In this document: piece after piece, positions 1 through 64,000 of the stretch
How the letters are laid out: the number at the start of each line of letters is the position of its first letter
Position numbering within the stretch: the stretch's first letter is position 1
Assembly (NCBI GenBank): GCA_011503125.2
Contig: WWBZ02000013.1
Span: forward strand, 248,001-312,000
DNA from: Botryosphaeria dothidea
Taxonomy: Eukaryota; Ascomycota; Dothideomycetes; Botryosphaeriales; Botryosphaeriaceae
Length of the DNA stretch: 64,000 nt
Direction: 5' to 3'
The notes under the pieces: model-generated
What the model was told of the DNA's origin: nothing
Database searches by the model: none
What the model saw: the letters and a program-made list of their open reading frames with translations, nothing else
Made by a program: the position numbers and the translations under genes

Positions 1-2673
1 CCCACCCCCGAAGTCTCCGCCAATCCCCGCGCCAACCCCACAACCTTCCTATCCGCCCCGTACCTCGACATCTCCTCCCACACCTCCACCCCATACTCCT
101 CCACCCCACCACCCTCGACAACCTCCTCCCACGGCGACCTGTCCGCCCCAGCCCTGAAATTCGGATCGGCCCCCCACTCCAGCAACATCCGCACCAACCC
201 CGCCCTCTCCTCATCCTCGTCCTCGTCGTCGTCCCCGGCCCCTTCCCCCGGCCGCGCCGCCGGCGCAACCGCAAACGACAGCACCCCGGCGGCCCCGCCC
301 TCGACCCTCCCGGCGCTGACCCGCGCCCACGTCCGCTCCAGCCGCTCCGCCACGTACGGCACGGCGCGACAGCGCACGGCCAGCGGCAGGAGTGGGCCGT
401 CCGGGTGGTCGGCGGCGCCGCGGCACCAGCAGGCGGCGGCGCTGCAGCGGCCGCCGCGCTCGACGAGGGCCTGGGTCGCGCGCGCGAGGGCGTCCCAGAG
501 GTCGGCGTGGAAGGCGCGGGTGAGGCGGTCGAGGGCGGAGAGGCGGTGGACGGCGGTGAGGACGAGGGCGGCGAGGGTGCCGGGGGGTGGGGGGTGGGGG
601 AGGAGGGAGTGCGTGCGGTGCTGGGAGGGCGTGAGGCGTGCGGATTTGAGGCGCAGGAGGGAGGCGTGGGCGAGGGAGAGGTGCGGGTTGAAGGGGGGGC
701 TGCGCGGGGGTTGGGGGGAGGTGAGGCGGGTCCAGATTTCGGGGCGGTGGAGGAAGTCGCGGACGGTGTGGTGGAGGTGGTGGACTGTGGTGTTTGGGGA
801 GACGTCGAGGAGGCCTTTGCAGTGGGTGTGGAGGCGCCGGCGCATCTGGTCGGCGCGCGCGTCTTCTTGAGCTTGGGTTAGTGGCTCGATCGGGTAGTCG
901 TAGGGGAGAGTTTCGTCTTCTTCGTCTGCTAATGAGAGGGAAAGAAGGTCTATTGGCGTCTTGGCTGCTTGGATGATCTCGAAGATCTGGGAGGCATGTT
1001 CGATGCGCTCTGGCCCGATGCTGTCCAGCATTTTCTCGAACAGAGGTTCCAGATCACCAGGCGCACTTTCCAGCCGCCGTCGAAGATCCGAAAGCCTCTC
1101 GCCATCTTCAAGACCCTGAAGCAGCATGGAAACCACAATACGGGCCCATAAGAAGACACCGGCAGCCTTGTCACCAATCGCGTGCACCAGTTCCTGCGTC
1201 TGTATCGGAGACACAGCGCGGAGGTGGATGACGTCTGTACTTTTCTCGAAGCTTGCTTCTGTAAATTGGATGATGTCCGAGCCATTTAGCTCTTCCAAGC
1301 ACAGACTCGGCCCTAGTCCAGAACCGTCCCGGGAATTGGTGCGAGGCCGGCTGCTTAGACAAAGCTTGATATTAGGATATAGCGGCGGCTTCTTGAACAG
1401 GGCTACCAGTGAGTTGGACTCTTCCAGTTCATCGATACCGTCAACGAAGAAGAGGAATCGTGTGTCGAGATTGCACTTGATCATGCGTTCCAGTGCCTGC
1501 TGTAAATCCAGCTCCGTCATTGGAGAGTCAGGTGGTATTCCCAGGAGAGTAAACATCTCCCATTGAACGGGAAAGGTCCTGGCAACGAGTCTTTCATCTT
1601 GACTCAAACACTTGTGCAGCAAGGTTCGGAGCAGGCGCTTTCTCGATGCCTGCAAGGAAACATCGCGATTGTCGACATAACATTGAGCGTGGATCAGTCT
1701 GTCGCTTGCAGCCCACTCCCGGCCTAGCTTGTCAGTATACTCGTGGTTACAGATGAACTTCAGGAGCGTTGATTTGCCAGCACCGGCCTTGCCAGTTATC
1801 CAGTAGATGTGTTGATCCGAGTCTTTCCGCAACCAGTCGACAACGCTGGCCCACCGTACTTCATCTGGTTGGGGCTCTCGAAATATCCATTGGAACGTGC
1901 CCTGGCATGGTTCGCGGATCTGATCTCCTTGATGTTGCATTTCCGCGGACCAGAGAGCCGAAAGAATTCCCGTCTCGAACTCATCGCTCGAGGCGAGCGT
2001 AAACACCTCTCCGACGGGTCTGGGACTCGCACGAATCTTTTCTTGAATTTGCGAGAAATACTCGGCATTCTGCTCCAAGCATTTCGAGAACCTTTGCCCG
2101 TTCTTGCTATTCTGCACCATTATACTCTGGGGAAGTGGCACTTGGCACCCTCGCTGGGTATGCAGCTCCCTGGAACACCTTGTCAGCGCATACTGATCAC
2201 ACAAGCAAATGGAAGAAGTCTCACCTCAGCGCCGGAACAGTGAGAAGGACGAGCCGAGATCGCCATTCTCCAAGACTCTTCCGCAACCGCTCGGCCGCGT
2301 CCCGGCTCCAAACGGTCTCGAGCGCCTCTGCAAAAACCTCAAACTTCTCCTTCCTGCACAGACGACGGCCCTTCAGCTTCCGCACAGCGTGCAGGAGCTC
2401 CTGGGCAGCGGCGCCGCACTCTCCGCAAACGAGCCGAATCTGCTTGTCGGTTTCGGACGCGGTCTGGCCAGGTCCGCTGCCGCTGCAGGCGTCGTCCATC
2501 TCGCGGCTGCATTCTGCCAGCTCTTCGGCGATGGTCCGGGCGTCTTCTGAGTCTCGCTGCAGTTCGCCGCTTTTCGATCTGCGTATCGTTGAGCTCGTGG
2601 ATAGCAGGGCGGCGGAGAAGTCGATAAACTGTACTGTCGCGGCCGCGACTCCCAGCACTGCGAAAGGGTCCAT
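1..2673 (-). CDS. NACHT-domain NLR-like protein (3' end beyond window)
   Basis: Probable fungal NOD-like receptor, an intracellular NTPase class linked to non-self recognition and heterokaryon incompatibility. The start chosen at 2673 gives MDPFAVLGVAAATVQFIDFS, the usual N-terminus of this family; an upstream in-frame ATG lies at 2700. One 46 bp intron (2179-2224) removes the only stop. After it the frame is open from 2178 to the left edge. Seen in order: an N-terminal helical domain, a P-loop GKAGAGKST near 1770-1793, a Walker B LFFVDGIDEL near 1430-1460, a VRDFLH motif near 730-770 typical of the region after the NACHT (DUF7791-like), and a C-terminal LLEWGADPNF stretch near 155-190 that resembles an ankyrin-like tail. 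The stop codon lies outside the window. The NACHT assignment is firm; the biological role is inferred from the family. Confidence 0.88.
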
Positions 2674-3143
2674 GGCAATGTTTGGCGGGGAGAAAAACAT
2701 GCAGGGAAAGCGATGGGGAGGGCTGAGTGATAAAAGTCGTGGTGGGGGCTACTTATGCGGCAGATCGCCCGTTCAGCTGACGTGGTCTGCAGCGTTGCGT
2801 CGAGTGGCTAAGCAGGCGTGGAAGTTGATGGTGGGGCTTGAAAGCTTTGCTTTATATCCTATGAACACAAGTAGAGGCCATCGTTTGATAGATGCGGTGG
2901 CGGGGTGGGGACCAAGGGGGCGGCGCAGACGTGGCAATTGCTCCACCGCCACATCGGATCTGCAGTGATGCGCCGGGTAATAGACGCGCGGACTCAGCGT
3001 CGCTCGGCCCTACAAACGGTTTAGTAGTGGGGATACGTGCCGTACCAGGTAAACATTGATGAGCAAGAAGATGTACTTGGAGTAAAAGGTATAAGTCTCG
3101 GTATAGAGAAATAATGAAACCTGGCGGAATCGTAAAGCGTCCG
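2674..3143. other. Intergenic; upstream region of the NLR-like gene
   Basis: About 470 bp between the NLR start and the stop of the dehydrogenase. No coding signal recognised. It must hold the promoter of the NLR-like gene and the 3' end signals of the dehydrogenase. Confidence 0.5.
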
Positions 3144-4280
3144 TTAGAGAGGCGTTACCGTGGTAACCTTGGACTTATCTCCATAGAACCATTCTTCAAG
3201 ATTGCGAAAGTTCACTCTGTCAAACTCCCTCCACGAGGATCCAGAGCAAACACCAATATGCGGCAACAACGTCACCATCCAGTTGTCTCTCAGCTTCGGA
3301 TTCACTCCAGGCTCTTGGGCATGCACGTCCAAGCCAACTCCTATCACGCGTCGACTCTCCAAAGCCTCGAGTAGCGCGTCTTCGTCAATCAATCCGCCGC
3401 GTCCGATATTGACGATGCGCACGCCCTGGGCCTTCGTCAGCCCCAACGTGCGTCGAGAAATGGCATGCTTCGTCAACGGCGTCAAGGGACACGCCAAGCA
3501 TATGCAATCAGCCACAGCCAGCAGCGACTCCAGGGAGTCGTGATACTCAGCCCCGCCGAAGGGCTCCAGGGTCTTCTCGGCCGCGTGGTTGCGCCTGCGG
3601 TTGTGGTAGTGCACGCGCATGCCCAGCGCCGCAGCGGCCTTGCGCGCAGTGGCGGCCCCAATGTCGCCCATGCCCACGATCCCCAGGACATGCCCCACGG
3701 GGTCCTCGGCCTTCGGGCCCAACTCGCGGCTGCGTCCCCAGAAGTACTCGTCGTCGTCGTCGGACGTCCCGTTGGCAGCACCAGCTCCGTCGTCCTCCCT
3801 GGGCGCCCCGCGCGCGCATCTCTCGGCGAAGCTGAAGTACCGGTAGCTCGCCAGGACCAGGTACAGCGCCGTGTTCGCGACGGCCTCGGTGCACGTGTCC
3901 GGGGTGTTCGAGTAGGCGATGCCCCGCGCCGCCAGGCCGGGCACGTCGGCGGCGTCGTAGCCGTGGCCGGTGCAGGCGACCAGCTGCAGCGAGGACGGGA
4001 ACCGGGGCACCTCGTCGGGCCCGAAGAAGAGCCAGCCGGCGAAAGGGCCCGTCTTCAGCCAGCCGGTGCGGATGATGGCCGAGACGTTGGCCCAGGGGCC
4101 GCCGGGGGCGAGGCCGGCGCGGTAGTCGGCGAGGCTGGCGCCGGCGAAGTGGCGGATGGTGAAGAGGCCGTTCAGGCGGTCCCACTCGCCGGGCGCGAGG
4201 TCGGGTTCCGGGTCGCGGCCGTGGGAGCGGATGAAGAGGACTTCGGGTTTGGGGTCCAGGGCGGCGTGCGCGGGGGGCAT
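3144..4280 (-). CDS. D-isomer-specific 2-hydroxyacid dehydrogenase (NAD(P)-dependent)
   Basis: Single-exon gene of 378 residues. The family reversibly reduces 2-oxo acids to D-2-hydroxy acids (glyoxylate/hydroxypyruvate reductase-like) in the cytosol. The Rossmann nucleotide-binding motif is GMGDIG at about 203-208. The catalytic set is complete: Arg294 in NIGRGGLID, Glu323 in AQEPGVNP and His341 in LLPHIG. The N-terminal substrate-binding half includes GHGYDAADV at about 105-113, where most relatives have a G.G.D.ID pattern. An acidic, glycine-rich insertion at about 158-178 (DDGAGAANGTSDDDDE) is longer than usual and probably forms a surface loop. The exact substrate cannot be read from sequence. 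No functional link to the neighbours is evident. Confidence 0.92.
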   Translation of the reverse strand: MPPAHAALDPKPEVLFIRSHGRDPEPDLAPGEWDRLNGLFTIRHFAGASLADYRAGLAPGGPWANVSAIIRTGWLKTGPFAGWLFFGPDEVPRFPSSLQLVACTGHGYDAADVPGLAARGIAYSNTPDTCTEAVANTALYLVLASYRYFSFAERCARGAPREDDGAGAANGTSDDDDEYFWGRSRELGPKAEDPVGHVLGIVGMGDIGAATARKAAAALGMRVHYHNRRRNHAAEKTLEPFGGAEYHDSLESLLAVADCICLACPLTPLTKHAISRRTLGLTKAQGVRIVNIGRGGLIDEDALLEALESRRVIGVGLDVHAQEPGVNPKLRDNWMVTLLPHIGVCSGSSWREFDRVNFRNLEEWFYGDKSKVTTVTPL

Positions 4281-5580
4281 GGTGGAGATGGAGGTAGGGG
4301 TCTATTTGAATCGTTGGAGACGGTTTGCTCAAGAGGCCAAAACGCAGAGGATTCAGCGCGACCCCGGCAGGAGATATACATACTAATCCACGCTTAGCAC
4401 ACGCGGGAGAGCAGATAACAAGTGCCTGGAATTTGTTATACGCCATGCTCGGGCTGCTTCGCGTGGAGCGTTCGGAATTCGTACAAGGGTTCCGAGTGTC
4501 CACTTGAAGATCGGCTTGTTGAGCTGCTGCCGAACGCTATTTTGCCTCGGCTCCATACAACATCCGACACCGCGTTCATCTGAAGCCATTTCGTCCATCA
4601 GAAATCCCCTTGGCATCTCTTCTTCTTCTTCTTCTCCTCCATCATATGTCCATCTCACCTGTCGGCATCTCTACTCGCTACCTCGTTGAAGATATGGCAT
4701 ATCGGCATCCATTCTAACCCCCGTCTGGGAGAACCTTTATTATTGTTGTCGCCGTAGAAAGGGCCGGTGGACACAGTGGTGTTTCGGCAGAGCGGTTGCG
4801 TGACGAATCTCACAACCCGCAGTAGTTCTGAATATCAAGTGCCGAGCGTGTAATATTTGGGCAGCTTCCCATCGACTGCGAGACGGTCGTTAGCACGTAC
4901 CATCCGGCTTTAGCCTGGAATGGTATTTTGATCTACTTGTACGACACCCCATTCGGCCCGCTGACACCGCTGGCCGAGGTCGGCAGGGGATACCAGACGG
5001 GAAAGGCCAGGAATGCAGATGGGAAGAGAACGTCACGGGACGATGGAGATCTAGGAAGAATGCAAGACGTGTTACGCCATCAGATAAGCACAGCGATGTT
5101 GTCAGGATGGACTTGCCTACACGGCCATGGCAACGGCGATTTGTCGGCACCCATCGATGCGATTGAGTAGGGAAGGTTGAACGATCTTTGAAGGACGTGG
5201 CTCCGGTTTCGAGTATGGAATTCGATGACTGTGGATTGTGGGCGAGGGTGTGCTGCAGGAGAGATGCAGAGGTTCAGCGGAGATGGCGCTGCCGCCCGCC
5301 GCCGCAAATACGGTACGGTGTACGGTGGGCGCAGCTTGCCGCTGCGCTGAACCTCCGAGTGACGCCAGTCTCCTCAATCATCTCCTCTGTTTTCAATATG
5401 AGATCGTACAAGACAGTGATGGACACTCCGCCGAAAGACATACATGGAGTTCAGCGAGACAGGCCAGCGGCTGCCGGGGGAGCAAGTGAAGATGATGTAA
5501 CCATAGACAACTACTTCATCGCATGAGCATTGGACTTCAATTCGACAATGTTTTCATTGCTTAACTTATGCTACAAATGG
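4281..5580. other. Intergenic, no gene recognised
   Basis: 1.3 kb between two leftward genes. It holds the dehydrogenase promoter and a short CTT microsatellite at about 4618-4638. Short open frames are present but show no family motif, signal peptide or convincing splice pattern. Confidence 0.5.
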
Positions 5581-7535
5581 TCAGCCTGTGGATATTTGCT
5601 GGACGACTAAACTCGAAAGTCCAATTCTTGCTGTTTGTTCGATCATCTGTAGGCTCTCCTGCATCCTCTGAATTGGAGAGCTGACTACGTCAGGCTCCTG
5701 TCTGTACCTCTCTTCGGCTTCTTCTATCTGCTGCAAGCATGCAACAGTCCCGCTTTTACCAGGCCCGTGCCTGAACTCGACTCTGTACTTCCTCCACAGC
5801 TTGGACAGGTGCATGTCTTCAATTCTCGATCCTGATCGGTCCAGCGATACGGGAGGACCAACTTCGATGATCAGTCGCTCCAGCATCCTCATCGGCCGCG
5901 GCTCAGCACGCAGTATATGCCACACAGAAACAGCCCGATCCAGCGTCATCGCGCTGCGAAATCGGCCGTCGCCAGGCTTCTCAGCCTCAACGAAAAGATG
6001 AAGGCGGTGCACGGCACGAAGATGCTGCTTGACACTCTGCAAAGACGCGTCGAACTTGAGACGATGGAATCAGCAAATGAGAAACTGTCCAAAAAACAAA
6101 GCGTCCAGAGCGCCGCTCGACTCACATCAGCATCCGCCCTCGGCATCCCGATCCCCACATCCTTCAATCTCGTGCAGCAATTCCCCAGCAGCGACAGCAT
6201 ATCCGCGCGTCCGAGCACCACACCCTCAACCGCCCTGGTCTGCCGTCCCTCCGGCCACGTGTCCTCGTCTCCAACTTCGAGCACCTCGAGCGTCTTCCCC
6301 AGATGCTCCAGCAGCTCCCGCGGGCCCTCGAACGGTCCCGAGTGCATGATGCCGACGCCGTTCAGCACTTCGAGCGCCTTGAGCGCCCGCTGCCCGACCA
6401 GAAAGCTGCGGACGGCGCGCAAATCCGGATGCTCACGCGCACAGCGTCGGACGCGGCCGGAGTCGAGCCGGAGCTTGAGTCGACGAGCTTGGGCTGACTC
6501 GGGCATGAGCTTGAGGACCGCAGGGCATGTGAGGTGGATGGAATGGAGATCGCCTTCGCCTATCACGTTAGCGAGAGGGTTGCCGTGCTCGGCTTCGCAC
6601 GCGCAGAAGTTCAGCAGGGTGAGGTTGCGCAGTCGGAGCGGCGTGGTCAGGGCACCCGTCAGCCAGCTGAAGTTGGTGACGGCGGTGTAGGGCTCGGCAG
6701 ACACGGGGCGGATGCGGCCGGCGGCGTGGATGGCGAGGCTGCGCAGCGTTCTCGAAGACGCGGCAATCAGGTTCCCCAGATCGAGGAGCATGGCTGAGTT
6801 TGTGGCAGGGATTATGGTCGACAGAGTAACAAGCTGCGGCACTACTAGATGTAGGGATGATAGGCTGGCAGGGGTTTCTAGGGCGGCAAACGTAATGCTC
6901 TTGGTTGACGAGGGTTTCTCCCGCAGGTGGATGTGGATTGAGCAAGAGGGGCGTTGAGAAAGGGCTGCCAGGATGCATGGCGGGATGCGTGCCTTTGCGG
7001 ACCATCTATTAAGTGTGTCAGCTTCACCCTGACTAGACGACGGATTATTGACTCACTCGAAGTTCGAGAGAGATGGTAAAGTTGGAATCAGCTCGGTGAG
7101 CCGGTCCAACTGCGCCCAGGTCACAGCACTGCGGCGGTCGAGAAGCCCATATTCACCCGCAGCTCTCTGACCAGCCAAGGGGTGATTAGGAAGGGCGGCC
7201 ATCTCAGGCATGGTTCCAGATGCGTAGAGTTCCTTGACACAGATACGGTGGACTCTTTTGCAGAATCCATTGTCCTGCAGCCGCTGGAATATCTTCGCGC
7301 ATCGCGCCTCGGATCCCGGGCTGATAATCAATGGATCGATTCGGCTATCGATGATGCGCTGCGCGACAGCGTGCCAGTCCTTGCTCACAAGAGTTGCTGT
7401 GAATATGCTTGGACGATGTGTTGCTTGCAGCTGGTTTCCGGCCACGAATTAGTGAGTAATGGCCCCGCGCATCACAGCAGAAGAGCTTACCTCAATGAGA
7501 ATGCAATAAAGGAGATCAGGCCCGAAAATCTCCAT
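5581..7535 (-). CDS. F-box-like protein, four exons
   Basis: A 590-residue protein assembled from exons 7535-7491, 7430-7057, 7005-6126 and 6054-5581; every junction keeps frame. Exon 1 (15 codons) plus exon 2 gives an F-box-like N-terminus, PDLLYCILIE then LQATHRPSIFTATLVSKDWH, matching the LL..IL..L.PTHRPSL...LVCKDW pattern common in fungal F-box proteins. The rest is leucine-rich (for example LRNLTLLNFCACE and LLEHLGKTLEVLEVGD), as expected for a substrate-recognition region without sharp LRR consensus. By family it would link a target to SKP1 in an SCF ubiquitin ligase; the target is unknown. The very short first exon makes this gene easy to miss. The start is supported by the F-box beginning right at the N-terminus. 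Confidence 0.78.
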
Positions 7536-7963
7536 CTTGCGGGTAGACTTATGCAAGACGAGATGATCTGGATAGTGAAGACTTGGAACAACCAGTAGGC
7601 AACGGGGTGTGGGTATTTCATGCTTTTAAGCGGGCAAGGGGATCGAGCCATGCCGGATCAGCCCCCACTCACGTGAAACGAAGGCTAAATATAGTCACCA
7701 GCTTGCAGGATCTAGCCTTGCCACCAACACTTTTAAATGCTCCGGTAAGCACCATTCCAGAATTTCACGACGCAGTTTCCGCCGCTCTTCACATATGCTG
7801 CGTCGCTGCGAGTTTTGAAGACAATGCGCAGTCAAGAGGTTCAGTCCATCTGCATTGCATTTGTACACTTGTAAGAAGGCGCCATAAATTGCAATATTTA
7901 AAGATGATTTCCCACACCCACACCTTCATTCAGGCCACAAGTCGTTCTCAAGGCTATCGCATA
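7536..7963. other. Intergenic, no gene recognised
   Basis: 428 bp between the F-box gene start and the stop of the next leftward gene. It carries the F-box promoter; nothing else seen. Confidence 0.4.
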
Positions 7964-8990
7964 CTATGGAGATGAATGTCCTTGTGGATCAGGCCTATTG
8001 TTCTGGCTGAATTTTCTGCTCATCTTCCCGCTCTCACCCATCGTGTTGTACCTGTACGATTACTGTTAGTTCTCCGCAGAGCTTCATACACATCTCCTGC
8101 ACTCAGAGGGAAACTTACCGGAGCCAGAAGCCACTGGCAAGAGCGGAGAAGCCTTGAGCGTTGGCCTGCTTGTCCTGATCGCTGAGATTCTGAATATCCT
8201 GCCATTCGTAGATCTCGCTACTGCCAGATGGAAGATTGTGTCCGATGTTGTTCCGGAGAGCATGCATGAACTCATGCACCAGTGTGGTAGACATGTATTC
8301 CGAGAAGCTGTTGTATTCGAAATCCTTCCACAAACGAGTGCGCCAGTCAGATCCAATTTTTCGCGTGTTGCCCAACGCAGCCGGTGCATTTCCATCACAG
8401 AGCACAATGACCGAGTGAGGTCCTTGGCCATTTGTGTTGCTTGTGTGGTACGTGAAGGCGACTGTAGTCGCCCCGCATAGCGATGTCTGTGGGGTCTGAG
8501 TTACAATGGTGGGTGCAAAGACCTGCGCCTGGGCTTGGGTGCTCAGGCGGATGTCCCACCATTCCTTCTGGTCGTTCATATTTTGCAACAAATTGCTGGT
8601 GCCGCAGTCAATGACCACAGTATTATCAGCATTGGGATTGGCAGGATCAAAGTTTCCCTGATACGTTCCGATGGCGCCCGCTACGTCACCCATTCGATCT
8701 GCAGTATCTGATCAGCTCTGCTGCCATACCCATGTAAGGTCGAACATACCTTTGAAGAGTTGCTTTGAGTCCTTTCCCAAGAACTGCTGGAACACCTTCT
8801 CATTCACCTGAGGATCATTCCGTTCCACTCGAAGCTTTGCGTACGATGCGATATTGAGGGCCTCATCAACAGCCTCTCGAACTGAATCTCTGCGGTTGCC
8901 GCAATTCGGGTCGATAGTGTAGCCTCGAGCATGGTGGAGGAGCACCGGAAAAGAAAGAAAAACTTGAGAGACAACTGATAACAGCTTCAT
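7964..8990 (-). CDS. Secreted zinc metalloprotease (HExxH zincin, M35-like)
   Basis: A 302-residue protein from exons 8990-8750, 8698-8119 and 8051-7964, frame kept throughout. The N-terminus MKLLSVVSQVFLSFPVLLHHARG is a signal peptide, so an extracellular enzyme is expected. The zinc-binding, catalytic HEFMH sits at about 222-226 in STTLVHEFMHAL. Several cysteines (CGN, DCG, LCGA, LCD) suggest disulphides. The overall plan resembles fungal deuterolysin-like (M35) secreted metalloproteases, but the classical GTxDxxYG third-ligand motif downstream is absent; SEIYEWQDI is the most acidic candidate stretch. The last exon is only 88 bp and ends GHSSP. Peptidase family is therefore less certain than the zincin call. 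It shares an upstream region with the rightward gene at 9785. Confidence 0.8.
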
Positions 8991-9784
8991 GTTGTAAGGT
9001 CTCCGAGGCGAATGCGTTGGTTCTGCAAGTCAGGTTGAAGAGAAGACTCTTGACACTGCTCAAGTCTTTAAATCACCGATGATTCACTGCGAACTTTCCC
9101 AAATGGCTCAAAATAGTACCTCTATACATCCCGAATACTCCTGCTTCATCCAACACCAACCTTCCAACAATTTTCAATGAAATCCATCGTGCAGTTCCAA
9201 AACGGCGGCCACAGCCCGTATCCAATCGCGTTTTGAGAATCAAGATGACAGTGCATGTTGGAACGGTATTGTGGCTTCACGCTGTCTGAAATCCCACATT
9301 GATACTATTTTCAAAGCTCTTGCATTGGATCTAGACCGAATGCATCTGAGATGGTGCCTTGCATGTCTGCGACATTTGCCGGGATTCCATAGGTGTTGGA
9401 ACGGGAAGTTTTCCACCAACTCAGAATTTTCTCACCAATTTCAGCTGGAGTCTGCATCTAAGGATTAAAGACATGCCTGGATTTAGACATTTCCGGGATT
9501 ACCTGGATAACGTTTGGGGCCATACAAAGTTCGTAGTGCATCACCAAGGCAGTTATGTAGGGTGGAGCTGACGCCAAGGGTGGCTGTTCCTGATCCACCA
9601 ACCGCCCCCGCGATAAGGTTGGTGATCCTCGACGATCCTCCGCACGACGCCAGGGAAGTTGGAACTGCTGCGTCCAAAGTAGAAAATAGATCATTCGAGA
9701 TTCTTTCGAACTGTATATATGTTTGCAGTCTTGCGCTGAAGGAAATCCACCATTGCACATTCAATCACTCCGCTGAACCTCAAC
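8991..9784. promoter_or_regulatory. Divergent intergenic region between metalloprotease and repeat protein
   Basis: 794 bp separating the start of the leftward metalloprotease from the start of the rightward secreted repeat protein. It must contain both promoters. An open frame of 93 codons on the minus strand (9483-9764) has no recognisable domain or signal peptide and is not called. Confidence 0.45.
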
Positions 9785-11490
9785 ATGAAGAAGGTTTCTT
9801 TTGCTCTGACTCTGACATCCCTGCTCAGGCATGGCTTGGCCCAGGAGAACACCGACACGCCGGCGAATCAGACTGTGGTCGTGACCACCGAGGGCACTTC
9901 TACTTTCAGCCAAACTTTTATTCCTACTTCTCTGAGTGCCTACTCGAGTGTCACTGCAGCAGTAAGTCTCGATTGAAATCCGTTCGAAGTCATCTTAGCA
10001 TTCACTAATACATCTCCCAACAGACAACAGTCACCACGACTGATGCTGCAGGGGCTGCAGCGGTCGTCGCCATTCTTGCCGGTGGACTTGCATGGTGGGC
10101 GATTCCGCCTCCAGCTGGGGGACCTACCGTCAACTTCCCGACTGCCACACCCACTCCCCCAAGACCTTCAAGTACAGACAAGCAAACCACAGAAGATTCA
10201 ACAAAGATCACGACGACCAGCAGCTTTTCCAATCCCTCCAGCCCTTCGCAGACGGCGGCCATCCTCACCCTTGGCAACGGATGGCAGGATTACATAAACC
10301 AGAAACCCATCATGGTGGATGACGACGCAAAGGCGTGCGGATTCCCCAACGACGACGAGGGCACCGTGAACCGGGACACCGCGCACGAGAAGATCGGCAC
10401 TTTCTGCAACGACAAAAAGGGCGCGAAGGTGGTGGTCGGCGAGCCACTGCAAGAGAACTACAACGTCGGCGCCGGCGTGATGCTGAACATCACGGTGCAG
10501 CAGAACGAGGTGTGCTCGTTCGACAAGGAGCAGACGCTCGACCAGGCCGACTGCGACCACTTCCTGCACCAGGCGCTCGACGACTGCGAGACCTCCGACT
10601 CCAACAAGCACGGCGGCATCGTCAGCGACGAGTGCTTCAAGTACATGCTGCACCCGGAGGACGACGACGGCGAGCTCACGTGCACGGACGAGCGCGAGGG
10701 GACCGGCATCAACCGCGACGAGGCGCTGAAGAACATCGCCGACTTCTGCAAGAAGTACAACGGCATCGCCTCGTCCGGCGGGCAAGGCAACCTGCTGAGC
10801 TACTGGCAGGACCTGGGCGACTCGCAGGCCACCATCTCGGTCATGTACGGCGACGCCGAGGGGTGTCTCCGCGGCGGCGGGCCGGGCGCGAACTACGTGA
10901 TCGAGGAGCGGTCGTGCGTGCGCTTCCTCTCGCGCACCATCGACGCGTGCGACACGGACTTCAAGGGCTCGTACGGCAAGTTCGGCGGCAAGGTCATCAG
11001 TGGCTGTGGTGTATTCAAGTTCGAGAGCCAGGTTGTTGAGAAGTCCGGCTGGCCGGATAATCCAGACTATCAGCCCCCAGTCACCATCAAGCCCGAGGAC
11101 GCTGAGCGGGCAATTGACAGCTACTGCAACGCGGATCTGACTGTGGACCCCAACTACAAGCCCGATAATGAGTTCCACCAGTTTCAGCCAGAGGGGACAT
11201 CATACGATAATTTCGTGGACGGTCTGGATAATTACGTCATTCGCATGAGTGCAAACTTCTTGGCTGACCAGTCTGGCTGCCATGACCCGGCCAAGTTCAA
11301 CACCAAGGGTGACGAATGCAAGCGAAAGCTGAAGAAGGTTATTGAGACCTGTATGTTCAACCCTCTTTCTAAATTGCATGGCTTCACTAACACAATTGTA
11401 GGCCCGGACAAGGCTGGTGGCTTTCTAACTGACAAGACAAATAACGGGTGTGTGGCTTGGATGATTTATGGGCAAAGTACCAGCAATTAA
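9785..11490 (+). CDS. Secreted or surface protein with three tandem cysteine-bearing repeats
   Basis: A 530-residue protein from exons 9785-9961, 10024-11350 and 11402-11490 (introns 62 and 51 bp; the second is frame-neutral, so its retention would also read through). Residues 1-19 form a signal peptide ending GLAQ. A Thr/Ser-rich segment follows, then a hydrophobic stretch at about 69-86 (AAAVVAILAGGLAWWAI) that may be a membrane anchor, then a Pro/Thr/Ser-rich linker. From about 160 on, the protein holds three diverged copies of one unit (about 160-265, 275-395 and 410-530). Each has a helix with A...I..(F/Y)C, then C..(F/K)L...(I/L)..C, a GG.(V/L/I) turn and a closing C.(F/V). I do not recognise a named family. 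Some fungal chitinase accessory regions look similar, but I cannot verify that. Confidence 0.75.
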
Positions 11491-12519
11491 AGAGTAGTAG
11501 ACATGGAATGATGAGGTACATACTTATGGATTTGAGATTTTTCTCTTGTTCGCATATGCATCTTGCGTACGTCGTGTGGCGTTTCCACGGCTGAACCGGA
11601 AGAGGTCTGGAGCGGCATGATCGGTGATATTGATCCACTAGAACGAAGACCCTTGTTCTGTAAGGGATGATTTGATTTGTTATACGATCAGTAGGCAAAC
11701 CACGCCTGTAGGCTACGATATTTTTTGTAGGCAGCAGGGGGCATTTTGCATGTGAACATTCAGCGAAACTTGATTCCCCTAGGCGCAACCTTTACTAGTG
11801 CTTACTGACTCTACCCTATAGCGGCGTAGGTGTTATTTGTAGAACACAAGTAACACCAAAAGATGTAGCCACAGCTGAAAAGAGAGGCCCGATATGAATT
11901 ATGATTGGCGCATTTCACAGCGAGAAGGCTTCGTGTCACGGCCAATAGGAAGCGCATAATTATACCGCTCTTCGCGGTCAACCTGATATTGCTTTTTCCT
12001 TACCTATCCTAAGCATATGCATTCAGCTATTTCCATTGCAAGGCTGAAACATTGGAGTCTGCCTTTCCCTTCGCATGGCTCTTACTCAGATCTCACGTTT
12101 GCAATGGCTTCACATGATCATTATTTTTGTTGCCACAGGTGTGGCCACGAGAACTGATACCTGAACTCATTCGCCGTTGAAAGACGTTGTATAGCCATGC
12201 GTTCGAATGGAAGTCTGTTGCTTTGCATTGCATGCTTCCAGCACCCTTCTCACCCATCTCCTTCATATTCACTTCCAGTTGAACGCCCTTTTTCGACCCA
12301 GCTCACTCTCACATCCTTCCAACAACGAGGCTGTGACCTCCGTTCAAGAATTCCTCAAGCTCTTATCCATCCTGACAACATGCCGGACAGCCCCAGTCCA
12401 AAACCAAGCCGGAGTCTCCATAGCACGTCTGGCTATAACACGCATCAACGCTAATCAGGCAGATAGACTTGATCTTGCCTGCGGTTCAGACGCCATTCGA
12501 AAGACCAAAGGGCCGTAAA
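11491..12519. other. Intergenic, no gene recognised
   Basis: About 1 kb of AT-richer sequence with only short frames lacking any motif. It separates the repeat protein from the degenerate membrane-protein gene. Confidence 0.4.
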
Positions 12520-14000
12520 CGGCGGCTCCACCACCTATGGTCACTCCTTGTCGGGATACCATGGCTGGCACCCATGATAACTCTGCTGTACTTCAACCTC
12601 AGCAAATACATCATCGGCGCCGCAGCTTGGTGACCAGGAAAGTCGTGCCACGTCATCAGCTACAATATCGGATCGAACGACACCACAACAGCTCTGGTCG
12701 GGAGACATGATCAGGAGAACAAAAATTTGCTTGGTGCACTTCAGTTTGCGGCAAAGGCGCTCGAAGTCTGGTTCGCTTACATCGCCACCAGCCTAGTATA
12801 CTGTACGGCTTGCGCACTCGCGAAGCAGAGAGGAGGTCTGTTTCCACATGCATTATTCGAGACATAATGCACTGATAAAAGCTACTAGGCCTTCCGACTG
12901 GGTACATCTTGACGTACCTCGAGTACGCGGATCTTCGTTCCCTGTTGAATCGATCATTATACACAGCTCCATGGATCGCGGCCGACTACAGTGTCAGAGG
13001 GAATCGCCTACATACCTTGTATTTGTACCTCTTTACGGCACTCGTAGTTTCAATGTGCATCATCGCAAACCTCATGGGACCATCGACGGCTGTACTCATG
13101 ATACCGACTCTCCAATAGCGCGAAACACGCAAAGTCCCCACACAACATTTCGAAGAGCTCTTGTCTCACAGGTCACCTTCAGATACAGGCATTCCTAGCT
13201 GCAATCCTACTGAACTCGAGATGCAGAACTATACTTGTGCACAGCGCCATCACAGAAATGATCTTGATTCATTGATTGCCACCTATGCTGTGAAAGGCAA
13301 CAAGTTTATTGATGAAGCAACCTCCACAAACTATCTAATTAGTCTGGCGAACTCGCCCGTCTCATTCGAAGGCATCATCCCTTTCACATTTAACACGTCC
13401 ATTAATACAACTTCTCCTCAGCAGAATCTATCAACCACAATCTGGTCGCTGAGTCGACAGGCTCTCAGGCCACTCTCCAGAGATCTCGAAGGACTTGCGC
13501 ATGTGATCCAAGGCGAAGTTACCGAAGACCCCACATATCCCAAGCGTTATGCGTCGTCCAACAACCCATACTCACCCAACTTGCAACGCCGAGCACCACG
13601 GATATTACTCTTCGGGAAGTCTTACTACAGTCACAAGCGACGATAAACGCATCATTTCTTGTTACTCCGACTCTGCGACATCTCAGGCCGAGTGTTTCCG
13701 AACCGGCAGAGGTTGGAACGGAAGGGAAGCGGCCGCATCATTTGAGATCACAGATGGTGAGACGAATGACACGAGGCCGGTCAATGTTCGATTCTATTGG
13801 TCAGACAGATCGACGAACTGCACCGTCGACCCCTCGCCCGGGCGGGACCGTTGCAACTATGAAACGCTGCTTGACCATTGTGTGGGCGATCTTGATGAAG
13901 ACTGTACCAACAGTTTTGTGGTGGAAGTATCCCGGCCCAAGTCTACCAGCCCGGAGCAAGTCATCTTCATGGAGTTCTTCCCAGGGCTCCCACCTGGCAA
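12520..14000 (+). pseudogene. Decayed multi-pass membrane protein gene, 5' and middle part
   Basis: Recognisable segments of a fungal integral membrane protein of unknown function lie in order. They are a hydrophobic segment WSLLVGIPWLAPMITLLYF (about 12540-12595), NLLGALQFAAKALEVWFAYIATSLVY (about 12723-12800), a likely intron at 12836-12888, YILTYLEYADLRSLLN (from about 12900), LYLYLFTALVVSMCIIANLMGPSTAVL (about 13020-13100), and an extracellular-like part with CNPTELEMQNYTC and several N-glycosylation sequons (13200-13510). Breaks: TGA at 12631-12633 just after a Trp codon, TAG at 13116-13118 after PTLQ where Trp would fit, and a frame change near 13600. Both stops are one transition from a sense codon (CGA and TGG). 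The identity rests on remembered similarity to an uncharacterised family, so the function is unassigned. Confidence 0.6.
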
Positions 14001-14340
14001 GTCAGGTCAAGTCAAGTCAAGCCATAAGGGACCCTCGGCTTAGTCTTAGCAAGCCGGTATCTACGCCCGCTCAGCAAGCCGACCCTCTAGAGGTGGCTTA
14101 ACTTAATAGCTTAGAAGTCGGCTTAGATCCGTGCTCTCTTACGTGCGTATACCTTAAAAGGCTAAGCGTATCCGTATACGTTCCCCCGCACGGTCTCCTA
14201 TACGTCCGAGAGAAGATCCGAAGGTCTATCTCTAGCCTTTTAGCCAATAGAAGAGGTTTCTTTAAGATATTCTCTACTTTGCTTCGTGGCGTGGGTGGTC
14301 TGATTCACACCGACCTTCCCCACTGCAATCGGCGATCGTG
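13997..14340. repeat. Probable inserted sequence with short GTCAA direct repeats at its edge
   Basis: Coding character stops abruptly after FMEFFPGLPPGK. A run of short tandem words (tcaggtcaagtcaagtcaagcc, about 13997-14022) is followed by sequence of different composition, rich in TATACG/TAGCCTTTTAG-like words and without coding potential. The membrane-protein coding fragments resume further right. This pattern suggests an insertion or rearrangement inside the pseudogene. I could not define terminal inverted repeats or a target-site duplication, so no element class is named. Confidence 0.35.
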
Positions 14341-15306
14341 TATGCAGACCGACGCTTTAGTTCCAGCCCCAGTTCTGTCAGCAGCAAATGCGATATTAAG
14401 GGAAGTGGTCACCTAGCCAAATGGTATCACAAAAATCACAAGATTACTAGCGTAGAGGAAACTCAGCCTAAAAAAACTAAGCGATTCCTGCGATACTCTT
14501 CGGACTTCGCAACTATTTGGTCCGGTGGGCGCTCCTGTAGGGATTGTCGATCCAGGTACCCCGCTCGGCCAACCCCGCTTCGTATCACCTATTGACGAGG
14601 CAAGAAAAGCTCGTGAATTACTTGGAAGGTAAACAGGCTGATGTGAAGTGTTCTACATTCATCTAAGTCACTGAGGCTGCCTGATAATCCTTTCTTAGCG
14701 TAGGGTTCATTATGTATCAACTCGGCTTCTCTTCAACGTCGTCCCCTGCTTCTTTATTGTTGGGGGAGGCAGCTCAGCTCAACAACCGCTGGGATCCCGT
14801 TGGTTATAGTATGTACAATTCACAAGCGCCGGAATGAAAATTTGCACTGCCCATTCGAAGTGGTTGGCTTGGTGGAATGGTGTACGGTGGCATCGGTCTC
14901 GAGCAAGTGCAGGTGACCGAGGACTCAATTTGAGATGTCAGGTGTCTAGGTAGAGTTAATTCTCGGGCGGTAGAACTATTTCCTGTTGTGAGAGACCTCA
15001 TTTTCAACGATATCATCATCGCTGCTGGAAAAGCGGTTCTGGCTGTAGCGGGGCGCTCGATCACGCCGCAGAAATGTGTGCGCGCACTTGAACGTCAGCA
15101 CCGACGAGAACCTGTTCTCGAATAACCCGTACTCGACGTTCCAGTGCGATGGTAACCTCGGGTTCACGGCGGGCGTGGCGGAGATGCCGGTGCAGAGCCA
15201 CGATCGGGGGGTCGTGCATCTGATGTCCACGGTGCCGGAGGAGTGCGATGAGAGTGGCGGGAGAGTGAGCGAGTTGGTGGGGAGAGGGGATTTGTGGTGG
15301 ATGTGA
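14341..15306 (+). pseudogene. Degenerate coding fragments, possibly the 3' part of the broken gene
   Basis: Two coding-like blocks survive. At about 14875-15060 a frame reads GGMVYGGIGLEQVQVTEDSI, then TGA (14931-14933), then RCLGRVNSRAVELFPVV and RDLIFNDIIIAAGKAVLAVAG. At 15076-15306, in another frame, a block reads HLNVSTDENLFSNNPYSTFQC, then GNLGFTAGVAEMPVQ and so on to a stop after GDLWWM. The TGA is one C-to-T change from CGA. The frame change between the blocks may be an indel or a lost intron. The blocks lie in the orientation and order expected if they were the end of the membrane-protein gene broken at about 14000, but that link is inferred from position only. About 14341-14870 shows no clear coding. 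Confidence 0.4.
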
Positions 15307-16187
15307 GTTAGGAGTTAGGAGGCGGGACAGCTGACGCGGGGGAGAGTAGTGCCGAGGTTGGGGAGGGAGCTGGCATTGAATATCGGCGGGGAGGTAGAGT
15401 TTAAGGTAAACAGGGAAGGTTTATACAGGACCGTTAAACACGACTGTGTGGGATGAGTTTATCATCACGGCATGAAGAGTGAACTTTGAACGGCTCGAAT
15501 GGGGCGCTGAGATGGCGAGCCCTGCAGTTCTTCAGAGATCGGGCTTTGTACCCACCTGCGTAGATCCGCAATTCTAGAAGAACACATTGTTCGATCATGG
15601 TCACGCTTCTCAAATGCATCGTGTGCACGGCCGATGAACTCCATCGTGCCAGATTTGAGAAAGAAGGTCCTACCGAAAATCATGCGCTTCTGGCAAGTTC
15701 ATACGCGACCTCCACAAAAGGGTTTGCCCGAATTCAGCCCGGTGTTTGACTTAGCACGTGGCTCGGCGAGGCCAGTCGCGGACCTAAAAATGCTTTCTTC
15801 TCCGTGGACTTGCTGTACGTGTTGGATTCGGAGATGCTGCCTTCCGTGTCGGTCTCTTCTGTCCGATGAGAAGACTTGAAGCGCTCCAGGATTTAATATA
15901 CAGAGTTCCTCCAATAAGCACGCAGAAAGGATGCGGGGAAGCCAGTATGGGCAAACACGCTCCTTCCGCCCAGGCCTCATTGCCAAGATGGTTCGTATCC
16001 GGGCCGACGGGCACACGATTACACGCCCCAATTTGGGAACTCCAAGTAGTTCTTCGCAACTTGTGGCTTTCTTCGAGTCGGCTCTCACCACTCCAGGCCA
16101 TGTTTCCACTGTGGTGTTGTTTCACGTTCCCAACCTGTAATTAAGCAGCGTGGAGGGCGATCTCTTCGGCACAGGTATAAAAGCCAT
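15307..16187. other. Intergenic, no gene recognised; pectate lyase promoter at the right end
   Basis: About 880 bp with no gene seen. The right end holds a TATA box (see 16176-16182) for the pectate lyase gene. Confidence 0.45.
16176..16182 (+). promoter_or_regulatory. TATA box of pectate lyase gene
   Basis: TATAAAA lies 6 bp upstream of the ATG at 16188. Because transcription usually starts about 25-40 bp or more downstream of a TATA box, that ATG is probably outside the main transcript. This bears on start-codon choice for the gene. Confidence 0.5.
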
Positions 16188-17634
16188 ATGATCCATGCAG
16201 TTGTTTTCTATCTCATCATACAAAGCAAAGGGAACAAAATCCGCTTTCAATCTTCTTTTCTTGCTCTGGCCGTGGCACCATGGGCTGCCATGGCGCAAGT
16301 CGTTGGGACGCCCTACGGCTTTGCGAAAGGCGTAACAGGAGGTGGTTCAGCAACCCCTGCACGCCCGTCTGACATTGCTCAGTACGTCTCCGAAACCCCC
16401 CGGTCTTATCACATCTCTTCACAAGATACTAACAGGCATGATTGCGCAATAGACTAAAGAGCTGGCTAGCAGACGACACACCTCGTGTCATAATGATTGA
16501 CAAAACGTTCGATTTCATTGGATCCGAAGGCAGTGTCACGGAAACGGGATGTCGTCGGACGGGAAACAACTGTGCAAACGATCAAGACTGGATTGAGAAA
16601 ACATGCGACAGCTCAAAGACTCCGGTCTCAGTCACCTACGACAAGGTAGGGACGTCCGGAATGCCTGTTGGGAGCAACAAAAGCATCGTTGGTGTTGGGA
16701 ACAAGGGCGTCCTCAAGGGCAAAGGCCTCATTTTGAAGTCCGGATCGAAGAACGTCATCATCCAGAACATTCACATGACGGTTTGTTCAAGCAACTCTTC
16801 AGCTCGGTGGTGAGCCGTGGTTTGGCTGATGCGCAATAGGAGCTGAATCCGAAATACGTCTGGGGCGGAGATGCCATTGGCCTGGAGGGCAATGACGGTG
16901 TTTGGATTGACCATTGCAAGGTAAGCTCTTCTCTATCGAATCTACGTGTGGGCGAAGCTGACTTGGATCACCCGCAGATCAGCAGAGTTGGCAGACAGAT
17001 GATCGTTACCCAGTGAGTGCCGGCCATCCCCGGTCGAGATCTGAACACAAGCTGATGAGCCCTCCTCAGCTATGATGCCTGTCGTGTCACTATCTCCAAC
17101 ACCGAATTCGACGGTCGCACGGACTGGTCTTCCGGCTGCAATAAGAAGCACTACTGGACTGCCATGATCTACGGTGATGATGTCAAGCTGACGCTCGATC
17201 GCAACTGGTTCCATGACCTGTCGGGCCGCGCCCCAAAGATCGGTGGCTCCGGAAGCATGACTGTCCAGGCCGTCAACAACTACTTCAGTAGCGTCGGTAG
17301 ACACGACTTCGACATCGGCACCGGTGCCAGCGTGTTGATTGAGGGTAACCGCTTCGAGAATGTCGACACACCCATCACGTCGGACAGCGCTTCTGCAGGC
17401 GGTGCCACATTCAACGTGCCGGACACTGATTCGCAATCCACAAGCTCAAGCTACCTGGGGAGGAAGTGCGTCACAAACGCATTGACGAATTCGGGCGCAT
17501 GGACAAGCCTGAAGTCGACAAAGCCGCTGCAGGATCTTGCCAACAATAAGGATTACCTTGTCAACCCGCTGCAGATTGGCTACGTCAAGGGCGAGGTCAC
17601 TGGCAATGCTGGCATCGGCAAGATCGGCAACTAA
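16188..17634 (+). CDS. Secreted pectate lyase (polysaccharide lyase family 1), start codon doubtful
   Basis: Five exons: 16188(or 16239)-16381, 16453-16780, 16840-16920, 16978-17012 and 17070-17634, with all junctions in frame. The enzyme cleaves pectate by beta-elimination outside the cell, a plant cell-wall degrading function. Family marks include [16 protein letters not shown] at the mature N-terminus, [20 protein letters not shown] (the vWiDH motif), [20 protein letters not shown], and [14 protein letters not shown], which covers the usual catalytic Arg region. A normal signal peptide would read [19 protein letters not shown], but the codon where Met is expected (16239-16241) is ATC. The nearest in-frame ATGs are 16188, which adds [17 protein letters not shown], and 16290, which removes the signal. 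The body is intact, so I call it CDS, possibly poorly translated. Confidence 0.85.
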
Positions 17635-18524
17635 ACTTGAGGAAGAAAATTCAATTCATGTATATACTTGTTCAACTGGAGAACGCGCTCATAAACTAGT
17701 AGCTGTCACATCAAGCATGTTCGTGCTTATTTGCGTCCAAAGTGCCGCGGCATAGTGGTTGTTATGTCTGACGATCATGGCTGGTCCGATCACATGCGCG
17801 AGTTCCCTTAGTACATTTGCACCAGGATCGGTATTTTAGGATCTCGTCGCGCCGCCGGTCTTAGACCCTAACGCGCTTCGCTGCTATAGATGTAGGGATG
17901 GCAGTTCTCCAGAAACACAACGAGCTTTTCGGTAAATAATTTGTGGAATTGCTTGATGTCTGCGACAGCCCCACGTGGTTCTGTAAGGAAGACACGGGTA
18001 GTGGCTTTACGGGTGTCCCAGGGGTACATGACACCAATCATGGTTCCAACTGTCGGCCAAAATATTTGACACCGACATGTTTGCCTGCGCGTAGGAGTCC
18101 CTGGTCTTCAATAACGAGATGATTTTCCAAAGCTTTATTTCTTTCGAAGACCCCAATCTACCCCCGTACACTCAGCCACATTTACACAACTTGCATAGAT
18201 GCGTCATAACTTGTTGCGAGTAAACTCTAGAAACTTGGCACGAATATCTCTACTCAGAACTAATGCTACTTTCACTCAACTTGGCCGGAGAACCTCCGTT
18301 AAGCATCAAGTCTTCAGGATTAGGAATGAGGGAAAGCACTACTATTGTCACATTACGTTTCATTGACAAGGAACGCAATTTATTGGCATGCCAAATGTAT
18401 TGAGTAGCGACTACACAATGATCTGAAAACTCATCAACTAAACACGACGAAATTCCAAATGAGTGTGTTGGAGAGCCACAGATAGAGGACTCACAGTCCT
18501 GTCAGTCATCTCTCCACCAGCTCC
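17635..18524. other. Intergenic with one small coding-like frame
   Basis: About 890 bp. A minus-strand frame of 57 codons at 17868-18041 (MIGVMYPWDTRKATTRVF, then AVADIKQFHKLFTEKLVVFLEN and so on) has protein-like composition but no family I recognise. It may be a gene remnant or chance. The rest shows nothing. Confidence 0.3.
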
Positions 18525-18983
18525 TCACTCTTCGCAAAGCCCGTTCTCCGTGAGGAAGTCGTTGAGAAGGTCAACGCAGCCGGCACAACCGCAGAGCTAC
18601 GCGCGCAGTCAGTCTTCCTCATGTTTTAACAAAGCTGAACAAGGTGATGTTGCATACCTGAGCGGCTCCTCCTGCAACGCAGCCGAGAACAGCGGGGACT
18701 TGACCAGTGGCGAGGCCCGCGACAATGCATCCGGCAGATGCCAGGACGGAGGCGCAGGAGATGATGGAGCAGTCGGCAGCCTGGGCGGCGAATACAATTT
18801 GTTCGGGAGTGACGTTGACCGCTTGTTGTGGGCGAGGAATTATCAGCGACACAGATTTCGCCATCGGTGCGGTAAGTGTGTGAACTCACAAGTGTCTTGC
18901 CTCTTCGCAGCGACTACAGCATTGCTGGGAGCAGCAGCGGCCGTGATGGCCATGACAAAGGTAACAAGAGCGGTGGAGTGCAT
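18525..18983 (-). CDS. Small secreted cysteine-rich protein (fungal calcium-binding protein-like)
   Basis: A 109-residue protein from three exons, 18983-18890, 18821-18658 and 18596-18525. Phases fit (94, 164 and 72 nt, the last including TGA). It starts with a signal peptide MHSTALVTFVMAITAAAAPS and a Lys-Arg dibasic site before QDTSVNVTPEQ. The mature part is alanine-rich and helical with eight cysteines in a regular pattern: DCSIISC, AGCIV, LGCVAGG, LCGCAGC and a final LCEE. The plan resembles the small fungal calcium-binding / Cys-rich secreted family (PF12192-type), from memory and unverified. Such proteins are often candidate effectors or surface factors. It is transcribed toward the pectate lyase, and the two genes end tail to tail. 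Confidence 0.7.
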
Positions 18984-21688
18984 TTTGACTGGAGTGAAGG
19001 ACTTTCAGATGCGTCTTTGATATACTCAGAGAGGCTGCGAACTGCTTGCTCCTAGGTAATTCAAGGTGCATTGGACCTGTTTATATAAACGGTGGGCAGG
19101 AGTTGGCGTCGGACACTCCAGCTGGAAGAGGCAGGTCGACACTCTGGACTTGATACACATCTCACGCCTACACATCCGGTAGGAAGTCTAGTATGTTGGT
19201 GGTGTGAAGGAACTGTTCTCTCGCAGGTGCTATGGATCCAGCTCAACAACACCATTATCCAGCAATGCCGAATTTCCGGTGGAGGGGTAAGCTGACCGCA
19301 GGGATGTATCTCTTCTTCCTGCCTGAGATATTGTCCGTTCGAATTCGGAGTGACCACCACGAAGGCCGACACGAGACTCTACACACTTAAGTTTCCACAA
19401 GTACGAGGGAAAGCGTGCATCTCATGTCAGGTCTTAGCTCTGCATGATCAAGGACAAGCGGTACTCCAACGTTACGAGAAATTCGTATGTAGTATATCCC
19501 AATTCCAATTTGGGTTCATTCCCATCAAGAGACCAAATATGCTGTCGCCCAAATCCCACGGTTCTCAAAGGATTTTAGTGCGGAATCCAGCAGTGCCCCT
19601 CACTGAGGTCCTGTCGCCTATTGATTGAGAGTCCCTTCCGAATAAGGGAGTAGACCCACAACCCACAGCCGGACTTGCCTAAAAATGCAGCATAGGCACT
19701 GTTCGCCTGACATAAATGTTGGAGTCGGCGCAGGATCGCCTCAATCCTTCAAGACCTGGTTGCAAATCTGCTTCGTTGTTCACTGTTGAAGATTATTGGA
19801 ACGGAGCAACTCTTTAAATATGCAATGTCTATCCATATCCATATCTAATGAAGATATCGCTCAGAATGCCAGCAGGTTAAGGAGTAGAAACACGTACGGC
19901 AAATTTAATGCCGTGGCCAACATTTTAAACTCCGCCCTGAATTTTGCAGACCTACGAGGAACTCACCAAGACTGCGGATCCGTGAAAGTGTTTCTACAAA
20001 AGAACAGATCCACCTCACGTCAGCCTCGTAGGAATCCTCGTCGCCAGAAAGAGGTCAGCGGACAGAAGCATTAGGCACATAGCAGGACGATTGAGTGTCT
20101 AAATTATCAGCCTCACTGCCGATCTGATCAAGGGTCGGGCCGATGGGATGCAGGCGGCATTATGACTTGCCTAAGTTGGAAGCCCGGCCGTCAGCCTCCG
20201 GCTTAGAAAGTGCGGGGTGTGACGTGGAGGCTAAACACAATCCGGCTAATCCTGAACAACACTCAACGTTGCCCACATCATTACGAGTGCTTTCTTTCAT
20301 CCTCCAGACTTCAACTTCGTAAAACGGGAAAAACTCGTCACCGATTGGTGGATTACGTTGCCACTATTCTCTCGAAGGCCTTTGCTTACGATGCTGGGAT
20401 GTAGTAGAACACACACAATACGAACCAGCGCTCCTGCGTGCATGGGACACGTTCAAAAGAGACATCTGCTAGCGATGACCGACATATAATTGGTCTCGAA
20501 AGCGCCGTGGCCCCTGGAGCTCCGTCTCACTGACCTGACGCTTTCATCAGTACCTTCGAACGCGTATCTGTGCTTTTGATATTCTGAGTAGCGCTCTGAT
20601 AAGTCTTGAAAGGGCTCATAAGTGATAAAAAGTGAAGTTTAGGTTGAACTGTTGCTTCGGAGTTGGCAGAGATATTTGAGACGTGGGAGATGAGCTTAGA
20701 GGATGCAAGAGTATGTCCTTCCTCTCTTGGCGCAATGGTCCACATGCTGGCTCACTGCAACTTTGTTTGGCCATCGGACACCGAAACGCTCATTCACATC
20801 CTACCCCGCCAGGAACACCCTATCACAATCCCAATCCACCTTGCCACCGGCCCCTCGATGCAAACTCGTGTTCTACGTCCGACTTCGCACAGTCACCACA
20901 TGACCCCCGGCAAGACACCACAATTAGCATAGTGCTCATCGCGGCCTCCCAAAATACGACAACACCCAACTACAGCAACTGCCCATGCCGCTTTTGATCA
21001 ACCTCGGTGGCATATTGATGCACACGGAAATATCCGTAAGCCTTAGCGAATCTTGTTGACCACCCAAAGCTGTTTTCAGCGACAGCAACGCGCTTCAGTG
21101 ACGCCACACAGCTGGAGATCGTGTTCAGCGTGCTTAGAAAGCCCCCAGATCGAGACCGCTCGTGTGATCATCCAGCAGGATTCGTGTTTATGTCCACATT
21201 CCCAACACGCGTTTTCTCTCCAGCTCCAGTTCGTTCACTCGATGGCGTTTGGTCCTCGATTGGAGACTTGGCCACGCCCACGCTGGCTGCAAATGTTTCT
21301 GTAGGATTCAAGACTCGAGTGTTATGATTATTGTTTCTCGGCGTTGGTAGCAGTACTCAACTCTTCCTCATTCGCCCTGCTACTATTCACTGTGCTCTTG
21401 GGCGCCAACCTATCGCTCCTGCTGCTGCTGCTTCTGGTTATGGTTTGTGTTTCCGGAATGGATTTTCATCGTTGATAGGTGAGCACATGAGATACAGCGG
21501 GGTTCCTTTTAATGCCGAATGAACGAGAGGCATGATGTGTACAGGCTTTTGAAAGTTCTTGTATGGTTTGCGCTGCCAATGTCTAGGTTACCGGTAATCA
21601 GCCAACAATTCAAGAACGCACCAAAAGTGGAACTCAACGACAGAGCTTTGTGGTCTCCGCACCGCGTCAAAACTGCAAACAGGACCCA
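18984..21688. other. Long intergenic stretch, no gene recognised
   Basis: 2.7 kb between two leftward genes. It holds the promoter of the small secreted protein at its left end (TATATAAA near 19080-19087). Open frames are short and without domains, signal peptides or convincing intron structure. Small multi-exon genes could still be hidden here. Confidence 0.45.
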
Positions 21689-22450
21689 TCACACTTCAAT
21701 ATCCTCTCCATCCAGCCATTGCTTTGCCTGGATGTAGAGAAGATCGTGTTTCTCGCCGTTCACCGTCCCAGCCTCCCGGCGATGGCCCGGCATGTCCTTC
21801 AACACGTTCACGCCCATCGTCTCATCTTGGCAGTACGCCAAACACTTATGTCCAGCTGGGTACCCTTCAAGCTTTTCCTCATCCACCCTCGGAACCTCAT
21901 TCGGGTTTACCGGAATCAGCTTGTCCTTCTCATACCAATGCCTCACGAACCGTGCGCCCCACCTGCCGTTGACCTTCTCGAAGAAAAAGCAGAAACGACC
22001 GTCGCACTCCGCATCAACTTCACAACCGTCAATAGTAAAGCGCTGGGTAATGCTGCACTTCATCTTAGTGACTGCACGGGTACCATCGGGCGTGATATCG
22101 CTGGTGATGCCGTAGCAACGGTGCATGATGAAGGCGCCCTTGTCCATGCCCGCTTTTGACGCCTCGATGAACTGGGCTGCTGCAACGCGGCCCGACCAGG
22201 TCGTGTAGACGTAGGCGCCGGGGTGGAAGATCGAGGCAAAATTCTCCCACTCGCACGCATCACTGCAACGGGCGGGGTGCATCAGCAGCGGGTAATGGAC
22301 GTTGGGTGGAGAGAATGGTGGTTCACCGGTAGCAGGGCCAGCCTTCCGCGAGCTCCCGGAGCTTGAATCTCTCCAGGACGAGGCTGTCTGGTCCGTTGTT
22401 GCGAATTGCATGAGCTGGTCTGGTGCCTTCGGGCAAAGAGTGGAGATCAA
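21689..22450 (-). CDS. SnoaL-like (NTF2-fold) protein
   Basis: Single-exon gene, 253 residues if translation starts at 22450; the conserved domain begins near residue 58. The NTF2-like/SnoaL family includes polyketide cyclases, dehydratases and many small-molecule-binding proteins. Seen: [27 protein letters not shown], the usual W..F..LF.pda.....g.. start of the fold, then a strand-rich core ([29 protein letters not shown]) and [17 protein letters not shown], typical of fungal SnoaL-like stand-alone proteins. The N-terminal 55 residues look unstructured, and a later start is possible. No biosynthetic genes are next to it; the polyketide cluster is 16 kb away, so its substrate is unknown. Confidence 0.82.
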
Positions 22451-24173
22451 CCATTTCGTGTGTTATTGCCTGCTCAAAAATGGTCGTTCGCAATTTGTGT
22501 TTGTTTTTCTACTGCAGGAAGACTGGAACGCATCATCGATTTATAGCATATAGTCATAACGAATTCACACAGGTCGGCATTAAGTATCGGGATGTGGAGG
22601 GAGGGGTAAGGCATCTCGAAAAGAACGGAACGCCGGGTAGGAAGCCTAGTCTTAGATTTAAACAGACAGTATAACGCATAGAACCGACAATGCACGAGTA
22701 GATATCAAAGACCTATAATGAGTATGATACATGATCTCGTTCTGCAAGCGAACAGCGCGCGGAAAGCGAAGAAAATGCGGGGCATGGTGAGTGATGCAAA
22801 ATCGTCGGATGAGGCGGCAAATCCGAAGCGGCAGCCAGTAAGGACGGGCTGCCAATTCCCTGTCGTGGCAGTTCCGCAGCATATCTGACGCGCTACAACG
22901 CAAACACGCTGTTGAGAAAGGCGTTAGCATGCTGTATGCTGATAGCTTGAGGTAGAAGTACTAAAAGAATTCATGTGCTGACCGTCGCTGTCCAGACGCA
23001 ATGCAAAGCCACAGTGACCATCGCGGCAATATGACCTGGCTTCATGCCAGCACAAGATCCGGTGTCAAGACAGACTATCACCGAAGATCAAGACATCGAC
23101 AAAACAAGTTTGGCTGACTATAGTTGCGTTTTCGAAAAAGATGGTCTGATCGTAACAGTCCATTGCGGCAATGGTAGTGAGAGTCGCCCGTGAGGAATCC
23201 GCCAGAGTTCCGCCGAAGCAAACTCTATCCAGAAAGATCGTGTCGAGGCTGAAATCCTTGAGCTTAGCTGGGGCTTTGCGTGTTGCGTGAAATGGATTGT
23301 CCGATCGTAGAGACCGCTTAAATGCACACGTGCGAAGGCTCGTGCATCTCGAGTACAGCACTGACAGGTAGGCTTTGAATGCAAGGCAATTGGAGGGTCG
23401 ACTGCCACTTTGTCATTCCGCCGGGAACAACTTTTGCACAGAGTTCTCTTTTGGCTTTTTGAAATCCAGAAAGGGTTCGATTAGCGTTCAACTGATAGTT
23501 GAGTTCTGGGTGGAGCCGGGTGGATCCCAAACGCAACCCTCGGCGCAACGCATGATGCAATCGCACATTCTGTAAAGCCGGCCCTTTTTTCTAGCGTGCG
23601 ATCCCTTCCTAGATAACACGCATACCACGAAGAGAGAGAAGGAGTAATTCTCACATCTCTGACTTCTCATTTCAATCGTTTAGAGCACATCTACAACGCA
23701 CGGCAACGCCACAGCCGAGAACATATCAATCCCCAAGAGATTTTGGATTGTTACTTATCGATAAGCCCTCCGATCGGCTCGCGACGTCGTGGCCGCTGTC
23801 GCGAGGCGCGCTACGTAGCAGCAAAATGATGGGAATCTCGTCTTTTTCGCAGTCTCGGAATACAGGTGTGTCTGCTCAGGATTTGTGCCGACCAGTGAAG
23901 CCATCCCGCCCAAGCTGCTGAAGCGGTTGATCTTCTTTCACCTATCGCGACCCACTTGTGGCGGCCTAGTTAACTTAGTAAAACAAGCCACACAGCAGCG
24001 TTTGACAGCCGCGTGCAGCACACTAATCTAGATGAAGCTTAGGCGCTCCACCGCACTCCGAAACGTCAGGTAGGTTGCCCGAGCATGATCAGCATAAGAG
24101 CATGTGCGTGCCACCACCGCCACTTCCGCGTCCGCAAAAGAAGCCGTGAAGCGTCCTCTCATCAATCATCGCC
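22451..24173. other. Intergenic, no gene recognised
   Basis: 1.7 kb divergent region between the SnoaL-like gene and the aquaglyceroporin gene. Promoters of both must lie here. No other coding signal seen. Confidence 0.45.
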
Positions 24174-25103
24174 ATGGGCATCAAGAAATTCCTCAAGTTC
24201 TCCCGCCGCGGCCTTAGGCCCTACGCCGCCGAGTTCCTCGGCACGGCGCTGCTGATAGTCATCGGCGAGGGCGTCATCGCGCAGTGCCTGCTCTCCGACT
24301 TCCACAACGGCACCTGGGTCTCGATCAACCTGGCCTGGGCCGCCGCCGTGGCCCTGACGTCGTTCCTGTCCGACCCCAGCCCCTCCGTCAACCCGGCCGT
24401 CACGCTCGCCATGGCCCTCGTGCGGCCGTCGCACCAGCACTGGCGCGAGGTCCCGGGCAAGCTCCTCGCACAGTTTCTAGGCGCCTTCGTCGGCGCCGCG
24501 CTGGTCTACGTCAACTACCGCTCCGCCATCCTCGAGTGGGACGCCGAGTACACGATCCCCGGCGGCTCCATCATCAGCCCCATGGGCCATCACTCCGCCG
24601 GCATCTTCGCCACGTATCCCTCCGCCTGGCTCAGGTCCAACTGGGAGGCCGTGTTCCAGGAGGGGCTGGCCTCCGCCGTGCTGATGTTCTGCGTGCTGAG
24701 CATCGCCGACGGGCCCAACACGCGCTTCGGCGCGCCGCAGGTGTCCATCTTCATTTTGATGGTGGCCATCGGCGCGGCGCTCGGCTGGCAGACCGGATAT
24801 GTATGTTTTGCCTCTTGAGGCTTCCCGAATGCTTCTGGGAACCTGCTGACGTTTTCTGCGTAGGCCATCAACCCCGCGCGCGACTTCGGGCCCAGACTGT
24901 TCTCGGCCATCATGTATGGCAGGGAAGTCTTCACCGCTGCCGACTACTACTGCTTCGTCCCTCTGTTCGCGCCCATTTTCGGATGTCTTGTCGGCGCTAC
25001 CGTCTACGATGCTGTGCTCTACGACGGGGAGGGCTCTATCATTGCTGATGCGGCTGATAAAGCTTCCTCAGACCACCACGGTCCTCTGAGACTGTTAGAC
25101 TAA
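24174..25103 (+). CDS. Aquaglyceroporin (MIP family channel)
   Basis: A 288-residue membrane channel from exons 24174-24800 and 24864-25103 (63 bp intron). MIP channels pass water, glycerol and small uncharged solutes across the membrane. Both pore half-helix motifs are present: SVNPAVTLA (Asn73-Pro74-Ala75) and [12 protein letters not shown] (Asn212-Pro213-Ala214). The Asp after the second NPAR is the usual mark of glycerol-conducting members. Hydrophobic segments include [82 protein letters not shown] and [21 protein letters not shown], fitting six membrane spans. N- and C-terminal tails are short. Transported solute is inferred from motif only. Confidence 0.93.
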
Positions 25104-26221
25104 GCTCTCTTTTAGTGTTATAGAATTTATAGAACATTATAAATGTAATAGAAGATCAACGGAGTAGGAAGATTGAATGGATTATCCTTTTAAAACCCTT
25201 TACGGATACAATACTTGAAAAGCTGTTCTTACGTAACGTATGTATGCTGTTTCGACTGGGAGGAAGAGAGAGCCTGAGACAGGCATACCTCTTGGGTCAC
25301 GTCTCTGAAGAGGAGTTTTTCGAGGCCCGTCGAGATCTGCGCTTACTTCCGACCGCTTACGCCATCTGCTGTATGTCTCTACGGCTAGATGCACGATATT
25401 CCAGAGGCAGCAGAGGAGGAGTCACTACTCGCTGAACGTATTTCCAAGACATCTCTTGAAGGTGGCGCAAAAAAAGTTCAAAGCAGTCAATGGGGTTGGT
25501 TGGACACCTTAGCCACACTCTGAACATGGCTTCGGCGGCTCGTGCCGCCAGGTACCTGGAGGAACATCGCGCGGCTCTCCCGAAGGCATTTATGGGTCCG
25601 GATATCGATGCTGATACCTATCGGTTCGACCTACATGTCTAAACGGCATAGGGATACGAAGCTTATAAAAGAAATAAGAAGGGTAAGAATGATGGAGGAC
25701 TTCGGATAAGTCCGCCGCACTTGACGAGGTCGACAACCTTCCGGAGGAGGCTGTACAAGAGTTCATCTTAACGAACTTCTGACTCGTTTTTCTTTTCATC
25801 TTTGGCTACAACGAATCATTGACGCCTTCGCAAGCTAGGTACTGTACATACACACGTCTAGCGACCAGCTTGGACCACGCTGAAACGCTATTCCCAAAAC
25901 AGCGCTGTACGCGATTCAGCCAATCACAGCCACTTCTCATCTTCGCGCCCTTTGATCATCATTCATTCAAGGTGCCCGCCACCTCTTCTTTTGCTAGCCT
26001 ATACGGCATACGGGTCTCTGATTTTGCTTCTATGGTCGAGCTTGGTGTTTTAGCCGATATGACCAAGGAAGTCTACGGCACTAATTCATCGAGGATAAAT
26101 CAACTGGTCTGTTGATCTTTGAAGATATAAGGAGATCCTGCATCCTGCCGAGTGATCCAAAACCACCAACGCACCATAATATTTCTTCCCTCAATATCTA
26201 CGCGCGCGCAATCTTCCAGCG
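25104..26221. other. Intergenic, no firm gene
   Basis: 1.1 kb. A short coding-like stretch near 25388-25520 (reading MHDIPEAAEEESLLAERISK before a stop) and an inverted GGCGGC..GCCGCC word near 25532-25547 are visible, but nothing supports a gene. Confidence 0.35.
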
Positions 26222-27380
26222 ATGAAGTACAGCCGCATGTTGATCGAGGTGGAGTCTCCCGAAGAGTACGGGTACGACCGGATCAAGTACAACCTCTCCG
26301 AGAGTTCCATCGCCGATCAAACGCCGGGAACCCTGGGCCTCCAGATCCCAGATCTCAAGCCCCTCTACAACGAGCACAAGGGCTCTTCGCGCCTCCGCGA
26401 GCTCATCGTCAAAGGCAACGACAGCCTCGACAAAGACGACGTCCTGATCACCGGAGGCGCGGCCGACGCTCTCTTCATCATCTCGACGTCGCAGCTTTCT
26501 CCGGGCGACCACCTGGTCGTCGTGCGGCCGAACTACGCGACCAATCTCGAAACGCCCAGGGCTGTCGGGTGCGACATCTCCTTCATCGATCTGCGCTTCG
26601 AGAATGGATTCCACCACGACGTCTCCGCCATCCGGTCTGCCCTCAGGCCCAACACGAAGCTTATCAGCGTCACCTGCCCGAACAACCCGAAGAGAACGAT
26701 GATCAGTCGGTAAGTCCTGGGCGAGCTTGTCGACCTGGCCAAGGAGGCTGGGTGCTTGCTCTTGGTTGATGAAACGTACGGGGACATCACCTACGATACT
26801 AGGCTGCCGATTGCGGCATCGCTCGGAGACCACGTGCTCAGCGTGGCCTCCATGTCGAAGTCCTACGGTATTCCTGGAATCCGGATCGGCTGGGTGATCA
26901 CGAAGAACAGAGAGCTTCAAAAGACATTCCTCGCTGCCAAGGAGCAAATCAGTATCAGTGGGAGCGTCATCGATGAGTGGATTGCCGAGCAGGTGCTGAC
27001 TGGGAGGGAAGAAGTCCTTGAGGTGACGATCAAAGAGATGGAAGTGCGTCGGGCCATTGTCGAGGCTTGGGTTCAGCAAGAGGAACTGGTGGAGTGGGTG
27101 AAGCCACAAGGCGGCGTGGTCTGCTTTCCACGTGTGAAGAAAGAGCCAGAAGGTGGAATGGCGGCGTTCTGCGAGAGGCTGTTGCACAAATATGGGACGT
27201 ATGTGGGACCTGGAAACTGGTTTGAACAACCGGACACCTACTTTCGTGTCGGGTAGGGCTGGCCAACAAAGGATGAGCTTGAGGCTGGCTTGAAGGCCAT
27301 TAGCTTGGCGCTGCGCGACGTCTCTCGGTGTCGAACGGTGCGAGAAAGAATTCACCGCTGGTTTTCTTATTATTGCTACT
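26222..27380 (+). pseudogene. PLP-dependent aminotransferase (class I/II) with two in-frame stops
   Basis: One continuous frame of about 385 codons encodes a fold-type I aminotransferase-like protein. It shows VLITGGAADALFI, RPNYATNLETPRAVG, CPNNP, LLLVDETYGD with the PLP-facing Asp and Tyr, SMSKSYGIPGIRIGW with the lysine that binds PLP, and a C-terminal FRVG/GWPTKDELEAGL. Two stops interrupt it: TAA at 26711-26713 right after CPNNPKRTMISR, and TAG at 27254-27256 after YFRVG. Downstream coding is intact in both cases, with no frameshift. The first stop lies in CGGTAAGTC, which looks like a splice donor, but no in-frame acceptor would restore conserved sequence. CPNNPKRTM replaces the usual CPNNPTGT. 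A recently inactivated gene, or sequencing errors, would both fit. Confidence 0.8.
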
Positions 27381-27735
27381 GAGCTCTGCTATATACGTAT
27401 GGTGATCGGATTTACCGAAATACGCATAATCGGGGCAAATAAGGTGTGTAGGGGTAAGTGTATGGTGCGGCAAAAAACAAAGAAAGAACGCGTGTATAAG
27501 CAAAAGCAAAACAAAACACGTGATCACGGGCCAATGTGGTTGACACTCGGTAGTATCATATGTATCGTTACTGAAGAGCAAGAGCAGAGATTATAGTTTG
27601 ACGCCGTATGTAAAGGCGCACGGTCTAATAAGAATACAAAGTATACGCCCCAGATTGCCCTCATAGTGTGCTGTGTAGGGTGCGACTCTCCCACACCATT
27701 GACCGAATACATACGCGTTTCGAAGCCCGCTTTCA
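27381..27735. other. Intergenic between convergent genes
   Basis: About 355 bp between the tail of the aminotransferase pseudogene and the tail of the MFS gene. Nothing recognised. Confidence 0.4.
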
Positions 27736-29229
27736 CTATACGAGTGCCTTCTTTGTAGAGTAGCAGAACCTTGCCCCCAAGAAAAAGAAGCCTCCTGCAA
27801 GAATGCACACTCCGCTGAAGATGATAGCCTGGTCATAGCCATTATACCTGGAAATCAGCGCGCCCGTAATCGGCGTACCCGTCAAAGCCGCCAGACCAAT
27901 GATACCCGAGCCCATACCGATATAGGTTCCGATCTGGTTCGGGTTCGGCGCCACGATGCCCAGCGTGGCGATCATCAGCGCAATGATCATCCCGCTCGTG
28001 GCGCCGTACAACACCGCCAAGACCACCAGCCCAGCCGTCGACGTGATGCGCAGCCAGCACAGCACGAGCACGCCGCTGGCGAACGAGGCAAACGACACGA
28101 GATTGAACTGGCCGAGCTTGACCGCCGCCGCGCCGCCGCCCATGCGGCCGAAGAAAGAGCCGGCGTTGATGATGGCGACGAGGTAGGTGGCCAGCGACGG
28201 GTCCATGCCGTGGCGCAAGCCGTACGTGCTGAGGTAGAAGAACGGCGTCCACAGGCCCCACGAGATGACGAACAGGCCTGCCACCTGCAGCGTGTATGCC
28301 GGATTTAGGAAGGCGCGGGGAAGCAGCCATGCGCCTTGTCGAGGGGGGATGCCAGGGCGGACGGTCACGCAGGCGACGAGGGCGAGCGTGGCGGCGAGGA
28401 AGGCGACGCAGCGCTGTGTCCAGCCGAAGCCGAGAGAGGTGTGGTTGAGCAGGCGGGTCAGCATCACTGGGAAGATGATGCCGCCGATTGTGGAGCCTGT
28501 GCTTGCTATTGCGAGGGCCATGGGGCGCTTGCGACGGAAGTAGTGGCCAACGACGGCGACGGCGGGTGCGTAGATGAGACCGGATGATATTCCGAGGAGG
28601 ATGCCTTGGCAGAGGAGGAATTGGTAGTACTTCTTGCAGGCGGACGTGAGGAGCATGGCAGCGACGTAGGTGCAGGAGAATGGCCAAATAATGACCTGAG
28701 TTGTGGTCAGTTCCGCGCATGAAAGATGTATTGAACTAAGTGTGGCTTCTGTAGAAATGTGATTTACTCACAGATGGGCCGTAGCGGTCGTTGATGGGCC
28801 CGGAGAGAACAGTGGCAGAGAATTGAGCGCACGCTTGTATGGAACCAATCCACGCTACGGCAGAGGGTGACGTATCTCGCAGAAACGTTTCGAGGTAGTA
28901 AGCTTCATAGACACTGGAGGTTTGTGTTAGTCTAGCGCACATGCGAAGAAGACCATGATGGTGGACAATCTCACGCACCCGAATGAATTCACGTATCCAA
29001 ACGTGAAGAACAGCGCGCACCAGCAGCCTGCAACTGCCATCCATCCTCTTTTACCGCCCTCGGGAACTTCAGGCATTCCAGGTGGAGCATTACCCAGCTG
29101 CCCCTCTGGCGTCGCGTCCTTTTCGTGCTGGGGTTGCGTAGAGCCTTCGCCTAGCTCTGCTTTGGTCTCAGATCCCGAAGATGGGGGGGAAGATAAGTAA
29201 GACGACAGTTTTGCTGTAGCTGCCGACAT
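27736..29229 (-). CDS. MFS transporter, monocarboxylate-permease type
   Basis: A 450-residue, 12-span transporter from exons 29229-28979, 28913-28772 and 28695-27736, phases consistent. The N-terminal cytosolic tail (about 60 residues, acidic and Ser/Pro-rich) is followed by GGKRGWMAVAGCWCALFFTFGYVNSFGVYEAYY. This G.(R/W)GW.V......F...G...SFGV pattern is typical of the fungal monocarboxylate/riboflavin transporter-like group. Other marks are SAVAWIGSIQ, GPINDRYGP (motif A region), GHYFRRKRPMALAIASTGSTIGG and FISWGLWTPFFYLSTYG. It should sit in the plasma membrane or an organelle membrane. Its substrate is unknown. In-frame ATGs exist upstream (29349), but the chosen start fits family length. 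Confidence 0.9.
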
Positions 29230-30433
29230 GTCTGTGTATGTGTAATGCTTTTTCGTATGGTGGATGGAAGTATGACAACACGACGGAAGCATCAATTGTA
29301 GAAGAGATGCGGCGAGATGAGAGGTGCGTCTTGTGAACAATGTGTGCATTCAGTCTTCGTGGGAATTAATTGCTCATGATATATGTCGATGACACGGATG
29401 GAACAAATCTTCCACGTCCGAAAACCACCGATAATGCCCGGTTCCCTTTTTGATGCACATAGACTTGTTTGGTTGGTGACGGTTGCGCCACTATTTCGTT
29501 CTCGGTCGGCGATGAATCTCCGTAAATCGGTTACCGCCCGAGGCTCCGGCATCAGAAAACAAATTCCATTAGTACAGCACAGACACAGTGGCGCATTTCG
29601 CATTAATGCGAGCCAGCCCTACGAGGACGTCTGGTTTAGGGCTTGATTTTAAACGTGAAGAGAGCGCCAAGGAAGCAGACGGAAGAACAGCCCCTCACGA
29701 CGGTTGCCTAACATATTTGCTTAATTCTCGATTAATCCTCGTCTTAAATTCACATTCAATAACCACTGCTATCATTTCTGTCGCAGAAACGCAGACCTGC
29801 ACTCATCAAATGGACTTGTCCTGATTAGGATTAGGGCATGCTTCCGTCCAATCTCTCGGTCTCGGCCTCGGCCTCGGCCAGAGTCTCCAGCCGGAAAAGT
29901 TCCCTCCGCATTAGTTTCCGACACAAATAACGCTTGAAAGTCATCATTCATAGAAGTTTTGAAAGTAGCGAAAACATAATTAGCTTCTGATACGAATGAC
30001 TTCGGCGTCTCCGAGTTCCCTTATCGTCAGTACCAACGCATCCCTTCAGCGTTTTTCGGCACCGAAGTACACGTTTCCGGTTTTCGGACGCCTTGTCCTC
30101 CGAGATCAGACTCATTGTTGTGTACGCTCACCTGCAGGATTACTTGAGTGCCGACTCTTTGACAGTGCTCAATTTTTTCTGGAGCATATCAACACAGTCA
30201 CTTACCTCCCAATCATTCCACACTTTTCTACGCCTGTTCTCAAACTCCTGAACCAGTTTTCCTTCGCGTAGCATTTTCAGCTCGATTTTCAAGGAAATTC
30301 TCAAAAGTCCAAAAAAAAAAAAAAACACGTAAATACGCACACCACCTTGGATAGACACCACTTCCGCCCTGTTTGCAATCGGCCGTTATCGAATGAAGAC
30401 AACACATAACAGCCGTGGATTTTTGGGGGAAAT
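29230..30433. other. Intergenic, simple repeats only
   Basis: 1.2 kb. It contains the MFS promoter, a (GGCCTC)n-like hexamer run near 29865-29885 and a poly-A tract at 30311-30325. No gene recognised. Confidence 0.45.
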
Positions 30434-31930
30434 TCATACAGCACTACTCGTACAGAAGTTGCTGCCCTGTAACCATGTTCCCATACTAACGCTATCCACA
30501 GTAGCATCTTCCACGCGCGCGCCAGCGTCAAGGAACCTTTTTACTACCGACCTCTTCTCCTCCACCCCATAATCACACTCCTCACATTCAGCCACACAAA
30601 CAGCCAGTGCCCCACCTCGGGTATCTCTAGCTGACAGGTCCGACCCACGCCGCAGCAAAGAATCCACAACGGCCAACCGACCCCTCTCAGCCGCCCAATG
30701 CAGCGGCTTCCGCCCTCCGATCACCCTCCCCGGCGAGATCCCCGCCTCTCGAAGCATCTCCTCCTTCAACCTCCCTCCCGCCCGCCAGCCAGCTGCACCC
30801 TCCGATGCCAGGACACCACAGCCGAGCCTCCACATACGCGCCGTGCGCAACGAGCAGCTTCACCAGATCCTCCGCCACCGCCGCCTCATCGTCCTTGGTG
30901 CCATTCAGGTCGGCCGCACGATGCAGTGGCGGCGCGGGCATCGGAGCCGTTCAGCAGGAGGAGGTGTTATCGAGCAGGTCGAAGAGGGAGGATGAGCAGT
31001 TGGCGGCGGCGAGGTCGATAGCAATTTCGCCGCCGGGGCCGGGACGCACGCGAAGGTGTCGCGGTGCGGACCGAATCCGAGAAATCGCGGATCTGCGGCC
31101 GAGAGGTGATCACTATGAAGAGCGGGGTGCGGCCTTGCGCGTCTCGGGTGTTGTCGGCGCCGTTCTCGAGGAGAGCTTGTAGGCCGCTGGCTGCCCGAGG
31201 GCTTCCTACCGCTGCTTGGACTGCGTAAGTGCCTTTAGCGAGTCTCGGTAATGCAAACCCACTCCAGCATTGAGAATGGTTGACAGGGCGTGCCTGTGGG
31301 CGATGTGTTCTTACGCCGAGTACCCTGGTTAAATGTCGTAGCGCTCCATTCTCTTTGGCCCTGCAGCGCCCAGCAATGCCTTGCCCAGTACCTTTGGGTT
31401 GAACTCAACCCGGAGAAGCTACTAAACTGTACCAGCTTGCCAACATGATGCAGCCAGCCAGATTGCGGATTCTAGGACCTCGTCACCCCACTCCCGTGTT
31501 CAGGAGTTCTTGGACGAGGCCATCGAAGCCTCCACTGGCTGCAATCTCCACGGCAGTACGATCTTCACCATAGGACCTGGCTCCGTGATAGACTCCACCT
31601 GTCCAAAGAGCCTCGAGAATCGCGGTCCGGCCGAGTCGAGCGGCCAAGCACGTGTCGGTAGGGTAGCTGCAGTCGTCTGGAGCACGCGTCTCAGTGTCAG
31701 CGCCTTTTACTGTACCACCTCAACGTAGTCGTGTATGGTAGCTTCATGCATAGCCGTCTCCATGTGCAGTTCAGGGAGCTGCATGTCGATATCTCCGATG
31801 GCCTTGAAATCGATCAGTTTGCTGACAGCTGCGGAGTCCCCTGCCCGGGCCCCTCGGTGCAAATCGTACTGTGGGTGCGCCCCAAGTGGCGCTTTCCAAG
31901 TCCGGCTGGCCTGAAGCAATGTAATAGTGT
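30434..31930 (-). pseudogene. Decayed ankyrin-repeat gene
   Basis: Ankyrin-repeat segments occur in order on the minus strand but in different frames. Near 31700-31860: AVSKLIDFKAIGDIDMQLPE and TAMHEATIHDYVEVVQ. Near 31500-31690: repeat-like fragments. Near 31115-31210: ASGLQALLENGADNTRDAQGRTPLFIVI. Near 30820-30950: APPLHRAADLNG and LVKLLVAHGAYVEA. Near 30630-30720: KPLHWAAERGRLAVVDSLLRRG. At 30434-30600 the tail runs KRFLDAGARVEDATVD. Frameshifts and stops separate the pieces, so no full protein can be made. Ankyrin repeats mediate protein contacts. The parent may have been a stand-alone ankyrin protein or the tail of an NLR-like gene. Confidence 0.65.
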
Positions 31931-33070
31931 TTTCCTTTCAGATGCGGGCTGCGACGGGGTGTGCTCCTAAATCCATCCTTCGGGATGACCGCCTGCTCGG
32001 TTGCATTTCCAACTTGAGCACTAGCTTGGCCGAGGCTCTGCAAGCAAGGGCCCGGAAGGCCAGCATTATTTCTTGTGAGGACGGACGACATAGCTACACA
32101 TAATTTAAAACGGGGAGGGTCAACATAGTCCTTTCCCAGACAAGACAGCTCTCTTGCGTGCGACCGTGGGAGAGGTTGGTGTCCATCAGATCACCATCAG
32201 ATAAAACGAAGGCGCCAAGCTTCCAGATTGTGCCTCCGTAGGGGCCAGTCACTTCCGCAATCGTAGTCCCTAGCTGCAGCGCACGTTTGTGCCGAGATAC
32301 GATCCACTTTTTGTTTTCGGGACCCACAGCCTATGATCTTTCCCACCCAGGCACGCAGCTCCCTCTTTAGACTCAACTCGCTTATCTGCTGTAAATCGAG
32401 TCGAGATGCAAATATACAGGTGCTTCACGACCTGAAAGACGAGAAGAGTGGCACTCATGGCTTGAGACGTGCCGTAGTAGTGTCCATACAAACGTGTGTC
32501 GGATCGACGCTGGCCGCAAAGTATTTCTTTGCCCGAAAGATGGAGACCCATTATTATGTTTGCTTCTGCTCGCCACTTCAGCGCTCCGCTATCCTACCAT
32601 TAAGTCAAATCTGGAAACATCGAGCGGGAAACATGCCGACTGATCCGACGGCCGTCTCAACCATAATCTCCGTGGCGTTGAGTTCTCGACAAATGAGATC
32701 GGATGTCGGTCCGGAGCCAAGCTCTTATTATACCCAGCCTGCACAAAGCAGCACGGGAGCAGCTAACCTTTAGCAGCATATGTCCGTGGTTACATATTCC
32801 ATATACAACCCTGTTACCCGCTGGCTAACGGCCCACCTCAATTCTGCCTCCGACCTTGTGGGGCTGTGTGCGGCCTCGCGCTCTGCCTCGTGCTCTGCCT
32901 CCCGCATGACTTGTGAAAAGCATGCTAGCCTTCGTAAGCTGAGAGGGACCTATTTGTTCTCCGGCTGCGATTTTTCAGTCTACTCGTCAGCACCACACTT
33001 CGATTGTCAAACTTCGTTGACGCCCTTCCTATCTGCCAGCTGGTTTTCTATTCACTGCCACCCGTTGAGA
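31931..33070. other. Intergenic, no gene recognised
   Basis: 1.1 kb between the ankyrin pseudogene and the NLR pseudogene. The frame from 32780 runs into the NLR coding region at 33071 but lacks domain-like sequence, so I treat it as upstream sequence. Confidence 0.4.
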
Positions 33071-34414
33071 ATGGGCAATCCAGAGTTACCCAACTGTCGG
33101 TCGTATACTGTCGGCTGGATCGCAGCTCTCCCTTGCGAACGGGCTGCCGCAGAAAGAATGCTGGAAGTCAAGCATAACTGGCCCCGAGACTTTGTGCAAC
33201 CTTCAACCGATCCTCTCTCGTATTCTTGGGGCAGCATTGGGGATCACAACATCGTCAATGTTTCACTTAAAGCGGGAATTTACGGAATAGTTGCAGCCGC
33301 AACGGCCGCAACACACATGTTGGACTCTTTCCCGCAGATCAAGTTTGGTCTCCTTGTTGGAATCGGGGGCGCCATTCCCAAGTTCGACGAGGATGGTACA
33401 AGTATCAGAGACGACAACATTCGACTCGGCGACATCGTTGTGAGTTCTCCAAGTGGTGACAATGGAGGAGCCATTCAATATGACTTCGTCAAGTCGACAC
33501 GATGGCCTTGAACGCAGAGGAGTTCTTAATACTCCCCCTGAAAAATTGCTCTATGCATTGTCGGACCTGCAAAATAAACACGAGCAAGAACAACCAACAG
33601 TACTTGCGGTTCGAAAGAATGGGAGAGTGGTTCTTCAATGGCCAAGAGTTTCAGAAATGGAAGAAGCAGCCTGGCTCTTTACTTTGGCTCTACGGCATTC
33701 CGGGAAGTGGAAAAACAGTTCTAAGCTCGATCGTAATCAACCACCTGTTGAACGACTCTGAGTTGAGTCATCGAGTGATTCTCTACTACCATGTCGACTT
33801 TGAGGCACGGGAAAAAGAGTCACTGGACCGAATGCTACGCAACTTTTTGGCTCAACTTTCGCGAATGCACGTTCCTACGCAGGAGAAGTTGTGGAAAAAT
33901 TTGAAGGTAATGGAGGGGAAACAGCCCACTTTGAACCAGCTGGAAACGGCCTTCTCAGAGGCAACAAAGAACTTTGACTTTCTGGTCATCGTCGACGGTC
34001 TGGATGAGTTGGAGCAGCTCAACGGAAAAAGAGCAGCTGTTTGTGGCTGGATCAAGAGAAATTCAGGTCTCAGGTCCGAACGATTTCGCTTTCTTGTGAC
34101 CAGCAGGAACGAGACAGATATTGAACAAGCATTTGTCAGGCAGAATGCAGCCTGCAGAAATGCGTTCTACAACCGACATCGAGAAGTATGTGCAGACAAG
34201 ACTTAGTCTCTACAGAGACGGTGGAGAAACTGGAAAGGCGAAAAAGCCCTCGAGCTATTCCTCAACCGATTTGGACAGAATCGGGGATGTGGTTCTCAAG
34301 AAAGCTGAAGGAATGTAAGAGTTTCTACCCTGGAAGTGTTGACCAAACTCTACAAGCAACTAATACATTCGTAGGTTTCTACTAGTTGTTTTCCAGCTCG
34401 ATTTGCTTCTGTTA

Positions 34415-34427
34415 CCCCCCCCCCCCC
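34415..34427 (+). repeat. Poly-C homopolymer, 13 C
   Basis: Thirteen consecutive C within the NACHT C-terminal region. Fourteen (or eleven) would keep the frame from the spliced upstream exon into SIDEALEDLPNDL. It marks either a true frameshift or a base-call error. Confidence 0.9.
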
Positions 34428-35699
34428 TATCGGCTCGATTGACGAGGCACTGGAGGATCTTCCAAATGACCTCCGGGGAACCTACGATCGGATATACGAT
34501 CGGACACCGACACATTATCGGAAGTACGCCCAGAAGCTTTCTCAACTATTGCTGGTCTGCAAAAGGCCAATAAGCATATCCGAAGCCGCAGATTTCATCT
34601 GGGAACCAGTACCTGCTCATCGTGATCCTCACGAAGTATGCAGAATTCGTCCAAGCCTGATAATGGTCAAGGCATATTCCTCAGCCAAATTTGTCAATAA
34701 CTTCATCTCACCGTCGCATGCTACCGTGAAGGACTAATTTTCCAAAGACCAATCATTTGATGGCAAATACAAAGGAATATTCAATGAAGCTGAAGCCAAC
34801 AAAGTTTTGTTCCAAGCTTGCCGGTCATACTTCGTTACCCGGTCGACAATGAAGAATTCTGGGCAGGAGAGTGGGCCCTCTGAATTCTCCAAATACGCCA
34901 CGGAGTATCTATTCGAACATGCAAAGGCAACCAAGCGAGACGCAGTAATTTCAGATGCCGTGAGGCAATTCTTGGGCAGTCAGGAAGACTATTGCGCCTA
35001 TATCCGTCGCGAACTTGCCTGGCACGAAGCGGTAAGATCTGAGCAACTGGAAGTATGGCACGCTTTTGCGCTCAATACTGCCATTTACTATGGGTTTATT
35101 GATTGCTTAAAGTTCTTGGTCGAAGATAGAAAGATATCGGTATCATCCTACGTGGTGGATCAAGGCTGGTACTCCATGCAAAGATGAGCCTTCGCCCATT
35201 AATCTTCGAGCCATTTACGGCGTCACCCCTCTCTACGCCGCATCAAGAGCAGGCTGCGAAGACATGGTATTGATCATCCTTGGCACAGACAAAATATTAG
35301 TGCAAGAAACTGGCGGACCTCAAGGTACTGCCCTCGATGTGGCTTGCAAGAACGGCCATGTAGGTGTGGTCAAGATCCTGCTGGAACAGTACAATCCACA
35401 AGACGGCAAGGACCGATTGTACAAGGAAGCGCTAGAATGTGTCATACTGGGCGGCCATGTCGGCTTATTCAAGGCTTTTCTGGAAAAAGGATGCCTTCAT
35501 CATGATGGACATCCCTCCATCGCCTCCGCCCTCCTGACTGCTTCACGACGGGGCCATGTGGAACTCGTCCAAACCATCCTCAGAGACTGTTATGATACAA
35601 AACCCCCTGAGCTTCCAGCTGTGAGCTATCGGCTTATGGATCATTTTGCTGGGATCTGGACCAGAATAGCCACCATTTGCACAGACTCATTTACTACAC

Positions 35700-35741
35700 A
35701 CATCGAAGCCTCACACACCGAAGCCTCACACACCGAAGCTT
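35700..35741 (+). repeat. Short in-frame tandem repeat
   Basis: The 15 bp unit coding EASHT is repeated about 2.5 times, just before an in-frame TAA inside the ankyrin region of the NLR pseudogene. Local slippage is the likely origin. Confidence 0.6.
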
Positions 35742-37485
35742 AACTCAACCGAACAAATCTTCGTAGAATGATGTCGCGTGGAAATAAGCAGATTCATGAA
35801 GATCTGTTTCACACAGCTCTCCAGGCCGCCTCGTTCAGAGGAAGTGAAGAAACAGTCAGGTTGCTTCTCGCGTGGTACAAGGATCCAAATATCCCTGGTG
35901 GACTGTTCAATAGCCCACTTCAAGCTGCGGCAACAGTAGGCAACTTACCAGTGGTTCGGATGCTTCTCGCGCACGGAGCCGACCCAAATGCCACAGGGGG
36001 GTTTCATGGAACGGCTCTTATTGCATCTCTTAAAAGACAGACCACCAGCCATAAATCCATAGCAGAAATGCTACTGGAAAATAGTGCAATACCAATCCAC
36101 GGCGGACAAGAGCTTTGCAGCGCACTCAGACTTGGACTTGGAAGCGTCGCCATCAAAATAATCAGCAATGCCGCCAAGAAGACCAAAGGCGGCATGAGAT
36201 TTCACACAGTGAATACACTTCTCCAAGAGAGGCATAAAGGGGATGCTGCAACACCACTTCATCTCGCAGTGGTGGGGCTGCCACTCAAGATCACTCAGAC
36301 GATCCTTCAGAATTTTGGATATAAGGAGAAGCGAAAATTGCTCGAGGCGAAAGACAACCAAGGTATGACAGCCTTGCACTACGCTGCAACTTCTTCGCAT
36401 CAAGAAGATTCGCATTTACCAATCACATCGCTAGAGTATCTCATCGATGCAGCACGGGAAACCAATATCCTCAAAGAATACCTGTGCCTTCAAGATAAAG
36501 AGGGATCCACCGCGCTTCATCAGTCTACAGGGTATTCTGCTAGCACTATCACAGCCTTCGTGAGCCTTTTCCGAGCAGCCCGTGAAGCCGGGATCCTTGC
36601 GATGTACTTGGACATCCGAAATAATACAGGAAGTACAGCTCTTCACCAAGCTTCGTCCCGTGGTAAGGGTCCAGAAATCCAGATTCTGCTGCAAAAAAAA
36701 ATGCGAACGCGATGATTCGAGACGACCAAGGAAGATATTTTGTGGACTGCCTACCACCTTCTTGGCGGGAAGAAAAGGGGTTCTTCAGCGTCTCACCGCA
36801 AAATATCGGGCCGTTCAAGAACTCGGCAGACGAGGCTTCTGCAATAGCATTTGGGACTCTAATACACCACGCCATAGAGCTCACAAACTTCGATATGTTG
36901 AGCCGAATCACGCGCAGAGACACGTTCCGGCCTCGTGTCCTCGACATCCCGGAATCCGGGCGGGGAATGACGCCTTTGCATCTGGCTGTCGAGCAACGAG
37001 ACCACGAAATGGTGAACTTCTTGCTTTCAAAGGTAGCGAGTGTAGGGAGAGCGAACATGGAATGGAGGACCTCGCTACACCTCGCTGTCGATAATAGTTC
37101 CTTCGATATCGTGACAAGCCTGCTGAAAGGCTTGCTGGAGGGCCTGAGCGTTGAGGTGTACACGATACTCTTTGACGAGGCGGACTATCGCGAGGATGAC
37201 CGCGGGGTTTCGACTGACAGAGTCTTGGATACGGTGGACAAGTCCGGAAAAACGGCACTTCATTATGCAGCTGAAGGTGGAGAACTGAAAACTGTCAAGA
37301 GCCTCGTACATTGCGGCGCCACTTTAGACAAAGTGGATAAAACCGGGAGGATACCACGAGAGTATGCAAACCAGAAAAAGGATATTTACGAGTTTTTGAA
37401 GACCGAACAGCCTGCCCAAGGAATCAATCATGATCTCGGTCTGGAGGACTTTCAGGATGACAATGACCTCTTCGAGGAGAAATAA

Positions 37486-38166
37486 GAGATGGTAATTTCG
37501 AAGAAATCTCGTTGTTGATAATTATCACTCGGCGTTTTATTGAATAGAAACTGCTCTATACAACAATTTTCGAATGCCTTCATCTCCTACAGAAGATTCT
37601 CATTGATCTATGCCGAATATTGATCCCGCTTGTTAGACCGCCGCCACTTAGCGGGGTACCAAGGCCACCCAACTCCCAACCCGCCCCCTCCCCCGCCCCC
37701 ACTCAAGCGCTTCCGATTGCTGTAGCAGCGCTTTGGCAACTGTTCTGTCTGCTCCTGCCGGAAGGGGCGGTTCGAAGCTTCACATGCTGCACGTAATGAC
37801 GGCCCAGATAATACCGTAAATGGGGGGTGCTACTGCCACGGGTCACTGTTAGTGCCGTACCCGTGTCGGTGGCCACTGCCGAGTGGCAGATCCTGAGCTA
37901 GATGGTATGGGAGACGGCCACACCGTCCGCGATGGTGATCAGATCATACGCTTTAGTCTTTTGTCGTTGTATGATAAGACGATAACACCCAGGAAGGGTA
38001 AGCCATCCCGAAGGGACAGTGCAATGTATGGAACGTGGCAACTTCATAATGTTCACCGGCAAAGGTAGAAAAGTTGGTGGTCTTAGGAATAGTTCACGTA
38101 GTCGAAAGGTGTAGTTACATTATCCCCTTTTGGACACTCGGCATCACAACAAACACACAGAACACA
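37486..38166. other. Intergenic, no gene recognised
   Basis: 680 bp between the NLR pseudogene end and the polyketide synthase stop. It contains C-rich low-complexity sequence near 37680-37705 and marks the left border of the biosynthetic cluster. Confidence 0.45.
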
Positions 38167-41100
38167 CTACCCACTCCCCACCGCATCAACCAAAAACCGC
38201 AACCCGGGCAGCACCCCCCTCTCCCACGCCCGACTCCCCGGCCGCGCCGCCAAATCGTGCAAATGCCTCGCCCCCTGCACCGGCAACCACCCGCACTCCC
38301 CGCCGCGCGCCCGCACCTCGCGCACGAACCGCTCCGCCGCGCCAAACGGCACCACCTCGTCCCTCTCGCCATGCACCACAAACGTCGGGACGCGGCACCT
38401 GCCCGCCCGCGCCTGCGCAACCGGACTGACATACTCCACGCGCGCCGCATCCACCGGCTCGCGCCGCAGCGCCGAGTCCAGCCCGTCCAGCACGACGCGC
38501 AGCCCCAGGCCGCGCTCGCGGAACATCGCGCACACCAGCTCCGCGCGCGCGTCGCCCGGCGCCATCCAGCCGGCCTCGCCGCCACCGCCGGGGACGTCGT
38601 AGCCCGTGAGGGCGCGGGCGCCGCGCAGCGCGTCGGCGATCTGCGCGAGGGAGAGCTGCCCCATGCCCGGCGCCGGCGGCGGCTGCGTGTCGGCCAGCGC
38701 CTCGAGCTCGCCGGAGGCGAAGTCGACGGGCGCGTAGAAGCTCAGGATGGCGGCGGGCGGGGGGGTGGCCGTCCAGGCGGTGGTGAGGGCGAGGTGGCCG
38801 CCGGAGGACCAGCCGAGGACGGCGAGCTTGGAGGGGTCGAGCAGGATGTTGTGGGGGGCGGCGAGGTGGGGGAGGGTGGTGCGCGCCCAGGTTAGGGCGG
38901 AGGCGACGTCGGCCATGGGGCCGGCGACGAGGTTGGCCTCGGGGCAGAGGCGGTAGTCGACGCTGACGGGGAGGATGGCGTGGGCGAGGAGGAAGGCGGC
39001 TTGGTGCGGGCGGATGTGGCGGCGCGTGAGGGTGATGTGGCCGCCGCCGTGGATCATGAGGGCTGGTGTGTTCAGCTACGAGCTGGGGGAGGTGGAGGGG
39101 CGCGGGGACGTACCGATGGCCATGTGTTTGGGGGTGGTGAGGCGGCGGGCCGGGTAGTATATGTCGGCGTGGATGGGCGTGTCGTCGACGGTCTTGTATA
39201 CGACAGTCTCGACGGAGAACTCGGGTGCGTGCGGAGTGAGGCTTTTGGCGGCTGGCGAAGGCTGAGAGCCGGCAACCGCCCGGTTTGAGGCGATCAGCAG
39301 TTGTTGCGAGTTGGACTCCCGCGAATGGCCGGTGGAGTACGACCACGAGGCAAACCCTGCCTTTTGGAACGTAGTCATCCAGGAGGACGCGGGCTGAATT
39401 GCGTACGCGCCACTGCAGTCCATCCACCACCCGTCGAGCAGCCCGAACACACTGTCGTACCAGTTGGCAACGTCAGTGATCTCAGACAGGACAAGCAGCC
39501 CCGACTCAGGACGGAGCAACGTCCGCAAGCGGGCGCATACTGCCATCCTATCCGACGTAGCGTGGACACAGTTAGTCCCAATGATGACATCAAAAGGGGC
39601 GCTGCCCACAGCTCCCGCCGCCACCGTCTCCAGATCCAGCATCTCGAACGACATGAATCGATGGTGAGCAAACTTCGCGGCGGCCTTCCTCACCAGCTTC
39701 GCCGACACGTCCGTGAAGACGTACTGCACCTCAATCTTCCTGAGCGCGACATACTGCTCGAGCAGCTCCGCGACCCGCGTCGTCGTCCCGCCGCTGCCAG
39801 CGCCCACCTCGAGGATGCGCACGACGGCCCCTTGGCCGCCGCGCTGCAGCACGCGCTCCAGAAACGCCACCAGCTGCTCCGTCATGGCCGCCATCATCGG
39901 CGAGTCGCGGTAGAACCGCGCCACCGTCTCCTGCGCGGCGGGGCTGCCGAACAGCAGCGCCACCGGATCCGCCCTGCCCGACAGGCAGGCCGCCAGGTGC
40001 GGGCCTGTCAGCGCCATGAGCTGCGCCTCGCACGCGAACGCGGGATGCTGGCGGGCAAAGTCGGCGCTGAGCTTGCTGGACGCTGCGCGCGGGAGGGCGC
40101 CCGCCGCTCTGGCGTACGTCTGGCCGATCCGCTCGACGACTCGGCTCTCCTCTAGAATCTTGAAGAAGCGGCCAACAAGTCGATTGTGCTTGTTGTTGTA
40201 CTTCAGCTCGGGAAGCAGCTGCCCGGGCGTGAGGGCGCGCAGGTCCGCGCCCATGTCAGCGAATGCCTCGACGATGTATGCCACAAGGAGGGATTCCTGG
40301 GCGGGGTTGGTGTCGGCCCAGTAGCGCGTGAATCCGCTTTCTTTTGCGTTTGTGTCGACGGTGTCCATGCTCTGGGCCAGCAGCATGTGGGCGCCGTCCA
40401 GGCAGACGCGCGGAGCATCGGCCGGCACATCGCTCTCGACGCATGTGATTGACTCATCGGTCTCTGGCGTCTGGTAGCCTGAGTCCGTAGTGGCAGAACT
40501 GGCTGTGTCGTCTGCGGGGGTCAAGAGGTTAAGGATGTCCTGCACAGTGGAAGCGGTGGAGATGCCCGCCTCGTCGAGCGTGAGGCCGAAGGCGTGTTCC
40601 AGCTCGTGCTTGAGCTCGACGAATGACAGCGAGTCAGCGCCGAGGTCAGCGAGACGGTCGGAGTGGCGGATCTCGTTGATCGGCGCGCCCGTGGCTTCGT
40701 GGACCATGTGGAGCACCTTGGGGAGGGACTCGTTGCTTTGAGATGCGGATGGTGCGGATGGTTCCTTGGTCTGCTCCGGAATCACCAGGCGTGGGATCTG
40801 TTGGACTTTGGCCGAGGCCGCGGCTGCTGGCTGATCCTTCAGCACAAGCATCACAATGTCCTGGACTGTGCCGCACAGCACGTCGTTCGAGCTGATTGTG
40901 ATGTCGAACTCGCTCGAGATGTCTTCGCTAAGCTCGACGGCGGCCAGTGAGTCAATGCCGAGGTCTGCCATGCTGGCATCGTTCTGAATGCTTGCAGCCG
41001 GGAGGCTGTTGTAAGTGGAGATGAGGTTCTTCAGTGTCTCGCAGACGGCGTCGGCCGAACGGACGTCTCCCGAGGGCGTCTCCTCCGAAGTGGTCACACA

Positions 41101-44100
41101 TGAGTCCTTCGCGGATTCATCTGCAACAAAATACGTCGGCAGAATTTCCACGTTGCTCGGCTGGAACACTCCCCTTCTCATGGGTGTTGGCTGAGAGGTT
41201 GCGGGCTCCACGGCAGTGCTGTTGGCGCCTTCGAGAAGCCTCTCCAGTTTGACAATGGGCAGTTGAGAGAACTGAACGCCGGCGAAGCTGCATACAAGCT
41301 CGCCAGAGCCGCGCGCCATGACGAAGACGTCTCCAGAGAATCTTCCCTGGGAGGCGTTGTTGTACATGGCGTACACCGTGTACTCCCGCACGGCATCGAA
41401 GTCGGCAGCGGCAGAGATCGTCGCCGACTCCACACCCGTCGCAACGCAGACACACTCATCGTCGACGTGAGTGCCGCTGTTGACCAGCAGCCCCAAGACC
41501 TGGATGAACGTGTCCAGCACAACCGTCTCGCAGGAGCGCGTGACGGTGCTCTGGCCGGGCTCCGCCGTGCAGGGCGGGACATTGACGGTGGCCAGCGCCT
41601 GGTCGGCGTCCATGACGATGTTCGAGATGCCCCTGAACATGGCGCTGTAGCGCACCACGCGCGAGAAGAGGCTGTAGGCGCGCATGGATGAGAACGTGTC
41701 GACGTCCTGCCGCGCCTTGAGGGCCTTCATCCGGTCGGCGACCAGGCGCTCGACTAGCTGGTTCTGCGGGCTGGCTTGGACGCCGATGCTGAGGTTGCCG
41801 GTGGCGTGTGTGTCGCGCTTCTTCAGCGCGGTTGACGAGAGGGAGAAGCGCCAGGGGCCTTGCGCGGCGGGCTGGTCGAGGCTCAGGAATGTCTCTCTCG
41901 ATGCGTCGATGCCCAGGGGAGCGCTGTATGAGACGTTGCTGAAGACGAGTGACTTGCCTTGGACATCTTTGCCAGCGAGCTGCACGGCCATCAGAGCGCA
42001 CTCCATATACAGAGACGCTGGACAGAGCGGCTTCCCGCGCACGGCGTGGCCTGAGACGAGGGTTGTGAAGCGCTCCGCACCGGTGTTGACCAGGAAGCGG
42101 CCCTCCGAGACTGACACGGGCGATACGAGGAATTGCGGCTTGTGAGGCTGAGTGGCCGGCTCGATGCATGGCTTCTGCATGGCTTTTGCTTCCTCAATCC
42201 GGTCGACAAACGGGAGCCAAGCGGTGGTGGACTTGTCGAACTGATATGGGGGAAGCCACACCTGCTGTAGGCGGGGGGTGTCGATGCCAGCGGAGGACGC
42301 AAATGCCCAAAACGAAACAGAGACATTCTGTTGCCAGAGCGAAGCCGTTGCAGCAGCCAGACCATGGGCGTCCTTGTGGGAGCTGAGCGCCTGAAAGACG
42401 TGACCGTCCGAGCGCGCGGTTGCGCGCTTGGCCATGGCGACAATGGGCGTGTCTGTGCCGGCCTCGAGGAAAACACATGGACCCAGGCGTGTCTCCACCC
42501 TTTGGATGGCTTGTTCGAAGTATACAGGCATCCGCGTGTGGTTGGTCAGATACTTGGAGCCGGCGATGGACACCCGATCTTCCGTGCATGTTTCCACGGG
42601 GATGCTTGGGACGCCGAAGCTCAGCTTGGCCGACAGATCCCCCAGGCCTGGCAGCAGTGGCTCGGTAAAGCGGGAGTGGAAGCCGTGGCTCACGTTGAGG
42701 CGCTGATGCTTGACGGCAGGGAAGTTCGATGACAGCACACGCTCCGTCTCGGTGATGCTGGCCGCTGTTCCAACAACCACCTGGCTTGTCGGCGCGTTAT
42801 AGCAGGCAACCTCGATGTCGGGCACCATGCGCTGCACCTTCTCCACCGTCTGGCGGTCGGCGTGGATTGCGAGCATGGTTCCGCGTTCGGCACCCCATTT
42901 GGTCTTCATCAGAGTTGCCCGGGTGGCAACGAGCAGGATACCATCCCGAAGAGAGAGAGCGCCAGAGACGGCGAGCGCTGTCAGTTCGCCGAAGCTGTGA
43001 CCGACAATGACATCCACCTTAAGTCCGCTGTCGATCCAGCACTTCGCGCATGAGTATTGCAGGGCAAACGTGGCGCACTGCAAGATTACTGGGTCCGAAA
43101 TTGCTTCTTCCTGGAATAAAGACGGAATTATGGACGGAAAGCCTTGCTGGGTGAGCATTTCATCGCAAAGGTCGACGTAACGGCGCAGAAGTGGTTGCGA
43201 ATCGTAGAGAGACCTGTTCAGGTGAACGTTCTGTTTGCTCTGGCCGGAGAAGAGGAGCACAACACCACGAGCTGGTGCGGAAAGCGGCTTGACGGACGCA
43301 GTACTCGTAGCCATGGCCGAAACGACTTCGGCGATGCTGGTCGCTGTCGTTGTCCACTGGTATTCGTGCTTCTTTCGACGTTCACTCAGCGTAAGTGAGA
43401 GATTCGCAATGTCCACGGCAGACCCGTGTTGCGACAGATGACTCTTGAGTACCGCCAGAGAAGCACTCAAACTCCGCTCAGAAGCCGCACTGACTCTCAG
43501 CGGGAACTTGGTGCCCTGATGCCTCTGAAGTCCTTGACGAGTGGGCGGCGGCGGCGGCTGGCAACATATCATAGCCGCATTACTCCCAGCAGCACCGTAG
43601 CTGCTGACAAGAGATGCCTTGAGCGGAGCATCCCATGGCTCCCGGGCGGTTGCGATGGCCAGACCATCGGGCTCGAGCGCCGGAATCTTTGGGTTCAAGG
43701 ACTCGAAACTGGCCTGCTTGGGAATCTTGCCGTGCTTCATCATCGCGAGAACCTTCAGCAGCCCGGCGACACCAGCCGCCGTCTCCAAGTGGCCGATGTT
43801 GCCCTTCACGGATCCAATCCGGAGAGGCCGTCTCCGCTGCGCCCCTCCAAACACCTCCCGCAGGCTCTCCACCTCCAGCGGGTCGCCCGCCTGCGTCCCC
43901 GTCCCATGCGCCTCGGCATACGTGACGTCCTCCGGCCGGAGGTGCGACTGGCGCAGCACATTCCGGTACAGCGCGACCTGCGCATCCCCACTCGGCACCG
44001 TCAACGACGCCGACAGGCCCCCCTGATTCGTCGCGACGCCCGCGACGACGCCCAGCACGGGATCGCCGTCGCGCAGCGCGTGCTTCAGGGGCTTCAGGAC

Positions 44101-46010
44101 CACCAGGCCGGCGCCCTCGGACCGGCAGTAGCCGTCCGCGCGCGCGTCGAACGGCTTGCACTGGCCCGTCTCGCTGAGGAAGCCGGCCTTGCCCAGGTCG
44201 AGGAAGTTCTGGGCGCCGGCCATGAGGTTAACGCCGCCGGCGAGGGCGACGGGGCACTCGCCGCTCTGCACGGCCTTGCAGGCGCGGTTGATGGCGACAA
44301 GCGAGGCCGAGCAGGCCGTGTCGATGACCTCGCTGGGGCCCGTCCAGCCGAAGTGGTAGGACAGACGGCCGCAGAGGAAGGCGCGGAGGGTGCCGGTCGA
44401 GGTGAAGGCGGTCGGGCCGTGGCACGCGGCGTTCTCGAGGTACTCGACGAAGGAGGCCGCGATGAAGCAGCCGACGGCGTCGCCGGCGGCGCGGTCGTGC
44501 GTGGCGAGGTAGCCGCTGGATTCGAGGGCTTGGTACGCGACTTCCAGGAGGAGGCGTTGCTGGGGGTCCATGTGCTGCGCTTCTTTGGGGGAGATGTGGA
44601 AGAAGGCGTTGTCGAAGGAGGCGGCGTTGTCGATGAAGTTGCCGTAGTAGGACCGCTTGTCCATCTTGCCGTCTACTTTGGCGCGGAAGTTGCCGGTGAT
44701 GTCGATGCGGGAGGGTGGCACGGGCTGGCAGGTGGAATCACCGCGGGAGAGCAGCTTCCATAGCTCCTGGAGGGAGTTTGCTCCGGGAACGCGGCATCCT
44801 GCTCCTATTATAGCAACAGCGTTGTCGGGGTATTGGTACTCGGTATGTTGTGAGATTTGCGTGGGGAGAGCGGACTCGGCCAGACTTCGCACATCTAATT
44901 TGGTTATTTGGACGCCGACCTGATTGAACGGGGCCATGGGAATGACGTCGCCAATGCCAAAGGATGCGATAGTATGCGAGGTTTCGCCTGAGCCCTTGAG
45001 GTCCTTTGCCATCTCCTTCATGAGGGTATGCCACTCGCAGCGTGCGGCCAGGATGGTCTGGACGCAGTCCATAGTCAAAGAATCACTGCCTCTAAGAAGT
45101 TCTCCTGTCTGGTTGGACCGCAGCGGAACTCTCAGCTCAGAGGCCCTGGGGAGCGTGAAGCTGGCGTGACTCTCGCAGAAGCGGCCGAGCTTGTCCGCAA
45201 GTTGTTTGTTCTCCGGGTTGTGCACTTTCCCGCGGAGATGGATCCCCTGCACGAACAACCCCATACTCTTGGCATACTCCGTGAGTGCCTTTAATGTCAG
45301 GACCGGTCCCACGACGCTGACACTCCTTGCGTCGGTATTCGCTGAATGATATGTCTGCGTGGATTGTGAGTGTCGCAGTGACGAATAAAAGGGATGGAAT
45401 GTGCACTTACTCCAGGAAATTTGCTGAGAAGTTCCTCAAGCTGACCAGGTCGTTTGGTTCTCGCCACAATGGTCGATGGACCGGGTATACTTTCGTCGTC
45501 GTCTCCAAAGTCGGCCGCCACGCCGATGGCGTATGCAATGCGCATGGCCACGCACGCCTGTCGGACGATGTCCTCCTCATCGCCCGCGCATGCGACCGCA
45601 ACGGCTGGCAGGATGCCGCCGCAGTATCCATGAGCGCCCCCCACCAGCCCCGCCATCAAATCGGCGTGTCGCATCTGTTTCGCTTCGAGGAACTGGAAGT
45701 ACTGGCACACTTGCATGACGACCAGGAGGGGAAGACAGACCGTTCCCGCCATGGCGTCCGCGAGGGGTGCAGATTCTCCATCTGCCACCCACTTCCGGAT
45801 TGCTTCTGTCCAGCGAGCCGAAGGAGGGAAGTTCCCGAACTCGTCGAACTCGGTGGTAAGGGCTCGCAAGTCACCTTGGAAGCCTTCGAGTGTGTGGAGA
45901 AGTGGCTGCAGGCGTTCATGTTGCGTGAGATATGAGCGTAAGCTGTCCAAGTAGGCCTTGGGTGTGCCTTTACTCTGGGGGCAAAAAATGGCTGCTGAAA
46001 TCATGACCAA
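38167..46010 (-). CDS. Non-reducing polyketide synthase, SAT-KS-AT-PT-ACP-ACP-CMeT-TE
   Basis: A 2578-residue iterative type I synthase from exons 46010-45411, 45354-39114 and 39062-38167 (56 and 51 bp introns; phases 0 and 1). SAT domain about 1-345 with nucleophile Cys130 in GYCGG. KS about 378-800 with Cys548 (TACSAS), His683 and His722. Malonyl-AT about 898-1180 with Ser987 (GHSFGE) and His1093. Product template about 1274-1566 with His1303 and Asp1481. Two ACPs with phosphopantetheine serines 1669 (GIDS) and 1775 (GADS). C-methyltransferase about 1890-2224 with SAM motif EVGAGSGG at 2049-2056. C-terminal alpha/beta-hydrolase about 2250-2578 with HGGG 2285-2288, Ser2366 (GWSSGG), Asp2515 and probably His2547. 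There are no KR, DH or ER domains and no reductive release domain, so a C-methylated aromatic carboxylic acid is expected, released by hydrolysis. All catalytic residues looked for are present. Confidence 0.95.
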
Positions 46011-46671
46011 TCGTAGTCGGTGGTGGGTATCTAATGCGGAAACTGAAGGAAACTAAAAGGGGGGGGTTGACAGCGAGTGTAGGTTTGTGAGTGCAAAGAG
46101 ATACTTGAGGAAACGAGATGCGTGCCCTGTAGACATGGGTTATAAAGAAATGGCCGTCGCTGAAGTCACGCCGGGAGCTACGACATGCAGAAATCAGCAG
46201 AGTAGATCGACCACGCTACCTCACGGTCTAGCCATATCGGTGGCGGACCCTAAATTGAGGCGATCCAAAGCACGGGCGCCGCTTAAGTCGAGTACGGGGC
46301 GCCTGGTCGTAAAGCGCTTGACCGGAAAGCTACCTACGTTGCGGCCGCCACGCCCGTGCGCAAAGTTACCATCGTTGTTCGAAATAGTACGCACTGGCGT
46401 CACCAAGGTTTTTCCCGAGGCGTTGCTGATGATTTGTTTGGCGTCGAGGCAGGGCCACGTCCACGTGTAGACTTCTTCCAGACCAACGCCGTCACTTCAT
46501 ACTTTGTTGGCCGTTGCAATGAGACGCTAGACATCGCTGCTATTTTCACTCACCGCAAATACACAACGACCTATTCAGTTTGAAACTTCGAATGCTCTTC
46601 AGTGACTTCATTCTCTGGCCAAGTGCGCCTTGCCCAAACTGTGCATCTTCTCGAATTTGTTACTCTGCAAA
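46011..46671. promoter_or_regulatory. Divergent promoter of PKS and P450
   Basis: 661 bp between the PKS start and the P450 start. It contains AAAGTTACCA at 46362-46371 immediately followed by CGTTGTTCG at 46373-46381. Both words recur in the other divergent promoter of the cluster. GC-rich palindromic words such as GCGGCCGC are also present. No known regulator site can be named. Confidence 0.5.
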
Positions 46672-48314
46672 ATGAATTCCCCGTTGCATTTCCCCGCAGC
46701 AGTGCAGATGCCGACTCTGTCACAGGCTTGTGTCTTTGCTACGCTGGCCTTTCTTATTGTGAGTAGTCCGGGGCGAGCTCCAGAAAAATCACTGATGAAT
46801 TGTCTCAGTTCTACTTCACCACGTCAATATACTATCTTTACTTCCATCCTCTCGCTGAATTTCCGGGACCAACATGCGCAGCTTTTTCTCGTCTGCCGCT
46901 TGCCGCAAAAACCTTTTCTGGCACCACGCACACTTGGATGCAACAACTCCACGTCCAATACGGCCCGATTGTCAGGATTGCTCCAGATGAACTTTCCACC
47001 ATTTCAGCAGAGGCATGGAGCGACATTTACAAACCCAGATACTCGCTTCCAAAAGACCCTTACAGCCTTCTCCCGCCTCTCAATGGATCACATTCACTGT
47101 TCACTGCACGTGGCGCCGAGCATAGGCGGCTTCGCAAGACGTTCACTCCGGCCTTCACTGAGAAAGCCCTCTCCCAGCAAGCTTCAATCATCGAGTCATA
47201 TGTGGATCTGTTCATCCACCGTCTCCGCAAAGAGACGGCAAATGTCAAGGGCAACAGCATAGACATTGCCAAGTACTTTGGCTACGTTGCGCTGGACATC
47301 ATCGCCGACCTTGCCTTCGGAGAGAGCTTCCACGGTATCGAGGGCGACAACGAGCACAACTGGATCCAGGGCTTCTTCCTGGGAGCCAAGTTCGGCAACA
47401 TTCGCAACTGCCTCAACCATTTCCACCCACTCGAAGTGCTCTTTGGCATGCTCTTCCTTCGCGTCACAGCAAAGAACCGCGCGCGAAACTGGGCGCTCAC
47501 CGACGCCAACGTCACCAAGCGGCTCGAGATGGGCGACCTGGGCAAAGAGCGCTCCGACTTCATGACGCCGTGCATCAACAACCTCGGGGCCGACACCATC
47601 ACCCGCCAGGAGCTCAACTCCAACTCCCTCGGCTTCATCATCGCCGGCTGCCAGCTCCCGACCATCACGCTCTCCACCGCGACCCACCAGCTGCTCACGA
47701 ACCCGCGCACCCTCCACCGCCTGATGCACGAGGTCCGCTCCGCGTTCGCCGCCGAGCGCGACATCACCGTCGCCTCGACGAAGGACCTCCCCTACCTGCG
47801 CGCCGTCATCCTCGAGACCCTCCGCCTCGAGCACCCCGCGCCGACGCAGCTCGCGCGCGTTGTCCCGCCGCAAGGCCACGTCGTCGCCGGGCGCTGGATC
47901 CCGGGCGCCGCCGTGATTGGCATGGCCATCCAGGCCATCCAGCGAAGCCCGCTGCACTGGGTCGCTCCCGACGAATTCCACCCGGAGCGCTTCCTCGGCG
48001 CCGAGCACGCGCACCACGACGCGCGGTTCGCGGGCGACAACAAGGAGGCGTTCCGCCCCTTCTCGATGGGCACGCGGCACTGCATCGGGTACAAGTGAGT
48101 ATTGTCGCCTTTCGCACCGCCTCGTCTCTCTTTGGCTAACGTGCGTCGAACCAGGGTCGTGCTTGCGGAGGCCCGGGTCATCCTGGCGCGCATCTGCTGG
48201 AACTTTGAGCTGCGCCTCGACGGAGACACGCCGGCCGATTGGATGGAGAAGCGGGCGTTCTTGGTCGTGGAGGCAAAGCCGCTTATGGTTGAGCTTAGTG
48301 AGAAAGCTTTTTGA
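46672..48314 (+). CDS. Cytochrome P450 with non-canonical I-helix
   Basis: A 510-residue microsomal P450 from exons 46672-46758, 46809-48094 and 48155-48314. The N-terminal anchor is QACVFATLAFLIFYFTTSIYYLYFHPLAEFPGP with the usual proline-rich hinge. ExxR is ETLR at about 365-368. The heme-binding loop is FSMGTRHCIG with thiolate Cys454. In the I-helix, where the family has AG(S/T)ETT, this protein has AGCQLPT (about 308-314): the acid is Gln and the following Thr is Leu. This pair normally delivers protons for O-O cleavage, so ordinary hydroxylation may be altered. Alternative in-frame starts are 46630 and 46708; 46672 has an A at -3. It is divergent from the PKS and very probably a tailoring enzyme of its product. 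Confidence 0.92.
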
Positions 48315-48907
48315 GTGTGTGTTGGGCGGTGACCTCGGGGAGGGTGGTTCGTGTCTCGGGTGCAGTGAGCGCTGCTATTCATTTTTTGATGGTTTAGATT
48401 TCTCTTTTCGGGAGTGGATATCACGCTGTTCAGACAATCCTCCTCTCTGACGTGCCCATGCCAATTGCAGTGCACGTAGAGATTCTGGTGCGGAGAGGCG
48501 GAGCACTCTACCGAGTCAAGACTACGAGCGAACACTCGGAGCATTTGAGTTCAGAGCTAGGAGAAGAGAATAACACCAACGTCTCTAAGCGGCTAAAACC
48601 TGCCACCTGCAAGATCAATGCGACGTACGAATACACAAGGGTCTAAATTCCACCCACGGTTCACCTGCAACTTTACTATCAGTCCGTGCACTTCTAGAAG
48701 CCTGTCGGCTCCACATCTGGCCCTGTTTGAGAGATATAAAAGCTATTTCGGCAAAAATATCCGACCATCCAACCCTCAAATAGACAACCATTAGCGAAAG
48801 CCACTTCGTGTAGCTGAAGCATATTCAAAGTTTAAAGAATACTTTCAGGGAGAAAAAAAGTTGTCGAGTGTTCAGAGTCCGGAGAGATCCTTCGTCGCCT
48901 CCAAACC
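48315..48907. promoter_or_regulatory. Upstream region of the FAD oxidase gene
   Basis: 593 bp between two rightward genes. GATATAAAAG near 48733-48742 could serve as a TATA element. No gene recognised, and the two words shared by the divergent promoters were not seen here. Confidence 0.4.
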
Positions 48908-50508
48908 ATGATGAGGTCCTCATTCTCCTTTCTCTCTCTTCTTCACCTGGCGTACGGTCAATGTGACCAGGCCGCAAGCTATTTCGAATCAGCCTTGTCC
49001 TCAGAATCACAGATCTTCTTCCCGAACGCAGCCAACTACAGCGACAATGTCATTCAAAGATGGAACACGTACCCAACGCCATCATTCGCCTTGGCCGTAA
49101 AGCCGAACGACGAGACCGACGTCCAGAAGATCGTAAGCCGAATGCCGCCAGTGCTCACAACTCAGCACCCATCTGACCCCTCCACAGGTCGCCTACTCGC
49201 GCCAAAACAACATCTCCATCCTCGCCCTCGGCGGCGGCCACGGCGGCACCACCACCCTCAACACCATCCAAAACGGCATCCTCATCGACCTCAGCGCCTT
49301 CTCCACCGTCGCCATCGCCCCCTCGCAAAACCGCCTGACCGTCGGCGGCGCCGTCCGCTTCCGCGACGTCCTGCCGCCGCTGCAGCGCGCCGGCAAGGAA
49401 CTCCCCGTCGGCAGCTGCTCGTGCGTCGGCATGACCAGCGCCGCCCTGGGCGGCGGCATCGGCGCGCTGAACGGGAAGCACGGGCTCATCCTCGACTCGC
49501 TCGAGTCCGTCCGGATGGTGGTCGGGACGGGCGCGGCCGTGACGGCGTCTGCGACGGAGAACCCCGACCTCTTCTGGGGCGTGCGCGGGGCCGGGCACAA
49601 CCTGGGCGTCGTCACGGCCTCGACGTTCCGCGTGTACGACGCCACGAACGGCGGGGTGGTGCTCAATGCCGACATGCGCTTTGCGCCGGCCGCGAACCGG
49701 AGTGTTTTTGACGTCTTGGAGGCGTTTGGGCGCGGGCAGCCGGACGAGCTGGCGCTGACGCTGTCGTGGAAGTACGATGCGGAGGGGTGCGGGGGGACGT
49801 GTCTGCTGCTGAACGCCATTTACGCGGGCCCGAGTGAGGACGGGGTGCGCTTGCTCCAGCCGTTCTTTGATCTCAGGCCGTATGCGCAGAACGTCTCGAC
49901 TGTTGCGTGGGCTGACTCGCTGAAGGTGGCGCGGTTTGGCTCTGATAGCAAGGCGTGTACGACTGGCCGCCCGCATAGCGTGTGGAGCGCTAATCTGTAC
50001 ACGTTTGACACGGGGGCGTTTGGCCGGGCGTTTGACTACTATGATGCTACGGTGGTGTCTGGGCAGGGAAAGCTGGATGATAGCGGCCTTACGCTGACGA
50101 TGAATGGCGTGAGCGGCATTACCGCTATCCCTGACGACGAGACAGCGTACGCACATAGGGATGCTAGAGCTTTCTTGTAAGTGGAACGTCCTGGGTCTCA
50201 TGCTCACTGCCTTTAATGGTACTTCACTGGGTCGGTCCGCCTGAGCTGACGTAACTCACAGTTACTTCGACATCAAAACGAAAGAGCCCTCCGTGCGAGA
50301 GCAAGCCGACAACATGGGTAGGGAGATTCGAGCTATCTTGGCCGAGACTTCCGGTTCCCCAAGTGGGAAGCTGGACGTGTATGTCAATTTTGCACACGGC
50401 GATGAGGAACCTTCGGCAGTGTACGGCGAGAGGAAGTTGCCCAAGCTGAAGAGCTTGGTGGCGAAATATGATCCGGATAGGCTGTTTAGCCATTTCAACA
50501 ACTTTTAG
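48908..50508 (+). CDS. Secreted BBE-type FAD-linked oxidoreductase
   Basis: A 486-residue protein from exons 48908-49132, 49188-50176 and 50262-50508, phases consistent. A signal peptide (MMRSSFSFLSLLHLAYGQ) routes it to the secretory pathway. The FAD-binding PCMH-type domain is clear: GGGHGGTTT with His93, the expected covalent flavin attachment, then GSCSCVG (Cys152/Cys154, in the zone where the second covalent link occurs in bicovalent members), LGGGIGALNGKHGL and WGVRGAGHNLGVVT. The C-terminus has the berberine-bridge-like pattern NFAHGDE..SAVYGE....L..LK..YDP...F. Members oxidise alcohols or form C-C and C-O bonds in alkaloid and polyketide pathways. Position between P450 and dioxygenase supports a tailoring role. 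Secretory targeting suggests a vesicular or extracellular step. Confidence 0.92.
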
Positions 50509-50856
50509 CGGAGACAAATTCTTGTATCCTTGATCGTTTTTATAGAAGGAGATGTAGATATAGATGTTCAACCTGACCTGGAAGTCATGACTTCGTGAGT
50601 GACACCCCGCACGCCGCACTTACCCGGAGACATAAGGTGAGATGACGTGCGGCCCCCTTTGATTTCCTTGTTGGTACTGGACCTTCAGACATATTGCACT
50701 GCGATGTCAATACTCCAGTTGTGTTTCTTCACTGCACAGGTTTATGATGGATGTGATGGGCATTTGACAGGTCTATTTCTTGCGCACATACAAAGAGAAC
50801 ACCTCTATCCATTCTTTACACAACCCTGGAAACCAGCTCCTCCACTCTTCCCGTCT
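50509..50856. other. Intergenic between convergent genes
   Basis: 348 bp tail-to-tail spacer between the FAD oxidase and dioxygenase-like genes. Nothing but 3' end signals expected. Confidence 0.45.
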
Positions 50857-52060
50857 CTACTTATCCAGTGTCAAAACCGTCTTTTCCTCCTCCCTCTTCT
50901 GGAGCCTACTCTTAAACCCCCTCAACTTCCAATGCTTCCACTCGTCACTCGTCATGACCGGCCTCGCCGCCTCCTCCGGCGTCAACTCCGGAATACACGG
51001 ACTCCTCAACGGCGTCATGCGCACATCATTGTTCGGCCTGGTCCCCACAAGCACACTATACCGATCCCACCGCGCCTGCTCCCCCGGCGCCCTGACAACC
51101 CTGTGTAGCCCCGACTTCAGCACCTTATTCGTCAGCACCTCCATCGCGTCGCCGAGATTGACGATCGCGCACCCGGGCACCGGCTCCACCCAGCGCCAGC
51201 TCTCCTCGGGCACGCTGTCCGGCCCGCCGCGCCAGGCGGCCTCGTTGTCGGCGGAGATCTGCAGGCCACCGAGCCAGTTGAACAGGATGGCGACGCTGAT
51301 GGCGTCCTTGTGGGCGGGGAAGGTGAGCTGGTCGGCGAGGCCCGGCTGCTGGCGGACGGCGTGCAGGAGGCGGACGTAGTCGCTGGAGGGGACGGCCAGC
51401 TGGTGCGCGGCGGTCAGGGTGTCCGCGGGCAGCTGCAGGCCGTGCTCGAGGATGGCGAAGAGGCGGCGCGCGATGCGGTTGCCGCTGGACATGGTGGCCG
51501 CGAAGAGGGAGGTGTGCGGGGCGAGCCAGGGAGGGAAGCCGAGGTCGCCGCGCGGCGTGGAGAACATCTCGTCGGCGGGGATCTGGGGGTGTGAGTTGGG
51601 AGAGGTGCGTTCGGGGCGGGGGTCTCACGTTGATGTTCTCGTTGAAGCGGACGGTGCCGTCTTCGGTGAGGAATTTGGTGAAGTAGCTGGATCTATGTTA
51701 GCACAGGTGCTTTTGTTGTCGTGGAGGGGGATCTCACCCTTTGTCGAGAACAGCATCGGGTCCTCTCATCTTGTATTGCCTCTTCTGTTCCAGAGGCAGC
51801 TTGAAAACATCCATTCCTGCCCGACAGCATGAAACTGCATTCTTCAACAGCTCCCTGCCGTCCGGGTGGTCGGTGAGGTCGAGCTGGAAGAAGCCGGCCT
51901 CCTTGAAGATGTTCATGACCTTCTGGGCCTCGTTGTTGTCATTCGCAATCAGCTTTGCTAGGGAAATCACTTCGAGTCTGACAGTAGGAACATTTTTGGG
52001 AAAGGGAGCCGGATAAAGGTCCTCCATGCCAAATTCCTTGATGATCTTTTGTGTGTCCAT
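50857..52060 (-). CDS. 2-oxoglutarate/Fe(II)-dependent dioxygenase-like protein (isopenicillin N synthase family)
   Basis: A 368-residue protein from exons 52060-51738, 51686-51629 and 51582-50857, phases consistent. The N-terminal DIOX_N half has VPTVRLEVISLAKLI, FKEAGFFQLDLTDHP and LPLEQKRQYKMRG, as usual for this family. The double-stranded beta-helix core carries the iron ligands His218 and Asp220 in PAHKDAIS and His287 in SGLHRVV, with the oxoglutarate-binding pair Arg301 and Ser303 in RYS. All are present, so an active hydroxylase, desaturase or ring-modifying enzyme is expected in the cytosol. The small second exon (58 bp) is easily missed. It is divergent from the efflux pump gene and probably shares its control region. 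Confidence 0.92.
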
Positions 52061-52528
52061 GATGATGTTGCGTGAGTGTTTGCAGTGTCAGTGGCTGCTC
52101 AAGCGTCGTACTTTAATGATGGATGGTCTAAATACATTTGCATAGTTCCTTGTTCTCTAAATTACAATGCAGCTCTAAAGTAGACAGCAGATAGCGGCTT
52201 CATCGCACCCAGTCGTTGGAAGCCACGAAAACCATGCTGCACACCCGAGGCCCCTGGATTGAACAAGTGGGAAGGGTTCAGCCGGCGGAAACTTTAAATG
52301 CGCATGGGCTTAAGGCGGTAGCGTTGTTCGTAAAGTAAAGTTACCAGCGTAGCGCATAGCGAAGGTCCCTGCGCAGAAGGTTTGCCACCGTTGCTTCTCA
52401 GCTACGCGCTAATGAAACCTACCATCAGCCCTGTGCTCGGCCTGGACCAGGACCCAGACATTAAGTCGTCAATCTGTTGACCGCTACGTGCTCCATTCAA
52501 CCGCCGCTGTCGTCTACACCCAAGCACG
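52061..52528. promoter_or_regulatory. Divergent promoter of dioxygenase and efflux pump
   Basis: 468 bp. It contains CGTTGTTCG at 52322-52330 and AAAGTTACCA at 52337-52346, the same two words as in the PKS/P450 promoter, here in reversed order and 6 bp apart. Candidate pathway-regulator site; no known factor can be assigned. Confidence 0.5.
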
Positions 52529-55095
52529 ATGTCAAGAGACAACGACCAATTGTCGAAAAGTGGAGCCCTCGAGGGACGCCAGAAACCGGAGCACTGGCTA
52601 CAGATGATGGAATGGAGCAAACAACCAGAGAATTGGTCAAGACCCACAACGGCATTTTTCTCCGGTAGCAGACCTACAACAGCTTGTACTGGCATCAACA
52701 GACCCGCAACTGCTTGGACTACAGACACTCTCAGAGAACACAATGATTCCTCGGTTACGCTCGTGCCTCTGGTTCCCGGCAGGGACGTGGAGCACTCGCA
52801 AAAAATGCCATATTTCAACGAGCAGACAAAATATTTGACGAGAAGAAGGATTATCATGGTACATAATCAGTGTGCTTCATGCGGGAATGGTATCTCACGC
52901 GCTCTCAGGTGTTCGCTGGCTGCGCGCTAGTCAACTTCGGCGCGTTCCTTGACCAGACCAGTCTTGCAGCAGCGCACGTCGTGGTAGGTCGGGCATTGAA
53001 CGCCGGAGACAACATGACTTGGATCACTGGGGCTTATTTTGTGTAAGACTAAGCTTATCTTCCTAATACCCCACATTACTGATCGAGGCATGCAGCACGT
53101 CGACAGCATGCCAGCTGCTCTACGGCAGGTTGAGCGACGTCTTTTCACGCAAGGTTGTGCTACTTTCCTGCATTGCCATCTTTTTCCTCGGCTCGCTTGC
53201 ATCATCATTGGCACAAAATGCCATGCAGTTGATCCTTTTCCGGGCTCTCACCGGTATTGGCGGAGGCGGACTTGTGACTGGGTCGCAGATGATTGTGAGC
53301 GATGTAGTCCCATTGCGAGAGCGAGGCAAGTATCAAGGGATACTGGTAAGGAGTCAAATTCTCTCCCCTATTTCGAGCAGGTTTTGATTGAGTCCGAGGC
53401 TTCCGCCATGGCTATTGCAAACGCAGTTGGCCCAATCCTGGGAGGCGTTCTAGCTTCACAATCACCCCAGTCATGGTCAGTACTTCAACGGATTGATGAC
53501 TGAAGACGTGTCTCTTACAACTTTGACAGGCGCTGGATTTTCCGTTTGAACCTGTCTCTCACTGCCTTCATGGTCTTGGCTGTTACTTTCTTCATGCCTC
53601 TGCGTCGCGTTCAAGGAAGTTGGAAAGCGTAAGTTCCATCATCTATTCGGTCAATGAATATATCCCTGACTCGTCATCGAAGCAAGCTTCAAGCAATAGA
53701 CTTTTTCGGGGCCTTGCTTGCTCTGGCAGGCTCTGTTGTTCTTACTGTAAGATAATCAAAATCGTCCTGAATGCCCTCTTGCTGACAAACTCTTCTTGAG
53801 CAGTTGGGCCTGACATGGGCTGGCGGACAGCATCCCTGGGTGTCTGTGCAGGTTGTCTCGACCTTGGCAGTGGGTGGATTTCTCTCAGCCTTATTCGTCC
53901 TTTGGCAGTGGAAGGGTGCAAAATTTCCCTTGATCCCAAGTAAGACATGGCCACGATGCACTTCTTGACGGGATAACTGACCTTTGTATAGTGCATGTCT
54001 TCAAAAGCAAGCTTGTGTGTGGTGGTTGCATAACGATGTTCATCCACGGATGGCTTTTCATGGTGCAGATGTTCTACATCCCAACACTCTACCAACTTGT
54101 TTACGGCTTTTCGGCCACCGAAGCGGGCTTGCTGTTGCTTCCGGTCACGCTTGCTCAACGTAAGTTCTCTTCCACTCTCAGGCCTTCACTTTGGGCCCTT
54201 ACTGATTTTGAAAGCTTTCTGTGGCTCTGTCTCTGGCGCCATCACAAGTTGGACCGCCCGTTACAAGGTTCGTAACCAGATGATATGTCATGGTCATGAC
54301 TGGGGCTAATTATCGATAGGAAAACATGTGCATTGGGTGGGCACTGTGGTCGATTGGACTTGGACTTCTCTCAACCATTACAAAGGGTTCAACGCTGGCT
54401 GAACGTATCGGGTTCGCTTCTTTGACAGGTATTGGAGCTGGCTTGACATTGCAATCGTAAGTTCTGACGGAACAGTCCCATCCAATCACACTTCTCTGTC
54501 ATACTCACATTGACAGGTCCCTTATAGCTATGCAAGCAGGGGTTGAGAGAAAGGAAATGGCCGTGATAACATCATTTCGGAAGTACGCTGCATGGCACAA
54601 ATTTGGAGTATTTCTTGCTGATCTTCAGTAGTTTCATCAGGAATTTCGGATCGACTCTTGGGCTTGCTGCAACTGCAACGATGATGTAAGGCATCCCTAC
54701 GTCCTGCACGTCCAACCTCTAGCGCTGATCACAAGATTTGCAGCAACAACTCTGTCCAGCACTCATTCAAGTCAGCCGGCCTTTCCACCACACAGGCAGT
54801 TCTCAGAGCCTACACCATCCCGAGTGACGACAAAACTCGGGAAGCATTGATCTCCGGATATCAGAGCGCGTTTAGAGCTGTCTTCATTACCTTGGCAGTC
54901 TTGGGAGCACTGGCATTCTTTCTAGCGTTAATACTGATACCGCAGGTCAGTTTGAAAAGGCCCGATGACAACAAGTTCAAGGAAATAAAGCCGTGGAAGG
55001 ATATTGTGAACCCAGCACCTCCTGGGTTTCTTCCACCAAAGGCTGCTTTAATCTTGGGCATCTCGAAAGACCCCAAGTGCGCGTTTTCTGTATAG
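52529..55095 (+). CDS. MFS drug/metabolite efflux pump, DHA2 (14-span) type, 13 exons
   Basis: A 639-residue protein from exons 52529-52858, 52909-53042, 53096-53345, 53399-53475, 53530-53628, 53683-53746, 53804-53939, 53992-54159, 54215-54267, 54320-54456, 54517-54582, 54632-54685 and 54744-55095; every phase closes. A long polar N-terminus (about 110 residues) precedes the membrane part. Motif A is YGRLSDVFSRKV, and the antiporter motif C region is NAVGPILGGVLASQ. GIGGGGLVTGSQMIVSDVVPLRERGKYQGIL is diagnostic of the toxin/drug efflux group. FMVQMFYIPTLYQLVYGFSATEAGLLLLP is the usual segment of 14-span members. It probably exports the polyketide product and gives self-protection. Some of the small exons are inferred mainly from frame and family pattern; the exon 8/9 acceptor at 54214 was preferred over a nearer one that would leave a 22 bp intron. 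Confidence 0.9.
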
Positions 55096-55957
55096 CATAA
55101 AGTGTTCATTTTTTCGCATAGCGTTAGACAGGCGTTCATTGTTGTTTTCACTCTTTCGAAGAAGTTTTTCATGGTATACCGAATAGATGTAGATGCTCTT
55201 CCGTTCTCCTTACAGAGCTTTCGTTGATGATGACCATGTCACCTGCGTTGAAGCCGGCCAGAGGTGCCACCTTACTCGTGACTGGCTTGAAATCGACTCG
55301 CAGGTTGGGCTTCCAGTGCACTAACAATGTCGTTAGAGTATGCTTCAAGGAAAGGTAATCTCTTACTAACTACAGCCCGGACCCGCAAGATAAAGCATGG
55401 AGCAAATGCACGTCCTCTCAAGCGCATGCACGGCCGGTGGCCAATGCACCGAGAGTGTTCTGGAACCCTTCAGCGATGGCCCGCCCCGTGTCTTGAAGCT
55501 TTTGACGTAATTGGGGAACATCAATGCACAAATTCAACTTTGCACGGACAATGGTCGGTTTCATGCACTGACCATGAGAATTTGGAAGCCGTGAGGTCTG
55601 AGCGTCGTGGCGTAATTGACATAAAACGGCTACAGTTAGCGTGACGACAGCGCAAACTTACCCTCTAAGCTACTCAAACCGGCTGCTCTGTAGCGATGTT
55701 TTAGTGAAGAAATAATAGGGAATTCACGAGGAACAGGAATTCTTCTTGCCAACATGCAAGGAGCCAGAGCATGGCATGAAATAAGGATGGATCTGAAAAT
55801 CGTTTAAAATCGGATTGAACTCGCCATTCCTGATAAGAATCCTCACGAAATCGACGACAAACTGTTCAACTTCAGTTGTAAGTCTCCTTTTGGCATCAAA
55901 GCACTCCTAAAAGTCCCTTTCAGCCCACTGACCTTCCGAAGCACATCAACCACCATC
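55096..55957. other. Intergenic, no gene recognised
   Basis: 860 bp between the efflux pump and a small secreted-protein gene. A minus-strand stretch near 55215-55325 (VHWKPNLRVDFKPVTSKVAP in translation) looks mildly coding but has no context, so it is not called. Confidence 0.4.
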
Positions 55958-56428
55958 ATGTTCAACCTCAGAACCCTCATCTCCCTGCTCACGCTCATCA
56001 CCATCGCCTGGACCGCCGCCCTCCCGAGCGCTGCCCTCCCCAAACGCCAGGGCTCCTGCATCTCCGCGCTCGCGCCCCCCAACCCGGTCAACAACGTCGG
56101 CCGCATCAGCTTCCAGCGGCGCGTCATCGACGACCAGGAGACGGCGACGTGGTGGCCCAACAACTTCATCGACGTGCATCTCGACGGCACGACGGCGCAG
56201 CGCACGCGCGCCGTCACCGTCACCGTCACGAACCGCGAGAGTCGCGCCAACGCGATCGTGCTGACGAACTTCCAGGACACGCTCCCGGGCACGCAGCCGC
56301 GCGAGCAGGTGAGGGTGGAGGTTCCGGGGTATAGGCGCGAGAATGGCGCGTTGATTTATGGCAGCGTGACGAGCTGCGTGGAGTTGCCGAGGCTGGACGG
56401 GACGTGGTATTTTCAGGTGGAGCGGTAG
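55958..56428 (+). CDS. Small secreted protein of unknown function
   Basis: Single-exon gene, 156 residues. It begins with a strong signal peptide (MFNLRTLISLLTLITIAWTA) followed by ALPSAALPKR, a dibasic site typical of Kex2 processing, so a mature form of about 125 residues is expected. Only two cysteines remain in the mature part (SCISA and TSCVEL), consistent with one disulphide. The middle is strand-rich (RISFQRRVI, TRAVTVTVTNRESRANAIVLTNF, QVRVEVPGY), suggesting a beta-sandwich. No known family is recognised. It directly follows the biosynthetic cluster in the same orientation as the pump, but nothing ties it to the pathway. Confidence 0.7.
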   Translation: MFNLRTLISLLTLITIAWTAALPSAALPKRQGSCISALAPPNPVNNVGRISFQRRVIDDQETATWWPNNFIDVHLDGTTAQRTRAVTVTVTNRESRANAIVLTNFQDTLPGTQPREQVRVEVPGYRRENGALIYGSVTSCVELPRLDGTWYFQVER

Positions 56429-56565
56429 AGGGGGGAATTTGAGTTGGCGGTGACGGTTGGATTGGATGTGTTGAAGGAACAACATCCCCTCGGTTCCGTG
56501 GTACCGAACGTGAACAATTAAAGCATTCGCCCGAACAAAGAGAGATGCCGTAGAGATGCTGTCGC

Positions 56566-56581
56566 ATATATATATATATAT
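56566..56581. repeat. AT dinucleotide microsatellite
   Basis: Eight AT units downstream of the small secreted-protein gene. Confidence 0.8.
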
Positions 56582-56665
56582 CAACTCCCTACCATGCATC
56601 TAAAGACCTCACCAACACCAACACACCTTGTTTAACACGCGCCCCACATGCTCTACATGTACAAT

Positions 56666-58306
56666 CTAGTGAACAGGCTTGACCTTTACCATCAGTGCCG
56701 GCTTGTGCCAGATGATGAAGGCTTTCTGATCCAACCAGTTGTTGCTCTCCGGGCAAAGCTCTAGATCGAAATGCCAGAGTATGTTTGCCATGATGATGCG
56801 CATTTCATGGTACGCGAGAATGTGTCCACGAGTCAGTACACGAAACACTCGATGCGGTCAGATTGCACCTACTTCTTGCCTAAGCAATTGCGCGGTCCGA
56901 ATGAGAAGGGCTGGAGCACCTCCTTCCTGTCAGAGTCGTATTGGCTGTCGCCCAACCATCGTTCAGGAACGAAGGAATCGGGGTCCTTGAAGTTCAGCGG
57001 GGAGTGGTAAGCCACATAGTGGTAGATATTAAGGCTCGTCTGCACACGGTCAGCTTGACTTAAAACGGCCCTGTATGGTTGCATGACGTGCCCGTTCTGG
57101 CAGCCACTCCCCAAGGACGGCGCTTCCGCCTAAAACAGTTTCGCGCGGCATAGCGACAGGGACCGGGGGATACAGACGAAGCGTTTCTTCCAAACAGGCC
57201 TGCAGATACGACAGTCGTACTACGCCGTTGAAGGTAAGCCCGTCCTTAGGCAGGGCGCGCACTTCGGCGATTGCCTTGGCCATCTTGTCCGGGTTTGTCA
57301 AGAACAGATAAGTGAGTCCGCTTAGCAGTGTCGCTGTAGTCTCTGAGCCGCCAACCATGAAGATCTCAGCGTTAGCATACTATTCTAATAGAGTAAGCTT
57401 GCCGTCAGCTTTCTTGAAGATGAGGTCCCAGATGTCTGGACGGTCGACGCCACTGTTCAATCTCTTGTCCACGCGATCGCTCGTGTGCCGGCGGTGCAGC
57501 TTCTACTTCTCAATCAAAGTCTTTGGCGTGAAGAGGTCGATAATCTTGGCGAGGGCTGGGTATTCCAGAGTGAGGGAGAGGATAGTGCCGGTCATCATAT
57601 GCGCGAAGATAGACTTCACCCACGGGGAGAGCTCGGAGGACTCGAGGAGACCAAGCGATTCCCTGAACACTAGGTCCGCGATGATGTCGAAAGTGGTGCA
57701 GTTGTACAGCTCAACTAGGTCCACCACAGCACCGGTCCTTCTCGCACTCTTGTCGATGATGCCGACAAGCTTGTCCACATACTGAATGATCAGAGGCTCC
57801 TGCTGTCTCAAGGCCTTGTCACTAAAGGCGTTTGAGAACATCTTCCGAAGCCGCCCGTGTTCCTCGGTATTTGCAATGGTAAGGATACTGTGTTGGCCAT
57901 TCTCTCCTGGGATAAAGAAACTGGTGTGTTTCGTGTTCTCTAACTTCCCGTGTGCGCGATGACCGCGAATATCCTTCCAGGCCTGAGGGTTGATGTAGCT
58001 GACTTTGTTTGAGCCGATGCGCACGACCTCGCCATACTTTTCGTGCTGTTTCTGGCACCAAGGAAGGATATCTCCGGGAATAATGCCATACCAGTAGACG
58101 AAGCTGGTTGCTGCGACAAGTTTCGATCCAGAGACAACGAGGGGTGTTAGCCTTTCGTGCAGATCAGTGCTTGTAGAGTGCCTACGCTTGCTCAGTGGAT
58201 GAAAACACATGTTGTAAATCGAATTCGTAATTGCCGCAGACATGACCTGCAGAAAGACGTTATTAAATGGTAACGGGCTTTGCAAATTTGCCATCCATAC
58301 TGCCAC
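56666..58306 (-). pseudogene. Cytochrome P450 pseudogene
   Basis: Most parts of a P450 remain in order: the anchor-end IYNMCFHPLSK, WYGIIPGDILPWCQKQHEKYGEVVRIG, LRKMFSNAFSDKALRQQEPLI, an intact I-helix VGGSETTATLLSG, ExxR in [31 protein letters not shown], the heme loop [12 protein letters not shown] and a C-terminal part ending MVKVKPVH. Breaks: TAG at 57503-57505 after TLIEK and TAG at 57380-57382 after LTLLE, both continuing in the same frame. The first intron after HPLSK has lost a recognisable acceptor, and the intron after GEWLPE no longer closes in frame. The final intron after GKK is still plausible. Both TAG codons could come from CAG by one C-to-T change. It is a different subfamily from the cluster P450, judging by the I-helix. 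Confidence 0.8.
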
Positions 58307-59732
58307 GAATATAGCTCCGCTGATAGAACCCGGATGTTCTTAAGCTTCAGTGTTAGTGGGAAATGCTACGGGGGACAAGGACTCCACTGACCAAGGAAGG
58401 AGAACTTCGGAGCATCAACTATGATTGATGTGAGAGCACTTTTGAATGTGCAATTCTTTGATAGTTGAAAGGTGATGCAGGCAGCTGATAATGTCGGATA
58501 CGGCCCTGGCGGATGCCCTTTTATAGATCTCTGCAGCCACTTATAGCGCTACAGCGGTCCTCCATTCGACACGTATGCACATCAACTATTATGATCTGAT
58601 CTCTTAGCCATGATGTTGTCTGTGATACCAGGAAACACCATGTTGCAATTCGGCCGCAGCCGTATCTTTAATGGCTCGGGTTCCGCGCACAGCGAAACTG
58701 ATCTGATTGGCCACGTCAGGCTTGCACAGCCGTCTGCCAAGCTCCTTATTGTTATTCACGATGATCGCTTCTCCTTTTTGTCGAGACCCAGCATCGGGCT
58801 ATGATGGGAGGGGAGTGCATCGACCAAGTGGTAGAAAGCCGGAAACCGCCAGCACGAGCCGGAACTGGGAACGATGGAAAACCCCATTAAGCAGCAAATT
58901 CCCCGGGTACAATTCCCTGCATTCGTTCATATTTCCTTTCGCTCAGCAGCCTATAGAGCCTGAAAGTGTCTCAAACTGACATGCTTGTTATCCTGCGCCA
59001 TCCCAGAATTGAGAGTCCAACACCCCCTTAAGACCATTGGCCAGGCTTTCGAGCCATTCTCGCGTGCCCGGGATATTTCCTGGCGGGTGGCTGCTTAGAG
59101 CTCAGTCTCGCGTTCACCGCAGTCTTAGCGATAGTGTTGGACTATGAACTGTTAGGAGAAACAGGGTCTTATTGTACCAAGGATCAACAGCGAAAATTTG
59201 CTAGATAGCTACTATATAAGAGGCTGCAGGGTCACCTACCCTCCTCCTCATGCCACTCATCATCTGGTAATGCGAATAATCACAATTCAACAGATAGTCC
59301 AAGTGTGGCCACGACAAATGTATAATAATTAAATTGTCGGAACTGGCAAAAGTACGACGCCGCACTGATAACTAGTGCTGCAATAGAGCCTTATATTCTG
59401 ACATAAATGCTACTAAAACAAAACTTCGAATGAAAATATCATTCATCGCCCTAGCTATTGGCAACAAGGGGAATAAATGGTCAGGGCGGTCATGCTTGCA
59501 AAGTACATTGACCGCCCGAGTTTTTGGCAGACTATTTTTGCACTCACTGGTAGAAAGCCCCTGACAAACAAAAGGAATTGCAACAAAAGTACAGCGACAT
59601 GTATCGGAAACGACTGATCTCCTCCACAACCGTCAACATCGTCTGTTCTCAACCCTTACATCGCACATATGATCTTAAAGAGCGTACCCAGAGGGGGTAG
59701 GTATCCGAATTTCATGTCAGTTTCCACATCCC
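58307..59732. other. Intergenic, no gene recognised
   Basis: 1.4 kb, AT-richer than the coding regions. No domain, signal peptide or splice-consistent frame found. Confidence 0.45.
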
Positions 59733-60180
59733 CTAAGCCCAATAACCATCACCCTTTGTGGCGCATTCATCGCCCGTAGCGCAATAGTAGTTGCCATGGC
59801 CGTTATTCGAGTTCGGGCTCCAGATGACGTACGGACCAGTATCCTGATGGCTGCCGGTGCAAGAATCGTAGGTCCAGTCCGCAACGGTGTACCCGGTGTA
59901 CGCCACGTTGTACCAGACGCAGACGTCCTCGCCCGTCTTCCCTTCGCACGTATAGTCGTTCCCGGTCTCAATGCTCTCCTCGACCGCGAAGCCGCCGGAG
60001 ATCCAGCTCACCGGCGTGATGTCGGCCGAGTAGGAGATGGTGTACTTTTTGCGGAGTGCATACGGTCAGCCCAATTAGTAAAAACGGTGACGCTTGGGAA
60101 GAAAAAAGTCTCACGGATTTGACGACGGATTGCGAGGTACTGCATGATTCAGCTGTACTGCAGTTGATGACCTCGGAAAG
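59733..60180 (-). pseudogene. 5'-truncated secreted cysteine-containing protein fragment
   Basis: A terminal exon 60044-59733 encodes YTISYSADITPVSWISGGFA, VEESIETGNDYTCEGKTG, EDVCVWYNVAYTGYTVADW and on to GDECATKGDGYWA, with several cysteines. A 70 bp intron (60045-60114) joins it in frame to CSTAESCSTSQSVVKS upstream. Further upstream the frame has no start codon or signal peptide; instead the sequence becomes the tail of a GMC oxidoreductase remnant in another frame. Thus only the 3' part of a small extracellular-protein gene seems to be present. Family unknown. A protein could be made only if a remote upstream exon supplies the start, which I could not find. Confidence 0.55.
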
Positions 60181-61937
60181 CTGCTTCCAGGAACACTGGC
60201 GGAAGTGTCTCCGTAGTTCCGTCTCTCCTTCGGAACAAAGATGAAGGTATTGAAAATTTGGTCCATGCTATATCAGACGTCAGCCAGTCGTTGAACTCGT
60301 ACAGGTTTTTGCCCACACCTGGAAGATCAACCACAGTGTCGATTCCATGTTTCGAGAGTATCCTAATCTCTCGTTTAGAAATTGAAGTGCTCGTACACGC
60401 AAACCGTATTCTTGCCTCTCGTTTCCAATTCCAGAGCGTTCCAAAAGGGGCGAATTTCCGTATGAGCCGCCGGACACCACTACTTCTTGGGTGACATTGA
60501 TAATCATACGCCGTCCAGCCGCTGTGGCAACTTCCACTCCATTGGCTGAAACTTGATCCGAGCCATCTCTAACATCCCAAATCAGCCGAAGGTCAGTCGT
60601 TCATGTCATGATATGTAGATTACTACGCGTCTGATAAGGATAGAAATAAGATCGACCTGAATCGGCTCTGACATCTGGGTAGCTCGCGTTACCTGGTGTA
60701 AGTGTCCTCGGATATGACTGCAAAGGTATTGCATGTCCCTGCCGTTCATATTCGCAAGCATTACCTACACCGAATCCTCGCATATGACCTCCACCCAAGT
60801 CTTTGCTGAATGGGACATGAAGCTCTCCAAAAGAGTCTCTGAATTTCGAAAAAATATTAATCCCTTCACCTTCTTCAGCCCAACCCGTCGTTACCGGACC
60901 TCCAAATCCGTGAAATTCCGGTATGAACGACGCCCATCGTTCTACTTGCGCTGCATCAGGTCTAACGAGCCGCTCACTCTTTTTGAAGTGTGAAAACAGG
61001 GTTTCCCAGTTCCAGTCGGCGTTGCCAGCTTCCTCCCACGCCTTAATCTGATGATCTTCAGCGCGTGTGTATACCATCGCTATGAGAATCAGCTGATGCA
61101 CTTGTCACACCGCGTCACGAATGTGATGGATGTGGTGCGAAAGGATGATCGATTGAAGAGAGAGTTGGCAGGGGTTGATATACCTAACTGCCAAGCTCTG
61201 CTCGTTAAGCGAGCTATTAGAGCTAACCTTCCAATGGTCTTGGAGATATGAGTGAACAAAGAGAACAAAGGAAGAGTCATTCCAGGCCCATGGCCTCCAC
61301 TACAGTCCATGCATTCCATCAGAATGCTTACAATTGATCAAGCTTGACCAACCAATGCCTTTTCCTGCCGGAAGATCTTGCACTGCTCCATCTGCGAAAA
61401 CTTGCGGGACACTAGAATAATTGTGCGTGAAAGACTGGATCGCCTCATGTCAGACTATTTTGCCCTACTATATCAGGCATCACATTCTTTCGGGCATCAA
61501 GATCAGTAGCTACTCTTTGCCACCTCCTCACTACTCCTCATATTCACAAGCTTCGGATATCAACATCGACTTCTGCTCTCCTCGGTTATTCAAACACTCT
61601 TTTATGTATATAAGTAAGCCTAACGACCTCCCTCTTAGGAGATAGGCAGAATCTACTCTCTTTTCTGACCTCACACTCTTCACTCTCAAATCCAACACCT
61701 CGGGCGCGGTGAAGAGCTGTAGAATGTCGACGGTTGGACATCAAGAGCCGAGTATCCGGTCTCAATCACGAGAACCTGTGCGGAGGGAATCTCTGAAAGA
61801 CGATTGGCGACCACGAGGCCAGCAGTGCCTACGCCAATGACTACAAAATATTAATTCTTGCTCTGCAACAATGCGTCAGCAGTTGTAAAACAGCTAAGAA
61901 ATAGGATAGAAACAAAAGTTCGAGGAATAATCATCAT
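60181..61937 (-). pseudogene. GMC oxidoreductase pseudogene, truncated at both function and length
   Basis: Fragments in order: a signal-like start at 61937 (MMIIPRTFVSILFLSCFTTADA), then TAA at 61851-61853, the FAD motif [18 protein letters not shown] (about 61795-61850), then a poorly readable gap of about 400 bp, YTRAEDHQIKAWEEAGNADWNWETLFSHFKKSE (about 60970-61070), GFGGPVTTGWAEEGEGINIF, ARAD-like segments to a stop near 60601, EVVVSGGSYGNSPLLERSGIGN (about 60430-60500) and VDLPGVGKNL (about 60305-60334). The last element normally lies near the middle of the protein; the C-terminal catalytic half with the active-site His pair is missing and is replaced by the secreted-protein fragment. 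Several frame changes exist. GMC enzymes oxidise alcohols or sugars using FAD. Confidence 0.75.
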
Positions 61938-62833
61938 GATTTGCTTCAAATGGATGGTTTGCGTGGTGAGAATGGCGACACGTATAAAGTAATTATCTTG
62001 ACCGTGTCGTGGCAAGATGTATGAGAATCCTGTGCCCAGAAATGTCAGAGACTATCTTGTGGGGTGACCGTGACTTAAATTCAGGTAGCTCCAAAATCAT
62101 CTTTGATTGTACCAGGATGTAATTATAAGCCGGTATTCCATTGAGCATTTCCCATAATGCCCCGAAGCTTCAATCAAGCTGCAAACAATTTTCTTACCAT
62201 CCGAACCTGCCGGTTGGTCGTGCATTTGCATCAGCGCATTGTTTGTATAGAAGATACATGCGGTCGTATTTAGCTGATGCAGATTTGTTACCACAACAAC
62301 GGGCCAGGTAAGCTGTCGGAGTTGCCAGAGAAGTCCCCGGACGGTCCGCGGAAGGCTCAGTGAGACCACATCAACAAATCCGTCACGAGAAGAGTCGGCT
62401 GCGTGGGCAATGTGGTCTGCGGACACCATGCAAAGCTTCACGGTTGACTCTCCGATCCACGTCGCCGGCGAACCTAAATACAAAGTTACCCGAACTGCCG
62501 AGATTACTTTAAGTCAGCCCGACTCCCGCGGTTGGGAAGCCAGTCTGATTTGAATTTATACTCGGCCTGAATGAGTCTCCTGGAGATGCATCTCATTGGC
62601 GAAGAGTCAAGTCCATCGTCGGCTTCGGATTCGGATGCTCAATTGGCGATAGCGGCAACTAGAATAAAGGCAAAATCAGGCACGAGTCCGAGACAATGTT
62701 ACGTAGCCAGGCCGACAAGAGGACTGTTGCTATTCACTTATTATGAATTAAATAGTGCTACCCATCTGCAGACGCTGACAAGATGCTCAACCCCACCAAA
62801 TTCTCTGGACTGCGATTCTGAAATTCGAACAAC
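61938..62833. promoter_or_regulatory. Divergent region upstream of the intact GMC gene
   Basis: About 900 bp. AAAGTTACC at 62482-62490 matches nine bases of the word shared by the two cluster promoters. A 128-codon open frame on the minus strand (62097-62483) has no recognised domain and is not called. Confidence 0.35.
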
Positions 62834-64000
62834 ATGGCTAACGTACCAAGTGGCGCCAATGACGCACTCCCAGAGCTTCCTGCTCTAGCTAAGTCAGCCG
62901 AGGAGTTTCTTGCTCAGCAATATGACTATGTCATTGTTGGAGGAGGCACTGCAGGTCTGGTCGTTGCCGCGCGGCTGAGCGAAAACCCGGATGTCACTGT
63001 TGGCGTACTAGAGGCTGGCAAGTGCAAGCTCAATGACATGCTGGTCGATACGCCTGCCTTCTTCCAACAGATGCTCGGCAACCCAGAATATGACTGGATG
63101 CTCAAGACAGAGCCGCAGGTGCGTGAAAGCATCATCTATTTCTTGCATCCTTTTGGTAGAGTTCACAATATCCAAAAAGAAAAAGATTCACAGATAATTT
63201 TGGGAGGCACTGAACATGACAGCGCTGATTCTGACTCTGCCTTCTTCTTTCTTCCCTCTCACAGCCTGGCCCTGGCAACGGCATCCACCACATGCCATGC
63301 GGCAAGCTGCTGGGTGGTTCCTCCGGCATCAACTACATGATGTACGTGCGCGGCTCGGACCAGGACTACGACGACTGGGCGACGCTGGCAGGCGACCCCT
63401 CGTGGTCGGCGGCCGCCATGAAGAAGTACATCCACAAGCACCAGACGCTCGACGACACCGACGGCGGCACTTTCGGCTTCGCCCGCGAGTACCACGGCAC
63501 CTCCGGCCCCATCCACACGAGCGTCAACGACACCAGATTGGACATCGAGGGCGACTGGATCCTGGCAAGCAAGCGGGCGGCCGGCTTGCCAGAGAAATCT
63601 CCGGACCCATGGGATGGTCAGCACATCGGATTCTTCAGCATCCTCGGTAGCGTGGCCCGCATGGGTGAGCATCGCGGCAGGCGGAGCTACGCCGCGCGGG
63701 GCTATTTCGAGGCCAACGCGCAGCGCCCGAACCTCAAGGTCTTGTGCGAAGCGCAAGTCTCCAACATCATTCTGGAAGGGAACACTGCAGTCGGCGCAGC
63801 CTTCAGGTTCGGCGGCCAGGAGAAGAGCGTCCGGGCAAAGCGCGAAGTCATCCTCAGCGCCGGCGTCATCCACTCGCCCCAGCTGCTCGAGCTGTCTGGC
63901 ATCGGCGACCCGGAGGTGCTGCGCAAGGCGGGCGTGGAGGTCAAAGTCGAGCTACCCAGCGTCGGCAACAACTTCCAGGACCACGTCGTTACGGGTCAGG
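62834..64000 (+). CDS. GMC-family FAD oxidoreductase (3' end beyond window)
   Basis: Exons 62834-63118 and 63265 to beyond the window (146 bp intron, phase 0). At least 340 residues are visible. The dinucleotide-binding motif is [19 protein letters not shown], followed by VLEAGK. The GMC signature 1 region is GKLLGGSSGINYMMYVRGS with DYDDWATLAGDPSW. Signature 2 is VILSAGVIHSPQLLELSGIGDP, then VELPSVGNNFQDH. There is no obvious signal peptide, unlike many secreted family members, so a cytosolic or peroxisomal choline-dehydrogenase/alcohol-oxidase-like role is possible. The second exon is clearly richer in G+C than its surroundings. It may be a further member of the polyketide cluster, but it is separated from it by two pseudogenes. 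Substrate unknown. Confidence 0.9.

What the first reader, a model, noticed from the sequence alone, without database searches (positions are those of the whole stretch)
38167..55095. Compact intact NR-PKS cluster with an unusual trio of tailoring oxidases
Seen: five adjacent open genes, namely NR-PKS with C-methyltransferase and hydrolytic release, P450, secreted BBE-type FAD oxidase, 2OG/Fe(II) dioxygenase-like enzyme and DHA2 pump. Known: NR-PKS products of this plan are C-methylated orsellinic-type acids. Inference: three mechanistically different oxidases acting on one aromatic acid could give ring expansion, dearomatisation or oxidative coupling. I do not recall a characterised cluster with exactly this set, so it may make an undescribed compound.
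Basis: partly seen in the sequence, partly recalled or inferred. Interest (0 to 1): 0.78.

Follow-up and report, generated by a model that had tools for sequence, protein, structure and literature searches.

The report
Likely depsidone gene cluster, extra oxidases
Five neighbouring genes of an unnamed filamentous fungus look like a known type of pathway that fuses two small aromatic acids into a bridged depsidone, with two added oxidation enzymes whose role is not known, so the core is familiar but the exact product may be new.

Summary
The five genes are real and intact at 38167-55095: NR-PKS (SAT-KS-AT-PT-ACP-ACP-CMeT-hydrolase), P450, signal-bearing BBE oxidase, 2OG oxygenase, MFS pump. Its two members that I recognised as characterised, MollE/MollD and pRosJ/pRosK (44-45% and 44-53% identity), make a C-methylated didepside or close one to a depsidone. 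In the P450 tree the root of all sampled homologues separates ProsK from a clade holding MollD and the window protein. These P450s lack the usual I-helix acid-alcohol pair: Q-L in 114 of 120, D/E-T/S in none; 20 of 27 other P450s of the genome have D/E-T/S. Best reading: didepside, depsidone, then ring-methyl oxidation by 2OG enzyme (top fold match thymine 7-hydroxylase) and BBE oxidase; the last two steps are inference. Tropolone-type ring expansion is not supported. Close homologues of PKS, P450 and 2OG exist in Macrophomina phaseolina and Paraphoma; I found no described product. A new variant of a known kind.

The parts
38167..46004 (-). NR-PKS, SAT-KS-AT-PT-ACP-ACP-CMeT-alpha/beta hydrolase, 2576 aa; exons 46004-45411, 45354-39114, 39062-38167
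   Evidence: homologues
46005..46671 (.). 667-bp region between the divergent PKS and P450 genes
   Evidence: coordinates; no 8-base word shared by the three intergenic regions tested
46672..48314 (+). P450, 510 aa; exons 46672-46758, 46809-48094, 48155-48314; I-helix AGCQLPT (Q311, L312) in place of AG.D/E-T
48908..50508 (+). BBE-type FAD oxidase, 486 aa, N-terminal signal-like stretch, His93 and Cys152 as likely FAD anchors; exons 48908-49132, 49188-50176, 50262-50508
50857..52060 (-). 2OG/Fe(II) oxygenase, 368 aa, His218-X-Asp220 ... His287; exons 52060-51738, 51686-51629, 51582-50857
   Evidence: orthologue P0001:
52529..55095 (+). MFS (DHA2/TRI12-like) transporter, 640 aa, 13 exons; GC3 0.56 against 0.77-0.83 in the other four genes

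Best explanation
A depsidone biosynthetic cluster of the C-methylated (beta-orcinol) type with two added oxidases. (1) The NR-PKS builds two C-methylated tetraketide rings (3-methylorsellinate type), using its two ACPs, and joins them into an ester-linked didepside such as 4-O-demethylbarbatic acid: inferred from homology. (2) The P450 couples the two rings oxidatively (phenol C-O coupling) to the depsidone, for example hypoprotocetraric acid: inferred from its place in the tree and the lost acid-alcohol pair. (3) The 2OG enzyme hydroxylates a ring methyl (benzylic position) and the BBE oxidase takes the alcohol to an aldehyde, acid or lactone, possibly outside the cell: inference only. (4) The MFS pump exports the product: inference. 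Confidence 0.7 is for steps 1-2; for step 3 as written I would give about 0.4.
For: PKS 45.2% to MollE and 43.8% to ProsJ over about 2460 positions, as far as these two are from each other (43.7%); tandem ACPs and the motifs checked agree. P450 52.8% to MollD, in a clade with it (28 members, node support 0.95); the next deeper splits separate ProsK. Adjacency: 20 of 74 typed PKS entries share a contig length with a typed P450 entry; 12 of these 20 have neighbouring locus tags (read off). pRosJ alone gives 3-methylorsellinic acid and the depside, pRosK the depsidone (PMC10691236 section 5); MollD and DepG install the ether bond (PMC11320064). I-helix: Q-L in 114 of 120 listed homologues, D/E-T/S in 0 of 120; control in the same genome 20 of 27 alignable P450s with D/E-T/S, 0 of 27 Q-L. 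Model of the Macrophomina 2OG orthologue (pLDDT 90.9): first of 796 PDB matches is Neurospora thymine 7-hydroxylase, which oxidises a ring methyl (chemistry recalled).
Against: No product is known. The PKS is not inside the clade spanned by MollE and ProsJ but in a sister branch (support of the large group 0.55), and its nearest outside relative, P0148 of Periconia, has no methyltransferase domain in the Pfam list; five Talaromyces members without one also sit in the tree. The P450 clade spanned by MollD and ProsK (support 0.93) is the whole ingroup of 71, chosen by similarity to the window protein, so being inside it is a modest test. 7 of 27 control P450s also lack D/E-T/S, so loss alone is not special; Q-L is. 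The thymine 7-hydroxylase match is about 20% identical and a plant oxygenase follows at nearly the same E-value. No BBE or 2OG gene is named in the roseopurpurin section or the DPE paper parts that I read. No Amidohydro_2 gene within 60 kb of the window; to which family the known depsidone decarboxylases belong I did not learn. No shared promoter word. MFS differs in GC3 and may be an unrelated neighbour. BBE orthologues were not searched.
Confidence: 0.7

Rival explanations
1. The PKS releases a monomer (3-methyl- or 3,5-dimethylorsellinic type acid) and P450, 2OG and BBE oxidise that one ring: dearomatisation, ring expansion or ring cleavage; ring cleavage to botryodiplodin-like products is the sub-case suggested by the Macrophomina homologues.
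For: CMeT plus hydrolytic release also occurs in monomer-making PKSs (recalled: AusA, MpaC); pRosJ also made free 3-methylorsellinic acid.
Against: The two characterised relatives that I recognised among the listed hits belong to didepside/depsidone clusters. 2OG only E 0.029 to TropC and 0.06 to SpoC. No ring-cleaving dioxygenase or FAD monooxygenase family among the matches of the five proteins. Paper search for botryodiplodin with gene cluster: 12 papers, none announcing such a cluster in title or abstract start; the gene cluster passages of PMC9944435 shown concern mellein.
Confidence: 0.15
2. Depsidone cluster, but the BBE oxidase does the unusual chemistry (coupling or dearomatisation) and the 2OG enzyme another hydroxylation or a demethylation.
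For: Best PDB sequence match of the BBE is EncM (E 1.1e-33), a flavoenzyme of polyketide rearrangement (recalled); SorD, of sorbicillinoid biosynthesis (recalled), matches over residues 29-481 (E 1.3e-22).
Against: The EncM match covers mainly residues 26-225; carbohydrate oxidases such as ChitO and GOOX match over residues 60-482 with better E-values than SorD. In the printed alignment EncM has Val where the window protein has Cys152, so the flavin linkage probably differs.
Confidence: 0.2
3. The P450 pairs with the PKS but does not close the depsidone ring, or acts as a hydroxylase, and the cluster product is a modified depside.
For: 44-53% identity leaves room for other reactions; the window protein forms its own sub-clade with the Macrophomina and Paraphoma proteins.
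Against: Loss of the acid-alcohol pair with Q-L is shared with MollD and ProsK; it is more readily reconciled with coupling than with ordinary hydroxylation (inference).
Confidence: 0.12

Closest known systems
Roseopurpurin cluster core, pRosJ/pRosK (Phaeosphaeria sp.) and rosJ (Aspergillus uvarum)
   Same: CMeT NR-PKS plus P450 of the same families; the first two products are depside 4-O-demethylbarbatic acid and depsidone hypoprotocetraric acid
   Different: Decarboxylase, second P450, reductase, O-methyltransferase, glyoxalase, transcription factor and CDK-like gene; no BBE or 2OG gene named in the section read
Mollicellin cluster, MollE/MollD (Ovatospora)
   Same: P450 52.8% and PKS 45.2% identical; didepside PKS and ether-forming P450
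   Different: Has prenyltransferase MollF; I saw only part of its gene list, the original paper was not held
Dpe (Preussia isomera) and Dep (Aspergillus sp.) clusters
   Same: Didepside PKS and ether-forming P450 logic
   Different: dpe starts from the lecanoric-acid-type didepside and adds decarboxylases, hydrolase, methyltransferase and tyrosinase; sequences were not compared here
Botryorhodine depsidones of Lasiodiplodia/Botryosphaeria (compounds, no genes)
   Same: Formulae of botryorhodine C (C17H16O6) and B (C17H14O6) equal decarboxylated hypoprotocetraric acid plus one O, and the aldehyde (arithmetic); structures were not compared
   Different: No decarboxylase seen in the window cluster; no gene link known to me
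Thymine 7-hydroxylase (Neurospora crassa)
   Same: First fold match of the 2OG orthologue, TM 0.67/0.75; stepwise oxidation of a ring methyl (recalled)
   Different: 20% identity; other substrate; other oxygenases score nearly as well

Membership tests
Didepside-forming CMeT NR-PKS (MollE/pRosJ type) | SAT-KS-AT-PT-ACP-ACP-CMeT-TE with the checked catalytic motifs intact | tested here: met
Didepside-forming CMeT NR-PKS (MollE/pRosJ type) | Falls inside the clade spanned by MollE and ProsJ | tested here: inconclusive
   outside it, as sister branch with weak support (0.55); identities equal to those between MollE and ProsJ
Didepside-forming CMeT NR-PKS (MollE/pRosJ type) | Makes a didepside | not testable with these tools
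   needs expression
Depsidone-forming P450 (MollD/pRosK) | Inside the clade spanned by MollD and ProsK | tested here: met
   support 0.93, rooted on five P450s of the same genome; that clade is all 71 sampled homologues, so the test is modest; with MollD and without ProsK in a clade of 28, support 0.95
Depsidone-forming P450 (MollD/pRosK) | Gene next to a depside-type PKS gene | tested here: met
   window coordinates; that the PKS is of depside type is itself inferred
Depsidone-forming P450 (MollD/pRosK) | Q-L in place of the acid-alcohol pair (signature found here, not an established criterion) | tested here: met
Depsidone-forming P450 (MollD/pRosK) | Ether bond formation | not testable with these tools
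   needs expression
Tropolone ring-expansion pair (TropB/TropC, SpoC) | 2OG enzyme clearly homologous to TropC or SpoC | tested here: not met
   E 0.029 and 0.06
Tropolone ring-expansion pair (TropB/TropC, SpoC) | FAD monooxygenase of the salicylate hydroxylase type in the cluster | tested here: not met
   none among the five proteins
Bicovalent BBE-like FAD oxidase | FAD_binding_4 plus BBE domains, His and Cys flavin anchors | tested here: met
   anchor assignment recalled

The most novel reading that the evidence does not exclude
The cluster makes a lichen-type beta-orcinol depsidone whose ring methyls are oxidised by a 2OG enzyme and a secreted flavin oxidase in relay, a gene-level lead for that methyl oxidation; and the P450s of this family couple phenols without the acid-alcohol pair, so that Q-L marks depsidone synthases and predicts them in the many uncharacterised lichen and fungal clusters that carry it.
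Probability: 0.3. Interest if true: 0.6.

Novelty: new variant of a known kind. Interest (0 to 1): 0.42.

Why it matters
It turns an open-ended three-oxidase cluster into a testable depsidone pathway with predicted masses, and offers candidates for ring-methyl oxidation, a step that would give depsidones their aldehyde or alcohol groups. The Q-L signature, if it holds in enzymes of known activity, would help to recognise depsidone synthases among P450s that carry only names such as benzoate 4-monooxygenase.

Tried and rejected
Botryodiplodin cluster idea (Macrophomina homologues, C-methylated orsellinate): no such gene cluster in the titles or abstract starts of 12 papers, and the PKS/P450 pair points elsewhere; rejected as the main reading.

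Ring expansion: rejected (TropC, SpoC at noise level) and the missing FAD monooxygenase.

Co-regulation by a common promoter word: the three intergenic regions share no 8-mer (0.2 expected) and three 7-mers (2.6 expected); no support.

Horizontal transfer: Macrophomina and Paraphoma PKS are 75.1% alike, window and Macrophomina 67.0%; for P450 the order differs (window-Macrophomina 85.9, Macrophomina-Paraphoma 83.0), for 2OG it is 83.4 and 87.0.

GC of the four enzyme genes (GC3 0.77-0.83): five of eight other window exons tested have GC3 of 0.81-0.95 in the frame that I took as coding, so not taken as foreign DNA.

The first gene prediction had a bad intron cost and stopped with an error; replaced and corrected by hand. 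The first PKS tree had an outgroup that was not monophyletic; replaced.

The BBE was not searched for orthologues: all three protein database searches went to 2OG, PKS and P450.

On checking this report I changed: the P450 tree claim (the clade spanned by MollD and ProsK is the whole ingroup), the BBE matches (SorD also covers nearly the full length), the sister protein without methyltransferase, and the list of entries left out.
Full report
What is there. Gene models from a small splice-aware predictor, corrected by hand, give five intact genes: PKS 46004-38167 (-), P450 46672-48314 (+), BBE oxidase 48908-50508 (+), 2OG oxygenase 52060-50857 (-) and MFS pump 52529-55095 (+). The introns of the final models are 46-85 bases with GT-AG ends. 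PKS/P450 and 2OG/MFS are divergent pairs. Left of the PKS are NACHT/ankyrin-type reading frames (32.8-37.5 kb), right of the pump a small secreted-protein-like frame and a second P450 with the ordinary I-helix motif (names from my reading of the translations).

Domains and active sites. Pfam gives SAT, KS, AT, PS-DH (product template), phosphopantetheine sites, HTH_51 plus methyltransferase, and alpha/beta-hydrolase in the PKS. Against ProsJ and MollE the motifs checked in SAT, KS, AT, PT, both ACPs, CMeT and TE are kept or nearly so; the Macrophomina protein is partial and lacks the TE part. P450, BBE, 2OG and MFS families are confirmed.

Relatives. Three protein database searches were allowed; each lists its best 120 hits (of 234 for 2OG, 7919 for PKS, 664 for P450). 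2OG: Macrophomina phaseolina 84%, Paraphoma chrysanthemicola 79%, a metagenome fragment 98%, then 56% and less over most of the length. PKS, scored on residues 1-700: Macrophomina 76%, Paraphoma 73%, then about 57% and less, with ProsJ 54% and MollE 52%. P450: Macrophomina 86%, Paraphoma 76%, a metagenome fragment 98%, Lasiodiplodia 57%, MollD 53%, ProsK 44%. The BBE was not searched, so its conservation is unknown.

The PKS-P450 pair. 20 of 74 PKS entries share a contig length with a P450 entry. Twelve of these 20 pairs have comparable locus tags and are neighbours by tag (eleven by one step, one of them in a numbering by tens; one by two), for example Botrytis aclada EAE96_010883/010881 and Lecanora helva ACLMJK_000005/000004 (read off). 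The other eight have no comparable tags. Two unnamed pairs also share a length (P0187/P0274, P0153/P0339). For the other 54 the listings, cut at 120, say nothing either way. Two named pairs are characterised: MollE/MollD and ProsJ/ProsK.

What those pairs do. PMC10691236 (section 5 and passages read): pRosJ alone makes 3-methylorsellinic acid and the depside 4-O-demethylbarbatic acid; pRosK turns it into the depsidone hypoprotocetraric acid; the ions reported are 347.11 and 345.10, which fit C18H18O7 and C18H16O7. PMC11320064 (parts 1 and 2 of 3 read): MollE makes a didepside, MollD and DepG install the ether bond. PMC8533459 (passages and section 26): the PKS uses two ACPs for the two rings and a linked P450 makes the ether; [quoted passage not shown]

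Trees. PKS tree with 97 sequences, rooted on two other CMeT PKSs of the same genome: window, Macrophomina and Paraphoma form a clade with support 1.0; it joins one Periconia protein (0.88), which by its Pfam list lacks the methyltransferase, and this group is sister to a large group of 71 (0.55) that holds MollE and ProsJ. So the PKS is not bracketed. It is 45.2% and 43.8% identical to MollE and ProsJ, which are 43.7% identical to each other. P450 tree with 76 sequences (71 homologues of 440 aa or more including the window's, and five P450s of the same genome as root): the deepest split of the homologues (0.93) separates a group of 32 with ProsK; the window protein lies in a clade of 28 with MollD (0.95). 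It is thus between MollD and ProsK, but that clade is the whole sample.

A signature in the P450s. At the I-helix place where most P450s carry an acid-alcohol pair, 114 of 120 listed homologues have Q-L, three E-V, and one each A-L, S-L, L-I; none has D/E-T/S (motifs printed). Control: of 29 other P450 loci from the same genome (the best 30 of 101 matches less the window's own), 27 could be aligned; 20 have D/E-T/S, 7 do not, none has Q-L; three of the 27 duplicate another. The pair serves proton delivery in hydroxylation, and some phenol-coupling P450s lack it (both recalled; the OxyA passages that I saw, do not state it). I take the replacement as in line with C-O coupling. I have not found it described for depsidone P450s, but no search was made for exactly that, and the mollicellin and DepG papers were not held.

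The two extra oxidases. The 2OG enzyme has the iron ligands. A model of its Macrophomina orthologue (P0001, 36-sequence alignment, pLDDT 90.9) matches Neurospora thymine 7-hydroxylase first (E 5.1e-19, TM 0.67/0.75, 20% identity), closely followed by a plant oxygenase (E 7.3e-19). Thymine 7-hydroxylase oxidises a ring methyl in steps (recalled), which suits the C-methyl groups of a depsidone, but the match is distant. The BBE's nearly full-length PDB relatives include carbohydrate oxidases (ChitO, GOOX) and SorD; EncM is first by score but over the FAD domain mainly. Benzylic alcohol oxidation is my inference. Formula check: botryorhodines C and B of Lasiodiplodia (C17H16O6, C17H14O6; passages of PMC7405015) are what decarboxylation plus alcohol or aldehyde formation on hypoprotocetraric acid would give; I did not compare structures, and this does not show that the cluster makes them.

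Against. No product, no expression data, no BBE orthologue search, MFS with a different codon bias (GC3 0.56 against 0.77-0.83), no shared promoter word, no Amidohydro_2 gene nearby (the nearest on C9 is at 381032, about 69 kb right of the window).

Uniqueness in the genome. By E-value the next P450 match is 35% identical, the next 2OG match 38% over part, the next BBE match 42% over part. Three CMeT PKSs were found by the HTH_51 domain; the two others are 33-38% identical to this one.

Verdict. Most likely a depsidone cluster of known core type with an unusual combination of tailoring oxidases. The search for papers with depsidone, biosynthetic gene cluster, 2-oxoglutarate and FAD gave one paper, by its abstract start on another PKS group (listing only); Macrophomina, depsidone, depside and Paraphoma (three of four) gave three reviews (listing only). 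So the exact set seems undescribed in what I could search, while the first two steps can be predicted.

Noticed in passing
window 56872-58339 (-) and about 60100-61100 (-), 62822-64000 (+): Second P450 with the ordinary GGSETT I-helix, and GMC-oxidoreductase-like frames (my reading); they look like separate neighbours. Frames further right (L054) include a P450-like and an O-methyltransferase-like one.
   Followed up: partly
G000:C9:184501-194400 (L052) and C9:332927: Contig C9 carries another CMeT NR-PKS about 58 kb left of the window and another ketosynthase 21 kb to the right: a region rich in polyketide genes.
   Followed up: partly
G000 contigs C36/C78, C3/C12, C4/C11, C36/C69: Several family matches occur twice with identical scores on different contigs, some with stops: segmental duplication, haplotypes or assembly redundancy.
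   Followed up: no
window 32774-37485 (+): NACHT and ankyrin-repeat type reading frames directly left of the PKS, possibly with a nucleoside-phosphorylase-like N-terminus (my reading).
   Followed up: no
homologues P0121, P0122, P0001, P0002, P0241, P0242: Between window and Macrophomina the P450 and 2OG are 83-86% identical but the PKS only 67%, ACP region 53%: the PKS changes much faster than its partners.
   Followed up: partly
P0003 and P0243: Metagenome fragments 98% identical to the window's 2OG and P450 are listed with contigs of 41273 and 41274 bases, so this fungus or a close relative is present in environmental samples.
   Followed up: no
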